Below are positions 1-64,000 of a stretch of DNA of 64,000 nucleotides, in pieces. Below the pieces are notes generated by a model, which was not told the DNA's origin, did no database searches, and worked only from the letters and a program-made list of their open reading frames with translations. Positions within the stretch are counted from its first letter, which is position 1. Each line of letters opens with the position of its first letter. The DNA is from Pseudomonas sp. HS6. Its GTDB lineage: Bacteria > Pseudomonadota > Gammaproteobacteria > Pseudomonadales > Pseudomonadaceae. Location of the stretch: positions 6,014,001 to 6,078,000 of the forward strand of contig NZ_CP067412.1 in NCBI RefSeq assembly GCF_023375815.1, read 5' to 3'. Both the position numbers and the translations under genes were made by a program.

Positions 1-39
1 GCAAAGCCTGGGACGACGTTTTTTTTGAGGGTGGCTTTC

Positions 40-1251
40 ATGACTCAAACCTCCGCCGGGCCACTGGCCTGGGTCAACGGCAGCGATGCCCCGGAAAAAA
101 CCGCGATCAACCTCGGCTTCATGGCCCTGAGCGACTGTGCCTCTGTGGTGGTCGCCGCGACCCAGGGCTTTCCTCAGCCTTACGGCTTGACCCTGAACCT
201 CAAGCGCCAGAGTTCCTGGGCCAACCTGCGCGACAATCTGGTCAGCGGCGAGCTCGACGCCGCCCATAGCCTCTACGGCCTGATCTACGCGGTGCACCTG
301 GGCATCGGCGGCGTCGCGCCCACCGACATGGCGGTGTTGATGGGCCTGAATCAGAACGGTCAGAGCCTCAACCTGTCCCACGGTTTGCAGGGACTGGGCG
401 TGACCGGTCCTGAATCGCTGCACCACCATGTGCACCAAACCCGCGCAAAACTCACCTTCGCCCAGACCTTCCCCACCGGCACCCACGCCATGTGGCTTTA
501 TTACTGGCTCGCAAGCCAGGGCATCCATCCATTGCAGGATGTCGACAGCGTGGTGGTGCCGCCGCCACAAATGGTCGCGCACCTGCAGGCCGGTCGCATC
601 GACGGGTTCTGCGTCGGCGAGCCGTGGGCCGCCAGCGCGGTGCAGCAGAATCTCGGCTTCACCATGGCGACCAGCCAGACCATCTGGCCCGATCACCCGG
701 AAAAAGTCCTCGGCTGCACTCGTGCCTTCGTCGAGCAATACCCCAACACTGCCCGGGCGTTGGTGATGGCGATTCTCGAAGCCAGCCGTTTCATCGAAGA
801 AAGCCCGGAAAACCGCCGCAGCACCGCGCAGTTGTTGAGCGCAGCGGAATACCTCGACACCCCGGTGTCCTGCATAGAACCGCGCTTTCTCGGTGACTAC
901 GACGACGGGCTGGGCAATCGCTGGCAGGATCCGCACGCCCTGCGCTTTCACGGCGATGGCGCGGTGAATCTGCCGTACCTGTCGGACGGCATGTGGTTCA
1001 TGACCCAATTCCGCCGCTGGGGTCTGCTGCGCGATGACCCGGACTACCTCGCCGTCGCCCGTCAGGTGCAGCAACTGGCGCTGTACCGCGACGCGGCCAG
1101 CGCTGTCGGTGTGCCGGTCGGCACCGAGGACATGCGCAGCAGCCAGTTGATCGACGGCAAGCTCTGGGACGGCAGCGACCCGGCCGCCTACGCGCAAAGC
1201 TTCAAGCTGCACGCGTTGAGCAACAACGTCCCTCTTCTCGCCCGTCGCTGA
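40..1251 (+). CDS. nasS: Nitrate sensor protein NasS (NrtA/CmpA-like)
   Basis: This 403-residue protein resembles the periplasmic nitrate-binding proteins NrtA/CmpA. It has no signal peptide, as expected for the cytoplasmic sensor NasS. In the known NasS-NasT system NasS holds NasT inactive and releases it when nitrate or nitrite binds. I chose ATG 40 over in-frame TTG 25 because a GAGGGTGG ribosome-binding site lies at 28-34. nasT follows after 15 bases, so the two form an operon. The promoter lies upstream of the window. Confidence 0.88.
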   Translation: MTQTSAGPLAWVNGSDAPEKTAINLGFMALSDCASVVVAATQGFPQPYGLTLNLKRQSSWANLRDNLVSGELDAAHSLYGLIYAVHLGIGGVAPTDMAVLMGLNQNGQSLNLSHGLQGLGVTGPESLHHHVHQTRAKLTFAQTFPTGTHAMWLYYWLASQGIHPLQDVDSVVVPPPQMVAHLQAGRIDGFCVGEPWAASAVQQNLGFTMATSQTIWPDHPEKVLGCTRAFVEQYPNTARALVMAILEASRFIEESPENRRSTAQLLSAAEYLDTPVSCIEPRFLGDYDDGLGNRWQDPHALRFHGDGAVNLPYLSDGMWFMTQFRRWGLLRDDPDYLAVARQVQQLALYRDAASAVGVPVGTEDMRSSQLIDGKLWDGSDPAAYAQSFKLHALSNNVPLLARR

Positions 1252-1266
1252 CAGGAGACCGCGAAC

Positions 1267-1842
1267 ATGCTGCGCATTCTGCTGATCAACGACACCGCGA
1301 AAAAAGTCGGGCGCCTGAAAGCTGCACTGACCGAGACCGGATTCGAGGTCATCGACGAGTCCGGCCTGACCATCGACCTGCCCGCACGCGTCGAAACGGT
1401 GCGCCCGGACGTGATCCTGATCGATACTGAGTCACCGAGCCGCGATGTGATGGAACAAGTGGTGCTGGTCAGCCGCGACCAACCCCGGCCGATCGTGATG
1501 TTCACCGACGAGCATGACCCCGGCGTGATGCGTCAGGCGATCAAGTCCGGGGTCAGTGCCTACATCGTTGAGGGCATTCACGCACAACGCTTGCAGCCTA
1601 TTCTCGACGTGGCCATGGCCCGCTTCGAAAGCGACCAGGCCTTGCGCGCCCAGCTACAAGCTCGCGATCAACAACTGGCCGAGCGCAAACGCATCGAACT
1701 GGCCAAAGGGCTACTGATGAAAATGAAGGACTGCAACGAAGAAGAGGCCTACACCCTGATGCGTCGCCAGGCGATGAGCCGTCAGCAGAAACTGATTCAG
1801 GTGGCGGAGCAGATCATTGCCATGAGCGAGTTGCTTGGCTGA
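1267..1842 (+). CDS. nasT: ANTAR-domain antiterminator NasT
   Basis: The protein has 191 residues: an N-terminal pseudo-receiver domain (about 1-120), a coiled linker and a C-terminal ANTAR RNA-binding domain (about 125-188) containing the typical AKGLLMKMKDCNEEEAY segment. ANTAR proteins bind paired hexaloop hairpins and prevent formation of a terminator. Two fitting leaders lie downstream, at 2153-2238 and 5388-5481, before the transporter and nirB genes. This makes NasT the likely nitrate-responsive activator of both transcripts, released by the neighbouring NasS. Confidence 0.92.
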   Translation: MLRILLINDTAKKVGRLKAALTETGFEVIDESGLTIDLPARVETVRPDVILIDTESPSRDVMEQVVLVSRDQPRPIVMFTDEHDPGVMRQAIKSGVSAYIVEGIHAQRLQPILDVAMARFESDQALRAQLQARDQQLAERKRIELAKGLLMKMKDCNEEEAYTLMRRQAMSRQQKLIQVAEQIIAMSELLG

Positions 1843-1880
1843 GGTTCTGTGGTGCTTTAGCGGCGCAAAATCAAAAGCAA

Positions 1881-2055
1881 CCCTCACCCTAGCCCTCTCC
1901 CGGAGGGAGAGGGGACCGACCGGGGGATGGCATAGCAATACGCCGACCTGAACGATCTCGAATGAATCCATAATCGCTTCGATCGTTCAGGTCGCTGAAT
2001 AGGTTGGAACAACACGGTCGGTCCCCTCTCCCTCCGGGAGAGGGTTAGGGTGAGG
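1881..2055. repeat. Large palindromic intergenic repeat, copy A
   Basis: This element has nested inverted repeats. The outer arms are about 40 bases each (from CCCTCACCCTAGCCCTCTCC at 1881 to its complement ending near 2055). A perfect 13-bp inner stem lies at 1945-1957 and 1981-1993. Related copies lie at 26046-26235 and 36454-36645. It encodes nothing and looks like a MITE- or REP-type element placed after nasT. Confidence 0.8.
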
Positions 2056-2122
2056 GGCTTTTGACTTTGATCCTTTAGGCGTCAGCCTGCTCTGAAATGG
2101 CCGCACCTCGATTTCAGACTAT

Positions 2123-2138
2123 TGGCACAAATCTCGCT
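2123..2138 (+). promoter_or_regulatory. Sigma-54 promoter of nasA
   Basis: The sequence TTGGCACAAATCTCGCT has GG at 2124-2125 and GC at 2136-2137, exactly ten bases apart, matching the -24/-12 signature of RpoN promoters. Transcription would start near 2149, just before the first leader hairpin. RpoN control, presumably with NtrC, fits a nitrogen-assimilation gene. I did not find a convincing NtrC site upstream. Confidence 0.75.
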
Positions 2139-2152
2139 AAGCAATCCCTACA

Positions 2153-2238
2153 GGTAACCAACGGCGGTTGCCCCACCCACGACAAAGACGTCGCTCACCT
2201 TCTTCGCCCCTTTCGGCGATCCGGGTAGCGGCGTTTTT
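2153..2238 (+). promoter_or_regulatory. NasT-responsive antitermination leader of nasA
   Basis: Hairpin P1 pairs 2153-2159 with 2166-2172 around the loop AACGGC. Hairpin P2 pairs CGAC (2180-2183) with GTCG (2190-2193) around AAAGAC. Both loops have A at position 1 and G at position 4, the known ANTAR target signature. An intrinsic terminator pairs 2188-2195 (extending to 2199) with 2224-2234 and ends in a T run at 2234-2238. P2 and the terminator share bases 2188-2193, so they exclude each other. This is the expected antitermination switch. Confidence 0.8.
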
Positions 2239-2340
2239 GCGTTTTGGCCCCATTGACCGGGGCCGGTGGTGCGGCCGTGGCGGCGCCCCACTGTGCTGGT
2301 TCTGACTCCTTCTCGAGATTCTCTACCGCTGAGGTGCGCG

Positions 2341-3552
2341 ATGAATAAAAGCTTCTGGAAATCCGGCCACACCCCGACCCTGTTCGCGGCCTTCCTGTAT
2401 TTCGACCTGAGCTTCATGGTCTGGTACCTGCTCGGTCCGCTGGCCGTGCAGATCGCCGCCGACCTGCACCTGACCACCCAACAGCGCGGCCTCGTGGTGG
2501 CGACGCCGATCCTGGCCGGTGCCGTGTTGCGCTTTGCGATGGGCATGCTCGCCGATCGCCTGTCGCCGAAAACCGCCGGGCTGATCGGCCAGGTGATCGT
2601 GATCTGCGCGCTGTTCGGTGCCTGGAAACTCGGTATCCACAGCTACGAACAGGCCCTGCTGCTTGGCTTGTTCCTCGGCATGGCCGGGGCGTCGTTCGCC
2701 GTGGCGCTGCCGCTGGCCTCGCAGTGGTATCCGCCGGAGCATCAGGGCAAAGCGATGGGGATTGCCGGCGCCGGCAACTCTGGCACCGTGTTCGCCGCAC
2801 TGATCGCCCCGGTGCTGGCCGCATCTTTCGGCTGGAGCAACGTGTTCGGATTCGCCCTGATTCCGCTGATCCTGACCCTGGTGCTGTTCGCCTGGCTGGC
2901 GAAAAACGCCCCGGAGCGGCCAAAAGCCAAGTCCATGGCCGATTACTTTAAAGCCCTGGGCGACCGCGACAGTTGGTGGTTCATGTTTTTCTACAGCGTC
3001 ACCTTCGGCGGTTTCATCGGCCTGGCCAGCGCCCTGCCCGGCTACTTCAACGATCAATACGGTTTGAGCCCGGTCACCGCCGGTTACTACACCGCCGCCT
3101 GCGTGTTCGGCGGCAGCCTGATGCGCCCGCTGGGCGGTGCACTGGCCGACCGTTTCGGCGGGATTCGCACGCTGTTGGCGATGTACACGGTGGCCGCAGT
3201 TTGTATCGCAGCGGTCGGCTTCAACCTGCCGAGTTCCTACGCGGCGCTGGCACTTTTCGTCTGCACCATGCTCGGTCTCGGCGCGGGTAACGGCGCGGTG
3301 TTCCAACTCGTGCCGCAACGTTTCCGTCGCGAAATCGGCGTGATGACCGGGCTGATCGGCATGGCCGGCGGCATCGGCGGTTTTGCCTTGGCGGCCGGCA
3401 TGGGCTCAATCAAACAGAGCACCGGCAGTTATCAACTGGCGCTGTGGTTGTTTGCCAGCCTTGGCGTATTGGCGTGGTTCGGCCTGCACGGCGTCAAACG
3501 TCGCTGGAGAACCACTTGGGGTTCGGCAGCCGTGACCGCTGCCCGGGTCTGA
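2341..3552 (+). CDS. nasA: Nitrate/nitrite MFS transporter (NarK/NasA family)
   Basis: This 403-residue major facilitator protein has about 12 membrane helices and the NarK/NasA-type glycine-rich signatures (for example AGAGNSGTVFAAL and GLGAGNGAVFQLVP). It should bring nitrate into the cell. It occupies the place of the P. aeruginosa gene named nasA; elsewhere the same symbol denotes the nitrate reductase. Start ATG 2341 has the ribosome-binding site GAGGTG. The kinase/phosphatase gene begins 7 bases after the stop. Expression is probably governed by the sigma-54 promoter and NasT leader just upstream. Confidence 0.9.
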   Translation: MNKSFWKSGHTPTLFAAFLYFDLSFMVWYLLGPLAVQIAADLHLTTQQRGLVVATPILAGAVLRFAMGMLADRLSPKTAGLIGQVIVICALFGAWKLGIHSYEQALLLGLFLGMAGASFAVALPLASQWYPPEHQGKAMGIAGAGNSGTVFAALIAPVLAASFGWSNVFGFALIPLILTLVLFAWLAKNAPERPKAKSMADYFKALGDRDSWWFMFFYSVTFGGFIGLASALPGYFNDQYGLSPVTAGYYTAACVFGGSLMRPLGGALADRFGGIRTLLAMYTVAAVCIAAVGFNLPSSYAALALFVCTMLGLGAGNGAVFQLVPQRFRREIGVMTGLIGMAGGIGGFALAAGMGSIKQSTGSYQLALWLFASLGVLAWFGLHGVKRRWRTTWGSAAVTAARV

Positions 3553-3559
3553 GACCCGA

Positions 3560-5230
3560 ATGGCTCTGCAACTAAGCTTCGCCGAAGCCAGCGCCACCGG
3601 CCCACGCGCGGAGAATCAGGACGCCTTGCGCATGGTCACTCCGGCCCCGGCGCTGGCCGCCAGCAAAGGGTTTCTGTTCGCCATCGCCGACGGCGTCAGC
3701 CAGTGCGCCGATGGCGGTCTGGCCGCGCGTTCGACTTTGCAGGCGTTGGCGCTGGACTACTACGCCACCCCGCAGACCTGGAGCGTGGCCCAGGCACTGG
3801 ATCGCTTGTTGCTCGCGCAAAACCGCTGGTTGCAGGCCAATGGCGGCGGCCAGCCGTTGCTCACCACCGTCAGCGCGCTGGTCCTGCGCGGCAGACGCTT
3901 CACGCTGGCGCATGTAGGGGATTGCCGGGTTTATCGCTGGCACGCCGAGACCTTACAGCGCATCACCGAGGATCACGTCTGGGAGCAATCGGGCATGCAG
4001 CATGTGCTCAAGCGTGCACTGGGACTGGATCAGCATCTGGTGCTGGATTTTCTCGACGGCGAGCTGCGTGAGGGCGAAAACTTCGTGCTGCTCAGCGACG
4101 GTGTCTGGGCAGCGCTTGGCGACACGGCTATCGCCGGGGTCCTGCGTGATCAACCGGATCTACACAGTGCGGCACAAACACTGGTCAACGCCGCACATCT
4201 GGCCGGCAGCCAGGACAACGCCAGCGCCCTGCTGGTGCGGGTGGATGCCGTGGGGGAAGCGAGCATCGGCGATGCGCTGATCCAGTTGCAGCAATGGCCC
4301 TTGCCCCCGACGCTGAAACCTGGCCAGACCTTCGAAGGCTGGCAAGTGCAAGGCATCATCGGTCAGAGCCAGCAATCGTTGCTGTATCGCGTCCTCGATG
4401 GCCAAGGTCAAGCGTGGCTGTTAAAGACCTTGCCCACACGGCTGGCGGACGATGCCCACGCCGGTCAGGCATTGCTGGCAGAGGAATGGTTTCTCAAACG
4501 TGTGGCCGGGCGACATTTCCCTGAAGTCCATAGCGCCAGTCAGCGTCAGCATTTGTATTACGTGATGCGTGAATATTCGGGGACAACCCTGGCGCAGCTG
4601 TTCGAGCGAGCCGGCCCGTTGCCCTTGGCTCAGTGGCAAGACACGGCCGAACGCCTGTTGCGGACCGTCGGCCTGCTGCATCGGCGGCAGATTCTGCACC
4701 GCGACATCAAGCCGGAGAACCTGCTGCTGGGGGACGACGGTGAGTTGCGTCTGCTGGATTTCGGCCTGGCTTATTGCCCCGGCCTGTCGCAGGACACACC
4801 GTCGACGCTACCGGGAACCCCAAGCTACATCGCCCCGGAATCCTTTCGGGGCGATGCGCCCGAGGCTCGTCAGGATCTGTATGCAGTGGGCGTGACCTTG
4901 TATTTCCTGCTCACCGGGCATTTTCCCTACGGAGAAATCGAAGCCTTCCAGCGTCCGCGTTTCGGGGTGCCGGTGAGTGCGGCGCGTTATCGGCCGGATC
5001 TGCCGGAATGGCTGGCGCAGTGTCTGGAACGTGGCGTCTCGGCCGATCCGCTGCAACGTTATGAAACCGCCGAGGAATGGCTGCTGACACTGGAACAGGG
5101 TGAGCGCCGCAGCCTGAATGTACGCCCTCGGCCCTTGCTCGAACGGGAGCCGCTGAAGGTCTGGCGAACATTGGCGTTGCTGGCGCTGCTGGGCAATCTG
5201 GTGCTGATGTTTCTGTTGTTTCATGGCTGA
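3560..5230 (+). CDS. Bifunctional PP2C phosphatase / Ser-Thr protein kinase
   Basis: The 556-residue protein fuses two opposing activities. Residues 1-230 form a PP2C-type phosphatase (ENQDAL, IADGV, HVGDCRVYR and SDGVW metal and phosphate motifs, then DNASALLVRV). Residues about 265-510 form a Hanks-type kinase with HRD at 380-382, DFG at 400-402 and a following TPSYIAPES segment. The glycine-rich loop is degenerate. The last 20 residues are a membrane anchor, so the enzyme should face the cytoplasm from the inner membrane. It lies between the nitrate transporter and nirB, a placement shared with P. aeruginosa. Its substrate is unknown; a nitrate-assimilation protein is an inference from position only. 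Confidence 0.88.
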   Translation: MALQLSFAEASATGPRAENQDALRMVTPAPALAASKGFLFAIADGVSQCADGGLAARSTLQALALDYYATPQTWSVAQALDRLLLAQNRWLQANGGGQPLLTTVSALVLRGRRFTLAHVGDCRVYRWHAETLQRITEDHVWEQSGMQHVLKRALGLDQHLVLDFLDGELREGENFVLLSDGVWAALGDTAIAGVLRDQPDLHSAAQTLVNAAHLAGSQDNASALLVRVDAVGEASIGDALIQLQQWPLPPTLKPGQTFEGWQVQGIIGQSQQSLLYRVLDGQGQAWLLKTLPTRLADDAHAGQALLAEEWFLKRVAGRHFPEVHSASQRQHLYYVMREYSGTTLAQLFERAGPLPLAQWQDTAERLLRTVGLLHRRQILHRDIKPENLLLGDDGELRLLDFGLAYCPGLSQDTPSTLPGTPSYIAPESFRGDAPEARQDLYAVGVTLYFLLTGHFPYGEIEAFQRPRFGVPVSAARYRPDLPEWLAQCLERGVSADPLQRYETAEEWLLTLEQGERRSLNVRPRPLLEREPLKVWRTLALLALLGNLVLMFLLFHG

Positions 5231-5350
5231 CCCACAGGCACGAGACATCGCTCCATTAACGGGCGGACTGCTTCCATTCAGTGCAAAAACCACAATGATC
5301 ACTTGACCAATTCCGGCACTCCTCCAATGAATTCGTGACTCGGCGCTACT

Positions 5351-5366
5351 TGGCACAACCACTGCA
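5351..5366 (+). promoter_or_regulatory. Sigma-54 promoter of nirB
   Basis: TTGGCACAACCACTGCAT has GG at 5352-5353 and GC at 5364-5365, ten bases apart, a close match to the RpoN -24/-12 consensus. The predicted start is near 5377, which puts the NasT leader at the very 5' end of the transcript. Confidence 0.78.
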
Positions 5367-5387
5367 TTAACGTTTTCAACTGACATA

Positions 5388-5481
5388 AAGCCCGACCTTC
5401 AACGACGAAGGCCAGGCTTCCCGAGAGAACGGGACAAGGACAAAGGCGTCCTCGCTAGGTAACTGGCGAGACGCCTTTTTT
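5388..5481 (+). promoter_or_regulatory. NasT-responsive antitermination leader of nirB
   Basis: P1 pairs AAGCC 5388-5392 with 5415-5419 and CCTTC 5396-5400 with 5407-5411 around the loop AACGAC. P2 pairs 5419-5423 with 5430-5434 around AGAGAA. Both loops carry A1 and G4. A strong terminator follows: 5442-5455 pairs with 5466-5478, with a T run to 5481. It lies about 70 bases upstream of nirB. The architecture repeats that found before nasA, so NasT should control both transcripts. Confidence 0.82.
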
Positions 5482-5553
5482 GTTTGCGCAAAATTTGTCG
5501 AGCAAGGCCTGACTGCCCACAAGAGGCAAGCCCGAAGCTCCCCGGAGAACCTG

Positions 5554-8007
5554 ATGAAAAAACTCAAACTGGTGATGATCGGCAATGGCATGGCTGGGGT
5601 CCGTACCCTAGAAGAACTTCTCAAGCTGAGCAACGAGCTGTATGACATCACGGTCTTCGGCGCCGAACCGCACACCAACTACAACCGCATCCTGCTGTCA
5701 CCGGTGCTGGCCGGCGAACAAACCTTCGAAGAGATCGTGCTCAACGACCTCGACTGGTATCTGCAAAACAACATCAAACTGCTGCTCAACCGCAAAGTGG
5801 TGGAGATCGACCGGGTCAGGCGCCGGGTGATCGCCGAGGACGGCACCGAGGCCGAATACGATCGCCTGCTGATCGCCACCGGCTCGACCCCGTTCATCCT
5901 GCCGATCCCCGGCAACACCTTGCAGGGTGTGATCGGTTACCGCGACATCGCCGACACCCAGGCGATGATCGACACCGCCAAAACCCACAAGCACGCCGTG
6001 GTGATCGGCGGCGGCCTGCTCGGCCTCGAAGCGGCCAACGGCCTGATGCTGCGCGGCATGCACGTCACCGTGGTGCACATCGGCGAATGGTTGCTGGAGC
6101 GGCAACTGGACAAGACCAGCGGCCAACTCCTGCAAACCGCCCTCGAATCCCGTGGCCTGCACTTTCGCCTGTGCGAACAGACCCAGGCCCTGCACGACGC
6201 CGGCAACGGTCGGGTGGGCTCGGTACAGTTCAAGAACGGCGACATCATTCCTGCCGATCTGGTGGTCATGGCCGCCGGCATTCGCCCCAATACCGAACTG
6301 GCAGAAAAGGCCGGCATCCCGTGCAATCGCGGGATCCTGGTCAACGACACCCTGCAAACCTACGACCCGCGTATCTATGCCATCGGCGAATGCGCCAGCC
6401 ACCGTGGCATTGCCTACGGCCTGGTGGCGCCGCTGTTCGAACAGGCCAAGGTCTGCGCCAACCACTTGGCCCAACTGGGCTTCGCCCGCTATCAGGGTTC
6501 GGTGACTTCGACCAAATTGAAAGTCACCGGCATCGACCTGTTTTCCGCCGGTGATTTCATGGGCGGCGAAGGCACCGAGACCATCACCCTCTCCGACCCG
6601 ATCGGCGGGGTGTACAAAAAACTGGTGATCAAGGATGACGTGCTGGTCGGCGCCTGTCTGTACGGCGACACGGCAGATGGCGGTTGGTATTTCCGGCAGA
6701 TTCGTGAGAATCACGCCATCGGCGAGATCCGCGATCACTTGATGTTCGGAGAAAATGCACTCGGCGACGTAGGACATCAGGGCCAGGACAAAGCCATGAG
6801 CATGGCCGACAACGCCGAAGTCTGCGGCTGCAACGGCGTGTGCAAGGGCACCATCGTCAAGGCGATTCAGGAACACGGGCTGTTCAGCGTCGACGAAGTG
6901 AAGAAACACACCAAGGCTGCCAGTTCCTGCGGCTCCTGCGCCGGTCTGGTCGAGCAGATCCTGATCAACACCGTCGGCGGCGCGGCGGACGTCAAACCGA
7001 AAAGCGAAAAAGCCATCTGCGGTTGCAGCGACCTCAACCATGGACAGATTCGCCAAGCCATTCGCGAGCAGCACCTGCTGACCATTGCCGGCACCATGAG
7101 CTACCTCAACTGGCGCACCCCGAACGGCTGCGCCACTTGCCGCCCGGCCCTCAACTATTACCTGATTTCCACCTGGCCCGGCGAAGCCAAGGACGATCCA
7201 CAGTCGCGCCTGATCAACGAACGGGCCCACGCCAACATTCAGAAGGACGGCACTTATTCGGTGGTGCCACGGATGTGGGGCGGCGTGACCAACCCGTCGG
7301 AACTGCGACGGATTGCCGACGTGGCGGACAAATACCAGGTACCGATGGTCAAGGTCACCGGCGGCCAGCGCATCGACTTGCTGGGGATCAAGAAACAGGA
7401 CCTGCCGGGGGTCTGGAAAGACCTCGACATGCCGTCCGGCCACGCCTACGGCAAATCCATCCGCACCGTGAAAACCTGCGTCGGCAGCGAGTTTTGCCGA
7501 TTCGGCACACAGAATTCGACCCAGCTGGGCATCGACCTCGAACATGACCTGTTCAACATGTGGTCGCCGCACAAAGTGAAGCTGGCGGTCTCCGGATGCC
7601 CACGCAACTGTTCGGAAGCGGGGATTAAAGACGTAGGAATCATCGGTGTTGATTCCGGTTGGGAGATGTACATCGGTGGCAATGGCGGGATCAAGACCGA
7701 AGTCGCCGAGTTCTTCGTCAAGCTCAAGAGCGCAGAGGAAGTCCGCGAATACAACGGCGCGTTCCTGCAGTTGTACCGCGAAGAAGCCTTCTACCTCGAA
7801 CGCACCGTGCACTACCTGCAACGGGTCGGCATGGAGCACATCAAGAAAGCCGTGCTGGAAGATCCCGAGCGCCGCAAGGCCCTGAACGAGCGCCTGCAAT
7901 TCTCCCTGTCGTTCGAACAGGACCCGTGGAAGGAACGCCTCGCTCAGCCGCAACTGAAGAAAGAATTCGACGTGATTCCCGTGAAAAATCTGGAGGTGCC
8001 GGCATGA
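5554..8007 (+). CDS. nirB: Assimilatory NAD(P)H nitrite reductase, large subunit NirB
   Basis: The 817-residue protein reduces nitrite to ammonium. An N-terminal FAD/NAD(P)H oxidoreductase domain (about 1-400) is followed by two BFD-like cysteine-rich [2Fe-2S] segments (about 425-530). The siroheme-[4Fe-4S] sulfite/nitrite reductase region follows, with cluster cysteines C642, C648, C682 and C686 (CX5C and CX3C). Length and layout are normal. The stop overlaps the nirD start by four bases (ATGA, 8004-8007), implying translational coupling. Siroheme would come from the cobA product encoded downstream. Confidence 0.95.
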   Translation: MKKLKLVMIGNGMAGVRTLEELLKLSNELYDITVFGAEPHTNYNRILLSPVLAGEQTFEEIVLNDLDWYLQNNIKLLLNRKVVEIDRVRRRVIAEDGTEAEYDRLLIATGSTPFILPIPGNTLQGVIGYRDIADTQAMIDTAKTHKHAVVIGGGLLGLEAANGLMLRGMHVTVVHIGEWLLERQLDKTSGQLLQTALESRGLHFRLCEQTQALHDAGNGRVGSVQFKNGDIIPADLVVMAAGIRPNTELAEKAGIPCNRGILVNDTLQTYDPRIYAIGECASHRGIAYGLVAPLFEQAKVCANHLAQLGFARYQGSVTSTKLKVTGIDLFSAGDFMGGEGTETITLSDPIGGVYKKLVIKDDVLVGACLYGDTADGGWYFRQIRENHAIGEIRDHLMFGENALGDVGHQGQDKAMSMADNAEVCGCNGVCKGTIVKAIQEHGLFSVDEVKKHTKAASSCGSCAGLVEQILINTVGGAADVKPKSEKAICGCSDLNHGQIRQAIREQHLLTIAGTMSYLNWRTPNGCATCRPALNYYLISTWPGEAKDDPQSRLINERAHANIQKDGTYSVVPRMWGGVTNPSELRRIADVADKYQVPMVKVTGGQRIDLLGIKKQDLPGVWKDLDMPSGHAYGKSIRTVKTCVGSEFCRFGTQNSTQLGIDLEHDLFNMWSPHKVKLAVSGCPRNCSEAGIKDVGIIGVDSGWEMYIGGNGGIKTEVAEFFVKLKSAEEVREYNGAFLQLYREEAFYLERTVHYLQRVGMEHIKKAVLEDPERRKALNERLQFSLSFEQDPWKERLAQPQLKKEFDVIPVKNLEVPA

Positions 8008-8321
8008 ACTGGCTCGATATCTGTGCCCTGGAAGAGATCAATGCCCTCGGCTCGCGGATCATCGCCGGGCCCAAAGGAGACATCGCGATCTTCCGCACAA
8101 GTGACGATGAGGTTTTCGCACTCGATGACCGCTGCCCGCACAAGGGCGGCCCGCTGTCCCAGGGCCTGATCTACGGTAAGCGCGTGGCCTGCCCACTGCA
8201 CAACTGGCAGATCGACCTGCAATCTGGCGAAGCCCAAGCGCCGGACGTCGGTTGCGCCCATCATCACCCGGCCCGGGTCGAAAACGGCCGCGTACAACTG
8301 GCCCTGCGGGACGCCGTCTGA
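8004..8321 (+). CDS. nirD: Nitrite reductase small subunit NirD (Rieske fold)
   Basis: This 105-residue Rieske-like protein is the partner of NirB. It retains a complete-looking Rieske ligand set, CPH near residue 46 and CPLH about 20 residues later, so it could hold a [2Fe-2S] cluster. E. coli-type NirD has the fold but no cluster. It overlaps nirB by four bases and shares one base with the nitrate reductase start (8319-8323, TGATG). Start ATG 8004 has the ribosome-binding site TGGAGGTG. Confidence 0.92.
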   Translation: MNWLDICALEEINALGSRIIAGPKGDIAIFRTSDDEVFALDDRCPHKGGPLSQGLIYGKRVACPLHNWQIDLQSGEAQAPDVGCAHHHPARVENGRVQLALRDAV

Positions 8322-11035
8322 TGAACCGCCAGACGACCGCCTCGACCTGCTGTTATTGCGGGGTCGGCTGCGGCGTGCTGATCGAGCATGACGGCGAGCG
8401 CATCCTCGGCGTCAGCGGCGATCCGGCGCACCCGGCCAACTTTGGCAAACTGTGCAGCAAAGGCTCGACCCTGCACTTGACCGGCGATTTGGCGGCGCGG
8501 GCGTTGTACCCGGAATTGCGCCTGGGCAAAAGCCTGGCGCGCAGCCGTTGCGACTGGGACACCGCGCTGGAGCACGCCGCCAATGTGTTCGCCGAAACCA
8601 TCGCCGAACATGGCCCGGACAGCGTGGCGTTCTACATCTCCGGGCAGTTGCTGACCGAGGATTACTACGCCTTCAACAAACTGGCGCGGGCGCTGGTCGG
8701 CACCAATAACATCGACAGTAATTCGCGGCTGTGCATGTCTTCGGCAGTGGTCGGTTACAAGCGCAGCCTCGGTGCCGACGCACCACCGTGCAGCTATGAA
8801 GACCTGGAACTGAGCGATTGCGTGATGATCGTCGGCAGCAACATGGCCTACGCCCATCCGGTACTGTTTCGTCGCCTCGAAGAAGCCAAATCCCGCCGCC
8901 CGCAGATGAAAGTCATCGTTATCGATCCTCGGCGCACCGACACTTGCGACCTCGCCGACCTGCATCTGGCGATTCTGCCGGGCACCGATGTCGCGTTGTT
9001 CCATGGGATTTTGCATCTGCTGTTGTGGGAAGACTGGATCGACCGCGACTTCATCAAGGCGCACACCGAAGGCCTCGCCGAGCTGAAAAGCCTGGTGCGC
9101 GATTACACCCCAGCCATGGTTTCGCAGTTGTGCGGGATCAGCGTCGAGCAGTTGCAGCAGTGTGCGGAATGGGTTGGCACTGCCCCGAGTTTTCTGTCGC
9201 TGTGGTGCATGGGCCTGAACCAGTCCACCGCCGGCAGCGCGAAGAACAGCGCGCTGATCAATCTACACCTGGCCACTGGGCAAATCGGCCGGCCGGGTGC
9301 AGGACCTTTCTCCCTGACCGGTCAGCCGAACGCCATGGGCGGACGGGAAACCGGCAGCCTCTCGAATCTGTTGCCCGGTCATCGTGAGGCTGCCAATCCG
9401 GAACACCGCGCGGAAGTGGCGGCGTATTGGGGTGTGGAGCAGTTGCCGGAAAACACCGGACTCAGTGCCATCGAGCTGTTCGAGCAAGTGCGCAGCGGCA
9501 AGATCAAGGCGTTGTGGATTGCCTGCACCAACCCAGCGCAATCGATGCCGGATCAGAACGCCGTACGCGCGGCGCTGGAGGCTTGTCCGTTCGTAGTGTT
9601 GCAGGAGGCGTTTCGCACCACTGAAACCGCGGCGTTTGCCGATTTGCTGCTGCCGGCAGCCAGTTGGGGCGAGAAGGAAGGCTCGGTGACCAACTCCGAA
9701 CGGCGGATTTCCCACGTCCGCAAAGCCATTGCCGCACCGGGTGAAGCGCGACCGGACTGGGCGATCACCGTAGATTTCGCACAACGCCTGGAGAAACGTC
9801 TGCGCCTGCAACAGCCAAGTCTGTTTGCGTTTGATCGCCCCGCGCAGTTGTTCGATGAATTCAAAGAACTGACCCGTGGCCGCGATCTGGACTTGTCCGG
9901 GATCAGTCATGAGTTGATCGATGAGATTGGCCCACAACAATGGCCATTTCCGGCGGGCGCCCGGCAAGGTACGCCACGGCTGTACTGCAACGGCATATTT
10001 CCTACGGCCACTGGTCGCGCCCAGTTCGTTGCCGATCCCTACCGCGCTGCAAAAGAGCAACGCGACGCGCGTTTTCCACTGACCCTGATCACCGGCCGCC
10101 TGCGCGATCAATGGCACGGTATGAGCCGCACCGGTACGGCGGCGCAGTTGTTTGGGCATGTCAGCGAAGCTGTGCTGAGCCTGCATCCGGACGAATTGCG
10201 TCGGCACCGTTTGCAGCCGGGAGATCTGGTGAATCTGAAGAGCCGTCGGGGCGCGGTGATCATGGCGGTCGCCAGCGATGACAGCGTGCGTCCGGGCCAG
10301 GCGTTCCTGCCAATGCACTGGGGCGATCGTTTCCTCAAGGGTGGCGTGAACAGCCTGACGCTGCCCGCCTTCGATCCTTTGTCGAAACAGCCGGAACTCA
10401 AGCACAGCGGGGTACGCCTGGAACCGGTGAATCTGCCCTGGCAATTATTCGCACTGATCGAGGGCAATGTTCAACGGCACTTTGAGGCGCTTCGACCGCT
10501 GTGTGAGGCGTTTTCCTACGTCAGCCTCAGCCTTGTCGGTCGCGAACGTCCGGCGCTGCTGATACGCGCTGCCAGCGCCGCCGCACCCGATCCGCAACTG
10601 CTGCGTGAAATCGACCAGTGCCTGGCCCTGATCGACGGCCCGGTACTGGCCTATGACGATCCGCGCCGGGCCATTGGCAAACGGGTACGCATCGAGAACG
10701 GGCGAATCACGGCCATCCGTCTCGCCGGCGAAACCCTCGCCCAGCATTGGCTGCAAGGCTTGTGGCTGGAGGGCCGGGCAGACGAACAACTGCGGCGCTG
10801 GCTGCTGGCACCGATGAGCGCGCCGCCGGGTCATGCCGGTGTGCAGAGCGTTGCCGACAAGACGTTGTGCAATTGCAAAAACGTCAGCCACAGCGCGGTC
10901 TGTGCCGGCATTCGAGAAGGTCTGGATTTGCAGGGTTTGAAAAACACACTGGGCTGCGGCACGCAATGTGGCTCCTGCGTCCCGGAAATCAAGCGTTTGC
11001 TGGCCGCCGAAGTGCGGCCGGTCGCCGTCATCTGA
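8321..11035 (+). CDS. nasC: Assimilatory nitrate reductase, molybdopterin catalytic subunit
   Basis: The 904-residue enzyme reduces nitrate to nitrite. Cysteines C10, C13, C17 and C45 form the N-terminal [4Fe-4S] site (CX2CX3CX27C), followed by the Mo-bis-MGD domains and the dinucleotide-binding domain (about 570-700). The last 60 residues add a BFD-like [2Fe-2S] domain (CNCKNVS ... CGTQCGSC), typical of NasA/NasC-type enzymes. ATG 8321 overlaps the nirD stop. The symbol follows the P. aeruginosa name; other genera call this gene nasA or nasC. Electrons may come from a partner protein not identified here. Confidence 0.93.
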   Translation: MNRQTTASTCCYCGVGCGVLIEHDGERILGVSGDPAHPANFGKLCSKGSTLHLTGDLAARALYPELRLGKSLARSRCDWDTALEHAANVFAETIAEHGPDSVAFYISGQLLTEDYYAFNKLARALVGTNNIDSNSRLCMSSAVVGYKRSLGADAPPCSYEDLELSDCVMIVGSNMAYAHPVLFRRLEEAKSRRPQMKVIVIDPRRTDTCDLADLHLAILPGTDVALFHGILHLLLWEDWIDRDFIKAHTEGLAELKSLVRDYTPAMVSQLCGISVEQLQQCAEWVGTAPSFLSLWCMGLNQSTAGSAKNSALINLHLATGQIGRPGAGPFSLTGQPNAMGGRETGSLSNLLPGHREAANPEHRAEVAAYWGVEQLPENTGLSAIELFEQVRSGKIKALWIACTNPAQSMPDQNAVRAALEACPFVVLQEAFRTTETAAFADLLLPAASWGEKEGSVTNSERRISHVRKAIAAPGEARPDWAITVDFAQRLEKRLRLQQPSLFAFDRPAQLFDEFKELTRGRDLDLSGISHELIDEIGPQQWPFPAGARQGTPRLYCNGIFPTATGRAQFVADPYRAAKEQRDARFPLTLITGRLRDQWHGMSRTGTAAQLFGHVSEAVLSLHPDELRRHRLQPGDLVNLKSRRGAVIMAVASDDSVRPGQAFLPMHWGDRFLKGGVNSLTLPAFDPLSKQPELKHSGVRLEPVNLPWQLFALIEGNVQRHFEALRPLCEAFSYVSLSLVGRERPALLIRAASAAAPDPQLLREIDQCLALIDGPVLAYDDPRRAIGKRVRIENGRITAIRLAGETLAQHWLQGLWLEGRADEQLRRWLLAPMSAPPGHAGVQSVADKTLCNCKNVSHSAVCAGIREGLDLQGLKNTLGCGTQCGSCVPEIKRLLAAEVRPVAVI

Positions 11036-11048
11036 AGAGGAAAACACC

Positions 11049-11801
11049 ATGAACGCAAAAGTCTGGCTGGTGGGCGCGGGTCCCGGCGACCCTGAATTGC
11101 TGACGCTCAAAGCCGTGCGTGCCTTGCGCGAAGCGGATGTGGTGCTGATCGACGACCTGGTCAACGACGCCGTGCTGGAGCACTGCCCGGCCGCACGGAT
11201 CATTTCGGTCGGCAAACGCGGCGGCTGTCGCTCGACGCCACAGGCATTCATCCATCGGCTAATGCTGCGTTATGCGCGCCAGGGCAAATGCGTGGTTCGG
11301 CTCAAGGGCGGCGATCCCTGCATCTTCGGCCGTGGCGGCGAGGAAGCGCAGTGGCTGCGTGAGCACGGGGTTGAAGTGGATCTGGTCAATGGCATCACCG
11401 CCGGGCTGGCCGGGGCGACGCAGTGCGATATTCCGCTGACTTTGCGCGGCGTGGCACGGGGTGTGACGCTGGTCACTGCGCACACTCAGGATGACAGCCC
11501 ATTGAACTGGCAGGCTCTGGCGCAAAGCGGCACGACGCTGGTGATCTACATGGGGGTGGCCAAGCTCAGCGAGATTCGTGAGCAATTGCTCGCAGGCGGG
11601 ATGGCAATGGATACGCCGGTGGCCATGATCGAGAACGCATCCCTGCCACAACAACGGGAATGCCGGAGCAATCTGACGGGGATGGAGGAAGACGCCTGCA
11701 GGTTTGAGCTCAAGAGCCCTGCCATTCTGGTGATTGGTGCGGTGGCAGCTTCTGCGGCCCGATCCGATTTGCTGGCCTGGCCAGCTGATCAGTCAGCCTG
11801 A
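11049..11801 (+). CDS. cobA: Uroporphyrinogen-III C-methyltransferase (SUMT)
   Basis: This 250-residue SAM-dependent methyltransferase converts uroporphyrinogen III to precorrin-2, the precursor of siroheme. The VGAGPGDPELLTLKA loop near the N-terminus and the VRLKGGDPCIFGRGGEE motif near residue 85 are diagnostic. It has no CysG-type dehydrogenase/ferrochelatase domain. Its place at the end of the nitrate operon fits supply of siroheme to NirB. ATG 11049 is preceded by GAAGAGGAAA. Confidence 0.93.
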   Translation: MNAKVWLVGAGPGDPELLTLKAVRALREADVVLIDDLVNDAVLEHCPAARIISVGKRGGCRSTPQAFIHRLMLRYARQGKCVVRLKGGDPCIFGRGGEEAQWLREHGVEVDLVNGITAGLAGATQCDIPLTLRGVARGVTLVTAHTQDDSPLNWQALAQSGTTLVIYMGVAKLSEIREQLLAGGMAMDTPVAMIENASLPQQRECRSNLTGMEEDACRFELKSPAILVIGAVAASAARSDLLAWPADQSA

Positions 11802-11832
11802 TCATCTGCTTTTCACCAAATCGCAGACAAAG

Positions 11833-11857
11833 AAAAGCCCGGCATAAACCGGGCTTT
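11833..11857. terminator. Bidirectional terminator between cobA and oprF
   Basis: The inverted repeat AGCCCGG / CCGGGCT with a short ATAAA loop is flanked by A and T runs, so it can end transcription from both cobA (plus) and oprF (minus). Confidence 0.85.
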
Positions 11858-11876
11858 CCTCAAAGCGGCGAGCTAA

Positions 11877-12926
11877 TTACTTAGCTTGAGCTTCAACCTG
11901 CGCTTCTACGCGACGGTTAACAGCACGACCAGCTTCGGTTTTGTTGTCAGCAACTGGGCGGGATTCGCCGTAGCCAACCGAACCAACGCGGGACGATTCA
12001 ACACCGTACTGGTTAACCAGAACTTGTTTAACGGCGTTTGCACGACGCTCGGACAGTTTCTGGTTGTAAGCGTCAGGACCGACGTTGTCAGTGTGACCTT
12101 CAACAGTGGTGCGAGTCGATGGGTACTGCTTCATGAAGTCAGCCAGGTTTTTGATATCGCCGTAGCTGTTTGGCTTGACGACCGACTTGTCGAAGTCGAA
12201 TTTCACGTCCAGCTCAACACGAACAACTTCAGCAACTGCCGGGCAGCCATCAGCGTCAACAGTTACGTTGGCTGGGGTGTCTGGGCACTTGTCAACGTTG
12301 TCGCAAACGCCATCGTTGTCGCTGTCGGAGCAGACTTCAGCTGGTGCTGGAACTGGAGCAGCAGCAGGCTTGTTGCCGCCACCGAAGTTCACACCCAGAC
12401 CGATTACTGGAGCGTAGTTCCAGCGACCGTTGTCCAGTTTGTAGTCAGCGTCTACACCAGCACGGGCGTAGAAGTTTTCAAGGAAGTAGTACTTAACGCC
12501 AGCGCCAGCAGTCAGGTAGGTCGACTGATCGCGACCGGTGTGACCGTCATCAGCTACGTTGGTCAGGCTGCCGTGCTTCACGCCACCAGAAACGTAAGGA
12601 CGCAGAGCGTCGCCAGCGTTGTTGAAGTGGTACTGAGCGTTCAGACCGAAGTTGTCGCCGTGCAGTTTCTGGCTGCCGGTGCCGTCGTTCGAACGGGTGT
12701 GGTTGTTCTTGTCGTAGGTCAAGTTCAACGATACGTCGTCGGTCAAGAAGTAACCGATAGAGGCGCCTGGGTTGAAGCCGTCTTCGACATGGTTAACGCT
12801 GTCGTTGTACTGCTTCTTGTAGAACAGTTCGCCTTCAACTGCGCCTTGGCCTTGTGCCAGTGCGCCGAACGAAGTAGCGGCAATCAAAGAACCAATGGCC
12901 AAGCCCAAGGTGTTTTTCAGTTTCAT
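11877..12926 (-). CDS. oprF: Major outer membrane porin OprF
   Basis: The 349-residue protein has a signal peptide (MKLKNTLGLAIGSLIAATSF, cleaved after ALA), an eight-stranded OprF beta-barrel (about 25-185), an Ala-Pro linker, a four-cysteine loop with calcium-like DSDNDGVCDN repeats (about 197-225) and a C-terminal OmpA domain that binds peptidoglycan (about 230-345). It is the chief structural porin. sigX lies directly upstream on the same strand; SigX-dependent transcription of oprF is known in Pseudomonas. The 107-base gap contains a 7-bp stem at 12986-13007. Confidence 0.97.
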   Translation of the reverse strand: MKLKNTLGLAIGSLIAATSFGALAQGQGAVEGELFYKKQYNDSVNHVEDGFNPGASIGYFLTDDVSLNLTYDKNNHTRSNDGTGSQKLHGDNFGLNAQYHFNNAGDALRPYVSGGVKHGSLTNVADDGHTGRDQSTYLTAGAGVKYYFLENFYARAGVDADYKLDNGRWNYAPVIGLGVNFGGGNKPAAAPVPAPAEVCSDSDNDGVCDNVDKCPDTPANVTVDADGCPAVAEVVRVELDVKFDFDKSVVKPNSYGDIKNLADFMKQYPSTRTTVEGHTDNVGPDAYNQKLSERRANAVKQVLVNQYGVESSRVGSVGYGESRPVADNKTEAGRAVNRRVEAQVEAQAK

Positions 12927-13033
12927 CCGTTAAATCCCCATCTGGTGATTGTGAAGCAGTCCCGCAAACCGGGGGACAACTCGGCGGCAAGTCTATCAGA
13001 ACTTGCCTACACGTAAGAGATATTTGCGCTGAA

Positions 13034-13624
13034 CTAAGTTTCAGCAATGCCTGCAAATTTCTCACGCAATTTATCTAGAGCACGTTTATACCGCATTTTT
13101 GTAGCACTCAAACCCATGTGCATGATGTCTGCGATCTCCTGAAATTCCAGCTCTGCGACAAATCGAAGCACCAGAATTTCACGGTCAATCGGGTTCACAT
13201 ACACCAGCCAGCGATCAAGTCCACCCTTCTCCTCGGGTTTGGGCGCCTTTTCTTCGGACGCTTCCTCAAGGGGGTCAAGACTCAATGCGTCCATCAAGCG
13301 ACGCTTTCGCCGTTCCTTCCGATACTGCGTGATGCATTCGTTGTAAGTGATGCTATATAGCCATGTCTTGAACTTCGATTTCCCCTCGAAGTTCTTCAGG
13401 CCGTACAGCACCTTCAACATCACTTCCTGACAGACATCGTCTGCGTCGCGATCGTTCCCAAGATACCGCGCACAAACGTTAAATAATGTTCGCTGGTAAC
13501 GCCGCATCAGTTCTTCATAGGCGCGCGTCACGTGAAACAGCTCGGTATGCGAGCGCGCGACCAACTCCTCATCAGAGAGCTCGCGGGGGTCGTAGCGCGT
13601 GGATAGCGTTTGGGCTTTATTCAA
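13034..13624 (-). CDS. sigX: ECF sigma factor SigX
   Basis: The 196-residue ECF sigma factor has region 2 (about 25-95, including DADDVCQEVMLKV) and region 4 (about 135-190, with a FQEIADIMHMGLSATKMR helix-turn-helix). It controls envelope and fatty-acid genes and oprF. No dedicated anti-sigma gene lies beside it. The cmpX-crfX pair upstream, on the same strand, is the conserved neighbour. A 90-base gap separates it from cmpX and should contain its promoters. Confidence 0.96.
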   Translation of the reverse strand: MNKAQTLSTRYDPRELSDEELVARSHTELFHVTRAYEELMRRYQRTLFNVCARYLGNDRDADDVCQEVMLKVLYGLKNFEGKSKFKTWLYSITYNECITQYRKERRKRRLMDALSLDPLEEASEEKAPKPEEKGGLDRWLVYVNPIDREILVLRFVAELEFQEIADIMHMGLSATKMRYKRALDKLREKFAGIAET

Positions 13625-13714
13625 AACAAGTCGTGCCGACAGTCAGGTCAATGTCCACCGCAGCCAGCGTCAGCTGGCATTTTGCGGCGGCATACATTAG
13701 CAGGGTTTGCCGGG

Positions 13715-14545
13715 TTAGCGGCTACTCACATGCTGTTCCAGCAGGATCCGATTGGAGAGTGAGACTAGCTCACCCTCATCGGTCAGCAATGTGGTTTTAA
13801 CCGTGCCGATCTCTTCGATCTGGCCTTCGACCTCGCCAACACGCACTTGTTGCCCAACCTGATACAACTCACGCACATAGATTCCCGCAAGAATCTGACC
13901 GGCAATTTCCCGGCTTCCCAAGCCCATGGCCAGCGCAACCGCCAGACCAACGGTAATCAATACGATGACGATCACATGGTTCAGCAGGTCGGTCTTGACC
14001 TCGAGCTGACTGATCGCGACCGAGATACTGATGATGATCACCAGGCCCTGAGCAATTCGCCCAAGCCCTGAAGCGTAGTCCAGACCTACGCCTTCTGCCG
14101 CACCGCGCACCAGACCGTTCGCCAGTTGCGCCAGCAATACGCCCACCAGCAGCACCAGCGCGGCGCCGAAAACTTTCGGCACATACAACGCCAGCATGTC
14201 CAGCGTAGCTGAAACCCGCTCAAGGCCAAGGGATTCTGCTGCAGAAACCAGGAAGATCAGCAGAACGAACCAATAGACGATTTTTCCGATCAGGGTCGAG
14301 ATCGGCACTTGCAGTCCCGCACGGGACATCAATTTGGTCAGGCCGGTGCCGCCCATCAAGCGATCCAGACCGAGTTTGGCCAGCAGTTTGGACAGCAGCG
14401 TGTCCAGCAACTTGGCCACCACGAAGCCCAACAGCAGCACCACCAGTGCGCCGAACAGGTTCGGGATGAAATTAGCGACTTTGGTCCACAACGCAGTCAT
14501 TGCCGTGACGAGGCTCTGAGTCCAGAGATCAAGTTCCATATTCAA
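13715..14545 (-). CDS. cmpX: Small mechanosensitive-type membrane channel CmpX
   Basis: The 276-residue protein has five to six hydrophobic segments: conserved TM-helix repeats (about 20-45, 85-110, 130-150, 170-225) followed by an MscS-like beta domain (about 225-270). It sits upstream of sigX in pseudomonads and is linked to envelope stress and SigX activity. Its start overlaps the crfX stop by four bases, so the two are translationally coupled. Confidence 0.92.
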   Translation of the reverse strand: MNMELDLWTQSLVTAMTALWTKVANFIPNLFGALVVLLLGFVVAKLLDTLLSKLLAKLGLDRLMGGTGLTKLMSRAGLQVPISTLIGKIVYWFVLLIFLVSAAESLGLERVSATLDMLALYVPKVFGAALVLLVGVLLAQLANGLVRGAAEGVGLDYASGLGRIAQGLVIIISISVAISQLEVKTDLLNHVIVIVLITVGLAVALAMGLGSREIAGQILAGIYVRELYQVGQQVRVGEVEGQIEEIGTVKTTLLTDEGELVSLSNRILLEQHVSSR

Positions 14546-14790
14546 TCAGCCTTATCAGCAGTGCGAGCAGTAGGTTTACGGAGACGGGAAACGGGCGCGA
14601 CATGAGCCGAGCCGTTGTTCAGGGCGATCATCAGCGCGGGCAGCCAACGGCCCAGCAGGCTGAACAGATCGCCGGCGCCGACCTGGCGGTTGGCGGTTTT
14701 GAGTACGCGACCCAGGCAGGCGTCGTCGTCGCGGCCGGACGGCGAGGCGTTGAGCATGTCGCGCAAAGACTGTTCAAACGGATCGTGCAT
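14542..14790 (-). CDS. crfX: CrfX protein (small conserved, function unknown)
   Basis: This 82-residue soluble protein occupies the crfX position upstream of cmpX. I chose ATG 14790 because AGAGGTG at 14794-14800 gives proper spacing; in-frame GTG 14796 overlaps that site. It has no clear catalytic motif and a basic C-terminus. Its role is not established. Confidence 0.85.
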   Translation of the reverse strand: MHDPFEQSLRDMLNASPSGRDDDACLGRVLKTANRQVGAGDLFSLLGRWLPALMIALNNGSAHVAPVSRLRKPTARTADKAD

Positions 14791-14853
14791 ACGCACCTCT
14801 CGTGATGTCTGTGAAAGACGCGGGCAAATTTGGTCGGGTCACATGGCGCATCG

Positions 14854-15849
14854 TCATACCCAGCGCAAACGGCGGAACAACCACCATTGTCCGAGTGCAA
14901 CCGAGACCATCAGCAGGCACGCCACAAGGAATCCGTAGGGGCTCCCGGAAAGCGGAATTCCGCCGACATTGATCCCCAACAGGCCGGTGAGAAAACTCAT
15001 CGGCAAAAAGATCCCGGTGATGATCCCGAAGCGGTACATGGTGCGATTCATGCGCACGCTCAAACGCCGGTCTTCGGTGTCCAGCACAAGCCCCACGCGC
15101 TCTCGGGTCAATTCGAGCTCTTCGAGATAGCGGGTCAGGCTGTTGTTCAATTCGTTCCAGTAGTCGGCGTCGTCATCGACGAACCAGGGCAGTTTTATCC
15201 GCGTCAGCTGTCCGAAAATATCCCGCTGCGGCGCAAGAAAACGCTTCAGTCCGGCCGCCCGGCGACGGATGTGCAAAATGGCACCGTGCTCGGGAGTATA
15301 CCGTTCGTCGGCATCCAGTTTTTCTTCCTCTTCATCGACCACTTCCGAGAGGCAAGTGACCAGATCCTGCACCTTGTTGGTGAGGTATTGGGCGAGATAG
15401 AGAATGAGTTCGGACGAGGTTTTCGGGCCTTTGCCCTCCCCCAGCATCGCCAACAGTTCATCGGTGGCGCGCAATGGGCGCAAACGCAGGGAAATCACAC
15501 GCTGGGCCGAAGCGAAAATGCGTACCGACACCATGTCTTCCGGCTCGGCACCCGGATTGAGGTTGACTCCGCGCAAAAACAGCAGCAATTCGGAATCGGG
15601 CAGCGGCAACAGCCGCGGGCGGGTGTTCTCTTCCAGCAGCAGGTCGCAGGTGAATTCGTTGAGGCCACTGGATTTGCGCAGCCAGGTCTGGGTCTGCGGG
15701 TGACTGCGATCCCAGTGCAGCCACAGGCTTTCGTGTGCCTGCAGCTGCAAACTGTCGAGATCAGTCCGGGCTATCGAACGCGCACCGCCTTTACCGTCCA
15801 GCACCAGGGCATGCACCAGCCCCCATTGCGCGTTTTCTTCCTCGAACAT
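14854..15849 (-). CDS. cmaX: CorA/ZntB-family divalent metal transporter CmaX
   Basis: The 331-residue protein has a long cytoplasmic N-terminal domain (about 1-265), then two membrane helices with the CorA-family loop GIN (after FLTGLL). This loop is the ion-selectivity signature. It could move magnesium, zinc or cobalt; the sequence does not decide which. Start ATG 15849 lies just after GGGGTGAGG. It belongs to the conserved oprF-sigX-cmpX-crfX-cmaX group. Confidence 0.9.
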   Translation of the reverse strand: MFEEENAQWGLVHALVLDGKGGARSIARTDLDSLQLQAHESLWLHWDRSHPQTQTWLRKSSGLNEFTCDLLLEENTRPRLLPLPDSELLLFLRGVNLNPGAEPEDMVSVRIFASAQRVISLRLRPLRATDELLAMLGEGKGPKTSSELILYLAQYLTNKVQDLVTCLSEVVDEEEEKLDADERYTPEHGAILHIRRRAAGLKRFLAPQRDIFGQLTRIKLPWFVDDDADYWNELNNSLTRYLEELELTRERVGLVLDTEDRRLSVRMNRTMYRFGIITGIFLPMSFLTGLLGINVGGIPLSGSPYGFLVACLLMVSVALGQWWLFRRLRWV

Positions 15850-15874
15850 CCTCACCCCAGTGCTTACCGCGATT

Positions 15875-16366
15875 TTATTCAGGCATCTGCAGCGGGCTCG
15901 GCGAGATGATCACGCCGTTGTTGTCCGCATAGATGTATTGGCCCGGATGAAACGTGACACCCGCGAACGTCACCGGCACGTTGAGGTCGCCGAGACCGCG
16001 CTTGTCAGTCTTCTTCGGATGGCTGGCCAGCGCCTGGACACCGAGATCGGTCTGGGCGATGACATCCACATCACGGATGCAGCCGTAGATTACCAGCCCT
16101 TCCCAACCGTTTTTCGCGGCTTTCTCGGCGATCATGTCGCCCAGGAGTGCGCAGCGCAGGGAGCCACCACCATCGACCACCAGCACCTTGCCGTTGCCCT
16201 TGAGTTCGGCTTGTTCCTTGACCAGCGAGTTGTCTTCGAAGCATTTGATGGTCACGATTTCGCCGCCGAAGGAATCACGGCCGCCGAAATTGCTGAACAT
16301 CGGTTCCAGCACCTGCACCAGCTCCGGATAGGCGTCGCACAGGTCAGGCGTAAGGTAATGGTTCAT
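15875..16366 (-). CDS. rraA: Ribonuclease E activity regulator RraA
   Basis: The 163-residue protein has the full RraA/HMG-aldolase fold, including the [16 protein letters not shown] and YGCIRDVD segments. RraA binds RNase E and slows RNA decay; related proteins act as oxaloacetate decarboxylase/HMG aldolases. GGAGTTTTTCG precedes ATG 16366. It has the same orientation as cmaX, 25 bases upstream of it. Confidence 0.95.
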
Positions 16367-16592
16367 CGAAAAACTCCTGTAACAAGGAAGACGATCAAGG
16401 ATGTCGCACTCTTTTGAAACGAGTCCCGGCGGTCGCTGTTTACCTTAGTCCATGCAATGGTCGCTGACCGAACCTGAACAAAGGCTGAAACGTAATAGCG
16501 AAACAGTCACTAAATATGACCAGAACCGTCCAATGCGTCATATCTTAGCCGCAAGCCGACTTGAACGAAATGCCCTTTTCAGCGTGTTCCGA

Positions 16593-17582
16593 TCACACAG
16601 CCGCTGCCAGATCGGGCTTTTCGCCCAGCAACGGCGTGTGCTGATCCGCCAGCCAGCGCGCAACCAGTGGCCAGACTTCAGCCTGGGCGGCCTTGCTCAC
16701 CAACATCTCGACATGGCCGAAATTGTCGTTGAAACCCTGCTCATGCCCCAGATTGATGAATTGCTTGTGCTCGGAACCGATCTGATCGAACAGTTTGCGA
16801 CAGGCCCACGCCGGATCCTGATGATCGCCAGCCGCCGTCACCGCCAAAACAGGCACCTGAACATCAGCGAGCCCCGCCCACCAATCCTTGTCCTTGTCGC
16901 CAAAACGCCCGAACAGGCCATACCAGCGCATGCTTTCCAGGGCCAGGCCGATCGGCTCGTCTTCCGGGCCACGCTTGAGCCGCGAGCCGGACAACTGGGC
17001 GAATCGCTTGAGAATGAAGCGCCCGCTCCACTCCACTGGTGGAATTTTCAGCGGCCAGTACGTGCGGCTGACCTGCGTGCCGAAAAACGCCGCCGACGCC
17101 ACGGCCGGTTCACCCAGATACTCGCCGCCCAGCGCTGCCGCGAGGGTGATGCCACCCAGCGAATGGCCGATCCAGTGCGGTACCTGCCCGCTCTGCTCAC
17201 GCACGAACGCGGCGATGGCCGGCAGATCGTAACGGGCGTAGTCGGCGACGCGGTTGCGGCGATAGTCCTCGTTACGCTGGGACAGGCCGTGACCGCGCAT
17301 TTCCGGAATCCACACATCGAACCCCAGGCGCGTCAGGTAAGCGCCCAGCCCCAGCCCTTTCGGGGAGAACCAGAAACGCCGATTGGAAAAGCTGCCATGC
17401 AGCAAAATTACCGGTACGCCGCGTGTCGCCGGTTCATCGGCCATGCCGAGACGGGTCACCGCGATTTCCACGGACCAATCAGGGCTGTTGCCCGGTTTCA
17501 AGCGGTATACGTCTTCGCTCAGATCACCGCGTCGTTCGGCGCTGATCAGGGCGACAGGAAATAGGTCACTGCTGCTTTGCAT
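16593..17582 (-). CDS. Alpha/beta hydrolase (EstX-like)
   Basis: The 329-residue alpha/beta hydrolase has an oxyanion segment LLHGSFSNRRFW (about 63-74), the nucleophile elbow GHSLGG (near 145) and a C-terminal histidine in a FGHVEML context. No signal peptide is seen. It is probably an esterase or lipase-like enzyme; the substrate is unknown. I chose ATG 17582 over ATG 17597. It lies after ppsA on the same strand, but a strong terminator (17595-17626) separates them. Confidence 0.85.
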   Translation of the reverse strand: MQSSSDLFPVALISAERRGDLSEDVYRLKPGNSPDWSVEIAVTRLGMADEPATRGVPVILLHGSFSNRRFWFSPKGLGLGAYLTRLGFDVWIPEMRGHGLSQRNEDYRRNRVADYARYDLPAIAAFVREQSGQVPHWIGHSLGGITLAAALGGEYLGEPAVASAAFFGTQVSRTYWPLKIPPVEWSGRFILKRFAQLSGSRLKRGPEDEPIGLALESMRWYGLFGRFGDKDKDWWAGLADVQVPVLAVTAAGDHQDPAWACRKLFDQIGSEHKQFINLGHEQGFNDNFGHVEMLVSKAAQAEVWPLVARWLADQHTPLLGEKPDLAAAV

Positions 17583-17594
17583 AATGCTCTTGCA

Positions 17595-17626
17595 CAAAAA
17601 AGGGCGGCATCCGGAGAGCTCGCCCT
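17595..17626 (-). terminator. Intrinsic terminator after ppsA
   Basis: Read on the minus strand, an AGGGCG / CGCCCT stem is followed directly by a run of six to seven T. A second hairpin, GAGGTCGGTC / GACCGGCCTC (17638-17665), lies closer to ppsA and may help. Confidence 0.8.
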
Positions 17627-17675
17627 ACTTGAATCCTAAAGAGGCCGGTCAGGGACCGACCTCTTCACTCACCGA

Positions 17676-20051
17676 TCAGGCCTGCGCCTGACCCTCAGCC
17701 AGGAAGAACCAGGTTTCCAGTACGGAATCCGGGTTCAACGAAACGCTTTCGATGCCTTGTTCCATCAGCCACTTGGCGAGGTCCGGGTGGTCCGAAGGAC
17801 CCTGACCGCAGATGCCGATGTACTTGCCGGCCTTGTTGCACGCGGCAATCGCGTTGGCCAGCAGCTTCTTGACCGCCGGATTACGCTCGTCGAACAGGTG
17901 CGCGATGATCCCGGAATCACGGTCCAGACCCAGTGTCAGTTGAGTCAGGTCGTTGGAACCGATCGAGAAACCGTCGAAGAACTCAAGGAACTCTTCGGCC
18001 AGGATCGCGTTGGACGGCAGTTCGCACATCATGATCACGCGCAGGCCGTTGTCGCCACGGGCCAGGCCGTTTTCGGCGAGCAGGTCCACAACCTGGCTGG
18101 CTTCGCCCAGGGTACGCACGAACGGCACCATGATTTCGACGTTGGTCAGGCCCATCTCGTTGCGCACGCGTTTCAGCGCGCGGCACTCGAGTTCGAAGCA
18201 GTCACGGAAGGATTCGCTGATGTAACGCGAAGCGCCACGGAAGCCCAGCATCGGGTTTTCTTCTTCCGGCTCGTACAGTTTGCCGCCGATCAGGTTGGCG
18301 TATTCGTTGGACTTGAAGTCCGACAGACGCACGATGACCTTCTTCGGTGCGAACGCAGCAGCGAGGGTGCTGATGCCTTCAACCAGTTTTTCGACATAGA
18401 AGCCGACCGGATCGTCGTAGCCGGCGATGCGCTTGTCGACGCTGTCCTTGATTTCCTGTGGCAGGCCGTCGTAGTTCAACAGCGCTTTCGGGTGGACGCC
18501 GATCATGCGGTTGATGATGAATTCCAGACGGGCCAGGCCGACACCGGCGTTCGGCAGTTGCGCGAAGTCGAAGGCGCGGTCCGGGTTACCGACGTTCATC
18601 ATGATCTTGAACGGCAGCTCCGGCATGGCGTCCACGGAGTTCTTCTTGATATCGAAGCCCAGTTCACCTTCGAAGATGTAACCGGTGTCGCCTTCGGCGC
18701 AGGACACGGTCACACCCTGGCCATCCTTCAACAGCTGGGTGGCGTTACCGCAACCGACGACGGCCGGAATCCCCAGCTCACGGGCGATGATCGCCGCGTG
18801 GCAGGTACGGCCGCCACGGTTGGTGACGATGGCGCTGGCGCGCTTCATGACCGGTTCCCAGTCCGGGTCGGTCATGTCGGAGACCAGCACGTCGCCCGGC
18901 TGGACCTTGTCCATTTCGGACACGTCTTTGATGATCCGCACCTTGCCGGCGCCGATGCGCTGGCCGATGGCGCGACCTTCCACCAGCACGGTGCCGGTTT
19001 CTTTCAGCAGGTAACGTTCCATGACGTTGGCCTGGGTGCGGCTCTTCACGGTTTCCGGACGGGCCTGCACGATGTACAGCTTGCCGTCGTCACCGTCCTT
19101 GGCCCACTCGATGTCCATCGGGCAGCCGTAGTGCTTCTCGATGATCATCGCCTGCTTGGCCAGCTCGCTGACTTCAGCGTCGGTCAGGCAGAAACGCGCA
19201 CGTTCGGCCTTGTCGACATCAACGGTTTTCACGGAACGACCGGCCTTGGCCTCGTCGCCGTAGATCATCTTGATGGCCTTGCTGCCCAGGTTGCGGCGCA
19301 GGATTGCCGGGCGACCGGCTTCCAGCGTGCCCTTGTGGACGTAGAATTCGTCCGGATTCACCGCGCCTTGTACGACGGTTTCGCCCAGGCCGTAGGCGCC
19401 GGTGATGAACACCACGTCACGGAAGCCGGATTCGGTATCGAGGGTGAACATCACGCCGGCGGTGCCGGTTTCCGAACGCACCATGCGCTGCACGCCAGCC
19501 GACAGGGCGACCAGTTTGTGGTCGAAGCCCTGGTGCACGCGGTAGGAGATGGCACGGTCGTTGAACAGGGAAGCGAACACTTCCTTGGCCGCGCGGATGA
19601 CGTTTTCCACGCCACGGATGTTCAGGAAGGTTTCCTGCTGACCGGCGAACGAAGCGTCCGGCAAGTCTTCGGCGGTGGCGGAGGAACGTACGGCCACGGC
19701 CACGTCAGGATTGCCGGCCGACAGCGCGGCGAACGCGGTGCGGATCTCGGCATTCAGTTTTTCAGGGAATTCGGCTTCCATGATCCATTGACGGATCTGG
19801 GCGCCGGTCTTGGCCAGGGCATTGACGTCATCGACGTCCAGGGCGTCGAGCGCGTCGTGGATCTGTTGGTTCAGACCGCTGAGCTCAAGAAAGTCGCGAT
19901 AGGCCTGCGCCGTGGTGGCGAAGCCGCCGGGGACCGAAACACCGGCACCGGCCAGGTTACTGATCATCTCGCCCAGGGATGCGTTCTTGCCCCCCACATG
20001 CTCAACATCGTGTTTGCCGAGCTTATCGAGGGAAACTACGTACTCTACCAA
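17676..20051 (-). CDS. ppsA: Phosphoenolpyruvate synthase
   Basis: The 791-residue enzyme makes PEP from pyruvate and ATP for gluconeogenesis. It has an N-terminal ATP-grasp-like domain (about 15-345), the swivelling phosphohistidine domain with GGRTCHAAI (catalytic His near 420) and a C-terminal TIM barrel (about 475-785). The divergent ppsR encodes its regulatory kinase/phosphorylase. The 174-base gap between them should hold both promoters. Confidence 0.97.
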
Positions 20052-20225
20052 GGTGATCTCTCCACTAACTGTGTTGGAAAAGCTCAGAAACCGGCGGCTC
20101 GGGGGAGCGTTGGCCGGCTGTATGGCCTGGACCTGGAAAATAAGTGAGAATGCGGGCCAATGGCGGCCGGCAAATCGCGCCTATCATATCCAGAAATACT
20201 CATTAGCTTAAGGCCCAAGGTGCAA

Positions 20226-21044
20226 ATGAAACGATCTGCTTTCTTTATCTCCGATGGCACCGGCATCACCGCCGAAACCCTGGGTCAAAGCCTTCTGGCG
20301 CAGTTCGAAAACATTACCTTCAGCAAATTCACGCGGCCCTACATCGACAGCGTGGAAAAAGCGCGGGCCATGGTACAACAAATCGATAAAGCCGCTGAAA
20401 CCGACGGTTTCCGGCCGATCATCTTCGATACCATCGTCAATCAGGACATTCGTGAGATTCTCGCAACCTCCAATGGTTTCATGATCGACATCTTCTCGAC
20501 CTTCCTCGCCCCGCTCGAGCAGGAACTGACCGAGCATTCTTCCTACACCGTCGGCAAATCCCACTCCATCGGCCACAACTCCAATTACATGGAGCGGATC
20601 GAGGCAGTGAACTTCGCCCTCGACAACGACGACGGCGCCCGCACGCACTATTACGACAAGGCCGACCTGATACTAGTGGGCGTGTCGCGTTGTGGTAAGA
20701 CGCCGACGTGTCTGTACATGGCGATGCAGTTCGGCATCCGCGCGGCCAACTATCCGCTGACCGAAGATGACATGGAACGCCTGCAACTGCCGGCCGCCCT
20801 GCGTGCCCACCAGCACAAGCTGTTCGGCCTGACCATCGACCCGGATCGCCTCACCGCGATCCGCAACGAGCGCAAGCCCAACAGCCGCTATTCGAGCTAC
20901 GCCCAGTGCGAATTCGAAGTGCGCGAGGTGGAGAACCTGTTCCGCCGCGAGAACATCCCGCACATCAACTCCACGCATTTTTCGGTGGAGGAGATTTCGG
21001 CAAAGATCCTGGTGGAAAAAGGCGTGGAACGGCGGTTCAAGTAA
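20226..21044 (+). CDS. ppsR: PEP synthase regulatory protein (kinase/pyrophosphorylase)
   Basis: The 272-residue DUF299-family enzyme phosphorylates PEP synthase with ADP and removes the phosphate with inorganic phosphate. The P-loop-like [10 protein letters not shown] segment is near residue 150. ATG 20226 follows AAGGTG. Its place opposite ppsA supports the assignment. Confidence 0.95.
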
Positions 21045-21191
21045 CCCCCAGGCTCCTCAACCTGTCCACACGCTGAATGAACTAACGCAAAGTCCTCGCG
21101 GGCCGCGTTTTTTACGACTCTGTAACATTCCGAAATATACAATCCGCGCAAGTTGCGTATCCGGCCCGAAACCGGGTGCGCCAACCCTCTC

Positions 21192-21213
21192 GACCCGGTG
21201 AATTCACCGGGTC
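21192..21213. promoter_or_regulatory. Perfect 22-bp palindrome upstream of ABC permease
   Basis: Bases 21192-21213 are a perfect palindrome centred on GAATTC, with GACCCGGT/ACCGGGTC outer arms, 127 bases before the permease start. It could be an operator or an RNA hairpin in the leader; no T run follows. Further upstream, a GC-rich stem with a T run at 21096-21113 may end the ppsR transcript (weak). Confidence 0.45.
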
Positions 21214-21339
21214 CGCAGCATCCACTTCCCACTTGAAGTCATGGAATGAGCGTCCGCTCGTTCCCGGGTGCGCAATGCAGACAGAAGCTACGCTCAGACA
21301 GCCGCGCCTCCATTCAGAACGCTGCAGGACTCACTGCCT

Positions 21340-23085
21340 ATGAACAAAGTGTTCCGCCACTACATCCCGGCCTCGACACGGCGCCTGTTGCCCAATCGCT
21401 GGGACTTGATCGCCCTGCCGCTGGTGATCGGCTTTTTGCTGTTTTTCTCCATCGGTGCCCGGGAAACCTGGGCCCCGATCGGTTCACTGCAAAGTGAAGT
21501 GGTCTCCCTGGACCCAAGCAATTTGCCCGAATACGCCATGCGCACCACCCTGCGCATGCTCGCGGCGATGGTTGCGTCGCTGGTGTTCACCCTGCTCTAC
21601 GGCACGTTGGCCGCAAAAAGCCGCCGGGCCGAAAAACTCTTGGTACCGGTGCTGGACATCCTGCAATCGGTGCCGGTGCTGGGTTACATCTCCTTCACCG
21701 TGACCTTCTTTCTATTATTGTTTCCAGGCCGGGTACTGGGCGCGGAACTCGCCGCGATCTTTGCCATTTTCACCAGCCAGGCGTGGAACATGACCTTCAG
21801 CTTCTACCAGTCGCTGCGCATGCTGCCGCGGGATCTGGTGGAAGTGTCGACCAACCTGCAACTGTCCGGCTGGCAGAAGTTCTGGAAGCTCGACGTGCCC
21901 TTCGCCATGCCCGGACTGGTCTGGAACATGATGATGAGCATGTCCGGCGGCTGGTTCTTCGTGGTGGCATCCGAAGCGATCACCGTCGGCGACCAGACCA
22001 TCACCCTGCCGGGGATCGGTTCGTTCCTGGCCATGGCCATCGCGCAAAAAGACATGCACGCGGTGGGCTACGTGATTCTGACGATGGTCGTGGTCATCCT
22101 GATCTATGACCAGTTCCTGTTCCGCCCGCTGGTTGCCTGGGCCGACAAGTTCCGTATGGAAAACACCGCATCGCAGACCGCCGCGCCGGAGTCCTGGGTA
22201 CTGAATCTGATCCAGCGCACCCGGTTGATCCAGCGCATTTTGCGCCCCGTCACCCGCGCCATCAGCCGCCTCGGCAACATGCGCCTGAACCTGCCGCGTT
22301 CGGCGCGCAAAGTCATGGCCTCGGAAAGTCCCGCCACCACCAAGGCCATTGACTGGATCTGGGGCTCGCTGATCGGGTTGCTGACGGCGTATGCGCTCTA
22401 TCACATCGTGCTGTATGTCGGCACCGAAGTGACGTTTGCCGAGGTCGGGCATGTGTTGCTGATGGGATTGTTTACCTTGCTGCGGGTGGCCGGGTTGATC
22501 TTCATCGCCTCGCTGATCTGGGTGCCGCTGGGCGTGATGATCGGCCTGCGTCCGGCGCTGGCCGAAAAAATCCAGCCGCTGGCGCAGTTCCTCGCGGCGT
22601 TCCCGGCCAACCTGCTGTTTCCGGTGTTCGTCATCGTGATCCTGCGTTACCAGTTGAACCCGGACATCTGGCTGAGCCCGCTGATCGTGCTGGGAACTCA
22701 GTGGTACATCCTGTTCAACGTGATTGCCGGGGCCAGTGCCTTCCCCAATGACTTCAAGGAAGCCGCCGCCAACTTCCGCATTCGCGGCTGGCTGTGGTGG
22801 CGCAAGGTCATGCTGCCGGGAATCTTCCCGTATTACGTGACCGGCGCCATCACCGCCTCGGGCGGTGCGTGGAACGCCAGCATCGTCTCCGAATTCGTTT
22901 CCTGGGGGCAGGACAAAGTCGTCGCCCACGGCCTGGGCGCCTACATCGCGCAAACCACGGCTGCCGGCGACTTCCCGAAAATCACCCTCGGCGTGGTGGT
23001 GATGTCGTTCTTTGTCGTGGCCTTCAATCGCGTGGTCTGGCGGCCGATGTACGCCATGGCCGAAAACAAACTTCGCCTGAACTGA
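21340..23085 (+). CDS. ABC transporter permease, two fused permease halves
   Basis: The 581-residue protein contains two binding-protein-dependent permease domains in one chain (about 60-275 and 365-575), each with an EAA-like loop (LVEVSTNLQLSGWQKFWKL and FKEAAANFRIRGWLWWRKV). It therefore provides the whole membrane channel. The family is nitrate/sulfonate/bicarbonate-like. The ATPase gene follows 14 bases after the stop. No substrate-binding protein gene is near, so the substrate cannot be named. Confidence 0.87.
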   Translation: MNKVFRHYIPASTRRLLPNRWDLIALPLVIGFLLFFSIGARETWAPIGSLQSEVVSLDPSNLPEYAMRTTLRMLAAMVASLVFTLLYGTLAAKSRRAEKLLVPVLDILQSVPVLGYISFTVTFFLLLFPGRVLGAELAAIFAIFTSQAWNMTFSFYQSLRMLPRDLVEVSTNLQLSGWQKFWKLDVPFAMPGLVWNMMMSMSGGWFFVVASEAITVGDQTITLPGIGSFLAMAIAQKDMHAVGYVILTMVVVILIYDQFLFRPLVAWADKFRMENTASQTAAPESWVLNLIQRTRLIQRILRPVTRAISRLGNMRLNLPRSARKVMASESPATTKAIDWIWGSLIGLLTAYALYHIVLYVGTEVTFAEVGHVLLMGLFTLLRVAGLIFIASLIWVPLGVMIGLRPALAEKIQPLAQFLAAFPANLLFPVFVIVILRYQLNPDIWLSPLIVLGTQWYILFNVIAGASAFPNDFKEAAANFRIRGWLWWRKVMLPGIFPYYVTGAITASGGAWNASIVSEFVSWGQDKVVAHGLGAYIAQTTAAGDFPKITLGVVVMSFFVVAFNRVVWRPMYAMAENKLRLN

Positions 23086-23099
23086 CGGGATTCGATGTG

Positions 23100-24422
23100 A
23101 TGAATACCTTTACTGAACACGCTGGCGCCACACCCGAAATCTACTCGCTCACCGACGTCAACCGGGTATTTGGCAAGGGCAAGGACGAGCTGCAAGTGCT
23201 CAGCGGGGTCAACCTGGCCCTGCACGAAGGCGAAATCGTCGGCATGCTTGGCCGCTCAGGCTCAGGCAAATCGACTCTGCTGCGGATCATCGCCGGCCTG
23301 ATCGAGCCTTCGTCCGGCGAAGTCCTGTACAACGGCAAACCGCTGGACGGCCCGGCAGAAGGCGTGGCCATGGTGTTCCAGACCTTTGCGCTGTTCCCGT
23401 GGTTGACGGTTCTGGAAAACGTCGAAGCCGGCCTGCAGGCCTTGCAGGTCGAACGCAAGGAAGCGCGCAAGCGAGCACTGGCGGCCATTGACCTGATCGG
23501 CCTCGACGGTTTCGAAAACGCCTACCCTCGCGAACTGTCCGGCGGCATGCGCCAGCGCGTGGGGTTCGCCCGCGGGCTGGTGGTCAACCCGACGCTGCTG
23601 CTGATGGACGAACCCTTCTCGGCGCTGGACGTGTTGACCGCCGAAACCCTGAGAAACGATCTGCTGGACTTGTGGAGCGGCAAGCAACTGCCGATCAAAT
23701 CGATCCTGATCGTGACCCACAACATCGAAGAAGCGGTGCTGATGTGCGACCGCATTATGGTGCTGTCGTCCAACCCCGGGCGGCTGGTGGCGGAAATCAA
23801 GGTGCCCTTCGCCCATCCGCGCAATCGCCTGGACCCGGCGTTCCGGCAGATGGTCGATGACATCTACGCGCAGATGACCGACCGCCGCAGCGCCGACGCC
23901 AGCACCGGCAAACCGGAGTTGAAGATCAGCAGCCCGTTGCAGGAAGTGTCCACCAACCTGATGGCCGGTCTGATCGAAACCCTCGCAGCCGAACCCTATA
24001 ACGGCCATGCCGGCCTGCCCACCGTGGCCGAGCGGCGCCTGCTGGAAGTGGACGATCTGTTTCCCGTGGCCGAGATGCTCGAATACCTGGGCTTCGCCGA
24101 ACTCAAGGGCGCGGACATCACCCTGACCGACGCCGGTAAACTGTTCGCGGACTACGGCACCCAGGAACGCAAGACCCTGTTCGCCGAACACCTGATCCGC
24201 TACATACCGCTGGCCGCGCGGATCCACCAGGTGTTGCTGGAACGCAATGGTCACCGGGCACCGCGAGTACGTTTCGAGCAGGAACTGGAAGATTCGCTGA
24301 CCGAAGCCTTCGTCGAGAAAAACCTGGAAATCGTGATTGCCTGGGGCCGTTACGCCGAGATTTTCTCCTACGACGACCACACCGAAACGTTCAGCCTGGA
24401 GGATGTCGAGGGCAGCCTGTAG
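23100..24422 (+). CDS. ABC transporter ATPase with C-terminal AAA-associated domain
   Basis: The 440-residue protein has a standard NrtD/SsuB-like ATPase (Walker A GRSGSGKSTL near 57, signature LSGGMRQRVGFARGL near 147, Walker B LLLMDEPFSALD) in the first 265 residues. A 150-residue extension follows (about 290-435) of the type found on some nitrate/sulfonate ATPases. That domain is thought to be regulatory. It forms an operon with the fused permease. It converges with prpD, leaving only 20 bases between stops. Confidence 0.87.
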   Translation: MNTFTEHAGATPEIYSLTDVNRVFGKGKDELQVLSGVNLALHEGEIVGMLGRSGSGKSTLLRIIAGLIEPSSGEVLYNGKPLDGPAEGVAMVFQTFALFPWLTVLENVEAGLQALQVERKEARKRALAAIDLIGLDGFENAYPRELSGGMRQRVGFARGLVVNPTLLLMDEPFSALDVLTAETLRNDLLDLWSGKQLPIKSILIVTHNIEEAVLMCDRIMVLSSNPGRLVAEIKVPFAHPRNRLDPAFRQMVDDIYAQMTDRRSADASTGKPELKISSPLQEVSTNLMAGLIETLAAEPYNGHAGLPTVAERRLLEVDDLFPVAEMLEYLGFAELKGADITLTDAGKLFADYGTQERKTLFAEHLIRYIPLAARIHQVLLERNGHRAPRVRFEQELEDSLTEAFVEKNLEIVIAWGRYAEIFSYDDHTETFSLEDVEGSL

Positions 24423-24442
24423 CCCTCGACCATCCCGGCGAT

Positions 24443-25927
24443 TCAGATCACGAACAAGTCGACAAAACGGTTCACCGGCGTCGCCTCGAGCCGCGCCTGA
24501 TCCTTGCACAGCGCAAGGATCTCGGCGCTGCGCTGGCCGGTGAAACGCGTGGCCAGGTTTGCCCTGAACTTGTCCTCCAGCAACGGAATGCCCTCGGCCC
24601 GGCGCCGACGGTGACCGATCGGGTATTCCACCACCACGTTTTCCGTGCTGGAACCGTCCTTGAAAAACACCTGCACCGCGTTGGCAATCGAGCGCTTGTC
24701 GGCTTCAAGGTATTCGCGGGTGAAGCGAGGGTCCTCGACGATGACCATTTTCTCGCGCAGCACATCGATGACCGGATGGGCCTTGTGGAAGTCGTCCTCG
24801 TACTGCTCCGCCACCAGATTGCCGAACGCCAGCGGCACGGCGGTCATGTACTGGATGCAGTGATCACGGTCGGCGGCGTTGGCCAGCGGCCCGACCTTGG
24901 AAATGATGCGGATCGCCGATTCGTGGGTGGTAATGACGATCCGGTCGATTTCATGCAGACGATTGCGCACCTGCGGATGCAGAGTCACGGCGGCTTCGCA
25001 GGCGGTTTGCGCGTGGAATTCGGCGGGAAAACTGATCTTGAACAGCACGTTTTCCATCACGTAACTGCCGAAGGTTCTCGAGAAACTGAAGGCGCGTTTG
25101 TCTTCAGGCTTGAGTGCCAGATCGTTGTTGGTGTGGCTGAACAGCACGTCGTAGAAACCCCACTGCTTCGCCGTCAACACACCGGGAATGCCCATTTCGC
25201 CACGCATCGCGATATCCGCCAGACGCACGCCACGACTGGACGCATCCCCCGCCGCCCAGGATTTTCGCGAACCGGCATTCGGCGCATGCCGGTAAGTGCG
25301 CAACGCCTGACCGTCGGCAAATGCGTGGGACAACGCCGACAGCAACTGCTCACGATGGGCGCCCATGAGTTTGGCGACAACGGCTGTCGAGGCCACTTTC
25401 ACCAGAATCACGTGGTCGAGGCCTACGCGGTTGAAGGAGTTTTCCAGCGCGATCACGCCCTGAATCTCGTGGGCCATGATCATCGCTTCGAGCACATCGC
25501 GCACCGTCAGCGGTGCCTCGCCGTTGGCCAGACGCTTTTGCGACAAGTGATCGGCCACCGCGAGAATCCCGCCGAGGTTGTCCGACGGATGCCCCCATTC
25601 AGCGGCGAGCCAGGTGTCGTTGTAATCCAGCCAGCGCACGATGCAGCCGATGTCCCACGCGGCTTTTACCGGGTCGAGGCGATAGGAGGTGCCGGGGACT
25701 CGCGCACCGAACGGCACGACGGTGCCTTCGACGATGGGGCCCAGGTGTTTGGTGCACTCGGGGAAACGCAGGGCCAGCAGGCCGCAGCCCAGGGTGTCCA
25801 TCAGGCAGTTGCGGGCGGTGTCGAGGGCTTCGGTGGATTCGATTTTGTAGGTAAGGATGTAATCGGCGATGTCTTGCAGGACATGGTCGTAGTCGGGGCG
25901 GTTGTTCAGGTCGACGTTGGCGCTCAT
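24443..25927 (-). CDS. prpD: 2-methylcitrate dehydratase PrpD
   Basis: The 494-residue MmgE/PrpD-family enzyme dehydrates 2-methylcitrate. Motifs include [19 protein letters not shown] near residue 100. It is the last gene of the propionate operon; AcnD plus PrpF can carry out a parallel dehydration route, so the operon encodes both. AGGAG precedes ATG 25927. A palindromic repeat (26046-26235) separates it from prpF. Confidence 0.94.
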
Positions 25928-26045
25928 TGCGGTTCTCCTGGTGGGGAATGATGAGTGGTGGGGTCTTCCTCAGGGGCTGGTTGGTTTTTTGTTTAGAGCA
26001 GATCGTGGGTGTCTGCCTTAGTGTTTTTTGTCAGTTGGATTGTTG

Positions 26046-26235
26046 CCCTCACCCTAGCCCTCTCCCGGAGGGAGAGGGAACTGACCGCGATAATCTTCCG
26101 AACTACATCGACCTGAACGTCCTTCTGTGAATCCATAATCGACTAGATCTTTCAGGTCGATGTCTGACGCCAGACACCTCGGTTAGCTCCCTCTCCCTCC
26201 GGGAGAGGGCTGGGCGGGCGGCGTTCCGATGAGGG
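26046..26235. repeat. Large palindromic intergenic repeat, copy B
   Basis: It has the same outer arms as copy A (CCCTCACCCTAGCCC... and a CCCTCTCCCTCCGGGAGAGG complement) and an inner stem CGACCTGAA (26109-26117) / TTCAGGTCG (26151-26159), with the shared core TGAATCCATAATCGA. It fills most of the 319-base prpF-prpD gap, inside the operon. Confidence 0.8.
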
Positions 26236-26246
26236 AGCTCTTGATC

Positions 26247-27437
26247 TTAAAAAGAGTCGCCAGGCACACGGACGTAACCTTCCATCAAAACCCGCGCACT
26301 GCGGCTCATAATCGCCTTCTTAACAACCCACTCACCGTTTTCCAGACTGGCCTCAGCCCCGACACGCAACGTCCCGGACGGATGCCCAAAACGCACAGCA
26401 TTCCGCTCAACACCACCAGCCGCCAGGTTCACCAACGTCCCAGAGATAGCTGCTGCAGTGCCAATCGCCACCGCCGCCGTCCCCATCATCGCGTGGTGCA
26501 ATTTGCCCATCGACAACGCCCGCACCAACAAATCCACATCACCGGCGCCAATGGCTTTGCCACTCGAGGCCACGTAATCCGCAGGCTTGGCGACAAACGC
26601 CACCTTCGGCGTGTGCTGACGCTTGGCGGCTTCGTCGAGGTTAGAGATCAGGCCCATGCGCAACGCGCCATAAGCACGAATGGTCTCAAACATCTGCAAC
26701 GCTTTCGGATCGCTGTTGATCGCGCTTTGCAGTTCGGTGCCGGTGTAACCGATGTCTTCGGCGTTGACGAAGATCGTCGGGATACCCGCGTTGATCATGG
26801 TCGCCTTGAACGTGCCGACACCCGGCACTTCCAGCTCGTCGATCAGGTTGCCGGTGGGGAACATCGAGCCACCGCCGCCCTCTTCTTCCGCCGCCGGGTC
26901 CATGAATTCCACCTGGACTTCGGCGGCCGGGAAGGTCACGCCGTCGAGTTCGAAATCACCGGTTTCCTGGACTTCGCCGTTGGTGATCGGCACATGGGCA
27001 ATGATCGTCTTGCCGATGTTGGCCTGCCACACACGAACCACCGCCACGCCGTTGTGCGGAATGCGGCTGGCGTCCACCAGACCGTTGCTGATGGCGAACG
27101 AGCCGACCGCCGCCGACAGGTTGCCGCAGTTACCGCTCCAGTCCACGAACGGTTTGTCGATGGACACCTGACCGAACAGGTAATCGACGTCGTGATCGGC
27201 CTTGATGCTTTTCGACAGGATCACGGTTTTGCTGGTGCTGGACGTGGCGCCGCCCATGCCGTCGATCTGCTTGTCGTAGGGGTCGGGACTGCCGATTACT
27301 CGCAGCAATAATGCATCGCGGGTCGGGCCGGGAATCTGCGCCGCTTCGGGCAGGTCCTTGAGACTGAAAAACACGCCTTTGCTGGTGCCGCCGCGCATGT
27401 AGGTGGCGGGGATCTTTATTTGCGGTGCGTGAGCCAT
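26247..27437 (-). CDS. prpF: 2-methylaconitate cis-trans isomerase PrpF
   Basis: The 396-residue PrpF-family isomerase converts the trans-2-methylaconitate made by AcnD into the cis isomer. The N-terminal YMRGGTSKGVFF motif is characteristic. I chose ATG 27437 because TAAGGAG lies just upstream; in-frame ATG 27458 has no good site. It pairs functionally with acnD, 54 bases upstream. Confidence 0.94.
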   Translation of the reverse strand: MAHAPQIKIPATYMRGGTSKGVFFSLKDLPEAAQIPGPTRDALLLRVIGSPDPYDKQIDGMGGATSSTSKTVILSKSIKADHDVDYLFGQVSIDKPFVDWSGNCGNLSAAVGSFAISNGLVDASRIPHNGVAVVRVWQANIGKTIIAHVPITNGEVQETGDFELDGVTFPAAEVQVEFMDPAAEEEGGGGSMFPTGNLIDELEVPGVGTFKATMINAGIPTIFVNAEDIGYTGTELQSAINSDPKALQMFETIRAYGALRMGLISNLDEAAKRQHTPKVAFVAKPADYVASSGKAIGAGDVDLLVRALSMGKLHHAMMGTAAVAIGTAAAISGTLVNLAAGGVERNAVRFGHPSGTLRVGAEASLENGEWVVKKAIMSRSARVLMEGYVRVPGDSF

Positions 27438-27491
27438 GGTGCTCCTTAACGAAGGCATGGGACTTGAAGTCCCATGCCCACATCGATTGAT

Positions 27492-30086
<2,595 letters not shown>

Positions 30087-30154
30087 CGGTCAGGACTCGG
30101 TCACGGTAGTTTCAAAGGGTGAGCTGGACACCGACCTTGAAAGTCACACCGAAC

Positions 30155-30248
30155 CCTGTGGGAGCTGGCTTGCCAGCGATAGCGGTGAGTCAGTCGACAT
30201 CAATGTTGGATGTGACTCAGTCATCGCTGGCAAGCCAGCTCCCACAGG
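30155..30248. repeat. REP doublet (REPIN) between prpC and acnD
   Basis: Two inverted copies of a fluorescens-type REP (CTGTGGGAGCTGGCTTGCCA) lie head to head, each about 26 bases, within the operon gap. The transcript could fold into a long hairpin here and change the relative amounts of upstream and downstream mRNA. Confidence 0.88.
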
Positions 30249-30289
30249 ATCTTCGGTGAACCTCTGGATCAGTGTTCGGCCCTCACCAT

Positions 30290-31417
30290 TCAGCGACGTT
30301 CGATTGGCACGAACTTGCGCTGTTCGACGCCGACGTACTCGGCGCTCGGACGGATGATGCGGTTGTTGGCGCGCTGTTCGAACACGTGCGCTGCCCAGCC
30401 GGTCAGGCGCGAGCAGACGAAGATCGGGGTGAACAGCTTGGTCGGGATGCCCATGAAGTGGTACGCCGAGGCATGGTAGAAGTCGGCGTTGGGGAACAGT
30501 TTCTTTTGCTCCCACATGGTCTTGTCGATGGCTTCCGAGACCGCGAACAACACCTTGTCGCCCACTTCGTCGGCGAGTTTTTTCGACCAGCCCTTGATCA
30601 CCTCGTTGCGCGGATCGCTGTCCTTATAGATCGCGTGGCCGAAGCCCATGATCTTGTCCTTGCGCTCCAGCATGCCGAGGGTGCCCTTGATCGCCTCTTC
30701 CGGCGACGAGAAGCGCTCGATCATTTCCATCGCCGCTTCGTTGGCACCGCCGTGCAGCGGACCGCGCAACGAACCGATGGCCGCCGTGACGCAGGAATAC
30801 AGGTCGGACAGGGTCGATGCGCACACCCGAGCGGTGAAGGTCGAAGCGTTGAATTCGTGCTCGGCGTAGAGGATCAGCGACACGTTCATCACTTTGACGT
30901 GCAGTTCGCTCGGCTTCTTGTCGTGCAGCAGGTGCAGGAAGTGACCGCCGATGGACTGTTCATCAGTCACGCAATTGATGCGCTTGCCGTCGTGACTGAA
31001 GCGATACCAGTAGCACATGATCGCCGGGAACGCGGCCAGCAGACGGTCGGTCTTGTCGCGTTGCTCGGAGAAGTCTTTCTCCGGCTCGATGTTGCCCAGG
31101 AACGAGCAACCGGTGCGCATCACGTCCATCGGGTGGGCGTCGGCGGGGATGCGTTCCAGCACTTCCTTCAGCGCTTGCGGCAGGTCGCGCAGCTTGCTGA
31201 GTTTGTTCTGGTAGTCGGCGAGCTGTGCCTTGGTCGGCAGCTCCCCGTAGAGCAGCAGGTACGCCACTTCTTCAAATTGTGCGTCTGCCGCCAGTTCGCG
31301 CACGTCGTAGCCGCGATAGGTCAGCCCGGCACCGGCCTGGCCCACGGTGGACAGTGCGGTTTGCCCGGCAACCTGGCCCCGGAGCCCGGCGCCACTGAGT
31401 ACTTTTGCTTCGGCCAT
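30290..31417 (-). CDS. prpC: 2-methylcitrate synthase PrpC
   Basis: The 375-residue citrate-synthase family enzyme condenses propionyl-CoA with oxaloacetate. Active-site contexts include LYAEHEFNAST and LHGGANEAAM and a GFGHAIY motif. Length and operon position mark it as PrpC, not GltA. I chose ATG 31417 (ribosome-binding site TTGGAGACA) over an upstream in-frame start. Confidence 0.95.
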   Translation of the reverse strand: MAEAKVLSGAGLRGQVAGQTALSTVGQAGAGLTYRGYDVRELAADAQFEEVAYLLLYGELPTKAQLADYQNKLSKLRDLPQALKEVLERIPADAHPMDVMRTGCSFLGNIEPEKDFSEQRDKTDRLLAAFPAIMCYWYRFSHDGKRINCVTDEQSIGGHFLHLLHDKKPSELHVKVMNVSLILYAEHEFNASTFTARVCASTLSDLYSCVTAAIGSLRGPLHGGANEAAMEMIERFSSPEEAIKGTLGMLERKDKIMGFGHAIYKDSDPRNEVIKGWSKKLADEVGDKVLFAVSEAIDKTMWEQKKLFPNADFYHASAYHFMGIPTKLFTPIFVCSRLTGWAAHVFEQRANNRIIRPSAEYVGVEQRKFVPIERR

Positions 31418-31460
31418 TGTTGTCTCCAATCTTGAATTTGTTAGGGAGTACGGTTGCGGC

Positions 31461-32351
31461 TTACTTCTTCGCCGCAAACAACGCGTCGAGCTTCTGCTCG
31501 AAGGTGTGGTAATCGATGCGATCGTAGAGCTCCATGCGAGTCTGCATGGTGTCGATGACATTCTGCTGGGTGCCGTCGCGGCGGATCGCGGTGTAGACGT
31601 TTTCCGCAGCCTTGTTCATCGCGCGGAACGCCGACAGCGGGTACAGCACCAGCGACACGTCGGCGCCGGCCAGTTGTTCGGTGGTGTACAGCGGCGTCGA
31701 GCCGAATTCGGTGATGTTGGCCAGGATCGGCGCTTTCACGCGGCTGGCGAACAGTTTGTACATCTCGAGTTCAGTGATGGCTTCCGGGAAAATCATGTCG
31801 GCGCCGGCCTCGATGCACGCGGCGGCGCGATCCAGTGCCGATTCCAGACCTTCAACTGCCAGCGCGTCGGTGCGGGCCATGATCACGAAGCTGTCGTCGG
31901 TACGGGCATCGACGGCAGCCTTGATGCGGTCAACCATTTCCTGCTGGGTGACGATCTCTTTATTCGGACGATGGCCGCAGCGCTTGGCGCCGACCTGGTC
32001 TTCAATGTGGATCGCCGCGGCGCCGAACTTGATCATCGACTTCACAGTGCGAGCCACGTTGAACGCCGAGGCGCCGAAACCGGTGTCCACGTCTACCAGC
32101 AGCGGCAGGTCGCAGACGTCGGTGATGCGGCGCACGTCGGTCAGCACGTCATCCAGGCCGGTGATGCCCAGGTCCGGCACGCCGAGGGAGCCGGCGGCCA
32201 CCCCGCCACCCGAGAGGTAGATCGCCTTGAAACCGGCGCGCTTGGCCAGCAGCGCGTGGTTGGCGTTGATCGCGCCGACCACTTGCAGCGGATGTTCGCT
32301 GGCGACCGCATCGCGGAAACGCTGGCCTGGAGTGCTCTTGTTGGAACTCAT
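31461..32351 (-). CDS. prpB: 2-methylisocitrate lyase PrpB
   Basis: The 296-residue isocitrate-lyase family enzyme cleaves 2-methylisocitrate into pyruvate and succinate. It has the [10 protein letters not shown] catalytic loop and the DVDTGFG metal-binding segment. It starts within the end of the regulator gene (TCAT at 32348-32351, a four-base overlap), so regulator and enzyme are co-transcribed. Confidence 0.96.
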
Positions 32352-33073
32352 GACTCACCTCGTTCAGTGGCTGTCTTATTGTCGGCGCCGTCCTGGTAAT
32401 GACGGGCGATGTTGCGTTTCGAGGCGCCGATGTGGCGGCGCATCAACAATTCCGCGAGTTCGCCGTCACGGTCGGCGATGGCATCGAGAATCCGGTGGTG
32501 TTCGGCAAAGGCCTGGCGCGGGCGGTTGGGCGTGGTGGAAAACTGGATGCGGTACATGCGCACCAGTTGATAGAGCTCGCCGCAGAGCATCTGGGTCAGG
32601 GTGCGGTTGCCGCTGCCCTGGATGATCCGGTAGTGAAAGTCGAAATCGCCTTCCTGCTGGTAGTAGCCGACGCCGGCCTGAAACGCCGCATCGCGCTCGT
32701 GGGTTTCCAGCACCCGGCGCAGCTCGTCGATTTCTTCGACGCTCATGCGTTCGGCCGCCAGACGGCAGGCCATGCCTTCGAGGGATTCGCGGATTTCGTA
32801 GAGTTCCAGCAGTTCGGCATGGCTCAGCGAGACCACCCGCGCGCCGACATGCGGCACCCGCACCAGCAAGCGCTGGCCTTCCAGACGGTGGATCGCCTCG
32901 CGCAGCGGCCCGCGACTGATGCCGTAGGTGCGCGCCAGTTCCGGCTCGGAGATCTTGCTGCCCGGCGCGATCTCGCCTTTGACGATGGCCGCCTGGATGC
33001 GTCGGAAGACGTTTTCGGACAGGGTTTCCGAATCGTCGCCGCTGATGACCGGGGGATCGAGTTGATCCAGCAT
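32348..33073 (-). CDS. GntR/FadR-family regulator of the prp operon
   Basis: The 241-residue regulator has an N-terminal winged helix (about 20-85) and a helical FCD ligand domain (about 95-225). It is the first gene of the propionate operon and probably a repressor relieved by a methylcitrate-pathway intermediate. The promoter region carries a TTGTCGACA element just before its own start and a full ATTGTCGACAAT 62 bases further upstream, suggesting autoregulation. Confidence 0.9.
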
Positions 33074-33085
33074 ATTGTCGACACC
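33074..33085 (-). promoter_or_regulatory. Half-degenerate operator overlapping the regulator's RBS
   Basis: ATTGTCGACACC contains the 8-bp palindrome TGTCGACA immediately before the GntR start codon and partly covers its ribosome-binding site. It resembles the full operator at 33147-33158. Confidence 0.5.
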
Positions 33086-33146
33086 TTTAAATCCAATGCG
33101 GCAAAAACTAGCGAATCAGCCCGCACCAGTCAAAGGATAAATGGAT

Positions 33147-33158
33147 ATTGTCGACAAT
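33147..33158. promoter_or_regulatory. GntR operator of the prp operon
   Basis: ATTGTCGACAAT is a perfect 12-bp palindrome of the type bound by FadR-subfamily GntR proteins. It lies 74 bases upstream of the regulator gene in the region shared with the divergent protease gene. Confidence 0.65.
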
Positions 33159-33368
33159 CGTCTAATAACCCCCAGCATCAACCCCAAGGGTTATAGACCG
33201 GCTCGGGCGCTGGCGCCATAAAACCACCGTGCTAGAATGCCGCCCGCATTTGCGAGTCATTTGCACGGCTTGTCATAAAAAGCTGATAGGCACACGAAGG
33301 CGCGCGCAGACAGGATCTCCTGATGCCGTGGCCCTGAACCGAGAACGGACCGCTGCTCGCCAGGATTT

Positions 33369-33905
33369 ATGAGACTCAAGCCCTTCCCCACCTTTTTCTA
33401 TCTGTTTTGCCTGCCCAGCATGGCTGTGGCGGGTGAAAAGACTGTGTACGGCCTCAACGAATACGCCGCCCTCGACGGGATCAACCTGGAAGTGGCGGCG
33501 AAACTCGACACCGGGGCGAAAACCGCCTCCCTGAGCGCCCGCGACATCAAACGTTTCAAGCGCAACGGCGAATCCTGGGTGCGTTTCTACCTGGCCATCG
33601 ACGCCGCCCATTCGCACCCGATCGAACGGCCGCTGGCCCGGGTCAGCAAGATCAAGCGCCGTGCCGGCGACTACGATCCGGAAGAAGGCAAGAAGTACAC
33701 CGCGCGCCCGGTGATCGAACTGGATATCTGCATGGGCACGGCGATGCGCAGCATCGAAGTGAACCTGACCGACCGTAGTGCGTTCCAATACCCGCTTTTG
33801 ATCGGCTCCGAGGCGCTGAAACGCTTCGATGCGCTGGTCGATCCCAGTCTTAAATACGCTGCCGGCAAACCCGCCTGCGCCATCGCCGCTCATACCGCCG
33901 AGTAA
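33369..33905 (+). CDS. Retropepsin-like periplasmic protease (RimB/DUF785 family)
   Basis: The 178-residue protein has a cleavable signal peptide (first 22 residues, ending AVA-GE) and an aspartic-protease-like motif KLDTGAKTASL (catalytic Asp near 54). Such 'ATP-dependent zinc protease' proteins pair with RimK-like ligases. It is the first gene of a three-gene operon, 5 bases before the membrane protein gene. Its likely place is the periplasm; the target is unknown. Confidence 0.85.
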   Translation: MRLKPFPTFFYLFCLPSMAVAGEKTVYGLNEYAALDGINLEVAAKLDTGAKTASLSARDIKRFKRNGESWVRFYLAIDAAHSHPIERPLARVSKIKRRAGDYDPEEGKKYTARPVIELDICMGTAMRSIEVNLTDRSAFQYPLLIGSEALKRFDALVDPSLKYAAGKPACAIAAHTAE

Positions 33906-33910
33906 TTTCC

Positions 33911-35446
33911 ATGCGTTCTCTAACCTTCCACCTGAAAATTCTGATCACCATCCTGGTGCTTCTGGGCGTTTCGGTTACGGCCTATCAGATTTTCGTGCTC
34001 GGCATCCCGGTGACCGAAGACGCCACCGACGACTTGTGGAACATCGACGCCAAGGTCGAGTTCGTCGCCAGCACCAAGGATCCGGTGAAGATCCAGATGT
34101 TCGTGCCGCCCCTTAGCCGCGATTACGTCAGTCTCAATGAGAGCTTCATCTCCAACAACTACGGCGTGGCGGTCAACCGTGTCGACGGCAACCGCAAGGT
34201 CACGTGGTCGGCGCGCCGGGCCAAAGGCAACCAGACCCTTTATTACCGTCTGGTGCTGACCAAGCGCTACACCGCTGAAAAAACCAAGATCAAAGGCCCG
34301 ACCTTCCGCGACAGCATGGCCATCGAAGGCCCGGAAAAAATCGCCGCCGAAGCCCTGCTCGCGCCAATCCGCCAGCACTCGGCCGACGTCGAAACCTTCA
34401 TCGGCGAGGCGATCAAACGCGTCAACAACCTCAACGACGACAACGTGAAACTGCTGCTGGCGGGCGATCCGTCGACGCCGCACAAGGCGAAAATCGTCGA
34501 ACTGCTGCTGTCCATCGCCCACGTACCGGTGGAGAAAGTCCACACCATCCGCCTCGTCGCCGATCAACCGCAAACCCCGGAACTGTGGCTGCGCAGCTTC
34601 AACGGCACCGACTGGCTGTACTTCAACCCGGAAACCGGTGAGCAAGGCCTGCCGACCGACCGCCTGCTGTGGTGGAGCGGTGATGAGAACCTGATCACCG
34701 TCGACGGCGGCAAGAAAGCCAACGTGACCTTCAGTCTGAACAACAGCGAGATGAACGCGATTCGTCTGGCCAAGCTGACCGACGAAAACACCGACGCCAA
34801 CTTCCTCGAATACTCGCTGTATGGCCTGCCGCTGCAAACCCAGCAGACGTTCATGATCATGGTGATGATCCCGATCGGCGTGCTGGTGATCCTGATCCTG
34901 CGCAACCTGATCGGCCTGCAGACCCTCGGCACCTTTACTCCGGTGCTGATCGCCCTGGCCTTCCGCGAGACGCAGCTGGGCTTCGGCATTCTGCTGTTTA
35001 CCGTGATTACGGCGCTCGGGTTGTCGCTGCGCTCCTATCTGGAACACCTGAAGCTGCAAATGCTGCCGCGCCTGTCGGTGGTGTTGACGTTCGTGGTGGT
35101 GCTGATCGCGGCGATCAGCCTGTTCAGCCACAAGCTTGGTCTGGAGCGCGGCCTGTCGGTAGCGCTGTTCCCGATGGTGATTCTGACCATGACCATCGAA
35201 CGCCTGTCGATCACCTGGGAAGAACGCGGCGCCAGCCATGCGCTGAAAGTAGCAATCGGAACGCTGTTCGCGGCATCCCTGGCGCACCTGATCATGACCG
35301 TCCCGGAGCTGGTGTACTTCGTGTTCACCTTCCCGGCGATTCTGCTGATTCTGGTGGGCTTCATGCTGGCCATGGGTCGCTATCGCGGCTACCGCCTGAC
35401 CGAACTGGTGCGCTTCAAGGCTTTCCTGAAGAAGGCTGACGCCTGA
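33911..35446 (+). CDS. Inactive transglutaminase fused to seven-helix membrane domain
   Basis: The 511-residue protein has an N-terminal membrane helix, a periplasmic transglutaminase-like domain (about 35-290) that lacks the usual catalytic Cys-His-Asp set, and seven C-terminal helices (about 310-495). It is always found with RimK-like ATP-grasp ligases and retropepsin-like proteases, as here. The domain pair is thought to bind or present a peptide at the inner membrane; this is inference. Its stop shares a base with the next start (TGATG, 35444). Confidence 0.87.
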   Translation: MRSLTFHLKILITILVLLGVSVTAYQIFVLGIPVTEDATDDLWNIDAKVEFVASTKDPVKIQMFVPPLSRDYVSLNESFISNNYGVAVNRVDGNRKVTWSARRAKGNQTLYYRLVLTKRYTAEKTKIKGPTFRDSMAIEGPEKIAAEALLAPIRQHSADVETFIGEAIKRVNNLNDDNVKLLLAGDPSTPHKAKIVELLLSIAHVPVEKVHTIRLVADQPQTPELWLRSFNGTDWLYFNPETGEQGLPTDRLLWWSGDENLITVDGGKKANVTFSLNNSEMNAIRLAKLTDENTDANFLEYSLYGLPLQTQQTFMIMVMIPIGVLVILILRNLIGLQTLGTFTPVLIALAFRETQLGFGILLFTVITALGLSLRSYLEHLKLQMLPRLSVVLTFVVVLIAAISLFSHKLGLERGLSVALFPMVILTMTIERLSITWEERGASHALKVAIGTLFAASLAHLIMTVPELVYFVFTFPAILLILVGFMLAMGRYRGYRLTELVRFKAFLKKADA

Positions 35447-36432
35447 TGTTCGGTTTCTGGAAGACCTGGAAGGCCCTGGAAGCCCGGGGCATCATGGGCA
35501 TCAATCGGCGTAACGCGGACTACGTGCTCAAGTACAACAAGCGCAGTCTGTACCCGATCGTCGATGACAAGATCATCACCAAGGAGCGCGCGATCAAGGC
35601 CGGCATTCATGTGCCGGAACTGTATGGTGTGATTTCCACGGAGAAGGAAATCGACAAGCTCGACGAGATCATCGGCGGGCGCAACGACTTCGTGATCAAG
35701 CCGGCCCAGGGCGCCGGCGGTGACGGCATCATCGTCATCGCCGACCGTTTCGAGGGCCGCTATCGCACGGTATCGGGCAAGATCCTCACTCACGAAGAGC
35801 TCGAGCATCACATCTCCAGCATCCTCACCGGCCTGTATTCGCTGGGCGGGCACCGCGACCGGGCGCTGATCGAATATCGGGTGACCCCGGACCAGATCTT
35901 CAAGAGCATCAGCTACGAAGGCGTGCCAGACATCCGCATCATCGTACTGATGGGTTACCCGGTGATGGCGATGCTGCGCCTGCCGACCCGCCAGTCCGGC
36001 GGCAAGGCCAACCTGCACCAGGGCGCCATCGGCGTCGGGGTCGACCTGGCGACCGGCCTGACGTTGCGCGGCACCTGGCTGAACAACATCATCACCAAAC
36101 ACCCCGACACCACCAACGCGGTGGACGGCGTGCAACTGCCCTACTGGGACGGCTTCATGAAACTCGCGGCCGGTTGCTATGAGTTGTGCGGTTTGGGTTA
36201 TATCGGCGTGGACATGGTGCTGGACCAGGAGAAAGGCCCGCTGATTCTGGAACTGAATGCGCGGCCGGGGCTGAATATCCAGATTGCCAATGATTGTGGG
36301 CTGACGTTGCGTACTCATGCGGTGGAAGCGCGTCTGGAGGACCTCAAGGCGCGTGGTATGACTGAAACGGTTGAAGAGCGGGTGGTGTTTGCTCAGGAGT
36401 TGTTTGGGCATATTCCGGCGGTCGAGGGCTGA
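35446..36432 (+). CDS. RimK-like ATP-grasp alpha-L-glutamate ligase-like protein
   Basis: The 328-residue ATP-grasp enzyme has a glycine-rich ATP loop KPAQGAGGDGIIVI (about 85-98) and the metal site LELNARPGLNIQ (about 267-278). RimK relatives add amino acids such as glutamate to peptides. It is coupled to the transglutaminase-7TM gene by a one-base overlap. The substrate is probably a peptide of the envelope, judged only from its partners. RimK itself, with ribosomal protein S6, is a different gene. Confidence 0.87.
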   Translation: MFGFWKTWKALEARGIMGINRRNADYVLKYNKRSLYPIVDDKIITKERAIKAGIHVPELYGVISTEKEIDKLDEIIGGRNDFVIKPAQGAGGDGIIVIADRFEGRYRTVSGKILTHEELEHHISSILTGLYSLGGHRDRALIEYRVTPDQIFKSISYEGVPDIRIIVLMGYPVMAMLRLPTRQSGGKANLHQGAIGVGVDLATGLTLRGTWLNNIITKHPDTTNAVDGVQLPYWDGFMKLAAGCYELCGLGYIGVDMVLDQEKGPLILELNARPGLNIQIANDCGLTLRTHAVEARLEDLKARGMTETVEERVVFAQELFGHIPAVEG

Positions 36433-36453
36433 AAAGCTTAGAAGCTAAAAGCT

Positions 36454-36645
36454 CCCTCACCCTAGCCCTCCCGAAACGTCGGACCGCCCGGAGGGAGAGG
36501 GGACTGACCGAGTTGGATGTTCACGCTCCATCGACCTGACATTCCGGAGTCGAACTCAGGACTTGAAAAGCCCCCGATCTGCTTCCTTTCCCGCTCGCCC
36601 CCTTGGGGGAGAGGGATGGGCGGGCGGCGTGCCGATGAGGGGGGC
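36454..36645. repeat. Large palindromic intergenic repeat, copy C
   Basis: It shares outer arms with copies A and B (CCCTCACCCTAGCCCTCCCG at 36454 and GGGAGAGGGATGGGCGGGCG near 36605), but the inner stem is degenerate. It fills the gap between the ATP-grasp gene and pabB. Confidence 0.7.
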
Positions 36646-36716
36646 TTTTGACTTTGATCTGGCATCGGAGAGGACTACAATCCCCACCCCGCCTCAATGG
36701 CCGATCTGCCCCGCCC

Positions 36717-38060
36717 ATGCTGACCTGTTCCGTACACCCGCTGCCCTACCGCGCCAACCCCGCCGACTATTTCGCGGCCGTCCGCCATGCGCCCGGCGCC
36801 GTGCTGCTCGACAGCGGCCGGCCGAGTGCCGACCGTGGCCGTTATGATCTGCTCAGCGCCTGGCCGCTGGAACAACTGGCGGTGCTGCCGGACGAGCGTG
36901 GTGAGAGTTTCCTGCAACGCCTGCGGGATAATCTGACGCGATTGGGCGACGCGCAATTGCCGGATACCTATGAACTGCCGTTCGCCGGCGGCCTGATCGG
37001 TTACCTGAGCTACGACTTCGGTCGGCATCTGGAACACCTGCCGAGTCAGGCCCGGGATGATCTGCAACTGCCGGATGCGCGATTTGGTCTGTACGACTGG
37101 GCCTTGATCAGTGATCACCAATCGGCCACCAGCCAACTGGTGTTTCACCCGTCGGTCAGCACTAGCGAGAAACAACGACTGATCGATCTGTTCCGCCAAC
37201 CGGTGGTCGACGAACTGACCCCGTTCAAGCTGAACAGCCCGATGGCAGCCGATCTCTCGGCCGATGAATACCGTCAGGCCTTCGAACGCATCCAGCATTA
37301 CATTCAGGCCGGGGACTGCTATCAGGTCAACTTCGCCCAGCGCTTCCGCGCGCCATGCCAGGGCGATCCATGGCTGGCCTACTGCAAATTGCGTGAGGCC
37401 TGCCCGACACCGTTTTCCGGATTCCAGAGCCTGCCCGAGGGTAATGCGGTGCTGAGCCTGTCACCCGAGCGCTTCGTCAAAGTCAGCCAGCGTCAGGTGG
37501 AAACCCGCCCGATCAAGGGCACCCGCCCCCGTGGCGCGACCCCGGCCGAAGACGCCGCCAACGCCGCCGAACTGCTGGCCAGCCCCAAGGATCGTGCGGA
37601 AAACCTGATGATCGTCGACCTGCTGCGCAACGACTTGGGCCGCACCTGCCGCATCGGCTCGGTGCGAGTGCCGGAGTTGTTCAGCCTGGAAAGCTATCCG
37701 AACGTGCATCACTTGGTCAGCAGTGTGACCGGCGAGCTGGCGGATGATCGCGATGCATTGGATCTGATTGCCGGCAGCTTCCCCGGCGGCTCGATCACCG
37801 GCGCACCGAAGATTCGCGCGATGCAGATCATCGACGAACTGGAACCGACCCGACGCGGTTTGTACTGCGGTTCGTTGCTGTACCTGGACGTGCGCGGCGA
37901 GATGGACAGCTCCATCGCCATTCGCAGTCTGTTGGTGAAGGATGGGCAGGTGTGCTGCTGGGGCGGTGGCGGGATCGTCGCTGATTCGGATTGGGAAGCG
38001 GAATATCAGGAGTCGATCACCAAGGTCAGAGTCCTGCTCGAAACCTTGCAGAACCTCTGA
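36717..38060 (+). CDS. pabB: Aminodeoxychorismate synthase component I
   Basis: The 447-residue chorismate-utilizing enzyme, with its glutaminase partner encoded elsewhere, forms 4-amino-4-deoxychorismate for folate. Motifs are PIKGTRPRG (near 273), MIVDLLRNDLGR (near 298) and GSITGAPKIRAMQIID (near 358). I chose ATG 36717, 6 codons before the conserved PYRANPADYF region. It converges with thrH. Confidence 0.94.
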   Translation: MLTCSVHPLPYRANPADYFAAVRHAPGAVLLDSGRPSADRGRYDLLSAWPLEQLAVLPDERGESFLQRLRDNLTRLGDAQLPDTYELPFAGGLIGYLSYDFGRHLEHLPSQARDDLQLPDARFGLYDWALISDHQSATSQLVFHPSVSTSEKQRLIDLFRQPVVDELTPFKLNSPMAADLSADEYRQAFERIQHYIQAGDCYQVNFAQRFRAPCQGDPWLAYCKLREACPTPFSGFQSLPEGNAVLSLSPERFVKVSQRQVETRPIKGTRPRGATPAEDAANAAELLASPKDRAENLMIVDLLRNDLGRTCRIGSVRVPELFSLESYPNVHHLVSSVTGELADDRDALDLIAGSFPGGSITGAPKIRAMQIIDELEPTRRGLYCGSLLYLDVRGEMDSSIAIRSLLVKDGQVCCWGGGGIVADSDWEAEYQESITKVRVLLETLQNL

Positions 38061-38067
38061 CGCTTGC

Positions 38068-38091
38068 GGCGAGGGCGTTTGCGCCCTCGCC
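38068..38091. terminator. Hairpin between convergent pabB and thrH
   Basis: A 9-bp perfect GC stem, GGCGAGGGC / GCCCTCGCC, with a six-base loop lies between the convergent genes. It lacks a T run, so its termination strength is uncertain. Confidence 0.55.
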
Positions 38092-38101
38092 ACAGCATGA
38101 C

Positions 38102-38719
38102 TTACAGGCTCAAATCGCGGTTTGAAGCCTTGAGAAACTCCTGCTTCAACTCACCAAAGCTGTGCACTGCCGGGAACTGCGGGAATTCCCGAATCACGTT
38201 ATCCGGCGCATGGAACAGAATCCCCGCATCCGCTTCACCCAGCATGCTGGTGTCGTTGTAGGAATCCCCTGCCGCAATCACCCGGTAATACAGGCTCTTG
38301 AAGGCCAGGACCGACTGACGTTTCGGATCTTTCTGACGCAACTGATAGCTCGTGACCCGCCCGCTCTCGTCAGTAATCAGACGATGGCAGAGCAACGTCG
38401 GAAAGCCCAGTTGACGCATCAGCGGCTGGGAAAATTCGTAGAAGGTATCCGACAGAATCACCACCTGAAACCGCTCGCGCAGCCAGTTGACGAACTCCAC
38501 TGCGCCGTCCAGCGGCTTGAGGGTCGCGATCACTTCCTGAATGTCCGACAGCTTGAGGCCATGCTCGTCAAGGATGCGCAGGCGCTGCTTCATCAGCACG
38601 TCATAGTCGGGAATGTCCCGAGTGGTGGCCTTGAGCGATTCGATTCCGGTTTTTTCAGCGAAGGCGATCCAGATTTCCGGTACCAGCACCCCTTCAAGAT
38701 CAAGACAGGCAATTTCCAC
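38102..38719 (-). CDS. thrH: Phosphoserine phosphatase/homoserine phosphotransferase ThrH
   Basis: The 205-residue HAD-superfamily protein has DLEGVLVPE at the N-terminus (nucleophile Asp7) and GDSYNDTSML near residue 150. ThrH dephosphorylates phosphoserine and can move phosphate to homoserine. The gene order pabB-thrH-cysH is shared with P. aeruginosa. The start is ATG 38719 with GGAGTGTCCTGTG upstream. Confidence 0.93.
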   Translation of the reverse strand: MEIACLDLEGVLVPEIWIAFAEKTGIESLKATTRDIPDYDVLMKQRLRILDEHGLKLSDIQEVIATLKPLDGAVEFVNWLRERFQVVILSDTFYEFSQPLMRQLGFPTLLCHRLITDESGRVTSYQLRQKDPKRQSVLAFKSLYYRVIAAGDSYNDTSMLGEADAGILFHAPDNVIREFPQFPAVHSFGELKQEFLKASNRDLSL

Positions 38720-38881
38720 AGGACACTCCGTTTGTAATGTTTATTGAGTCGAGCGAGCCCGAACTCTAGCGGCTCGTTCCGGGCCACGCAACGCAGAGGG
38801 CACCCCGGCGGGCGTTGCTTTTTGTTAACATCGCCGCCATATAGAGCGCCCAGCGCCACCGACCTGTAGGAAGCCGCCCTG

Positions 38882-39616
38882 ATGAGCCCAACGTTCGACG
38901 TCGTGGAACTCGCCACGACCTATGCCAACAAATCCGCGCAGGACATCCTCAAGCTCGCGTTCGCCGAGTTCGGCGATGATCTGTGGATATCTTTCAGCGG
39001 CGCCGAGGATGTGGTGCTGGTGGACATGGCCTGGAAGCTGAACAAGAACGTCAAGGTGTTCAGTCTCGACACCGGCCGCCTGCACCCGGAAACCTACCGA
39101 TTCATCGATCAGGTGCGCGAGCACTACAAGATCGACATCGAACTGGTCTCGCCGGACTACACGAAACTCGAACCGTTCGTGAAGGAAAAAGGCCTGTTCA
39201 GTTTCTACAAGGACGGCCATGGCGAGTGCTGCGGCATCCGCAAGATCGAACCGCTGCGCCGCAAACTGTCCGGCGTCAAAGCCTGGGCCACCGGCCAGCG
39301 TCGCGACCAGAGCCCTGGCACCCGCAGCGCGGTCGCGGTAATGGAAATCGACAGCGCGTTCTCCACTCCAGAGCGCACCCTGTACAAGTTCAACCCGCTG
39401 GCGCAGATGACCAGCGAGGAGATCTGGGGCTACATCCGCATGCTGGAGCTGCCGTACAACTCCCTGCATGAGCGCGGTTTCATCAGCATCGGCTGTGAAC
39501 CGTGCACCCGCCCCGTGCTGCCGAACCAACACGAACGCGAAGGTCGCTGGTGGTGGGAAGAAGCGACCCAGAAAGAATGCGGGTTGCATGCCGGGAATAT
39601 CATCAGCAAGGCGTAA
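38882..39616 (+). CDS. cysH: Adenosine 5'-phosphosulfate reductase (APS reductase)
   Basis: The 244-residue enzyme reduces APS to sulfite in sulfate assimilation. It has the [12 protein letters not shown]-loop and the four-cysteine [4Fe-4S] set (CC near 119-120 and CEPC near 207), which marks the APS-type rather than PAPS-type reductase. The C-terminal ECGLH catalytic cysteine is present. It diverges from thrH. Confidence 0.95.
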
Positions 39617-39884
39617 ACCGTTCGACCCGCAGTTGACTCTGCCAGACATGAAAAATGTGTACACACGAATGTCACCATCGGTGCCATTTATGTGTGCACT
39701 TTTCATTTCTGCGCCCTGAAAAGTTACATCCCGCTGCCAAAGCGATCCCTTCCGGCGTCCGCCAAAATCCCTTCCGAAAAATAAATACCTGTTCAAACGG
39801 TCAATTTATATCGCCTGCATTTCAGCGACTTAGCGCACTTCAATAACTTTTCGAAATCAGTGGTGATTTTCATAGATCGCTGAC

Positions 39885-39900
39885 TGGCACAGATCTGGCT
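39885..39900 (+). promoter_or_regulatory. Possible sigma-54 promoter of the NCS1 permease
   Basis: TGGCACAGATCTGGCT has GG (39886-39887) and GC (39898-39899) ten bases apart, fitting RpoN -24/-12, though the -12 box is imperfect. Nitrogen control would suit a purine- or hydantoin-type permease. Confidence 0.45.
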
Positions 39901-39913
39901 TAAGTGCATACAT

Positions 39914-39929
39914 GTTTTGTATACAAAAC
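39914..39929. promoter_or_regulatory. 16-bp perfect palindrome, GntR-type operator
   Basis: GTTTTGTATACAAAAC is a perfect palindrome placed at the expected transcription start of the permease gene. TTGTATACAA-like sites are typical of GntR/FadR-family repressors. No such regulator gene lies beside it. Confidence 0.6.
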
Positions 39930-40095
39930 TGCAGAACATGAACCCACACTTTCGATCCGCAAGCCTGAAGCGCCCTATCCCGTACAGGCTGCAGATGCCC
40001 CGTAACCAGTGATGTTTCACCGCCGCGACGAAGATCTGCCGAGCCTGAGCGCTCATGCACAGTCATCGCGGCCCGAACATCAGGAGCCTGCCGGA

Positions 40096-41640
40096 ATGCG
40101 TACGAGTCTCTCGAACAACAACATCGCGCTGAATCTGCCCTCCTCCTCAACCCTCGATCACACCGTGCCCGGTGACAGCATCGCCGAACCGCTGCAACTG
40201 AGTCCGCGCTTGCACAACCGCGATCTCGCGCCGACCAAGGCCGAGGGTCGGCGTTGGGGCCGCTACAGCATCTTTGCCCTGTGGACCAACGATGTGCACA
40301 ACATCGCCAACTACTCGTTTGCCATCGGCCTGTACGCCCTGGGTCTGGGCGGCTGGCAGATTCTGCTGTCACTTGGGATCGGCGCAGCGCTGGTGTATTT
40401 CTTCATGAACCTCTCGGGCTACATGGGGCAGAAAACCGGGGTACCGTTTCCGGTCATCAGCCGGATCAGTTTCGGCATTCACGGGGCGCAGATTCCTGCG
40501 TTGATCCGGGCAATTATCGCCATCGCCTGGTTCGGGATTCAGACGTACCTGGCGTCGGTGGTGTTTCGCGTGTTGCTCACGGCAGTTCACCCCGGTTTCG
40601 CCGACTACGACCACAACTCGATCCTCGGCCTGTCGAGCCTGGGTTGGGTGTGTTTCGTGGCAATCTGGTTCGTGCAGTTGGGGATCCTGGCCTACGGCAT
40701 GGAAATGGTCCGCCGCTACGAAGCGTTCGCCGGGCCGGTGATTCTGCTGACCGTCGCCTGCCTCGCCGCCTGGATGTACACCCAGGCCAACGCGACCATT
40801 GCCTGGTCGATCCGCGAACCGCTGACCGGCGGCGAGATGTGGCGCAACATTTTTGCCGGCGGCGCCTTGTGGCTGGCGATCTACGGCACGCTGATCCTCA
40901 ACTTTTGCGACTTCGCCCGTTCTTCACCGTGCCGCAAAACCATCAAGGTCGGAAACTTCTGGGGCCTGCCGGTGAATATTCTGGTGTTCGCCGGGATCAC
41001 CGTCCTGCTATGCGGTGCGCAATTTCAGATCAACGGCCGGATCATCGAAAGCCCGACCGAAATCATCGCGTCGATCCCCAACACCTTTTTTCTGGTGCTC
41101 GGCTGCCTGGCGTTCCTGATCGTCACCGTGGCGGTAAACATCATGGCCAACTTCGTCGCCCCGGCCTTTGTGCTGAGTAACCTGGCGCCGAAGTACCTGA
41201 CCTTCCGCCGCGCCGGGCTGATCAGCGCCACCATCGCCGTGCTGATCCTGCCGTGGAATCTCTACAACAGTCCGCTGGTGATCGTGTATTTCCTGTCCGG
41301 CCTCGGCGCCCTGCTCGGCCCGTTGTACGGCGTGATCATGGTCGACTACTGGCTGATCCGCAAAGGCCGGATCCACGTGCCGCAACTGTACAGCGAAGAC
41401 CCGAATGGCGCGTATTTCTACAGCCGTGGGGTCAACCTGCGGGCAGTGGCGGCGTTCATTCCGGCCGCGCTGATCGCCATCGTCCTGGCACTGGTGCCGG
41501 GCTTCCACAGCGTTTCGCCCTTCTCCTGGCTGATTGGTGCCGGCATTGCCGGGATGCTCTACCTGATCATCGCCAAACGCCAGCCGCACTACGCCGATGT
41601 GGACGGTGAAGCCATCGCCGTCGACAACGTCAGCCACTGA
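40096..41640 (+). CDS. NCS1-family nucleobase/hydantoin/allantoin permease
   Basis: The 514-residue protein has 12 predicted membrane helices and the NCS1 pattern (LWTNDVHNIANYSFAIGLY near the N-terminus; NFCDFARSSPCRK near the middle). It should import a nucleobase, allantoin or hydantoin with a cation. ATG 40096 follows AGGAGC. The next gene encodes a racemase-family enzyme, so the substrate is probably a ring amide such as allantoin or hydantoin (inference). Confidence 0.88.
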   Translation: MRTSLSNNNIALNLPSSSTLDHTVPGDSIAEPLQLSPRLHNRDLAPTKAEGRRWGRYSIFALWTNDVHNIANYSFAIGLYALGLGGWQILLSLGIGAALVYFFMNLSGYMGQKTGVPFPVISRISFGIHGAQIPALIRAIIAIAWFGIQTYLASVVFRVLLTAVHPGFADYDHNSILGLSSLGWVCFVAIWFVQLGILAYGMEMVRRYEAFAGPVILLTVACLAAWMYTQANATIAWSIREPLTGGEMWRNIFAGGALWLAIYGTLILNFCDFARSSPCRKTIKVGNFWGLPVNILVFAGITVLLCGAQFQINGRIIESPTEIIASIPNTFFLVLGCLAFLIVTVAVNIMANFVAPAFVLSNLAPKYLTFRRAGLISATIAVLILPWNLYNSPLVIVYFLSGLGALLGPLYGVIMVDYWLIRKGRIHVPQLYSEDPNGAYFYSRGVNLRAVAAFIPAALIAIVLALVPGFHSVSPFSWLIGAGIAGMLYLIIAKRQPHYADVDGEAIAVDNVSH

Positions 41641-41694
41641 ATCTTTTGGCGGCCCTTCGCGGGGCCGCAGAACCAACCGTAATAAGGACTTCCC

Positions 41695-42423
41695 ATGCGC
41701 ATTCTCGTGGTCAACGTCAACACCACCGAATCCATCACCCATGCCATCGCCCGCTCGGCGCAGTCTGTGGCTTCCCCCGGCACCGAGATCGTCGGCCTGA
41801 CGCCGTACTTCGGCGCCGATTCGGTGGAAGGCAATTTCGAAAGTTACCTGGCCGCCATCGCCGTGATGGACCGGGTGATGTCCTACGACCAGCCCTTCGA
41901 CGCGGTGATCCAGGCCGGCTACGGCGAACACGGCCGTGAAGGTTTGCAGGAGTTGCTCAACGTACCGGTGGTGGACATCACCGATGCGGCCGCCAGCACC
42001 GCGATGTTTCTGGGCCACGCTTATTCAGTGGTCACCACCCTGGATCGCACCGTGCCGCTGATTGAGGATCGTCTGAAACTCTCCGGCCTGTGGGATCGCT
42101 GCGCCTCGGTGCGCGCCAGTGGTCTGGCAGTGCTTGAGCTGGAACACGAACCGCAACGGGCGCTGGAAGCGATCGTGCATCAGGCTGAACTGGCGGTGAC
42201 TCAGGACAAAGCCGAGGTGATCTGCCTCGGTTGCGGGGGCATGGCCGGGCTCGACGAGAAGATCCGTCAGCGTACCGGGGTGCCGGTGATCGATGGCGTC
42301 ACCGCCGCTGTGACCATCGCCGAATCGCTGGTTCGACTGGGGCTGTCGACGTCCAAGGTGCGGACGTATGCGACGCCACGGCCGAAGACCATCATCGGCT
42401 GGCCAGCACGTTTTGCGCGTTGA
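41695..42423 (+). CDS. Asp/Glu/hydantoin racemase-family protein
   Basis: The 242-residue protein has the hydantoin/allantoin racemase fold. The second catalytic cysteine is present in CLGCGGMAG (C180), but the first is replaced: the site reads QAGYGEHG with Gly75. Two-cysteine racemases need both; arylmalonate decarboxylase is a family member with glycine at the first site. The exact reaction is therefore open. It lies 54 bases after the permease and overlaps the convergent lysR end by 32 bases. Confidence 0.82.
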   Translation: MRILVVNVNTTESITHAIARSAQSVASPGTEIVGLTPYFGADSVEGNFESYLAAIAVMDRVMSYDQPFDAVIQAGYGEHGREGLQELLNVPVVDITDAAASTAMFLGHAYSVVTTLDRTVPLIEDRLKLSGLWDRCASVRASGLAVLELEHEPQRALEAIVHQAELAVTQDKAEVICLGCGGMAGLDEKIRQRTGVPVIDGVTAAVTIAESLVRLGLSTSKVRTYATPRPKTIIGWPARFAR

Positions 42424-43333
42424 ACCGCTCGGCGAGACCCTGGGTTGAAAACTGCTCGATAATGAAATCGACGAACGCCCGGGTCTTGCCCGGCAGCAGT
42501 TTGTGTTCGGCGTAATAGATGGAGATGTTGCCGTCGTCGACGTACCAGTCGGGCAAAACCCGCTGCAACGTTCCTGCTTCAAGATAACTGACGGCAAACG
42601 GCATGCTGACCAACGCAATCCCCAACCCCTGCGCCGCCGTGGCGCAGGCGGCTTCGGAATCGCTCATGGTCATTCGCGCCTTGAGGGTCAGCGGGCTGTG
42701 CTGCTGGGTGCGATGAGTCAGTTGCCAGGAACGCACGCGCCCGGTCTGCGGTGAGCGGATCAGGATGCCCTCGTGCAGCTTGAGGTCGTCCGGTTCGCTG
42801 ATCGGCGCGTGCCGATCCAGATATTCCGCAGAAGCCACCAACACCCGATGCGCCGGCGTCAGCCGTCGCGCCACCACGCCCTGGGGCAGCTCGAAGCCAC
42901 CACCAATCGCCGCATCGAAACCCTGGCCGATCAGATCGACCTGTCGGTTATCGAAGTGCCAGTCCGGGTTGATCGCCGGAAACCTTGTCAGGAATTCCCC
43001 CAGCAACGGCACGATGTACAAGCGGCCGAACACCGTACCCATGCTGACTTTCAGCGTGCCGGCCGGTTGACCACCGGCGCTGGCCAGATTGCTCACGGCA
43101 TTCTGGATGGTGATCAGACTGCCGCTGACCTCACTCAGAAACAGTTGCCCCGCTTCCGTCAGGGTCAATCTTCGGGTGCTACGCTGGAACAGCCTCACGC
43201 CGAGGCGCGCTTCCAGTTTCGCCACGCTTTTACCCACGGCGGCCGGTGTCAGGCTCAGGCGTCGCGCAGCCTCGGCGAAGCTGCCGACTTCGGCACTGCG
43301 CACGAAGCATTCGATACTGCTGAAGGTTTCCAT
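42392..43333 (-). CDS. LysR-family transcriptional regulator
   Basis: The 313-residue regulator has an N-terminal winged helix (FAEAARRLSLTPAAVGKSVA, about 20-40) and a LysR substrate-binding domain (about 90-295). It is divergent from the SDR gene (125-base gap), so it probably controls that oxidoreductase. The gap holds a TTTACACAGACTATAGCAA stretch with a T-N11-A-like form. ATG 43333 is preferred to an in-frame upstream ATG. Confidence 0.88.
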   Translation of the reverse strand: METFSSIECFVRSAEVGSFAEAARRLSLTPAAVGKSVAKLEARLGVRLFQRSTRRLTLTEAGQLFLSEVSGSLITIQNAVSNLASAGGQPAGTLKVSMGTVFGRLYIVPLLGEFLTRFPAINPDWHFDNRQVDLIGQGFDAAIGGGFELPQGVVARRLTPAHRVLVASAEYLDRHAPISEPDDLKLHEGILIRSPQTGRVRSWQLTHRTQQHSPLTLKARMTMSDSEAACATAAQGLGIALVSMPFAVSYLEAGTLQRVLPDWYVDDGNISIYYAEHKLLPGKTRAFVDFIIEQFSTQGLAERFNAQNVLASR

Positions 43334-43458
43334 GGTCGCCACTATAAACTTTTGGTTTACACAGACTATAGCAACCACGGTCTACCCGCCTATTGGCGAG
43401 GGGCAGATACTCGACACCACACCAAGGCAGCCTGCCTTGAAATTTCTGGAGATCGAAC

Positions 43459-44205
43459 ATGACCACTCAACACCTCAGCGGTAAAGTCGCTCTGATTCAA
43501 GGCGGCTCTCGCGGCATCGGTGCCGCCATCGTCAAACGCCTGGCCGCTGAAGGCGCCGCGGTTGCCTTTACCTACGTCAGCTCGGCCGCCAAGGCTGAAG
43601 AACTGCAAAACAGCATCACCGCGAACGGCGGCAAAGCCCTGGCGATCAAGGCTGACAGCGCTGACGCCAGCGCCATTCGCAACGCGGTGAACGCAACGGT
43701 CGAAACCTTTGGCCGCCTCGACATTCTGGTCAACAACGCCGGTGTGCTGGCCGTCGCCCCGCTGGAAGACTTCAAACTGGAAGACTTCGACCAGACCCTG
43801 GCGATCAACGTGCGCAGCGTGTTCATCGCCAGCCAGGAAGCCGCCAAACACATGGGCGAAGGCTCGCGCATCATCAACATCGGCAGCACCAACGCCGACC
43901 GCATGCCCTTCGCCGGTGGCGGCGTGTATGCGATGAGCAAATCCGCGCTGGTTGGCCTGACCAAAGGCCTGGCTCGCGACCTCGGCCCACGCGGCATCAC
44001 CATCAACAACGTGCAGCCCGGCCCGGTCGATACCGACATGAACCCGGCCCACGGTGAGTTCGCCGACAGCCTGATCCCGCTGATGGCAGTGGGTCGCTAC
44101 GGCAAAGCCGAGGAAATCGCCAGCTTCGTCGCCTACCTCGCCAGCCCGGAGGCCGGTTACATCACCGGTGCCAGCCTGACCATCGACGGTGGTTTCGGCG
44201 CCTGA
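43459..44205 (+). CDS. Short-chain dehydrogenase/reductase
   Basis: The 248-residue classical SDR has the nucleotide loop GGSRGIGAAIV (about 14-24), LVNNAG (near 90) and a catalytic Ser with YAMSK (Tyr and Lys near 155-159). It is an NAD(P)-linked oxidoreductase of 3-oxoacyl-ACP-reductase-like type; the substrate is unknown. GGAGATCG precedes ATG 43459. It is probably regulated by the divergent LysR protein. Confidence 0.88.
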   Translation: MTTQHLSGKVALIQGGSRGIGAAIVKRLAAEGAAVAFTYVSSAAKAEELQNSITANGGKALAIKADSADASAIRNAVNATVETFGRLDILVNNAGVLAVAPLEDFKLEDFDQTLAINVRSVFIASQEAAKHMGEGSRIINIGSTNADRMPFAGGGVYAMSKSALVGLTKGLARDLGPRGITINNVQPGPVDTDMNPAHGEFADSLIPLMAVGRYGKAEEIASFVAYLASPEAGYITGASLTIDGGFGA

Positions 44206-44228
44206 TTGAACTGATTGTAGAAAACGAA

Positions 44229-44268
44229 AAACGCCGCCCCTCCTTTAACAGAGGGGCGGCGTTTTTTT
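44229..44268. terminator. Bidirectional terminator between SDR and HAD genes
   Basis: A 12-bp perfect stem (ACGCCGCCCCTC / GAGGGGCGGCGT) with a seven- to eight-base loop, T7 on the plus side and A run on the other, serves both convergent genes. Confidence 0.92.
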
Positions 44269-44281
44269 GTCTGCGGTTTGA

Positions 44282-44977
44282 TCAGGCCCAATCCAGTGCC
44301 GGCAAACCACATGCACTCGGCGTGAACGCTTTCAACGTACGAAGAATCCCGTCAGCGTGTGCGTATTTTTCATCGGCCATGGCGGCATCAGGGATCGCGA
44401 TGGCCGTCATGCCGGCTGCTTTCGCGGCTGTCACGCCGAATGGCGAATCTTCGAACACCAGGCAATCTTCCGGCGCCACACCCAGGCGGCGCGCGGCGGT
44501 GAGGAAAATGTCCGGCGCAGGCTTGGCAGCGCCGACTTCTGGATCATCAGCCGTGACGATGAAGTCGAACAATGCAAACCAGTCGCGGTGCAAGGTGGTT
44601 TTCTGACCGAACGACTGGCGCGATGAACTGGTGCCAACGGCAATCGGAATGTTGTGCGCCTTGAGATGGCGGATCAGTTCCTCGGCGCCCGGCATGGCTT
44701 GCGCAGTGGGAAAACGCTCGCGCATCAGCGGTTCACGGATCACCAGAAACTCTTCGGCGGTGATCGGCAGGTCCAGCGCTTCGACCACGTAGCGCGCCAG
44801 ATCGCCAGCACCACGGCCGATGATGTTCTGCTTGATGCTCCAGTCGAAGGTGCGCCCGTAACGCTCGGCAATCAGCGAGGTGACCTCGGTGTAGATGCCC
44901 TCGGTGTCCAGCAGCAAACCGTCCATATCGAAAATCACGGCCTTGATCGGGCCGAACGCCTTCAGCGGTGCATTCAT
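44282..44977 (-). CDS. HAD-superfamily phosphatase (beta-phosphoglucomutase-like)
   Basis: The 231-residue HAD subfamily IA protein has DMDGLLLDTE (nucleophile Asp near 15), GTSSSRQ and the C-terminal EDSPFG motif. It is probably a sugar-phosphate phosphatase (2-deoxyglucose-6-phosphate phosphatase-like). I chose ATG 44977; ATG 44980 and 45001 are in frame. Rhs starts divergently 250 bases away, with no other gene between them. Confidence 0.85.
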   Translation of the reverse strand: MNAPLKAFGPIKAVIFDMDGLLLDTEGIYTEVTSLIAERYGRTFDWSIKQNIIGRGAGDLARYVVEALDLPITAEEFLVIREPLMRERFPTAQAMPGAEELIRHLKAHNIPIAVGTSSSRQSFGQKTTLHRDWFALFDFIVTADDPEVGAAKPAPDIFLTAARRLGVAPEDCLVFEDSPFGVTAAKAAGMTAIAIPDAAMADEKYAHADGILRTLKAFTPSACGLPALDWA

Positions 44978-45227
44978 CATCGGATCCGTTATCAAAGACA
45001 TCCCAGGCGGCGTCGGGTAGCACCGCTGCTCGGATCTGATTAAAGGGTTCAGCAGCATAACGAGCGCGGCCGAGGTTGAGCAACGGGCAATGTCGGTTGT
45101 CCGCCGAACGTTGCCAGGCACATTTAGAGAATTGCCCTACAGACACCGCCCACTTGCCTGACTTCTTTCCTGTTTGATCCCCCGCACAGTTTCGCGCCAT
45201 TCCCTTGATGCGCGCGAGTGACTGCGA

Positions 45228-47267
45228 ATGCTTCCATCTGACCCTCTCCTGAAACTGAACAACAGCATCGGTTTGCTGGTGGTGGCTGCGCTGAATCCTG
45301 ATCAGCCTGACGCCGAAAAGCTGTTTCAGGAATTTCGCCTCTGCCTCAACGACTATGAAAGCTGGGCCGAGCAGTTCTGGACGGGAACGGCGCTGGACGT
45401 CGATCAGGTGTTCAAGGTCGGCAACGATGTCCAGCTCAGTGCGCTTGCTGGCAGTCGAAAACCCGTCAGTACTTCCGTAGTCATGTGCCCCACCACCGGG
45501 CCGCTGACACTGGTGCACATGTTCGAAGCCGCGCGCTTCGTGCCGATCGGCGATACGCCAGTGACTCTGGAAGCGGTCATTTCCGATGTCGGCGGTGTCC
45601 TGGAATTCGGCGAACCGCTGCATTTCACCATTGGCCCCAGCGGCATTCTCGAGGTCGACGATTGCGACCGGGGCCAGCGTTATCGCATCACCTTCTTTCC
45701 CGATGTTTCCAGTTCACATGTCCAGACGCTGTACGCCTCGTATCAGAGCCTGATCGATGGTCTCGAAGGCTGGCTGCGTGAGGAATGGGAAGGCTTTCAG
45801 CCGCAGTGGGCGGAGTTTTCCAGCGCAGGCTTCAGCGAGCGTTACGGTCAGTTGCAACAGGCTGACTGGCGCGGTTTCGAAACGGCCCTGAACGGCGTCT
45901 GGGATGACGTGAAGCAACTGTTCGCCCTGCTCGCCGACTGGCAGGTCAACAGCGAAAAACTTCTGCAGTACCTGTCCGCCGCTGAGCTGGAAGCGTTGCT
46001 CAAGGCTTCCACCGAGGCCATCGCCAATGGCTTGCTGATGCTCAGCGACGAGCCGTTGCTGTTTATTCATCTGGCGGCCTTCACCAGTTGGCTGAAGATG
46101 CTGCCGCCGCAGTACCTGGCCGAGGTGGTGGCTGAAGTCCGGGTCGAATTACTGATCGGTTTCCTGTTGATGCGCGTGTCGGCGGGCATGGGTGTGCCGC
46201 TGCGGTTGAGCGCCAAGGTGCTCGCCAAGGTCAAGTCCCCGCGTGCCCGGGAATGGTTGGCGGCGTCGGCGTTGCGGTTGGCAGAGCTGACTTCGGCACC
46301 CGATCTGACCCGGCATGCCGGTGCGTTGAAGCCGTTGATGGTCAATGCGCGGCAGGCGCCGTTGCGGCCGACACCAGCCATTCCGTTGGAGATTCGCACG
46401 GCCGATTCGCAGGTACTGACGGTGCCCAATCCGGCGGCCATTGCGCGTAACAAGTCCCAGGGCTCGACGCGAATGGAGCGGCATGAGCCTCGCGACGACA
46501 AGCCTGATCAGGCGAAAAACCCCAACGGTGACAGCGCCGATTGTGCACCGCTGACCTGCACCAATGGCTGTCCGGTGTCGATGGTCACTGGCGAAGAACT
46601 GCTGACGCTGACCGATGGCGTACTTGATGGACTGCTGTCGTTCGAGTTCAGTCGGTTGTACCGCACCAGCGCGGCGGAAATCGATGTCGGGTTGGGGTTT
46701 GGCTGGAGTCATTCGCTGGCGCATCGGCTGGAGGTTGATGGCGACGGGGTGGTCTGGGTTGACCATGAGAACCGGCGCACGCGGTTTCCGTCGCCCAGCG
46801 GCGAGCGGCCGGCGATTCACAACAGTTTGTCGCGGGCGGCGATTTTTCTTGGAGATGAGCCGGAGGAGTTGATTGTTGCGCTGGCGGGTGAGGCGGCGCG
46901 GTTTTATCACTTTCGGGCTGGGCGTCTGACGCTCATTAGCGATGCGTACGGCAACCGGCTGCGTATTACGCGGGATCGTCAGGATCGGGTTGAGCGGCTG
47001 GATAACGGCGTCGGTCGTTCGCTGTTGCTGCGCTATGAGCGGGCGCATCTGGTCGCGGTCGATTATCAGGTTTTTTGTGAGTCAGTCTGGCGCACCGAGC
47101 AGACGCTGGTCAGCTACCGCTTTGATGCCCGCCATCGACTGATCGAGGCGACCAACGCCGTCGGCGAAAGCGAGCGTTACGATTACGACGACCAGCACGT
47201 CATCCTGCAGCGGCAGTTAACGGGCGGCGCGAGTTTCTTCTGGGAGTGGGAGCGTACCGGCAAAGCC
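45228..47267 (+). CDS. Rhs-family protein, 5' part only (truncated)
   Basis: About 680 codons encode the N-terminal part of an Rhs protein: a helical N-terminal region (about 1-390), then a CX3C/DUF6531-type segment (PLTCTNGCPVSMVTGEE) and the start of the YD-repeat shell (LFRSHH-like LYRTSAAEID, GWSHSLAHRLE, and YDYDDQHVIL). At 47267, within a GGASFFWEWERTGKA segment that normally runs on, the sequence joins lapA-like DNA in reverse orientation. The frame stays open to 49229, but those 650 codons are antisense to the adhesin. The toxin tip and any immunity gene are absent. A Rhs protein normally has about 1,400 residues. Confidence 0.75.
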
Positions 47268-49226
47268 ATTGCCGCCGCTCACGCCAGTGATCGAGTTGGT
47301 CAGTGGCTCGTGACCGTTCAACGCATCGTTCGGCGCGGTGGTGGTGACGGTGCCAGTGGTTTTACCGACTTCGATGGTGATGGTCTGGCCGTTGGCCAAA
47401 GTGACGGTGACCGGCGAACCGGTCACTGGCGCGCCCACAGTAGCGGTATAAGTGACAGTACCGCCTTCAGCCGCCGACTCGGTCGCGGTCAGTTTGACCG
47501 TGGTCGTATCGATGGTGTCGGTGACTTCGGTGACGGCTGGGACGGTGCTCGGCACCAGGTTCTCGAAGTTGCCGCCAGTGGTGCCGGTAATGCTGACTTC
47601 AACTTTGCCCGCATCCTTGTAAACGTCATCGGCTGGCGCCGGAACGGTCACGCTGCCGGTGGTTTTGCCAGCCTCGATGGTGATGACGGAGCCGTTGCTC
47701 AACGTCACGGTCACCGGGGTGCCGGCCGGGTTGGTCAATGTAGCGGTGTAAACGATCGAGCCACCCTCGGCCACGGAACCGGTAGCGGACAGGGACAGGT
47801 TGGTGGTGTCGATGGAGTCAGTGACCGTGGTGGTCGCCGGCGTCGTGTTCGGTACCAGATTCTCGAAGTTGCCGCCGGTAGCGCCGGTAATGGTAGTGCT
47901 GACGGTGCCGCCATTGTTGTAGACGTCATTCGGCGCGGTCGGCACGTTGACGCTGCCGGTGGTTTTGCCGGCTTCGATGGTGATGGTCGAGCCGTTGGAC
48001 AGGGTGACGGTCACCGGCGTCTGCGCCGGGTTGGTCAGCGTCGCGGTGTAGGTGATCTGGCCGCCTTCAACCACGTTGCCCGTAGCGGTCAGGGTCAAAC
48101 CGGTGGTGTCTTTCGAGTCGACAATCGTGGTGACAGCCGGCGTCGGGTTCGGCACCAGGTTTTCGAAGTTGCCGCCGGTGGCGCCGGTGATCGTGGTAGT
48201 GACGGTGCTGCCGTTGTTATAGACGTCATTCGGCGCGGTCGGCACGTTGACGGTGCCGGTGGTCTGGCCGGCGCCGATGGTGATGGTCGAGCCGTTGGAC
48301 AGGGTGACGGTGACCGGCGTCTGTGCCGGGTTGGTCAGCGTGGCTGTGTAGGTGATCTGGCCACCTTCGGTGACGCTGTTGCCCGCCGTCAGCGTGACGG
48401 TGGTGGTGTCGATGGTGTCGGTGACCTGGGTCACGGCAGGGGTGGTCGGCACAGTGACGGTAATGCCATTGCCACCGGTGGTGCCGGTGACAGTCACGTT
48501 GATCTGGGTCGGGTCGTTGTAGACCGTGTCGTTCGGTGCCAGTGGCACGTTGACGGTGCCGGTGGTGGAGCCTGCCGGAATCACGATCACCGAGCCGTTG
48601 GACAAGGTGATGGTCAAGTCGGTCAGCGGCGCCTGGGTCAGGGTCGCGGTGTACACCAGCACGCCGCCGGCTTCGGTGATGGTCGGCGTGGCGCTGAGGC
48701 TCAGGCTCGAGTCGCGCAGTGCATTGGCGTTAGTGTCGGTGTTCTGGCCACCGGTGAAGTTCTGGGCGGCCTGGCCGGCGGAGTTGATGCCCGCAGTCGG
48801 GAAGCCGATGGTCGGGTCGACACGGCCTGCTGTCGCGTCGAGCATCACGAAACTGTGACCGCCCCCGGCGGCACCGCCAGTGCCTGCGGCGCTCGGGCCG
48901 GCAGCGGTGGCTTCAAGAGCGGTGGTCGGGTCAGCGCCAGCGGCGATGGCTTGTTGCAGTTCTTCAACAGACGGCGCGGCTTGCGCAGTGGCTTCGGCCA
49001 GATCGGTGCTGGAGTCCGGGGTGCTGGCGCTCCACTGTGTGTCGCGACCCAGATCCAGGGTGCGGCCATCGGCCAGTTCCAGGGACACCGCGCCAGCGAC
49101 GCCGGTGTCGACCTGATCGCCGACGAACAAGCGGTCGCCTTCTACAAGTACACGACGGACGCCCTCTGGGGACACCACGAAAACCTGACCGACAATGCTT
49201 TTGACGATGGCAACAACACTGCTCAT
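47217..49226 (-). CDS. LapA/MapA-type adhesin N-terminus, truncated
   Basis: The 669-residue open frame begins with the retention module of LapA-type adhesins (residues 1-110) and a LapG cleavage site TAAG at 107-110. Five Ser/Thr/Val-rich repeats of about 100 residues follow (300-base period, with matching blocks near 47511, 47810, 48112 and 48408). Authentic adhesin sequence ends near 47268; the last 16 codons are reverse-strand Rhs sequence. The whole repeat tract, von Willebrand/RTX region and C-terminal secretion signal are missing. ATG 49226 follows GGAGAGTCTTCA. LapA versus MapA cannot be decided here. It is divergent from the secretion genes. Confidence 0.8.
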   Translation of the reverse strand: MSSVVAIVKSIVGQVFVVSPEGVRRVLVEGDRLFVGDQVDTGVAGAVSLELADGRTLDLGRDTQWSASTPDSSTDLAEATAQAAPSVEELQQAIAAGADPTTALEATAAGPSAAGTGGAAGGGHSFVMLDATAGRVDPTIGFPTAGINSAGQAAQNFTGGQNTDTNANALRDSSLSLSATPTITEAGGVLVYTATLTQAPLTDLTITLSNGSVIVIPAGSTTGTVNVPLAPNDTVYNDPTQINVTVTGTTGGNGITVTVPTTPAVTQVTDTIDTTTVTLTAGNSVTEGGQITYTATLTNPAQTPVTVTLSNGSTITIGAGQTTGTVNVPTAPNDVYNNGSTVTTTITGATGGNFENLVPNPTPAVTTIVDSKDTTGLTLTATGNVVEGGQITYTATLTNPAQTPVTVTLSNGSTITIEAGKTTGSVNVPTAPNDVYNNGGTVSTTITGATGGNFENLVPNTTPATTTVTDSIDTTNLSLSATGSVAEGGSIVYTATLTNPAGTPVTVTLSNGSVITIEAGKTTGSVTVPAPADDVYKDAGKVEVSITGTTGGNFENLVPSTVPAVTEVTDTIDTTTVKLTATESAAEGGTVTYTATVGAPVTGSPVTVTLANGQTITIEVGKTTGTVTTTAPNDALNGHEPLTNSITGVSGGNGFAGTLPLPEETRAAR

Positions 49227-49586
49227 TGAAGACTCTCCGGGTGTCACGTTCAGTTGACTTCCATAGACCTGATGGCTTTTCTGCGCCGATTCAGTCTGGA
49301 CGTACTTTTAAAAAAATGTGAATCAAGTTTGACGCTGATTTGTGTCAATATTTTGGCTAGAATCTTTCGCTATTAACTTTATGCCAAACTATTGACCTTA
49401 TGGATGCCATCCTAAACAATCGCCCCACTAATGTCACATTGATATTTACGCGGCGACTTGCCCTTGAGCATGTGATCCAGTTCCGGTTTTAAACTTTCCG
49501 ACATACGGTCATTCCGGTTGCCATCATCCGACGCAGCACCCTTATTTGCTGTGATTCACGACAAGAAGTTCTGGGAATTCCTTACC
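49227..49586. promoter_or_regulatory. AT-rich divergent promoter region of adhesin and secretion genes
   Basis: The 360-base gap between the adhesin and the outer-membrane factor gene is clearly AT-rich (for example 49300-49400) and codes for nothing obvious. It should hold promoters in both directions. I could not fix a -35/-10 pair with good spacing. Confidence 0.5.
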
Positions 49587-50939
49587 ATGCGTTCGCCCCT
49601 GTTCAAGGCTCTACCTTTCGCACTCGCCGCGTCTTTTGCTCAAGCACAATCCTTACCGGAAGCCATGCAACAGGCACTGGATGTCCATCCGGAAATCCAG
49701 GCAGGGGTCAACAGTCGATTGGCTGCGGATTATCAGTTAAAGGCTGCCAAAGGTGGATACCTGCCGAAGGTCGATCTGCTCGGCGGTTATGGCCGTGAAG
49801 GCACCGACAGCGTTACTACCCGCGCCAACGGCGGCGGCAATCACTGGGAAACCCTGAACCGCTCCGAGTCGAGTCTGCGCCTGTCGCAAATGGTTTTTGA
49901 CGGTTTTGCGACGTCCAGCGAAGTCGGGCGTCAACAAGCCACCGTCAACTCTCGCGCCTATTCCTTGCTTGGTACTTCGGAGCGCACCGCGCTGACCGTG
50001 GCTCAGGTTTATCTGGATGTGCTGACCCGTCGCGAATTCGTGCGCCTGGCCGACGAGAACCTCAAGAGCCACCAGCGCATCTATGACCAGATCCAGTTGC
50101 GCACCCAGCGCGGCGTCGGCAGCGGTGCGGACCTCGACCAGGCCGAAGCGCGGATGGCCCAGGCCCGCAACAACCTGATCACCGAGCAGACCAATCTCGC
50201 CGACTCGGAAACCAACTTCCTCAGCGCTGTCGGCCAGATGCCCGATCAGTTGGAGCGTCCGGCACCGTTCATGGCGATGATGCCGGCCAACCTCAACGAA
50301 GCGCGCACGCAGATGCTGGAAAACAGCCCGATCCTGCGCTCGGCCGAGTCCGATATCGCCGCAGCCGAGAAGCAGTACGAAACCGCCAAGTCGACCTTCT
50401 ACCCACGCTTCGACGCCGAGCTGGGCCGCACCGCCGACAACGACCTCGACGGCCAGAACGGTCACAACAATGAATGGCAGGCGATGTTGCGCATGCGCTT
50501 CAACCTGTACTCCGGCGGCAGCAACAAGGCTGATCTGGAATCCAAGTCCTACCTGTCGAACCAGGCACTGGACATCCGCAACAACGCCCTGCGTCAGTTG
50601 AATGAAGAACTGGGCCTGGCCTGGAACGCCCTGAACAACGCCAACGCCCAGGTGCCGATCGCTCAGCAGTACGTTGATCACAGCACCGCAGTGCGCACCG
50701 CTTACCAGCGTCAGTTCAGCCTCGGCGAACGAACCCTGCTGGATTTGCTCGACAGTGAAAACGAACTGTTCACCGCTTCGCGCCGTCTGGCCGAGATCAA
50801 AAACATTCAGTTATTTACTCAGTATCGAATCAAGGCGACCATGGGCGAGTTGCTCAAGAGCCAGGGAGTGGTCGCACCGATGGCATCCGTTGTGCAGAAC
50901 GACGTGAAGCCCAAGGTCCAACTGCCCGGGATGAATTGA
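49587..50939 (+). CDS. TolC-family outer membrane factor (LapE/MapE type)
   Basis: The 450-residue protein has a signal peptide (MRSPLFKALPFALAASFAQA) and the two TolC halves with long helices (about 20-230 and 235-430). It would form the outer-membrane channel for adhesin export with the next two gene products. ATG 49587 is preferred to the upstream in-frame start because it begins the signal peptide. The genes form an operon: ABC transporter 34 bases after, then adaptor. Confidence 0.9.
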   Translation: MRSPLFKALPFALAASFAQAQSLPEAMQQALDVHPEIQAGVNSRLAADYQLKAAKGGYLPKVDLLGGYGREGTDSVTTRANGGGNHWETLNRSESSLRLSQMVFDGFATSSEVGRQQATVNSRAYSLLGTSERTALTVAQVYLDVLTRREFVRLADENLKSHQRIYDQIQLRTQRGVGSGADLDQAEARMAQARNNLITEQTNLADSETNFLSAVGQMPDQLERPAPFMAMMPANLNEARTQMLENSPILRSAESDIAAAEKQYETAKSTFYPRFDAELGRTADNDLDGQNGHNNEWQAMLRMRFNLYSGGSNKADLESKSYLSNQALDIRNNALRQLNEELGLAWNALNNANAQVPIAQQYVDHSTAVRTAYQRQFSLGERTLLDLLDSENELFTASRRLAEIKNIQLFTQYRIKATMGELLKSQGVVAPMASVVQNDVKPKVQLPGMN

Positions 50940-50973
50940 GTTGTCCCTTTTCAACTGTTAAAGAGTGTCGAGC

Positions 50974-53130
50974 GTGGAATCAGAAGTCAGTCGAGTTCAT
51001 CTCAGTCATGATCCACGCGCGTTGCACGACGATCCGTTACTGGATGGTCTGCTCGCCCTTTGCATGCTGCACCAGAAACCCGCCAGCGCGGCGATGCTGA
51101 CCACCGGTCTGCCGCTGCCCAAGCAACGCCTGAGTGTCGAGCTGCTGCCCCGTGCGGCGGCGCGCGCCGGGCTGCAGGGGCGGGTGCTGCAACGCAAGCT
51201 GGAAGAGATTCCCGCCATCGCCATGCCGGCGCTGTTGCTGCTCAAGGATGGCCGCAGCGCTGTCCTGCTCGGCTGGCAGGGTGAGAACGAAGCCCGGGTG
51301 CTGCTCAGCGAAAGCGACGGCGGCGAGTCCCTCGTCAACCGTGAGCTGCTGAACGACGATTACCTCGGCAAAGTGTTCTTCGCCCAACCCCAACACAAAT
51401 TCGACGTCAACCACGGCACGCTGATTCCGCGCGCCCGCTCGTGGTTCCGCGACACCCTCAAGCGTTCGCGCTGGCTGTACGTTGACGCCATCGCCGCCAG
51501 TTTCCTGATCAACATCATCGCCATGGCCGCGCCGCTGTTCGTGATGAACGTCTACGATCGCGTAGTGCCGAACCAGGCCGAAGCGACCCTGTGGGTCCTC
51601 GCGCTGGGCATCACCGGCGCCTACATCTTCGACCTGATCCTCAAGAGCCTGCGCAGCCTGTGCCTGGATCTGGCGGGCAAGAAAACCGACCTGATCATCT
51701 CCGCCACGCTGTTCGAACGTATCGTCGGCATGGCCATGAAGTACCGGCCGGCGCGGGTCGGCAGCTTTGCCCAGAACATCCACGAGTTTCAAAGCCTGCG
51801 CGACTTCCTCGCCTCGCTGACCCTGACCAGCCTGATCGACCTGCCGTTCACCATTTTGATCTTCATCGTCATCGCCATTCTCGGCGGGCATCTGGTGTGG
51901 ATTCCGGTGCTGGCCTTCCCGATTGCGCTGCTGATCGGCTACGCACTGCAAAAGCCGCTGGTGGCAACCATGGAACGCACCATGGCGCTGGGTGCCGAGC
52001 GTCAATCGAGCCTGATCGAAACCCTCGCCGGCCTCGACGCGGTGAAGGTCAACAACGCCGAAAGCGAACGCCAGTACCAGTGGGAACAAACCATCGGCAC
52101 CCTCAGCCGCCTCGAACTGCGGGTGAAAATGCTCTCCGGCCTGGCGATGAACATCACCCTGCTGATCCAGCAACTGGCCGGTGTGATCATGATCGTCTTT
52201 GGCGTGTACCAGATCATCGCCGGCAACCTGAGCATGGGCGGTCTGATTGCCTGCTACATGCTCAGTGGCCGCGCACTGAGCCCGCTGGCGTCACTGTCCG
52301 GTCTGCTGACCCGTTATCAGCAGGCGCGGGTGACCATGACCTCGGTCGACCAGATGATGGAGCTGCCGCAAGAGCGCAATTTCGAAGAGCGCCCGCTGAG
52401 CCGCAAGGTCCTGCAAGGCGCCATCGAATGCCGTCAGCTCAACTTCACCTACCCGGATCAACAGAACCCGGCGTTGAAGAACATCAACCTGGTGATCCGT
52501 CCCGGAGAGAAGATCGGCATCATCGGCCGCAGTGGTTCGGGCAAGAGCTCGCTGGCCAAACTGCTGGTCGGCCTGTATCAGCCGGACGACGGCGCGCTGC
52601 TGGTGGACGGCGTCGACATCCGTCAGATCGACGTCAGCGAGCTGCGCTACAACATCGGCTACGTGCCCCAGGACATCCAGTTGCTGGCCGGCACTCTGCG
52701 CGACAACCTGATTTCCGGCGCTCGTTACGTCGAGGACGAACTGGTGCTGCAAGCCGCCGAACTGGCCGGCGTGCATGAATTCGCCCGCCTACATCCGCAG
52801 GGTTATGAACTGCAAGTCGGCGAGCGCGGACAGAACCTGTCCGGCGGCCAGCGGCAGAACGTCGCCCTGGCCCGGGCGCTATTGCTCAATCCGCCGATCC
52901 TGCTTCTCGACGAACCGACCAGTGCCATGGACAACACCGGCGAAGAACGCCTCAAGCAACGCCTGGCTGCAGTCGTTGAAAACAAAACCGTGGTGCTGGT
53001 GACGCACCGGGCATCGCTGCTGTCGCTGGTGGATCGTCTGCTGGTGATCGACCGCGGGCAGATTCTCGCCGATGGCCCGAAAGCCGCCGTGATGGAAGCG
53101 TTGAAGAAGGGGCAGATCAGTGTTGCTTAA
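50974..53130 (+). CDS. Type I secretion ABC transporter (LapB/MapB type)
   Basis: The 718-residue protein has a C39-peptidase-like domain without catalytic function (about 20-135), six membrane helices (about 165-440) and an ATPase (Walker A GRSGSGKSSLAK near 514, signature LSGGQRQNVALARALL near 623, Walker B ILLLDEPTSAMD). It drives adhesin export across the inner membrane. I chose GTG 50974 because AAAGAG at 50960-50965 gives good spacing; GTG 50965 overlaps that site. Confidence 0.92.
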   Translation: MESEVSRVHLSHDPRALHDDPLLDGLLALCMLHQKPASAAMLTTGLPLPKQRLSVELLPRAAARAGLQGRVLQRKLEEIPAIAMPALLLLKDGRSAVLLGWQGENEARVLLSESDGGESLVNRELLNDDYLGKVFFAQPQHKFDVNHGTLIPRARSWFRDTLKRSRWLYVDAIAASFLINIIAMAAPLFVMNVYDRVVPNQAEATLWVLALGITGAYIFDLILKSLRSLCLDLAGKKTDLIISATLFERIVGMAMKYRPARVGSFAQNIHEFQSLRDFLASLTLTSLIDLPFTILIFIVIAILGGHLVWIPVLAFPIALLIGYALQKPLVATMERTMALGAERQSSLIETLAGLDAVKVNNAESERQYQWEQTIGTLSRLELRVKMLSGLAMNITLLIQQLAGVIMIVFGVYQIIAGNLSMGGLIACYMLSGRALSPLASLSGLLTRYQQARVTMTSVDQMMELPQERNFEERPLSRKVLQGAIECRQLNFTYPDQQNPALKNINLVIRPGEKIGIIGRSGSGKSSLAKLLVGLYQPDDGALLVDGVDIRQIDVSELRYNIGYVPQDIQLLAGTLRDNLISGARYVEDELVLQAAELAGVHEFARLHPQGYELQVGERGQNLSGGQRQNVALARALLLNPPILLLDEPTSAMDNTGEERLKQRLAAVVENKTVVLVTHRASLLSLVDRLLVIDRGQILADGPKAAVMEALKKGQISVA

Positions 53131-54487
53131 GTCGGGTTTCAAGGATTCGATCCGTCGCTACTTCAAGGGCTCTGCCTCGTTGCAGGGCCAGCCGCTGCCA
53201 GAGGTCAACAAGGCCTTGATCGAGGATGCGCCACGCGTGGTGCGCCTGACGATCTGGGCAATCATCGGTTTCTTCGTGTTCCTGATGCTGTGGGCAAACT
53301 TCGCCGTGATCGATGAAGTGACCAAGGGCGACGGCAAGGCGATTCCCTCGTCGAAGATCCAGAAAATCCAGAACCTCGAGGGCGGGATCGTCTCCGAGCT
53401 GTTCGTCAAGGAAGGCCAGATCGTCGAGGCCGGCGCACCGTTGATTCGCCTGGATGACACGCGATTCGCTTCCAACGTCGGCGAAACCGAAGCGGATCGC
53501 TTGTCGATGCTGCTGCGGGTCGAGCGCCTGAGCGCCGAGGTCGATGACCGGCCGCTGAATTTCCCCGAGGACGTGCTCAAAGCCGTGCCGGGTCAGGCCA
53601 AGAGTGAAGAGTCGCTGTACGTCAGCCGTCGCCAGCAATTGCATGATGAAGTTGGCGGCTTGCAGGAACAATTGATCCAGCGCCAGCAAGAGTTGCGCGA
53701 GTTCACCTCGAAGCAGGCACAGTACCGCCAGCAACTCGGCCTGCAACGCCAGGAAATCAACATGTCTGAGCCGCTGGTGGCCCAGGGCGCGGTGTCGCCG
53801 GTGGAAGTGCTGCGGCTCAAACGTGCGGAAGTGGAAACCCGTGGTCAGCTTGATGCCACCACGCTGGCGATCCCGCGTGCCGAATCGGCGATCAAGGAAG
53901 TACAACGCAAGATCGACGAAACTCGCGGCAAATTCCGCAGCGAAGCTCTGACCCAGCTCAATGAGGCCCGCACCGACCTGAACAAGGCCCAGGCCACCGG
54001 CAAGGCGCTGGAAGACCGGGTCAGCCGTACGCTCGTCACTTCGCCGGTGCGGGGCATCGTCAACAAGATGCTGGTCAACACCATCGGCGGCGTGATTCAG
54101 CCGGGCAGCGATTTGCTGGAAATCGTGCCGCTGGACGACACCCTGCTGGTCGAAGCGAAGATCCGTCCGCAGGACATCGCGTTCCTGCATCCGGGCCAGG
54201 AAGCCACGGTGAAATTCACCGCGTATGACTACACCATCTACGGTGGCCTGAAGGCCAAGCTGGAACAGATCGGCGCCGACACCATCACCGACGAAGACAA
54301 GAAAACCACCTACTACATCATCAAGCTGCGCACTGATCGCAGTCACCTCGGCACAGATGAGAAGCCGTTGCTGATCATCCCGGGGATGGTGGCATCGGTG
54401 GACATCATCACCGGCAAGAAAACGGTGCTGAGCTACCTGCTCAAACCGATCATCCGGGCGCGGGCCGAGGCGTTGCACGAGCGCTAG
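53120..54487 (+). CDS. HlyD-family type I secretion adaptor (LapC/MapC type)
   Basis: The 455-residue protein has an N-terminal membrane helix (about 40-62), a lipoyl-like half near 75-110, a long coiled coil (about 150-300) and a C-terminal beta-barrel domain (about 310-440). It links the ABC transporter with the TolC-type channel. It starts GTG 53120 inside the end of the ABC gene (11-base overlap). No lapD or lapG gene follows. Confidence 0.92.
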   Translation: MLLKSGFKDSIRRYFKGSASLQGQPLPEVNKALIEDAPRVVRLTIWAIIGFFVFLMLWANFAVIDEVTKGDGKAIPSSKIQKIQNLEGGIVSELFVKEGQIVEAGAPLIRLDDTRFASNVGETEADRLSMLLRVERLSAEVDDRPLNFPEDVLKAVPGQAKSEESLYVSRRQQLHDEVGGLQEQLIQRQQELREFTSKQAQYRQQLGLQRQEINMSEPLVAQGAVSPVEVLRLKRAEVETRGQLDATTLAIPRAESAIKEVQRKIDETRGKFRSEALTQLNEARTDLNKAQATGKALEDRVSRTLVTSPVRGIVNKMLVNTIGGVIQPGSDLLEIVPLDDTLLVEAKIRPQDIAFLHPGQEATVKFTAYDYTIYGGLKAKLEQIGADTITDEDKKTTYYIIKLRTDRSHLGTDEKPLLIIPGMVASVDIITGKKTVLSYLLKPIIRARAEALHER

Positions 54488-54510
54488 ATCTTCATTGGCC
54501 TGACTGGCCC

Positions 54511-54603
54511 CATCGCGGGCAAGCCCGCTCCCACAGGGATCTCGATGGGAACACGATTGTGTGTTCGCAGTGGAGTCTGTGGGAGCTGGCTTGCCAGCGA
54601 TAG
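54511..54603. repeat. REP doublet downstream of the secretion genes
   Basis: A CATCGCGGGCAAGCCCGCTC unit and a later inverted CTGTGGGAGCTGGCTTGCCA unit are separated by about 45 bases, the usual REPIN arrangement in P. fluorescens. Confidence 0.82.
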
Positions 54604-54699
54604 CTTCAGTTTGAACACCACATCCCTGTCAGTAAGTGACACAAATGGTCACTCACCATCCAGTCCATTCCTAAACAATCGCCATATCGTTATTCGTTA

Positions 54700-54735
54700 A
54701 CAGTATTTAAATTCCGCTTCTTATAGCTATAAAGT
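54700..54735 (+). promoter_or_regulatory. AT-rich promoter element upstream of tauD-like gene
   Basis: The 370-base gap between lapC and the dioxygenase gene contains the REP doublet and, at 54690-54735, an AT-rich stretch with the palindrome TTATAGCTATAA (54721-54732). Similar stretches precede sulfonate-utilization genes controlled by CysB in Pseudomonas; that link is inference here. Confidence 0.4.
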
Positions 54736-54857
54736 CAGCCTCCTGCGTACCTGCCGACCAATCGGCGCGCCGCACGACACGAACCCACACGCAATCCAGC
54801 GTGAGTTTCAGATCGACGCGCGCGCCCTTGAGCGTGCCGTGCGTGGGAGATTGATTG

Positions 54858-55754
54858 ATGTCCGCAGCTACTGCTACCTCAAGCGCCGCGACTGTCGCGC
54901 CGCAAACCTTCGAGATCCGCCCGTTCAGCGGTGCCGTCGGCGCCGAAATCATCGGCCTCGACCTGACAGGTCCGGTCAACGAAGAGGATTTCGCCCGCAT
55001 CCACCGCGCGCACCTCGATCACCACGTCGTGGTGTTCCGCGACCAGCGCATCACCCCGCAACAACAGATCGATTTCAGCCGCCGCTTCGGTGTGTTGCAG
55101 ATCCACGTGCTCAAGCAATTCCTGCTAGCGAACCACCCGGAAATCCTCATCGTTTCCAACATCGTCGAAAACGGCCAGAACATTGGCCTCGGTGATGCCG
55201 GCAAATTCTGGCACTCGGACCTTTCCTATAAAGAGCTGCCGAGCCTCGGCTCGATGCTGCACGCCCAGGAGCTGCCGTCCGAAGGTGGCGACACCCTGTT
55301 CGCTGACATGCACAAAGCCTGGGACAGCCTGCCCGACGCGCTGCGCAAAGCCGTCGAAGGCCGCTCGGCTGCGCATTCCTACACCGCGCGCTACAGCGAA
55401 ACCAAATTCGAAGGGAACTGGCGCCCGACCCTGACCCCGGAGCAATTGGCTCAAGTCGCCGAGGTCGTGCACCCGGTTGTTCGCACCCACCCGGAAAACG
55501 GCCGCAAGGCGTTGTTCGTCAGTGAAGGCTTCACCACCCGCATCGTCGGCCTGCCGGAGGACGAGAGCAAGCAACTGCTCGACGAGCTCTACGCCCACAG
55601 CGTGCAGCCGCAGAACATCTATCGCCACCAATGGCAGCCCCACGACCTGGTGTTCTGGGACAACCGTTCGCTGATTCACCTTGCCGCCGGTTGCCCTGCG
55701 CACCTGCGCCGCAAGCTGTATCGCACCACCATCCAGGGCGACGCGCCTTTCTGA
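54858..55754 (+). CDS. TauD/TfdA-family alpha-ketoglutarate dioxygenase
   Basis: The 298-residue Fe(II)/2-oxoglutarate dioxygenase has the ligands H119, D121 (FWHSD) and H274 (SLIHL), with the 2-oxoglutarate-binding arginine near the C-terminus (KLYRTTIQG). It would oxidise a sulfonate, sulfate ester or related compound. The sulfur role is inferred from the ABC genes that follow. ATG 54858 has GGGAGA upstream. Confidence 0.88.
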   Translation: MSAATATSSAATVAPQTFEIRPFSGAVGAEIIGLDLTGPVNEEDFARIHRAHLDHHVVVFRDQRITPQQQIDFSRRFGVLQIHVLKQFLLANHPEILIVSNIVENGQNIGLGDAGKFWHSDLSYKELPSLGSMLHAQELPSEGGDTLFADMHKAWDSLPDALRKAVEGRSAAHSYTARYSETKFEGNWRPTLTPEQLAQVAEVVHPVVRTHPENGRKALFVSEGFTTRIVGLPEDESKQLLDELYAHSVQPQNIYRHQWQPHDLVFWDNRSLIHLAAGCPAHLRRKLYRTTIQGDAPF

Positions 55755-55772
55755 TTTGTCGGAGATCCGATC

Positions 55773-56798
55773 ATGTCCAAACGTCTTCCATTCGCACCGC
55801 TGGCGGCGGCCATCGGCCTCGGTTTCAGCCTGATCGCCGGCAGCCTGGTGGCGCCGACTGTGGCCCACGCCGAAGGTGAAATCCGCATCGCCGAGCAGTT
55901 CGGCATTGTCTATTTATTGCTCAATGTCGTGCGCGATCAGGGGCTGATCGAGAAGTACGGCAAGCAGGAAGGCCTCGACATCAAGGTCGACTGGACTCAG
56001 TTGTCGGGCGGCGCGGCGGTCAACGATGCGCTGCTTTCCGGTTCCATCGACATTGCCGGTGCCGGCGTCGGGCCGTTGCTGACCATCTGGGATCGCACCC
56101 ACGGCAAGCAGAACGTCAAAGCCGTGGCCTCGCTGGGCAACTTCCCGTACTACCTCGTCAGCAACAATCCCAAGGTCAAAACCATCGCCGACTTCACCGA
56201 GAAGGATCGCATCGCGGTGCCGGCGGTTGGCGTTTCCGTGCAGTCGCGCTTCTTGCAATACGCGGCGGCCAAGCAGTGGGGCGACAAGGAATTCAATCGC
56301 CTCGACAAGTACACCATCGCGGTTCCGCACCCGGACGCCACCGCTGCGCTGATTGCCGGCGGCACCGAGCTGACCGGGCATTTCTCCAACCCGCCGTTCC
56401 AGGATCAGGCGCTGCAGAATCCGAACGTACATGTGGTGCTCAATTCCTACGACATCCTCGGCCCGAACTCGCCAACGGTGCTGTTCGCCACCGAGAAATT
56501 CCGCAACGACAACCCGAAGACCTACAAGGCGTTTGTCGAAGCGCTGACCGAAGCCGCGCAATTTGCGCAGAACGATAAAGGCGCGGCGGCGGACACTTAT
56601 ATCCGCGTGACCAAGGCCAAGATCGACCGCGCCGAACTGCTGAAAATCATCGACAACCCGCAGTTCGAATTCAGCGTCACGCCGAAAAACACCTACCCGC
56701 TGGCCGAGTTCCTCTACCGCGTCGGCGCGATCAAGAACAAGCCTGAATCGTGGAAGGACTACTTCTTCCAGGACGCCAAACCGCTGCAAGGGAGCTGA
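55773..56798 (+). CDS. ABC transporter substrate-binding protein (NitT/TauT type)
   Basis: The 341-residue periplasmic protein has a signal peptide (first 32 residues, ending AHA-EG) and the sulfonate/nitrate/taurine-binding fold (GSIDIAGAGVGP and related motifs). It would deliver the substrate of the dioxygenase pathway to the ATPase/permease encoded next. Confidence 0.88.
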   Translation: MSKRLPFAPLAAAIGLGFSLIAGSLVAPTVAHAEGEIRIAEQFGIVYLLLNVVRDQGLIEKYGKQEGLDIKVDWTQLSGGAAVNDALLSGSIDIAGAGVGPLLTIWDRTHGKQNVKAVASLGNFPYYLVSNNPKVKTIADFTEKDRIAVPAVGVSVQSRFLQYAAAKQWGDKEFNRLDKYTIAVPHPDATAALIAGGTELTGHFSNPPFQDQALQNPNVHVVLNSYDILGPNSPTVLFATEKFRNDNPKTYKAFVEALTEAAQFAQNDKGAAADTYIRVTKAKIDRAELLKIIDNPQFEFSVTPKNTYPLAEFLYRVGAIKNKPESWKDYFFQDAKPLQGS

Positions 56799-56803
56799 TC
56801 GAC

Positions 56804-57664
56804 ATGAACGCCCCTTTGCAAGGCCACGCGGCCAGCAACCCGATCGTCACGGCGCAAGCGCTGCTGGCGGTCGACCATGTCAGCCTCGAATACCGCACGC
56901 CGCAGCGCGTCGTGCGGGCCACTCACCAGGTCAGTTTCGAAGTCGATCAGGAGGATCGCTTTGTGCTGCTCGGGCCGTCCGGTTGCGGTAAATCGACCTT
57001 GCTCAAAGCCGTCGCCGGGTTCATTGCGCCGTGCGAGGGCGAGATCCGTCTGCAAGGCCAGCGCGTCGATGCGCCGGGGCCGGACCGGATCGTGGTGTTT
57101 CAGGAGTTCGATCAACTGCCGCCGTGGAAAACCGTCAAACAGAACGTGATGTTTCCGCTGCTGGCTTCGCGCACGCTGAAGAAGAAGGAAGCCGAAGAGC
57201 GTGCGCTGCATTACCTGGAAAAGGTCGGTCTGGCGGCATTTGCCGATGCCTATCCGCACACTTTGTCTGGCGGCATGAAGGCTCGAGTGGCGATAGCCCG
57301 GGCGCTGGCGATGCAGCCGAAAATCCTGCTGATGGACGAACCGTTCGCCGCACTGGACGCCCTGACCCGGCGCAAGATGCAGGAGGAATTGCTGCTGCTC
57401 TGGGAGGAGGTGCGTTTTACCTTGCTGTTCGTCACTCACTCGATTGAAGAAGCGCTGGTGGTCGGCAATCGCATCCTGCTGCTGTCGCCGCATCCGGGGC
57501 GGGTGAGGGCGGAAGTGCACAGTCACCAATACGACCTGCAAAGCCTCGGCGGCGTGGCGTTCCAGGAGTCGGCGCGGCGTATTCATCGGCTGCTGTTCGA
57601 TGAAGGGCAGTCGCCGGAAACCGAGCGCGAGCACGATTTCAACGACATTCGCATCGCTTATTGA
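56804..57664 (+). CDS. ABC transporter ATPase (SsuB/TauB-like)
   Basis: The 286-residue ATPase has Walker A GPSGCGKSTLLKA near 55, signature LSGGMKARVAIARAL near 155 and Walker B ILLMDEPFAALD. It powers the sulfonate-type transporter. ATG 56804 lies 5 bases after the binding-protein stop. Confidence 0.9.
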   Translation: MNAPLQGHAASNPIVTAQALLAVDHVSLEYRTPQRVVRATHQVSFEVDQEDRFVLLGPSGCGKSTLLKAVAGFIAPCEGEIRLQGQRVDAPGPDRIVVFQEFDQLPPWKTVKQNVMFPLLASRTLKKKEAEERALHYLEKVGLAAFADAYPHTLSGGMKARVAIARALAMQPKILLMDEPFAALDALTRRKMQEELLLLWEEVRFTLLFVTHSIEEALVVGNRILLLSPHPGRVRAEVHSHQYDLQSLGGVAFQESARRIHRLLFDEGQSPETEREHDFNDIRIAY

Positions 57665-57684
57665 GCCACCCGGAGGATCGCCCG

Positions 57685-58551
57685 ATGAGCCATTCATCAT
57701 CTGTACGTCAAGAATTCGAAATCGAACTGCAGCCGCTGACCAGCGTGCCGGTGGAGCGCGAATTACCGCTGGGCCAGCGTCTGTGGCAACAGGGTTGGTT
57801 GCGCAAAAGCGTGATCCTGATTCTGCTCGCGGTGCTCTGGGAAGTGGTCGCCCGGGTACAGAACAATGATTTGTTGCTGCCAAGTTTCTTGCAGACCAGT
57901 TCTGCGCTGTATGACGGCCTGCTCAGCGGCGAACTGCTGGGCAAAGTATGGATTTCCCTTGTGGTGCTGCTCAAGGGGTATCTGATCGGCATCGTCCTGG
58001 CATTTGCCCTGACCACGCTGGCGGTTTCGACGCAGTTCGGCCGGGATCTGCTGAGCACCCTGACTTCGATGTTCAACCCGTTGCCGGCCATTGCGCTGCT
58101 ACCACTGGCGTTGTTGTGGTTTGGATTAGGGCAGAACAGCCTGATTTTCGTACTCGTGCATTCGGTGCTGTGGGCGCTGGCGCTGAACACTTATGCCGGG
58201 TTTCTCGGCGTCTCGGAAACCCTGCGCATGGCCGGGCGCAACTACGGTTTGAAAGGCATGCGCTTCGTGCTGTTCATCCTGATTCCGGCGGCGCTGCCGT
58301 CGATCCTCGCCGGGCTGAAAATCGGCTGGGCCTTCGCCTGGCGTACCCTGATCGCCGCCGAACTGGTGTTCGGTGCCACCAGCGGCAAGGGTGGCCTGGG
58401 CTGGTACATCTTCCAGAACCGCAACGAGCTGTACACCGACAAGGTGTTTGCCGGTCTGGCCGTGGTGATCCTCATCGGTTTGCTGGTGGAGAATCTGGTG
58501 TTCGACACGCTGGAGCGGGTGACGGTGAAGCGCTGGGGGATGCAGCGCTGA
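57685..58551 (+). CDS. ABC transporter permease (SsuC/TauC-like)
   Basis: The 288-residue permease has six to seven helices and the EAA-type loop (GVSETLRMAGRNYGLKG near 180). ATG 57685 follows GGAGGATCGC. It completes the four-gene tauD-SBP-ATPase-permease unit. Confidence 0.9.
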   Translation: MSHSSSVRQEFEIELQPLTSVPVERELPLGQRLWQQGWLRKSVILILLAVLWEVVARVQNNDLLLPSFLQTSSALYDGLLSGELLGKVWISLVVLLKGYLIGIVLAFALTTLAVSTQFGRDLLSTLTSMFNPLPAIALLPLALLWFGLGQNSLIFVLVHSVLWALALNTYAGFLGVSETLRMAGRNYGLKGMRFVLFILIPAALPSILAGLKIGWAFAWRTLIAAELVFGATSGKGGLGWYIFQNRNELYTDKVFAGLAVVILIGLLVENLVFDTLERVTVKRWGMQR

Positions 58552-58569
58552 TGGGTTAAGGCTTGTTTT

Positions 58570-59538
58570 ATGTTGGTATTTCAATGCTTAAGTTTTATGG
58601 CTGGAGGCCGTTATAGGTGCATTGAAATCCACATTGAAAAAGGAATTTCTTCTTTGGCCAGAGAAGAGTTTGAATCGAATACGAATGCAGATAAACCCAA
58701 TGTCGTAGGTTGGGTTTTGACGCTGTCGTTTTTTCTTTATGTTACAAGCCTCGTCATATCCTCAAATGATCTGCTGACACCGGGTTGGGTTTTAGCCGTA
58801 ACGTGTGCTTCGATGATTGTGGCCATATTTGGCGTCGTAATTCTGATCGAACAAAAGATTCTGAGACACTTCGGTAATTACGCAGTCTCCGCTTTTTTCT
58901 GGACGATACTCCTTGGCGCAGCCACCTACTTTGCCAAAATGAAGGCGGTAAGTGATATCAACAGTATTTTTCCCTTTGATGCGTCAGCCCTGCCGATGAC
59001 GTTAGTGGCCGGTACTGTTATTCAACTGTCGATTTTTCTGTTTTGGCCCCTGGTCACCTGTGCAGCTGTCACCGCAATCTATTTTTTCTTCAAAATACGA
59101 GACAGCGAGTTTTGGTCCGAGACACATAAAAATCCGTTGGCAGTTATTTTTTCTGCCGCACTGATTTTTTTCATGACAGGCATGAGCGCGTTTTACGTTA
59201 ACCATTTTTTCTCGGAGACCAAGCGACTACATATCCTGTACAGAGTCGCCCATGCGGCCGATTTCAGTTCGAATTTCAATTGCGCTGGAGTTGATCCACA
59301 GCAATACCACGTTTTGTTTGTGGGGCCGGAGCAGCGTCGTATCTCAATTGCAGGAATTATTCCGGAAACTTTCCTTTATTTCGGTCCTCGTGTTGCTGAC
59401 ATCGTGCAAGAAGTGACGCTTCCAAGTAAGGAGAGTCTTGAGTTACAAGACTGTTTGCCAAGGATAGCCGAGACCACTGATCCTCTCGCAGAGCGCATCA
59501 ACGAATTGCATTTTGAAATCAAGCCGATCAACAACTGA
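58570..59538 (+). CDS. Conserved-looking membrane protein, function unknown, AT-rich
   Basis: I do not recognise this 322-residue protein. It has about five membrane helices (roughly 47-65, 72-92, 104-120, 142-175, 190-212), followed by a soluble domain (about 215-322) probably outside the membrane. Its AT content is well above that of its neighbours, a sign of recent acquisition. ATG 58570 has AAGG nearby; ATG 58597 and TTG 58654 (RBS AAAAAGGA) are other possible starts. It lies 18 bases after the permease but need not share its promoter. Confidence 0.75.
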   Translation: MLVFQCLSFMAGGRYRCIEIHIEKGISSLAREEFESNTNADKPNVVGWVLTLSFFLYVTSLVISSNDLLTPGWVLAVTCASMIVAIFGVVILIEQKILRHFGNYAVSAFFWTILLGAATYFAKMKAVSDINSIFPFDASALPMTLVAGTVIQLSIFLFWPLVTCAAVTAIYFFFKIRDSEFWSETHKNPLAVIFSAALIFFMTGMSAFYVNHFFSETKRLHILYRVAHAADFSSNFNCAGVDPQQYHVLFVGPEQRRISIAGIIPETFLYFGPRVADIVQEVTLPSKESLELQDCLPRIAETTDPLAERINELHFEIKPINN

Positions 59539-59599
59539 GGGCGCACACCTCTGCTAGCATTGCGTGCGAATCAATCCTGATCGGTCACGAGTGCTCAGC

Positions 59600-60517
59600 A
59601 TGCAACTTCCGGACATGAACCTGTTGGTCGCCCTCGACGCCTTGCTCGACGAGGGCAGCGTGGTGGGCGCCGCGCGGCGGATGAACCTCAGCCCGGCGGC
59701 CATGAGTCGCACGCTGACGCGGATTCGCGAAGCCATAGGCGATCCGATTCTGGTTCGTGCTGGCCGGGGGTTGGTGCCGACGCCCAAGGCGCTGGCGCTG
59801 CGCGAACAGGTGCGGGACGTGGTCGAGCAGGCGGCGCTGCTGTTTCGCTCGGCCGATGCTGTCGAGTTGGGCACGTTGCGCCGGCGGTTCAGCATTCGCG
59901 CCAACGATTTTTTCGTCGGCGTGTACGGCGGCAAGCTGTTCGACACCCTCGATCAGCAGGCACCGCACTGCGAACTGCGCTTCGTCCCTGAGGGCGATGG
60001 CGACGATGAAGCACTGCGCGAAGGGCGGATCGATCTGAGTGTCAGCAACACCCGCCCGCTGAGCCCGGAAGTCAAAGTACAGAACCTGTTCTCCACCCAC
60101 TTCGTCGGTCTGGTACGTGAAGATCACCCGTTGCTTGATGGTGAAATCACCGCCGAGCGTTACGCCGGTTTTTCCCACATCAGCATGTCCCGTCGAGGCA
60201 TCGCCCGTGGGCCTATCGACACCGCTTTGAATGCCTTGGGGCTGGAGCGGCGAGTCGCTGTGATCGCGCCCAGTTTCCACGCGGCGATGTTCGCCCTGCC
60301 GGACTCCGACCTGATCCTGCCGGTGCCCAAGGAAGCGCTGCTCAGCGTGCGGCGATTGGGGTTGAAGCTGCGCTCGTTCGACCTGCCGATCCCGTTGCCG
60401 ACGCTGATGCTGACTCAGGCCTGGCACCCGCGTTTCGACAAGGATCCGGCCCACCGCTGGCTGCGTGAGACCCTCAAGACCTGCTGCGACGAGACCTGGC
60501 TGGCGGCGCAGCCCTGA
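59600..60517 (+). CDS. LysR-family transcriptional regulator
   Basis: The 305-residue regulator has an N-terminal winged helix (about 1-60, VVGAARRMNLSPAAMSRTL) and a PBP2-like effector domain (about 85-300). It lies 102 bases upstream of the efflux genes in the same direction and is a plausible controller of them. ATG 59600 is chosen because the conserved DMNLLVALDALL region starts there. Confidence 0.88.
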   Translation: MQLPDMNLLVALDALLDEGSVVGAARRMNLSPAAMSRTLTRIREAIGDPILVRAGRGLVPTPKALALREQVRDVVEQAALLFRSADAVELGTLRRRFSIRANDFFVGVYGGKLFDTLDQQAPHCELRFVPEGDGDDEALREGRIDLSVSNTRPLSPEVKVQNLFSTHFVGLVREDHPLLDGEITAERYAGFSHISMSRRGIARGPIDTALNALGLERRVAVIAPSFHAAMFALPDSDLILPVPKEALLSVRRLGLKLRSFDLPIPLPTLMLTQAWHPRFDKDPAHRWLRETLKTCCDETWLAAQP

Positions 60518-60619
60518 GGATTGCGTCTGGTGCAACTATAAGCTGCCGACAAGTCAATTTTCGTCAGTCGTAAGCCTTACTAAGATGCTCCGGTATTTTT
60601 CCCTCCGGAGTTTGCCTGC

Positions 60620-62155
60620 ATGACATCCCTGACGGTCACGGCGCCGATTGCCGCTGCCGCTCCGATGGCCGCCGCGCCACCGGTGTTCGGGGCGCGGATC
60701 ATCATCGGTCTGGTCGGCGTGCTGCTGGCGGTGCTGGTGTCGGGCCTCAACGAGATGGTGACCAAGGTTGCCCTGGCCGACATTCGCGGCGCCCTGAGCA
60801 TCGGTTATGACGAAGGCACCTGGCTGGTCGCCAGCTACACCGCGACTTCGGTGGCGGCCATGGCGTTCGCGCCGTGGTGCTCGGTGACCTTTTCCCTGCG
60901 TCGCTTCACCCTGTGCGCCATCGGTGTGTTCACCCTGCTCGGGGTGCTCTGTCCGTTCGCCCCGAACTACGAAAGCCTGTTGCTGATGCGCATCCTGCAA
61001 GGCCTGGCTGGCGGCGCGCTGCCGCCGATGCTGATGACCGTTGCGCTGCGGTTTCTGCCGGCCAATTTCAAACTGTACGGCCTCGCCGGTTATGCCCTGA
61101 CCGCTACTTTTGGCCCCGGTCTCGGTACACCGCTGGCCGGGTTGTGGACCGAATACGTCGGCTGGCAGTGGACATTCTGGCAAATCATCGTGCCGTGCCT
61201 GATCGCCATGGCCGCTGTCGCGTATGGCCTGCCGCAAGATCCGCTGCGTCTGGAGCGCCTCAAGTCGTTCAACTGGAAGGGCCTGCTGCTGGGTTTTCCG
61301 GCGATCTGCATGCTGGTGATCGGCCTGTTGCAGGGCAATCGCCTGGACTGGTTCGAGTCGAGCCTGATCTGCGGTTTGCTCGGTGCCGGTTCGCTGTTGC
61401 TGGTGGCGTTTCTGATCAATGAATGGTCGCAGCCGATTCCGTTTTTCAAGTTGCAGATGCTCGGCATCCGCAACCTGTCGTTTGCGCTGATGACGTTGGC
61501 CGGAGTGCTGGTGGTGCTGCTGGCGGTGGTGCTGATTCCATCGAGTTATCTGGCTCAGGTGCAGGGTTACCGGCCGGTGCAGACCGCGCCGATCATGTTG
61601 CTCGCGGCGTTGCCGCAATTGATCGCGCTGCCGCTGGTGGCGGCGCTGTGCAACCTGCGTTGGGTCGATTGCCGCTGGGTGCTCGGCATCGGTTTGAGCA
61701 TGTTGACGCTGTCGTGCCTCGGCGGCTCGCAACTGACCTCGGAATGGATTCGTGACGATTTCTACGTCCTGCAATGGCTGCAGATTTTCGGCCAGCCGAT
61801 GGCGGTGCTGCCGTTGCTGATGCTGTCGACCGGCAGCATCCAGCCGCAGGACGGGCCGTTCGCCTCGGCGTGGTTCAACACCGTGAAAGGTCTGGCGGCG
61901 GTGGTCGCCACCGGCGTGATCGAGGCGCTGACAACGGCACGCCTGCATTTTCACTCGACGATGCTGGTGGATCGCCTTGGCAACTCGCCGCTGGTCCCTG
62001 GCAACGACCCGGCACTCGCCCATCGCCTGCATGAACAGGCGGTGGTGCTGACTTCTTCGGATCTTTATCTGTGTATGGCCGGCGTCGCAGTGGCGCTGAT
62101 CCTGCTGATTTTCTGGCTGCCGACGCGGATCTTTCCGCCACGCGCGCCGACCTGA
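60620..62155 (+). CDS. DHA2-family MFS multidrug efflux transporter (EmrB type)
   Basis: The 511-residue protein has 14 predicted membrane helices and the DHA2-type pattern, exporting drugs or toxic compounds through the periplasmic adaptor and channel encoded next. The gene is 18 bases before the adaptor gene. The substrate is unknown. Confidence 0.9.
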   Translation: MTSLTVTAPIAAAAPMAAAPPVFGARIIIGLVGVLLAVLVSGLNEMVTKVALADIRGALSIGYDEGTWLVASYTATSVAAMAFAPWCSVTFSLRRFTLCAIGVFTLLGVLCPFAPNYESLLLMRILQGLAGGALPPMLMTVALRFLPANFKLYGLAGYALTATFGPGLGTPLAGLWTEYVGWQWTFWQIIVPCLIAMAAVAYGLPQDPLRLERLKSFNWKGLLLGFPAICMLVIGLLQGNRLDWFESSLICGLLGAGSLLLVAFLINEWSQPIPFFKLQMLGIRNLSFALMTLAGVLVVLLAVVLIPSSYLAQVQGYRPVQTAPIMLLAALPQLIALPLVAALCNLRWVDCRWVLGIGLSMLTLSCLGGSQLTSEWIRDDFYVLQWLQIFGQPMAVLPLLMLSTGSIQPQDGPFASAWFNTVKGLAAVVATGVIEALTTARLHFHSTMLVDRLGNSPLVPGNDPALAHRLHEQAVVLTSSDLYLCMAGVAVALILLIFWLPTRIFPPRAPT

Positions 62156-62173
62156 CTGGAACAGAAGGTTTTT

Positions 62174-63244
62174 ATGACGACTCAAGCAAAGCAAAAACTC
62201 GCGGTGGCCGTAGCCGCTGCGCTGGCGGTCGGTGTGCTGGTGTATCTGGCGATGCCCGGCCTGTTCGGCAAACGTACTCAGCAGAGCACCAACGATGCGT
62301 TCGTCTCTGCCGACTTCACCTTGGTGGTGCCGCGTGTGGCGGGGTTCATCAAGGAAGTGCAGGTGGAAGACAACCAGCAGGTCAAGGCCGGGCAGTTGCT
62401 GGCGCTGATCGATGATCGCGACTTGCGCGCCGCTGCCGAAGCCGCCGATGCGCATACCTTGGTCGCCCGGGCTCAGTTGCAAAACGCCAAAGCTACTCTG
62501 GAACGGCAGACATCGGTGATCGCTCAGGCTCAGGCGTCGGTGGTCTCGGCCAAAGCTGAAATGGCTTTCGCCCAGCAGGAATTGAACCGCTATAACCATC
62601 TGGCCGGCGTCGGTGCCGGCACTGTGCAGAACGCGCAACAGGCGCGCACCCGGATCGATCAGGCCTCCGCACGGCTGGACACCGCCACGGCAAAACTGGC
62701 AGCGGAACGCAAACAGGTCGAGATTCTGACGGCGCAGCGCGATGCCGCCGAAGGCAGTCTGAAACAAGCACAGGCGGCGCTGGAAATCGCCAGTTTCGAG
62801 CTGTCCTACACGCGCATCACCGCGCCCCAGGACGGCATGATCGGCGAGCGCGCGGTGCGGGTCGGCGCCTATGTGACGCCGGGCAGCAAACTGCTGGCGG
62901 TGGTGCCGTTGAAGCAGGCTTATGTGGTCGCCAACTTTCAGGAAACCCAACTCACCGACGTGCAGGCTGGACAGGACGTTGTAGTGCGTGTCGATAGCCT
63001 CGGCGGCGAAGCATTGAGCGGGCGGGTCGAAAGCATCGCCCCGGCCACCGGCGTGACCTTTGCCGCCGTGAAACCGGACAACGCCACCGGCAACTTCACC
63101 AAAGTCGTGCAGCGGATTCCGGTGAAGATCCTGCTGGAGCCGGGCCAGCCACTGGCCGAGCGCCTGCGCGTGGGCATGTCGGTGGAGGCGAGCATTGATA
63201 CCAAAAGCTCCGCGACGTCGGTGCGTGAGGTGACGCAGCGATGA
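62174..63244 (+). CDS. HlyD/EmrA-family efflux adaptor
   Basis: The 356-residue membrane fusion protein has an N-terminal anchor (about 8-28), a biotinyl-lipoyl-like domain (about 45-85), a long coiled coil (about 85-205) and a beta-barrel. It connects the MFS pump to the outer-membrane channel. Its stop overlaps the next start by four bases (ATGA, 63241). Confidence 0.9.
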   Translation: MTTQAKQKLAVAVAAALAVGVLVYLAMPGLFGKRTQQSTNDAFVSADFTLVVPRVAGFIKEVQVEDNQQVKAGQLLALIDDRDLRAAAEAADAHTLVARAQLQNAKATLERQTSVIAQAQASVVSAKAEMAFAQQELNRYNHLAGVGAGTVQNAQQARTRIDQASARLDTATAKLAAERKQVEILTAQRDAAEGSLKQAQAALEIASFELSYTRITAPQDGMIGERAVRVGAYVTPGSKLLAVVPLKQAYVVANFQETQLTDVQAGQDVVVRVDSLGGEALSGRVESIAPATGVTFAAVKPDNATGNFTKVVQRIPVKILLEPGQPLAERLRVGMSVEASIDTKSSATSVREVTQR

Positions 63245-64000
63245 AACGCGTTCAGTCCATGACCATTGCTCTGAGTCTCTCGGCTTTGGCGGCTTGCACC
63301 GTCGGCCCGGACTTTCAGAAGCCCGAAGCTACGCAGATCGCCGACTGGGCCAAACCCGCCAAATCCGCCCCCAGCCAGGCCGTCAGCGAACCGCTGAACG
63401 AGCGCTGGTGGGAAGTCTTCCACGACGCGCAACTTTCCGCCCTGACCCAGCGCGCCGTGAGCAGCAACCTCGACCTGCAACTGGCCAGCAGTCGCCTGCA
63501 ACAAAGCCGTGCCGCCCGCCAGGTAATCACCGCGGACCGCTATCCGACAACGGCTGCCACCGGCAGTTATGCGCGTGAACGCAACAGTGGCAAAGGCCTG
63601 AGCGATCCGTCCGGACACAACGGCGATTCGGCCTTCAACCTGTGGGACGCCGGTTTCTCCGCCTCCTGGGAACTGGACTTCTGGGGCCGCGTGCGCCGGG
63701 AAACCGAAGCAGCCGATGCCAACCTGGAAGTCGCGGAAAACGACCGTCGCGGCGTTCTGTTGGCGGTACTCGCAGACACCGCGCAGAACTACATCCAGCT
63801 ACGCGGCGTGCAGAACACCCGCGCAGTCACCGAGCAGAATCTCGATGTCGCGCGGCACAGCCTGAAACTCTCGCAACTGCGGTTGAACGACGGGGTGGCC
63901 ACCGATCTCGACGTGGCCGAAGCGGCCGCGCAAGTGGCGGCCATCGAATCGCGCCTGCCGGCGCTGGAGCAACGTCAGGCGCAACTGATCAACGCCATCA
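63241..64000 (+). CDS. NodT-family outer membrane efflux lipoprotein (partial, runs off end)
   Basis: The open frame runs from ATG 63241 to the window end without a stop (253 codons). It has a lipoprotein signal peptide with a lipobox LAAC (Cys19) and the RND/MFS outer-membrane factor pattern (WWEVFHDAQLSALTQRAV near 56; SWELDFWGRVRRE near 140). It is the third part of the EmrAB-NodT system, translationally coupled to the adaptor gene. A full family member has about 470 residues. Confidence 0.92.
   Translation, partial: MKRVQSMTIALSLSALAACTVGPDFQKPEATQIADWAKPAKSAPSQAVSEPLNERWWEVFHDAQLSALTQRAVSSNLDLQLASSRLQQSRAARQVITADRYPTTAATGSYARERNSGKGLSDPSGHNGDSAFNLWDAGFSASWELDFWGRVRRETEAADANLEVAENDRRGVLLAVLADTAQNYIQLRGVQNTRAVTEQNLDVARHSLKLSQLRLNDGVATDLDVAEAAAQVAAIESRLPALEQRQAQLINAI

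Follow-up and report, generated by a model that had tools for sequence, protein, structure and literature searches.

Long repeats defeat the assembly of bacterial genomes, as the available parts of two accounts describe (PMC6868369; PMC6158609, the latter on P. koreensis P19E3), and the first of these cites a repetitive surface adhesin to illustrate the problem and points out that archival databases do not investigate problems such as misassembly. Here, we analyse a stretch of 64,000 nucleotides (the window) from the record of Pseudomonas sp. HS6 (NZ_CP067412.1, positions 6,014,001–6,078,000), in which part of an Rhs gene runs directly into part of an adhesin gene lying on the opposite strand. 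The closest described systems are the Pseudomonas Rhs polymorphic toxin genes, one of which supplies its N-terminal half as the left partner (frames of roughly 1,600 codons in relatives), and the LapA/LapBCE/LapDG system (PMC7716237), with which, as far as the available text of that source describes it, the right partner shares a retention module, LapA repeats and an adjoining type I exporter. Unlike ordinary Rhs genes of this kind, the HS6 gene has its core and C-terminal end elsewhere in the record, and the HS6 adhesin differs from the LapA system, as described in the same text, in being split, through misjoining only. We find that the Rhs–adhesin join is almost certainly a misjoin of two contigs and not a real chromosomal join. 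In contrast to the cases in the available parts of the two assembly accounts, which do not contain this pattern, the HS6 record butts unrelated repeat families together without gaps and carries leftover fragments as a tail (PMC6868369; PMC6158609).

Structure of the Rhs–adhesin join

The features around the join, in window coordinates, are as follows.

43459–44205, plus strand: SDR-like gene (named by eye), native left neighbour of Rhs
44282–45121, minus strand: HAD-like gene (named by eye), native left neighbour of Rhs
45228–47266, plus strand: Rhs gene, N-terminal 679 codons, with DUF6531 and YD repeat; ends at the presumed contig end
45228–49229, plus strand: spurious open frame over the join, 1333 aa; Rhs N-terminus, then antisense adhesin
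47217–49247, minus strand: spurious open frame over the join, 676 aa; adhesin N-terminus (ATG at 49226), then antisense Rhs
47266–47268: join, blunt and without microhomology, between the last base of Rhs (47266/47267) and the first of the adhesin (47268)
47268–49226, minus strand: LapA-type adhesin, N-terminal 652 codons; retention module plus first repeats
49518–50939, plus strand: TolC-like outer-membrane part of the adhesin type I exporter (TIGR01844); genuine neighbour of the adhesin N-terminus
50965–53130, plus strand: type I secretion permease/ATPase of the adhesin exporter (TIGR03375, E = 2.8e-291)
53120–54487, plus strand: HlyD-family membrane-fusion part of the adhesin exporter (TIGR01843, E = 1.1e-131)

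Rhs sequence extends to 47266/47267 and antisense LapA-adhesin repeats take over from 47268. The end of Rhs homology falls at 47262–47267 depending on the comparison sequence: at 47266 against the strain's own second Rhs gene, 47263 against G016, 47266 and 47262 against G035, 47267 against G019 and 47266 against G011. Adhesin homology begins at 47268, so that the join is blunt to within about one base, and these homology limits place it, to the base, where the first-pass annotation had put it. That annotation had also taken both frames to be authentic up to this point, which the domain content bears out. The Rhs part matches DUF6531 (PF20148, E = 1.5e-20) and the YD repeat (TIGR01643, E = 1.5e-5), both over their cut-offs, and has a weak RHS repeat match slightly under its own (PF05593, 20.2 against 22), with RHS_core (NF041261) far under cut-off; it is 87% identical in DNA to the G016 locus. 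The adhesin part, read from 49226, contains the LapA retention module (NF033682, E = 2.4e-41, 141.3 bits against a cut-off of 50) and five stretches of LapA repeat (PF20579). On sequence, then, the Rhs and the adhesin both read as genuine genes as far as the join, and we found nothing novel in the Rhs gene itself.

Both genes are incomplete at this locus, as had been recognized at first pass. The variable C-terminal tip and immunity gene are absent from the Rhs part, and the C-terminal RTX region and secretion signal from the adhesin part. Intact Rhs copies have frames of 1593–1634 codons from stop to stop (four copies), and adhesin frames span 3126–5818 codons in the six relatives in which the frame is unbroken.

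Separate loci in related genomes

Each side of the join has the surroundings expected of it in relatives. The SDR-like and HAD-like genes (43459–45121) adjoin Rhs in G005, G011, G016, G019, G032, G033 and one of the two G035 copies; we did not find the pair in the region fetched from G010, in the remaining G035 copy or in an additional, partial place in G019. Beyond the adhesin N-terminus, 49200–55754 is collinear at 88–93% in six of eight relatives, with about 5.3 kb at 84–87% in the other two. In all eight relatives searched for both, the Rhs gene and the adhesin with its exporter are separate loci. Neither the adhesin N-terminus nor this exporter occurs in the fetched flank of any of 80 named Rhs loci, 46 of which had at least 8 kb of downstream sequence. 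The distance between Rhs and adhesin varies between relatives, and therefore Mb-scale rearrangement occurs in the genus.

On the Rhs side, other assemblies are also interrupted at the repeat boundary on which the break falls: a contig end occurs within 1 kb of the join-equivalent point in 25 of the 80 related Rhs loci, as against 3 of 80 for the gene start. The comparison with the gene start is a rough control only, and the 80 loci are non-independent, several being from the same genome. In three relatives, two Rhs paralogues share a common part that is 92.6–93.3% identical over 3.1–3.2 kb. As the paralogues are not identical, we infer the reason why an assembly would stop at exactly that point.

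Continuations elsewhere in the record

The 6.55-Mb record contains the continuations of both genes. An Rhs C-terminal end and the genes native to its vicinity occupy 6385468–6400889 on the minus strand (record coordinates here and below), with the homologue of the G016 Rhs C-terminal end at 6396977–6400889. The C-terminal half of the adhesin lies on the plus strand at 6.470–6.480 Mb (6470152–6490673 with its native neighbours), where the frame 6468248–6480001 finishes in a C-terminal end resembling the LapA of relatives, and it adjoins two genes that resemble lapD and lapG. The labels SDR, HAD, CorA, FadB, FadA, lapD, lapG, rpoBC-fusA block, VgrG and birA were assigned by eye, as was RTX, from reading its repeats. 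Middle pieces of both genes (Rhs core and adhesin repeats) are found in the tail of the record.

These continuations end in two further boundaries between parts of unrelated repetitive genes: the Rhs C-terminal part abuts a MapA-like adhesin C-terminal part at about 6400890, and an RTX N-terminal part abuts the LapA C-terminal part at about 6470150. In the second Rhs gene of the strain, Rhs homology stops at 5537914–5537919, about five bases or less from the position homologous to window position 47266. Between the two Rhs N-terminal ends and the small core piece expected next, there is no overlap longer than five bases; the work of a simple graph assembler that keeps its overlaps is therefore not demonstrated.

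The tail of the record

From 6514180, the last roughly 34 kb of the record is largely a row of fragments, comprising adhesins, RTX, Rhs core, a lone 23S, ITS tRNAs, a lone 5S and pieces of EF-Tu, and includes many abutting pieces from four repetitive gene families. Most pieces shrink towards the record end. For 18 hand-picked pieces (17 of the 26 tail match rows, themselves a non-overlapping selection of matches, plus the 5S), size order gives a Spearman coefficient of -0.99, whose p-value is descriptive only; 10 of the 17 intervals between them are within 7 bases, and the last two (116, then 134) violate the falling order. The nine omitted rows, between 6524240 and 6538814, have match lengths of 893, 821, 693, 487, 666, 650, 1237, 659 and 613, with no steady fall. 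A falling size order of blocks over the whole record is unsupported, given the breaks suggested near 5105101 (a tuf piece) and at 5537914–5537919; only the tail is mostly falling. Repeats are not the tail's sole content: roughly 2 kb of genes that look single-copy, together with three tRNAs, lies at 6521541–6524107. Apparently, the tail consists of leftover contigs.

Gene counts were compared with those of relatives, part of the record being masked. The record has one 5S gene, as against 7, 7, 6 and 7 in four complete relatives. The gene for EF-Tu is essential; the readable part of the record has only pieces and no intact copy, whereas two relatives have two whole copies each. The 16S count was left unused as evidence (none in the partly masked record; the same tool gave none in the draft G016 and one in G019).

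Origin of the join

The reading of the join as a misjoin, which the first-pass annotation had offered as one of two possibilities, is strongly supported by the separate loci of the two sides in relatives and by the presence of both continuations elsewhere in the record. Also in its favour are the two further boundaries between unrelated repetitive genes, the nearly coincident break in the second Rhs gene, the contig ends of related Rhs loci, the fragments and lone rRNA pieces of the tail, the low 5S count, the lack of an intact EF-Tu gene in the readable sequence and the bluntness of the join. One contig would have ended where Rhs enters the core sequence common to the strain's Rhs paralogues and the other inside the LapA-type adhesin's tandem repeats, and the two would then have been set end to end, with no gap mark, in a pseudo-chromosome. 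This pseudo-chromosome would be broken also at other repeats (Rhs, LapA-like and MapA-like adhesins, RTX, tuf and rRNA), and unplaced repeat contigs, lined up in a row, would make up most of its tail. We infer the contig ends and the concatenation step themselves. Several observations speak against the misjoin: the record is a single contig, ungapped at these joins, with a rating of 100% completeness and 0.26% contamination, and part of it is masked; the Rhs N-terminal ends share at most five bases of overlap with the core piece due to follow; the Rhs paralogues compared differ within their shared part; and Rhs–adhesin distances vary between relatives.

A real rearrangement, either an inversion of about 340 kb or a more complex event with breakpoints in Rhs and adhesin that split both genes, is very improbable. 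Judged from the window, the C-terminal parts of Rhs and adhesin would each be expected on the other strand from the one that they occupy, which is what an inversion would produce. An inversion also predicts, however, that the Rhs C-terminal part should sit beside that of the adhesin; the reciprocal junction differs, with a MapA-like adhesin and RTX as the respective partners, and we reject a simple 340-kb inversion. A real rearrangement would moreover need several coordinated blunt breaks, and the tail, where fragments of Rhs core and of adhesin repeats lie alongside lone rRNA and EF-Tu pieces, fits it poorly. Slightly less probable still is that a multi-break rearrangement split both genes and fused them tail to tail, leaving the cell with the exporter and no working adhesin.

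There is only a minute chance that a large deletion, mediated by microhomology at CAAAGCC between neighbouring Rhs and adhesin genes, removed both 3′ parts, as had also been proposed at first pass. Both genes are truncated at the join and the exporter still lies beside the adhesin N-terminus, as a deletion would have it. Sequence for the parts supposedly lost nevertheless occurs at other places in the record. The idea of CAAAGCC as common to both ends fails: it directly precedes the motif TT(A/G)CC(G/A)CC at none of 355 motif sites in adhesin regions (313 in seven relatives and 42 in the HS6 genome, some outside repeats), and relatives mostly read CGTA or CGAA(G) at the join-equivalent adhesin position, so we reject microhomology at CAAAGCC. 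Deletion of an interval between neighbouring genes is likewise rejected; the comparison with relatives that had been suggested for finding such an interval instead revealed no such neighbourhood in those checked. With the missing parts present in the record, no microhomology and no neighbourhood of the two genes, the earlier proposal that the cell lost the adhesin while keeping its exporter does not follow.

Rhs and adhesin repeats do recombine, and pieces of four such gene families stand side by side in the tail, yet a real mosaic of recombination-active cassettes, with the small tail pieces as a natural cassette store, is scarcely credible when that tail also contains a 23S, ITS tRNAs and a 5S, all lone, as well as EF-Tu pieces, and the readable record has a 5S count far under that of relatives and no intact EF-Tu gene.

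Implications

The misjoin reading indicates that contigs were strung together, with erroneous joins in repetitive genes, to give a single-contig record that is rated fully complete. Such misjoins were missed by the completeness score and caught by the 5S gene count and the check for an intact EF-Tu gene. Near the Rhs, LapA, MapA-like, RTX, tuf and rRNA genes of this record, the order and orientation of genes should not be trusted, nor should apparent losses of genes or proteins called over such joins. The Rhs–adhesin fusion is almost certainly not a real feature; most probably, the cell carries Rhs and the LapA adhesin as two ordinary genes at separate sites.

Structure of the Rhs–adhesin join

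The Rhs and adhesin homologies meet at window positions 47266/47268, confirming the join where the first-pass annotation had placed it. Homology to the second Rhs gene of HS6, a paralogue near 5537914, ends at 47266 (query position 567), and adhesin homology runs from 47268 (G016 adhesin region 31021–42320 against contig 6061268–6072552, 92.6% identity).

Features around the join (window coordinates)
From 45228, plus strand: Rhs protein frame, 679 codons, with DUF6531 and YD repeat
ATG at 49226, minus strand: LapA-type adhesin with retention module NF033682 and five stretches of LapA repeat domain
49518–54487: complete type I exporter on the other side of the adhesin start (TIGR01844, TIGR03375, TIGR01843)
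45228–49229, plus strand: long frame crossing the join, a by-product
47217–49247, minus strand: long frame crossing the join, a by-product

The motif CAAAGCC, previously proposed as microhomology common to both ends, belongs to the Rhs gene and is absent before the adhesin motif sites. Its Rhs counterpart is CAAGGC or similar in the second Rhs gene and in relatives, and AAAGCC in G019. The corresponding TTGCCGCC in relatives' adhesins mostly follows CGTA or CGAA(G), and CAAAGCC occurs at none of the 313 TTGCCGCC sites that seven relatives have in their adhesin regions, nor at any of the 42 in the HS6 genome. Judged from sequence, the join is blunt.

Location of the missing gene parts

We aligned the Rhs and adhesin regions of the relative G016 to fetched stretches of the HS6 record, a single contig of 6,547,752 bases in which the window spans 6014001–6078000. 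The N-terminal parts from both alignments fall inside the window, and the remainders of both genes lie elsewhere.

Remainders in the record (contig coordinates)
6385468–6400889, minus strand: Rhs C-terminal end and next native genes (Rhs alignment)
About 6535–6545 kb, tail: pieces of Rhs core (Rhs alignment)
6470152–6490673, adhesin on plus strand: adhesin C-terminal half and native genes beyond (adhesin alignment)
6514180–6518269: adhesin repeats, 4.1 kb, in the tail (adhesin alignment)

Because these remainders are present, no deletion is shown, and the earlier suggestion that a large deletion removed the 3′ parts of both genes falls away. Any assignment of a tail piece to a particular gene copy would be tentative, because the repeats resemble one another.

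Rhs N-terminal DNA matched in 19 of 56 relatives searched (20 of 57 counting HS6 itself), and the adhesin exporter was sought in eight of the 19. The two lie far apart in all five single-contig genomes (for example, at 2.125 Mb and 0.175 Mb in G035) and on separate contigs in three drafts (G016, G011 and G032). Regions of at most 40 kb fetched around Rhs contained neither adhesin nor exporter (4.5 kb only in G032, 20 kb at a second G019 place). A set of 80 named Rhs loci was retained from 128 found, several genomes contributing two or more; neither the adhesin N terminus nor this exporter appears in any of their fetched flanks (downstream at least 8 kb in 46 of the 80); two matches there were unrelated ABC proteins at 32–33% identity. 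The adhesin frame is unbroken in six of the seven relatives fetched (3126, 5331, 5438, 5618, 5718 and 5818 codons, stop to stop) and broken in G005.

Other breaks in the record

The Rhs C-terminal end borders, at about 6400890, on the C-terminal part of another adhesin, a MapA-like one. The N-terminal part of this second adhesin is cut off by contig base 1 and lies next to an exporter of its own. At about 6470150 the N-terminal part of an RTX gene adjoins the LapA C-terminal half.

Further features (contig coordinates)
About 6400891–6405921: MapA-like adhesin, a C-terminal part
6518439–6521329: lone 23S rRNA gene
6544580–6544762: ITS-type tRNA-Ile and tRNA-Ala
6547240–6547355, minus strand: lone 5S gene

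Contig positions 1–7484 (L014) carry a second LapA-like adhesin N terminus with its own type I exporter, 51–60% identical to the window's exporter. Compared with the Lap and Map systems as set out in PMC7716237, it resembles the MapA system, which that paper reports mostly in several P. fluorescens subgroups, P. koreensis among them. In the corresponding collinear region, G016 lacks about 15.4 kb that HS6 carries at 6405921–6421372 (L096, L097) with several large frames; this may reflect either a true island specific to the strain or another fault of the assembly.

The second Rhs gene loses Rhs sequence at 5537914–5537919, with other sequence beyond, and the break points of the two HS6 Rhs genes, aligned by homology, differ by no more than about 5 bases. 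Independent biological events hardly account for such a coincidence, which a shared-repeat boundary readily explains. In related Rhs loci, a contig end lies no more than 1 kb away from the homologous point in 25 of 80 and no more than 8 kb away in 34, compared with 3 and 7 for the Rhs gene start. Two Rhs genes share a break offset in three drafts (−18/−18 in L102 and L155, 599/599 in L109 and L165, 708/707 in L104 and L168); offsets differ in other drafts with two listed ends (for example, 126 in L099 versus 711 in L154). Paralogue pairs in three genomes share 3.1–3.2 kb at 92.6–93.3% identity and are not identical, and any overlap between the HS6 Rhs ends and the core piece that follows is at most 5 bases long; these sequence comparisons count against a strict version of the argument.

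A third Rhs gene (5346982–5351856, minus strand; L018) forms a single 1625-codon frame without a break; close by, the frame 5352565–5354655 looks by eye like VgrG.

The tail and the repeated genes

From 6514180 to the end, LapA repeat, MapA-like repeat, RTX and Rhs core pieces follow in succession. The 18 listed pieces shrink from 4.1 kb to about 0.13 kb in almost falling order, and 10 of the 17 intervals between them are within 7 bases; nine other rows, excluded from this list, show no steady fall. The lone 23S and 5S genes and the ITS-type tRNAs listed above fall within this tail, as do some 2 kb of ordinary-looking genes accompanied by three tRNAs.

The record has one 5S gene, against 7, 7, 6 and 7 in four complete relatives. 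In its readable part EF-Tu occurs only as pieces (residues 58–210, 60–211, 247–394, 251–394, 204–257 and 17–60, this final one closing the contig); two whole copies are present in G035, and likewise in G019. An intact EF-Tu gene in the masked part is conceivable; five or six more 5S genes there are not plausible. Pieces 58–210 and 60–211 lie adjacent in opposite orientation in the tail (6541489–6542400, L013), about 95% identical, and probably stem from the two tuf genes. The block 6498304–6514098 (L011, L012) reads as tRNA-Trp, secE, nusG, rpl, rpoBC, rpsL, rpsG and fusA, with an EF-Tu C-terminal piece at its start and adhesin repeats directly after fusA; these boundaries are as expected if both tuf genes had broken the assembly.

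Origin of the join

Contigs ending in repeats would have been joined end to end, with leftover contigs placed at the record's end, and the lines of evidence agree with this reading. Assembly errors and repeats are treated in PMC6158609 and PMC6868369. The Rhs–adhesin join is genuine at the level of the record and almost certainly absent from the organism.
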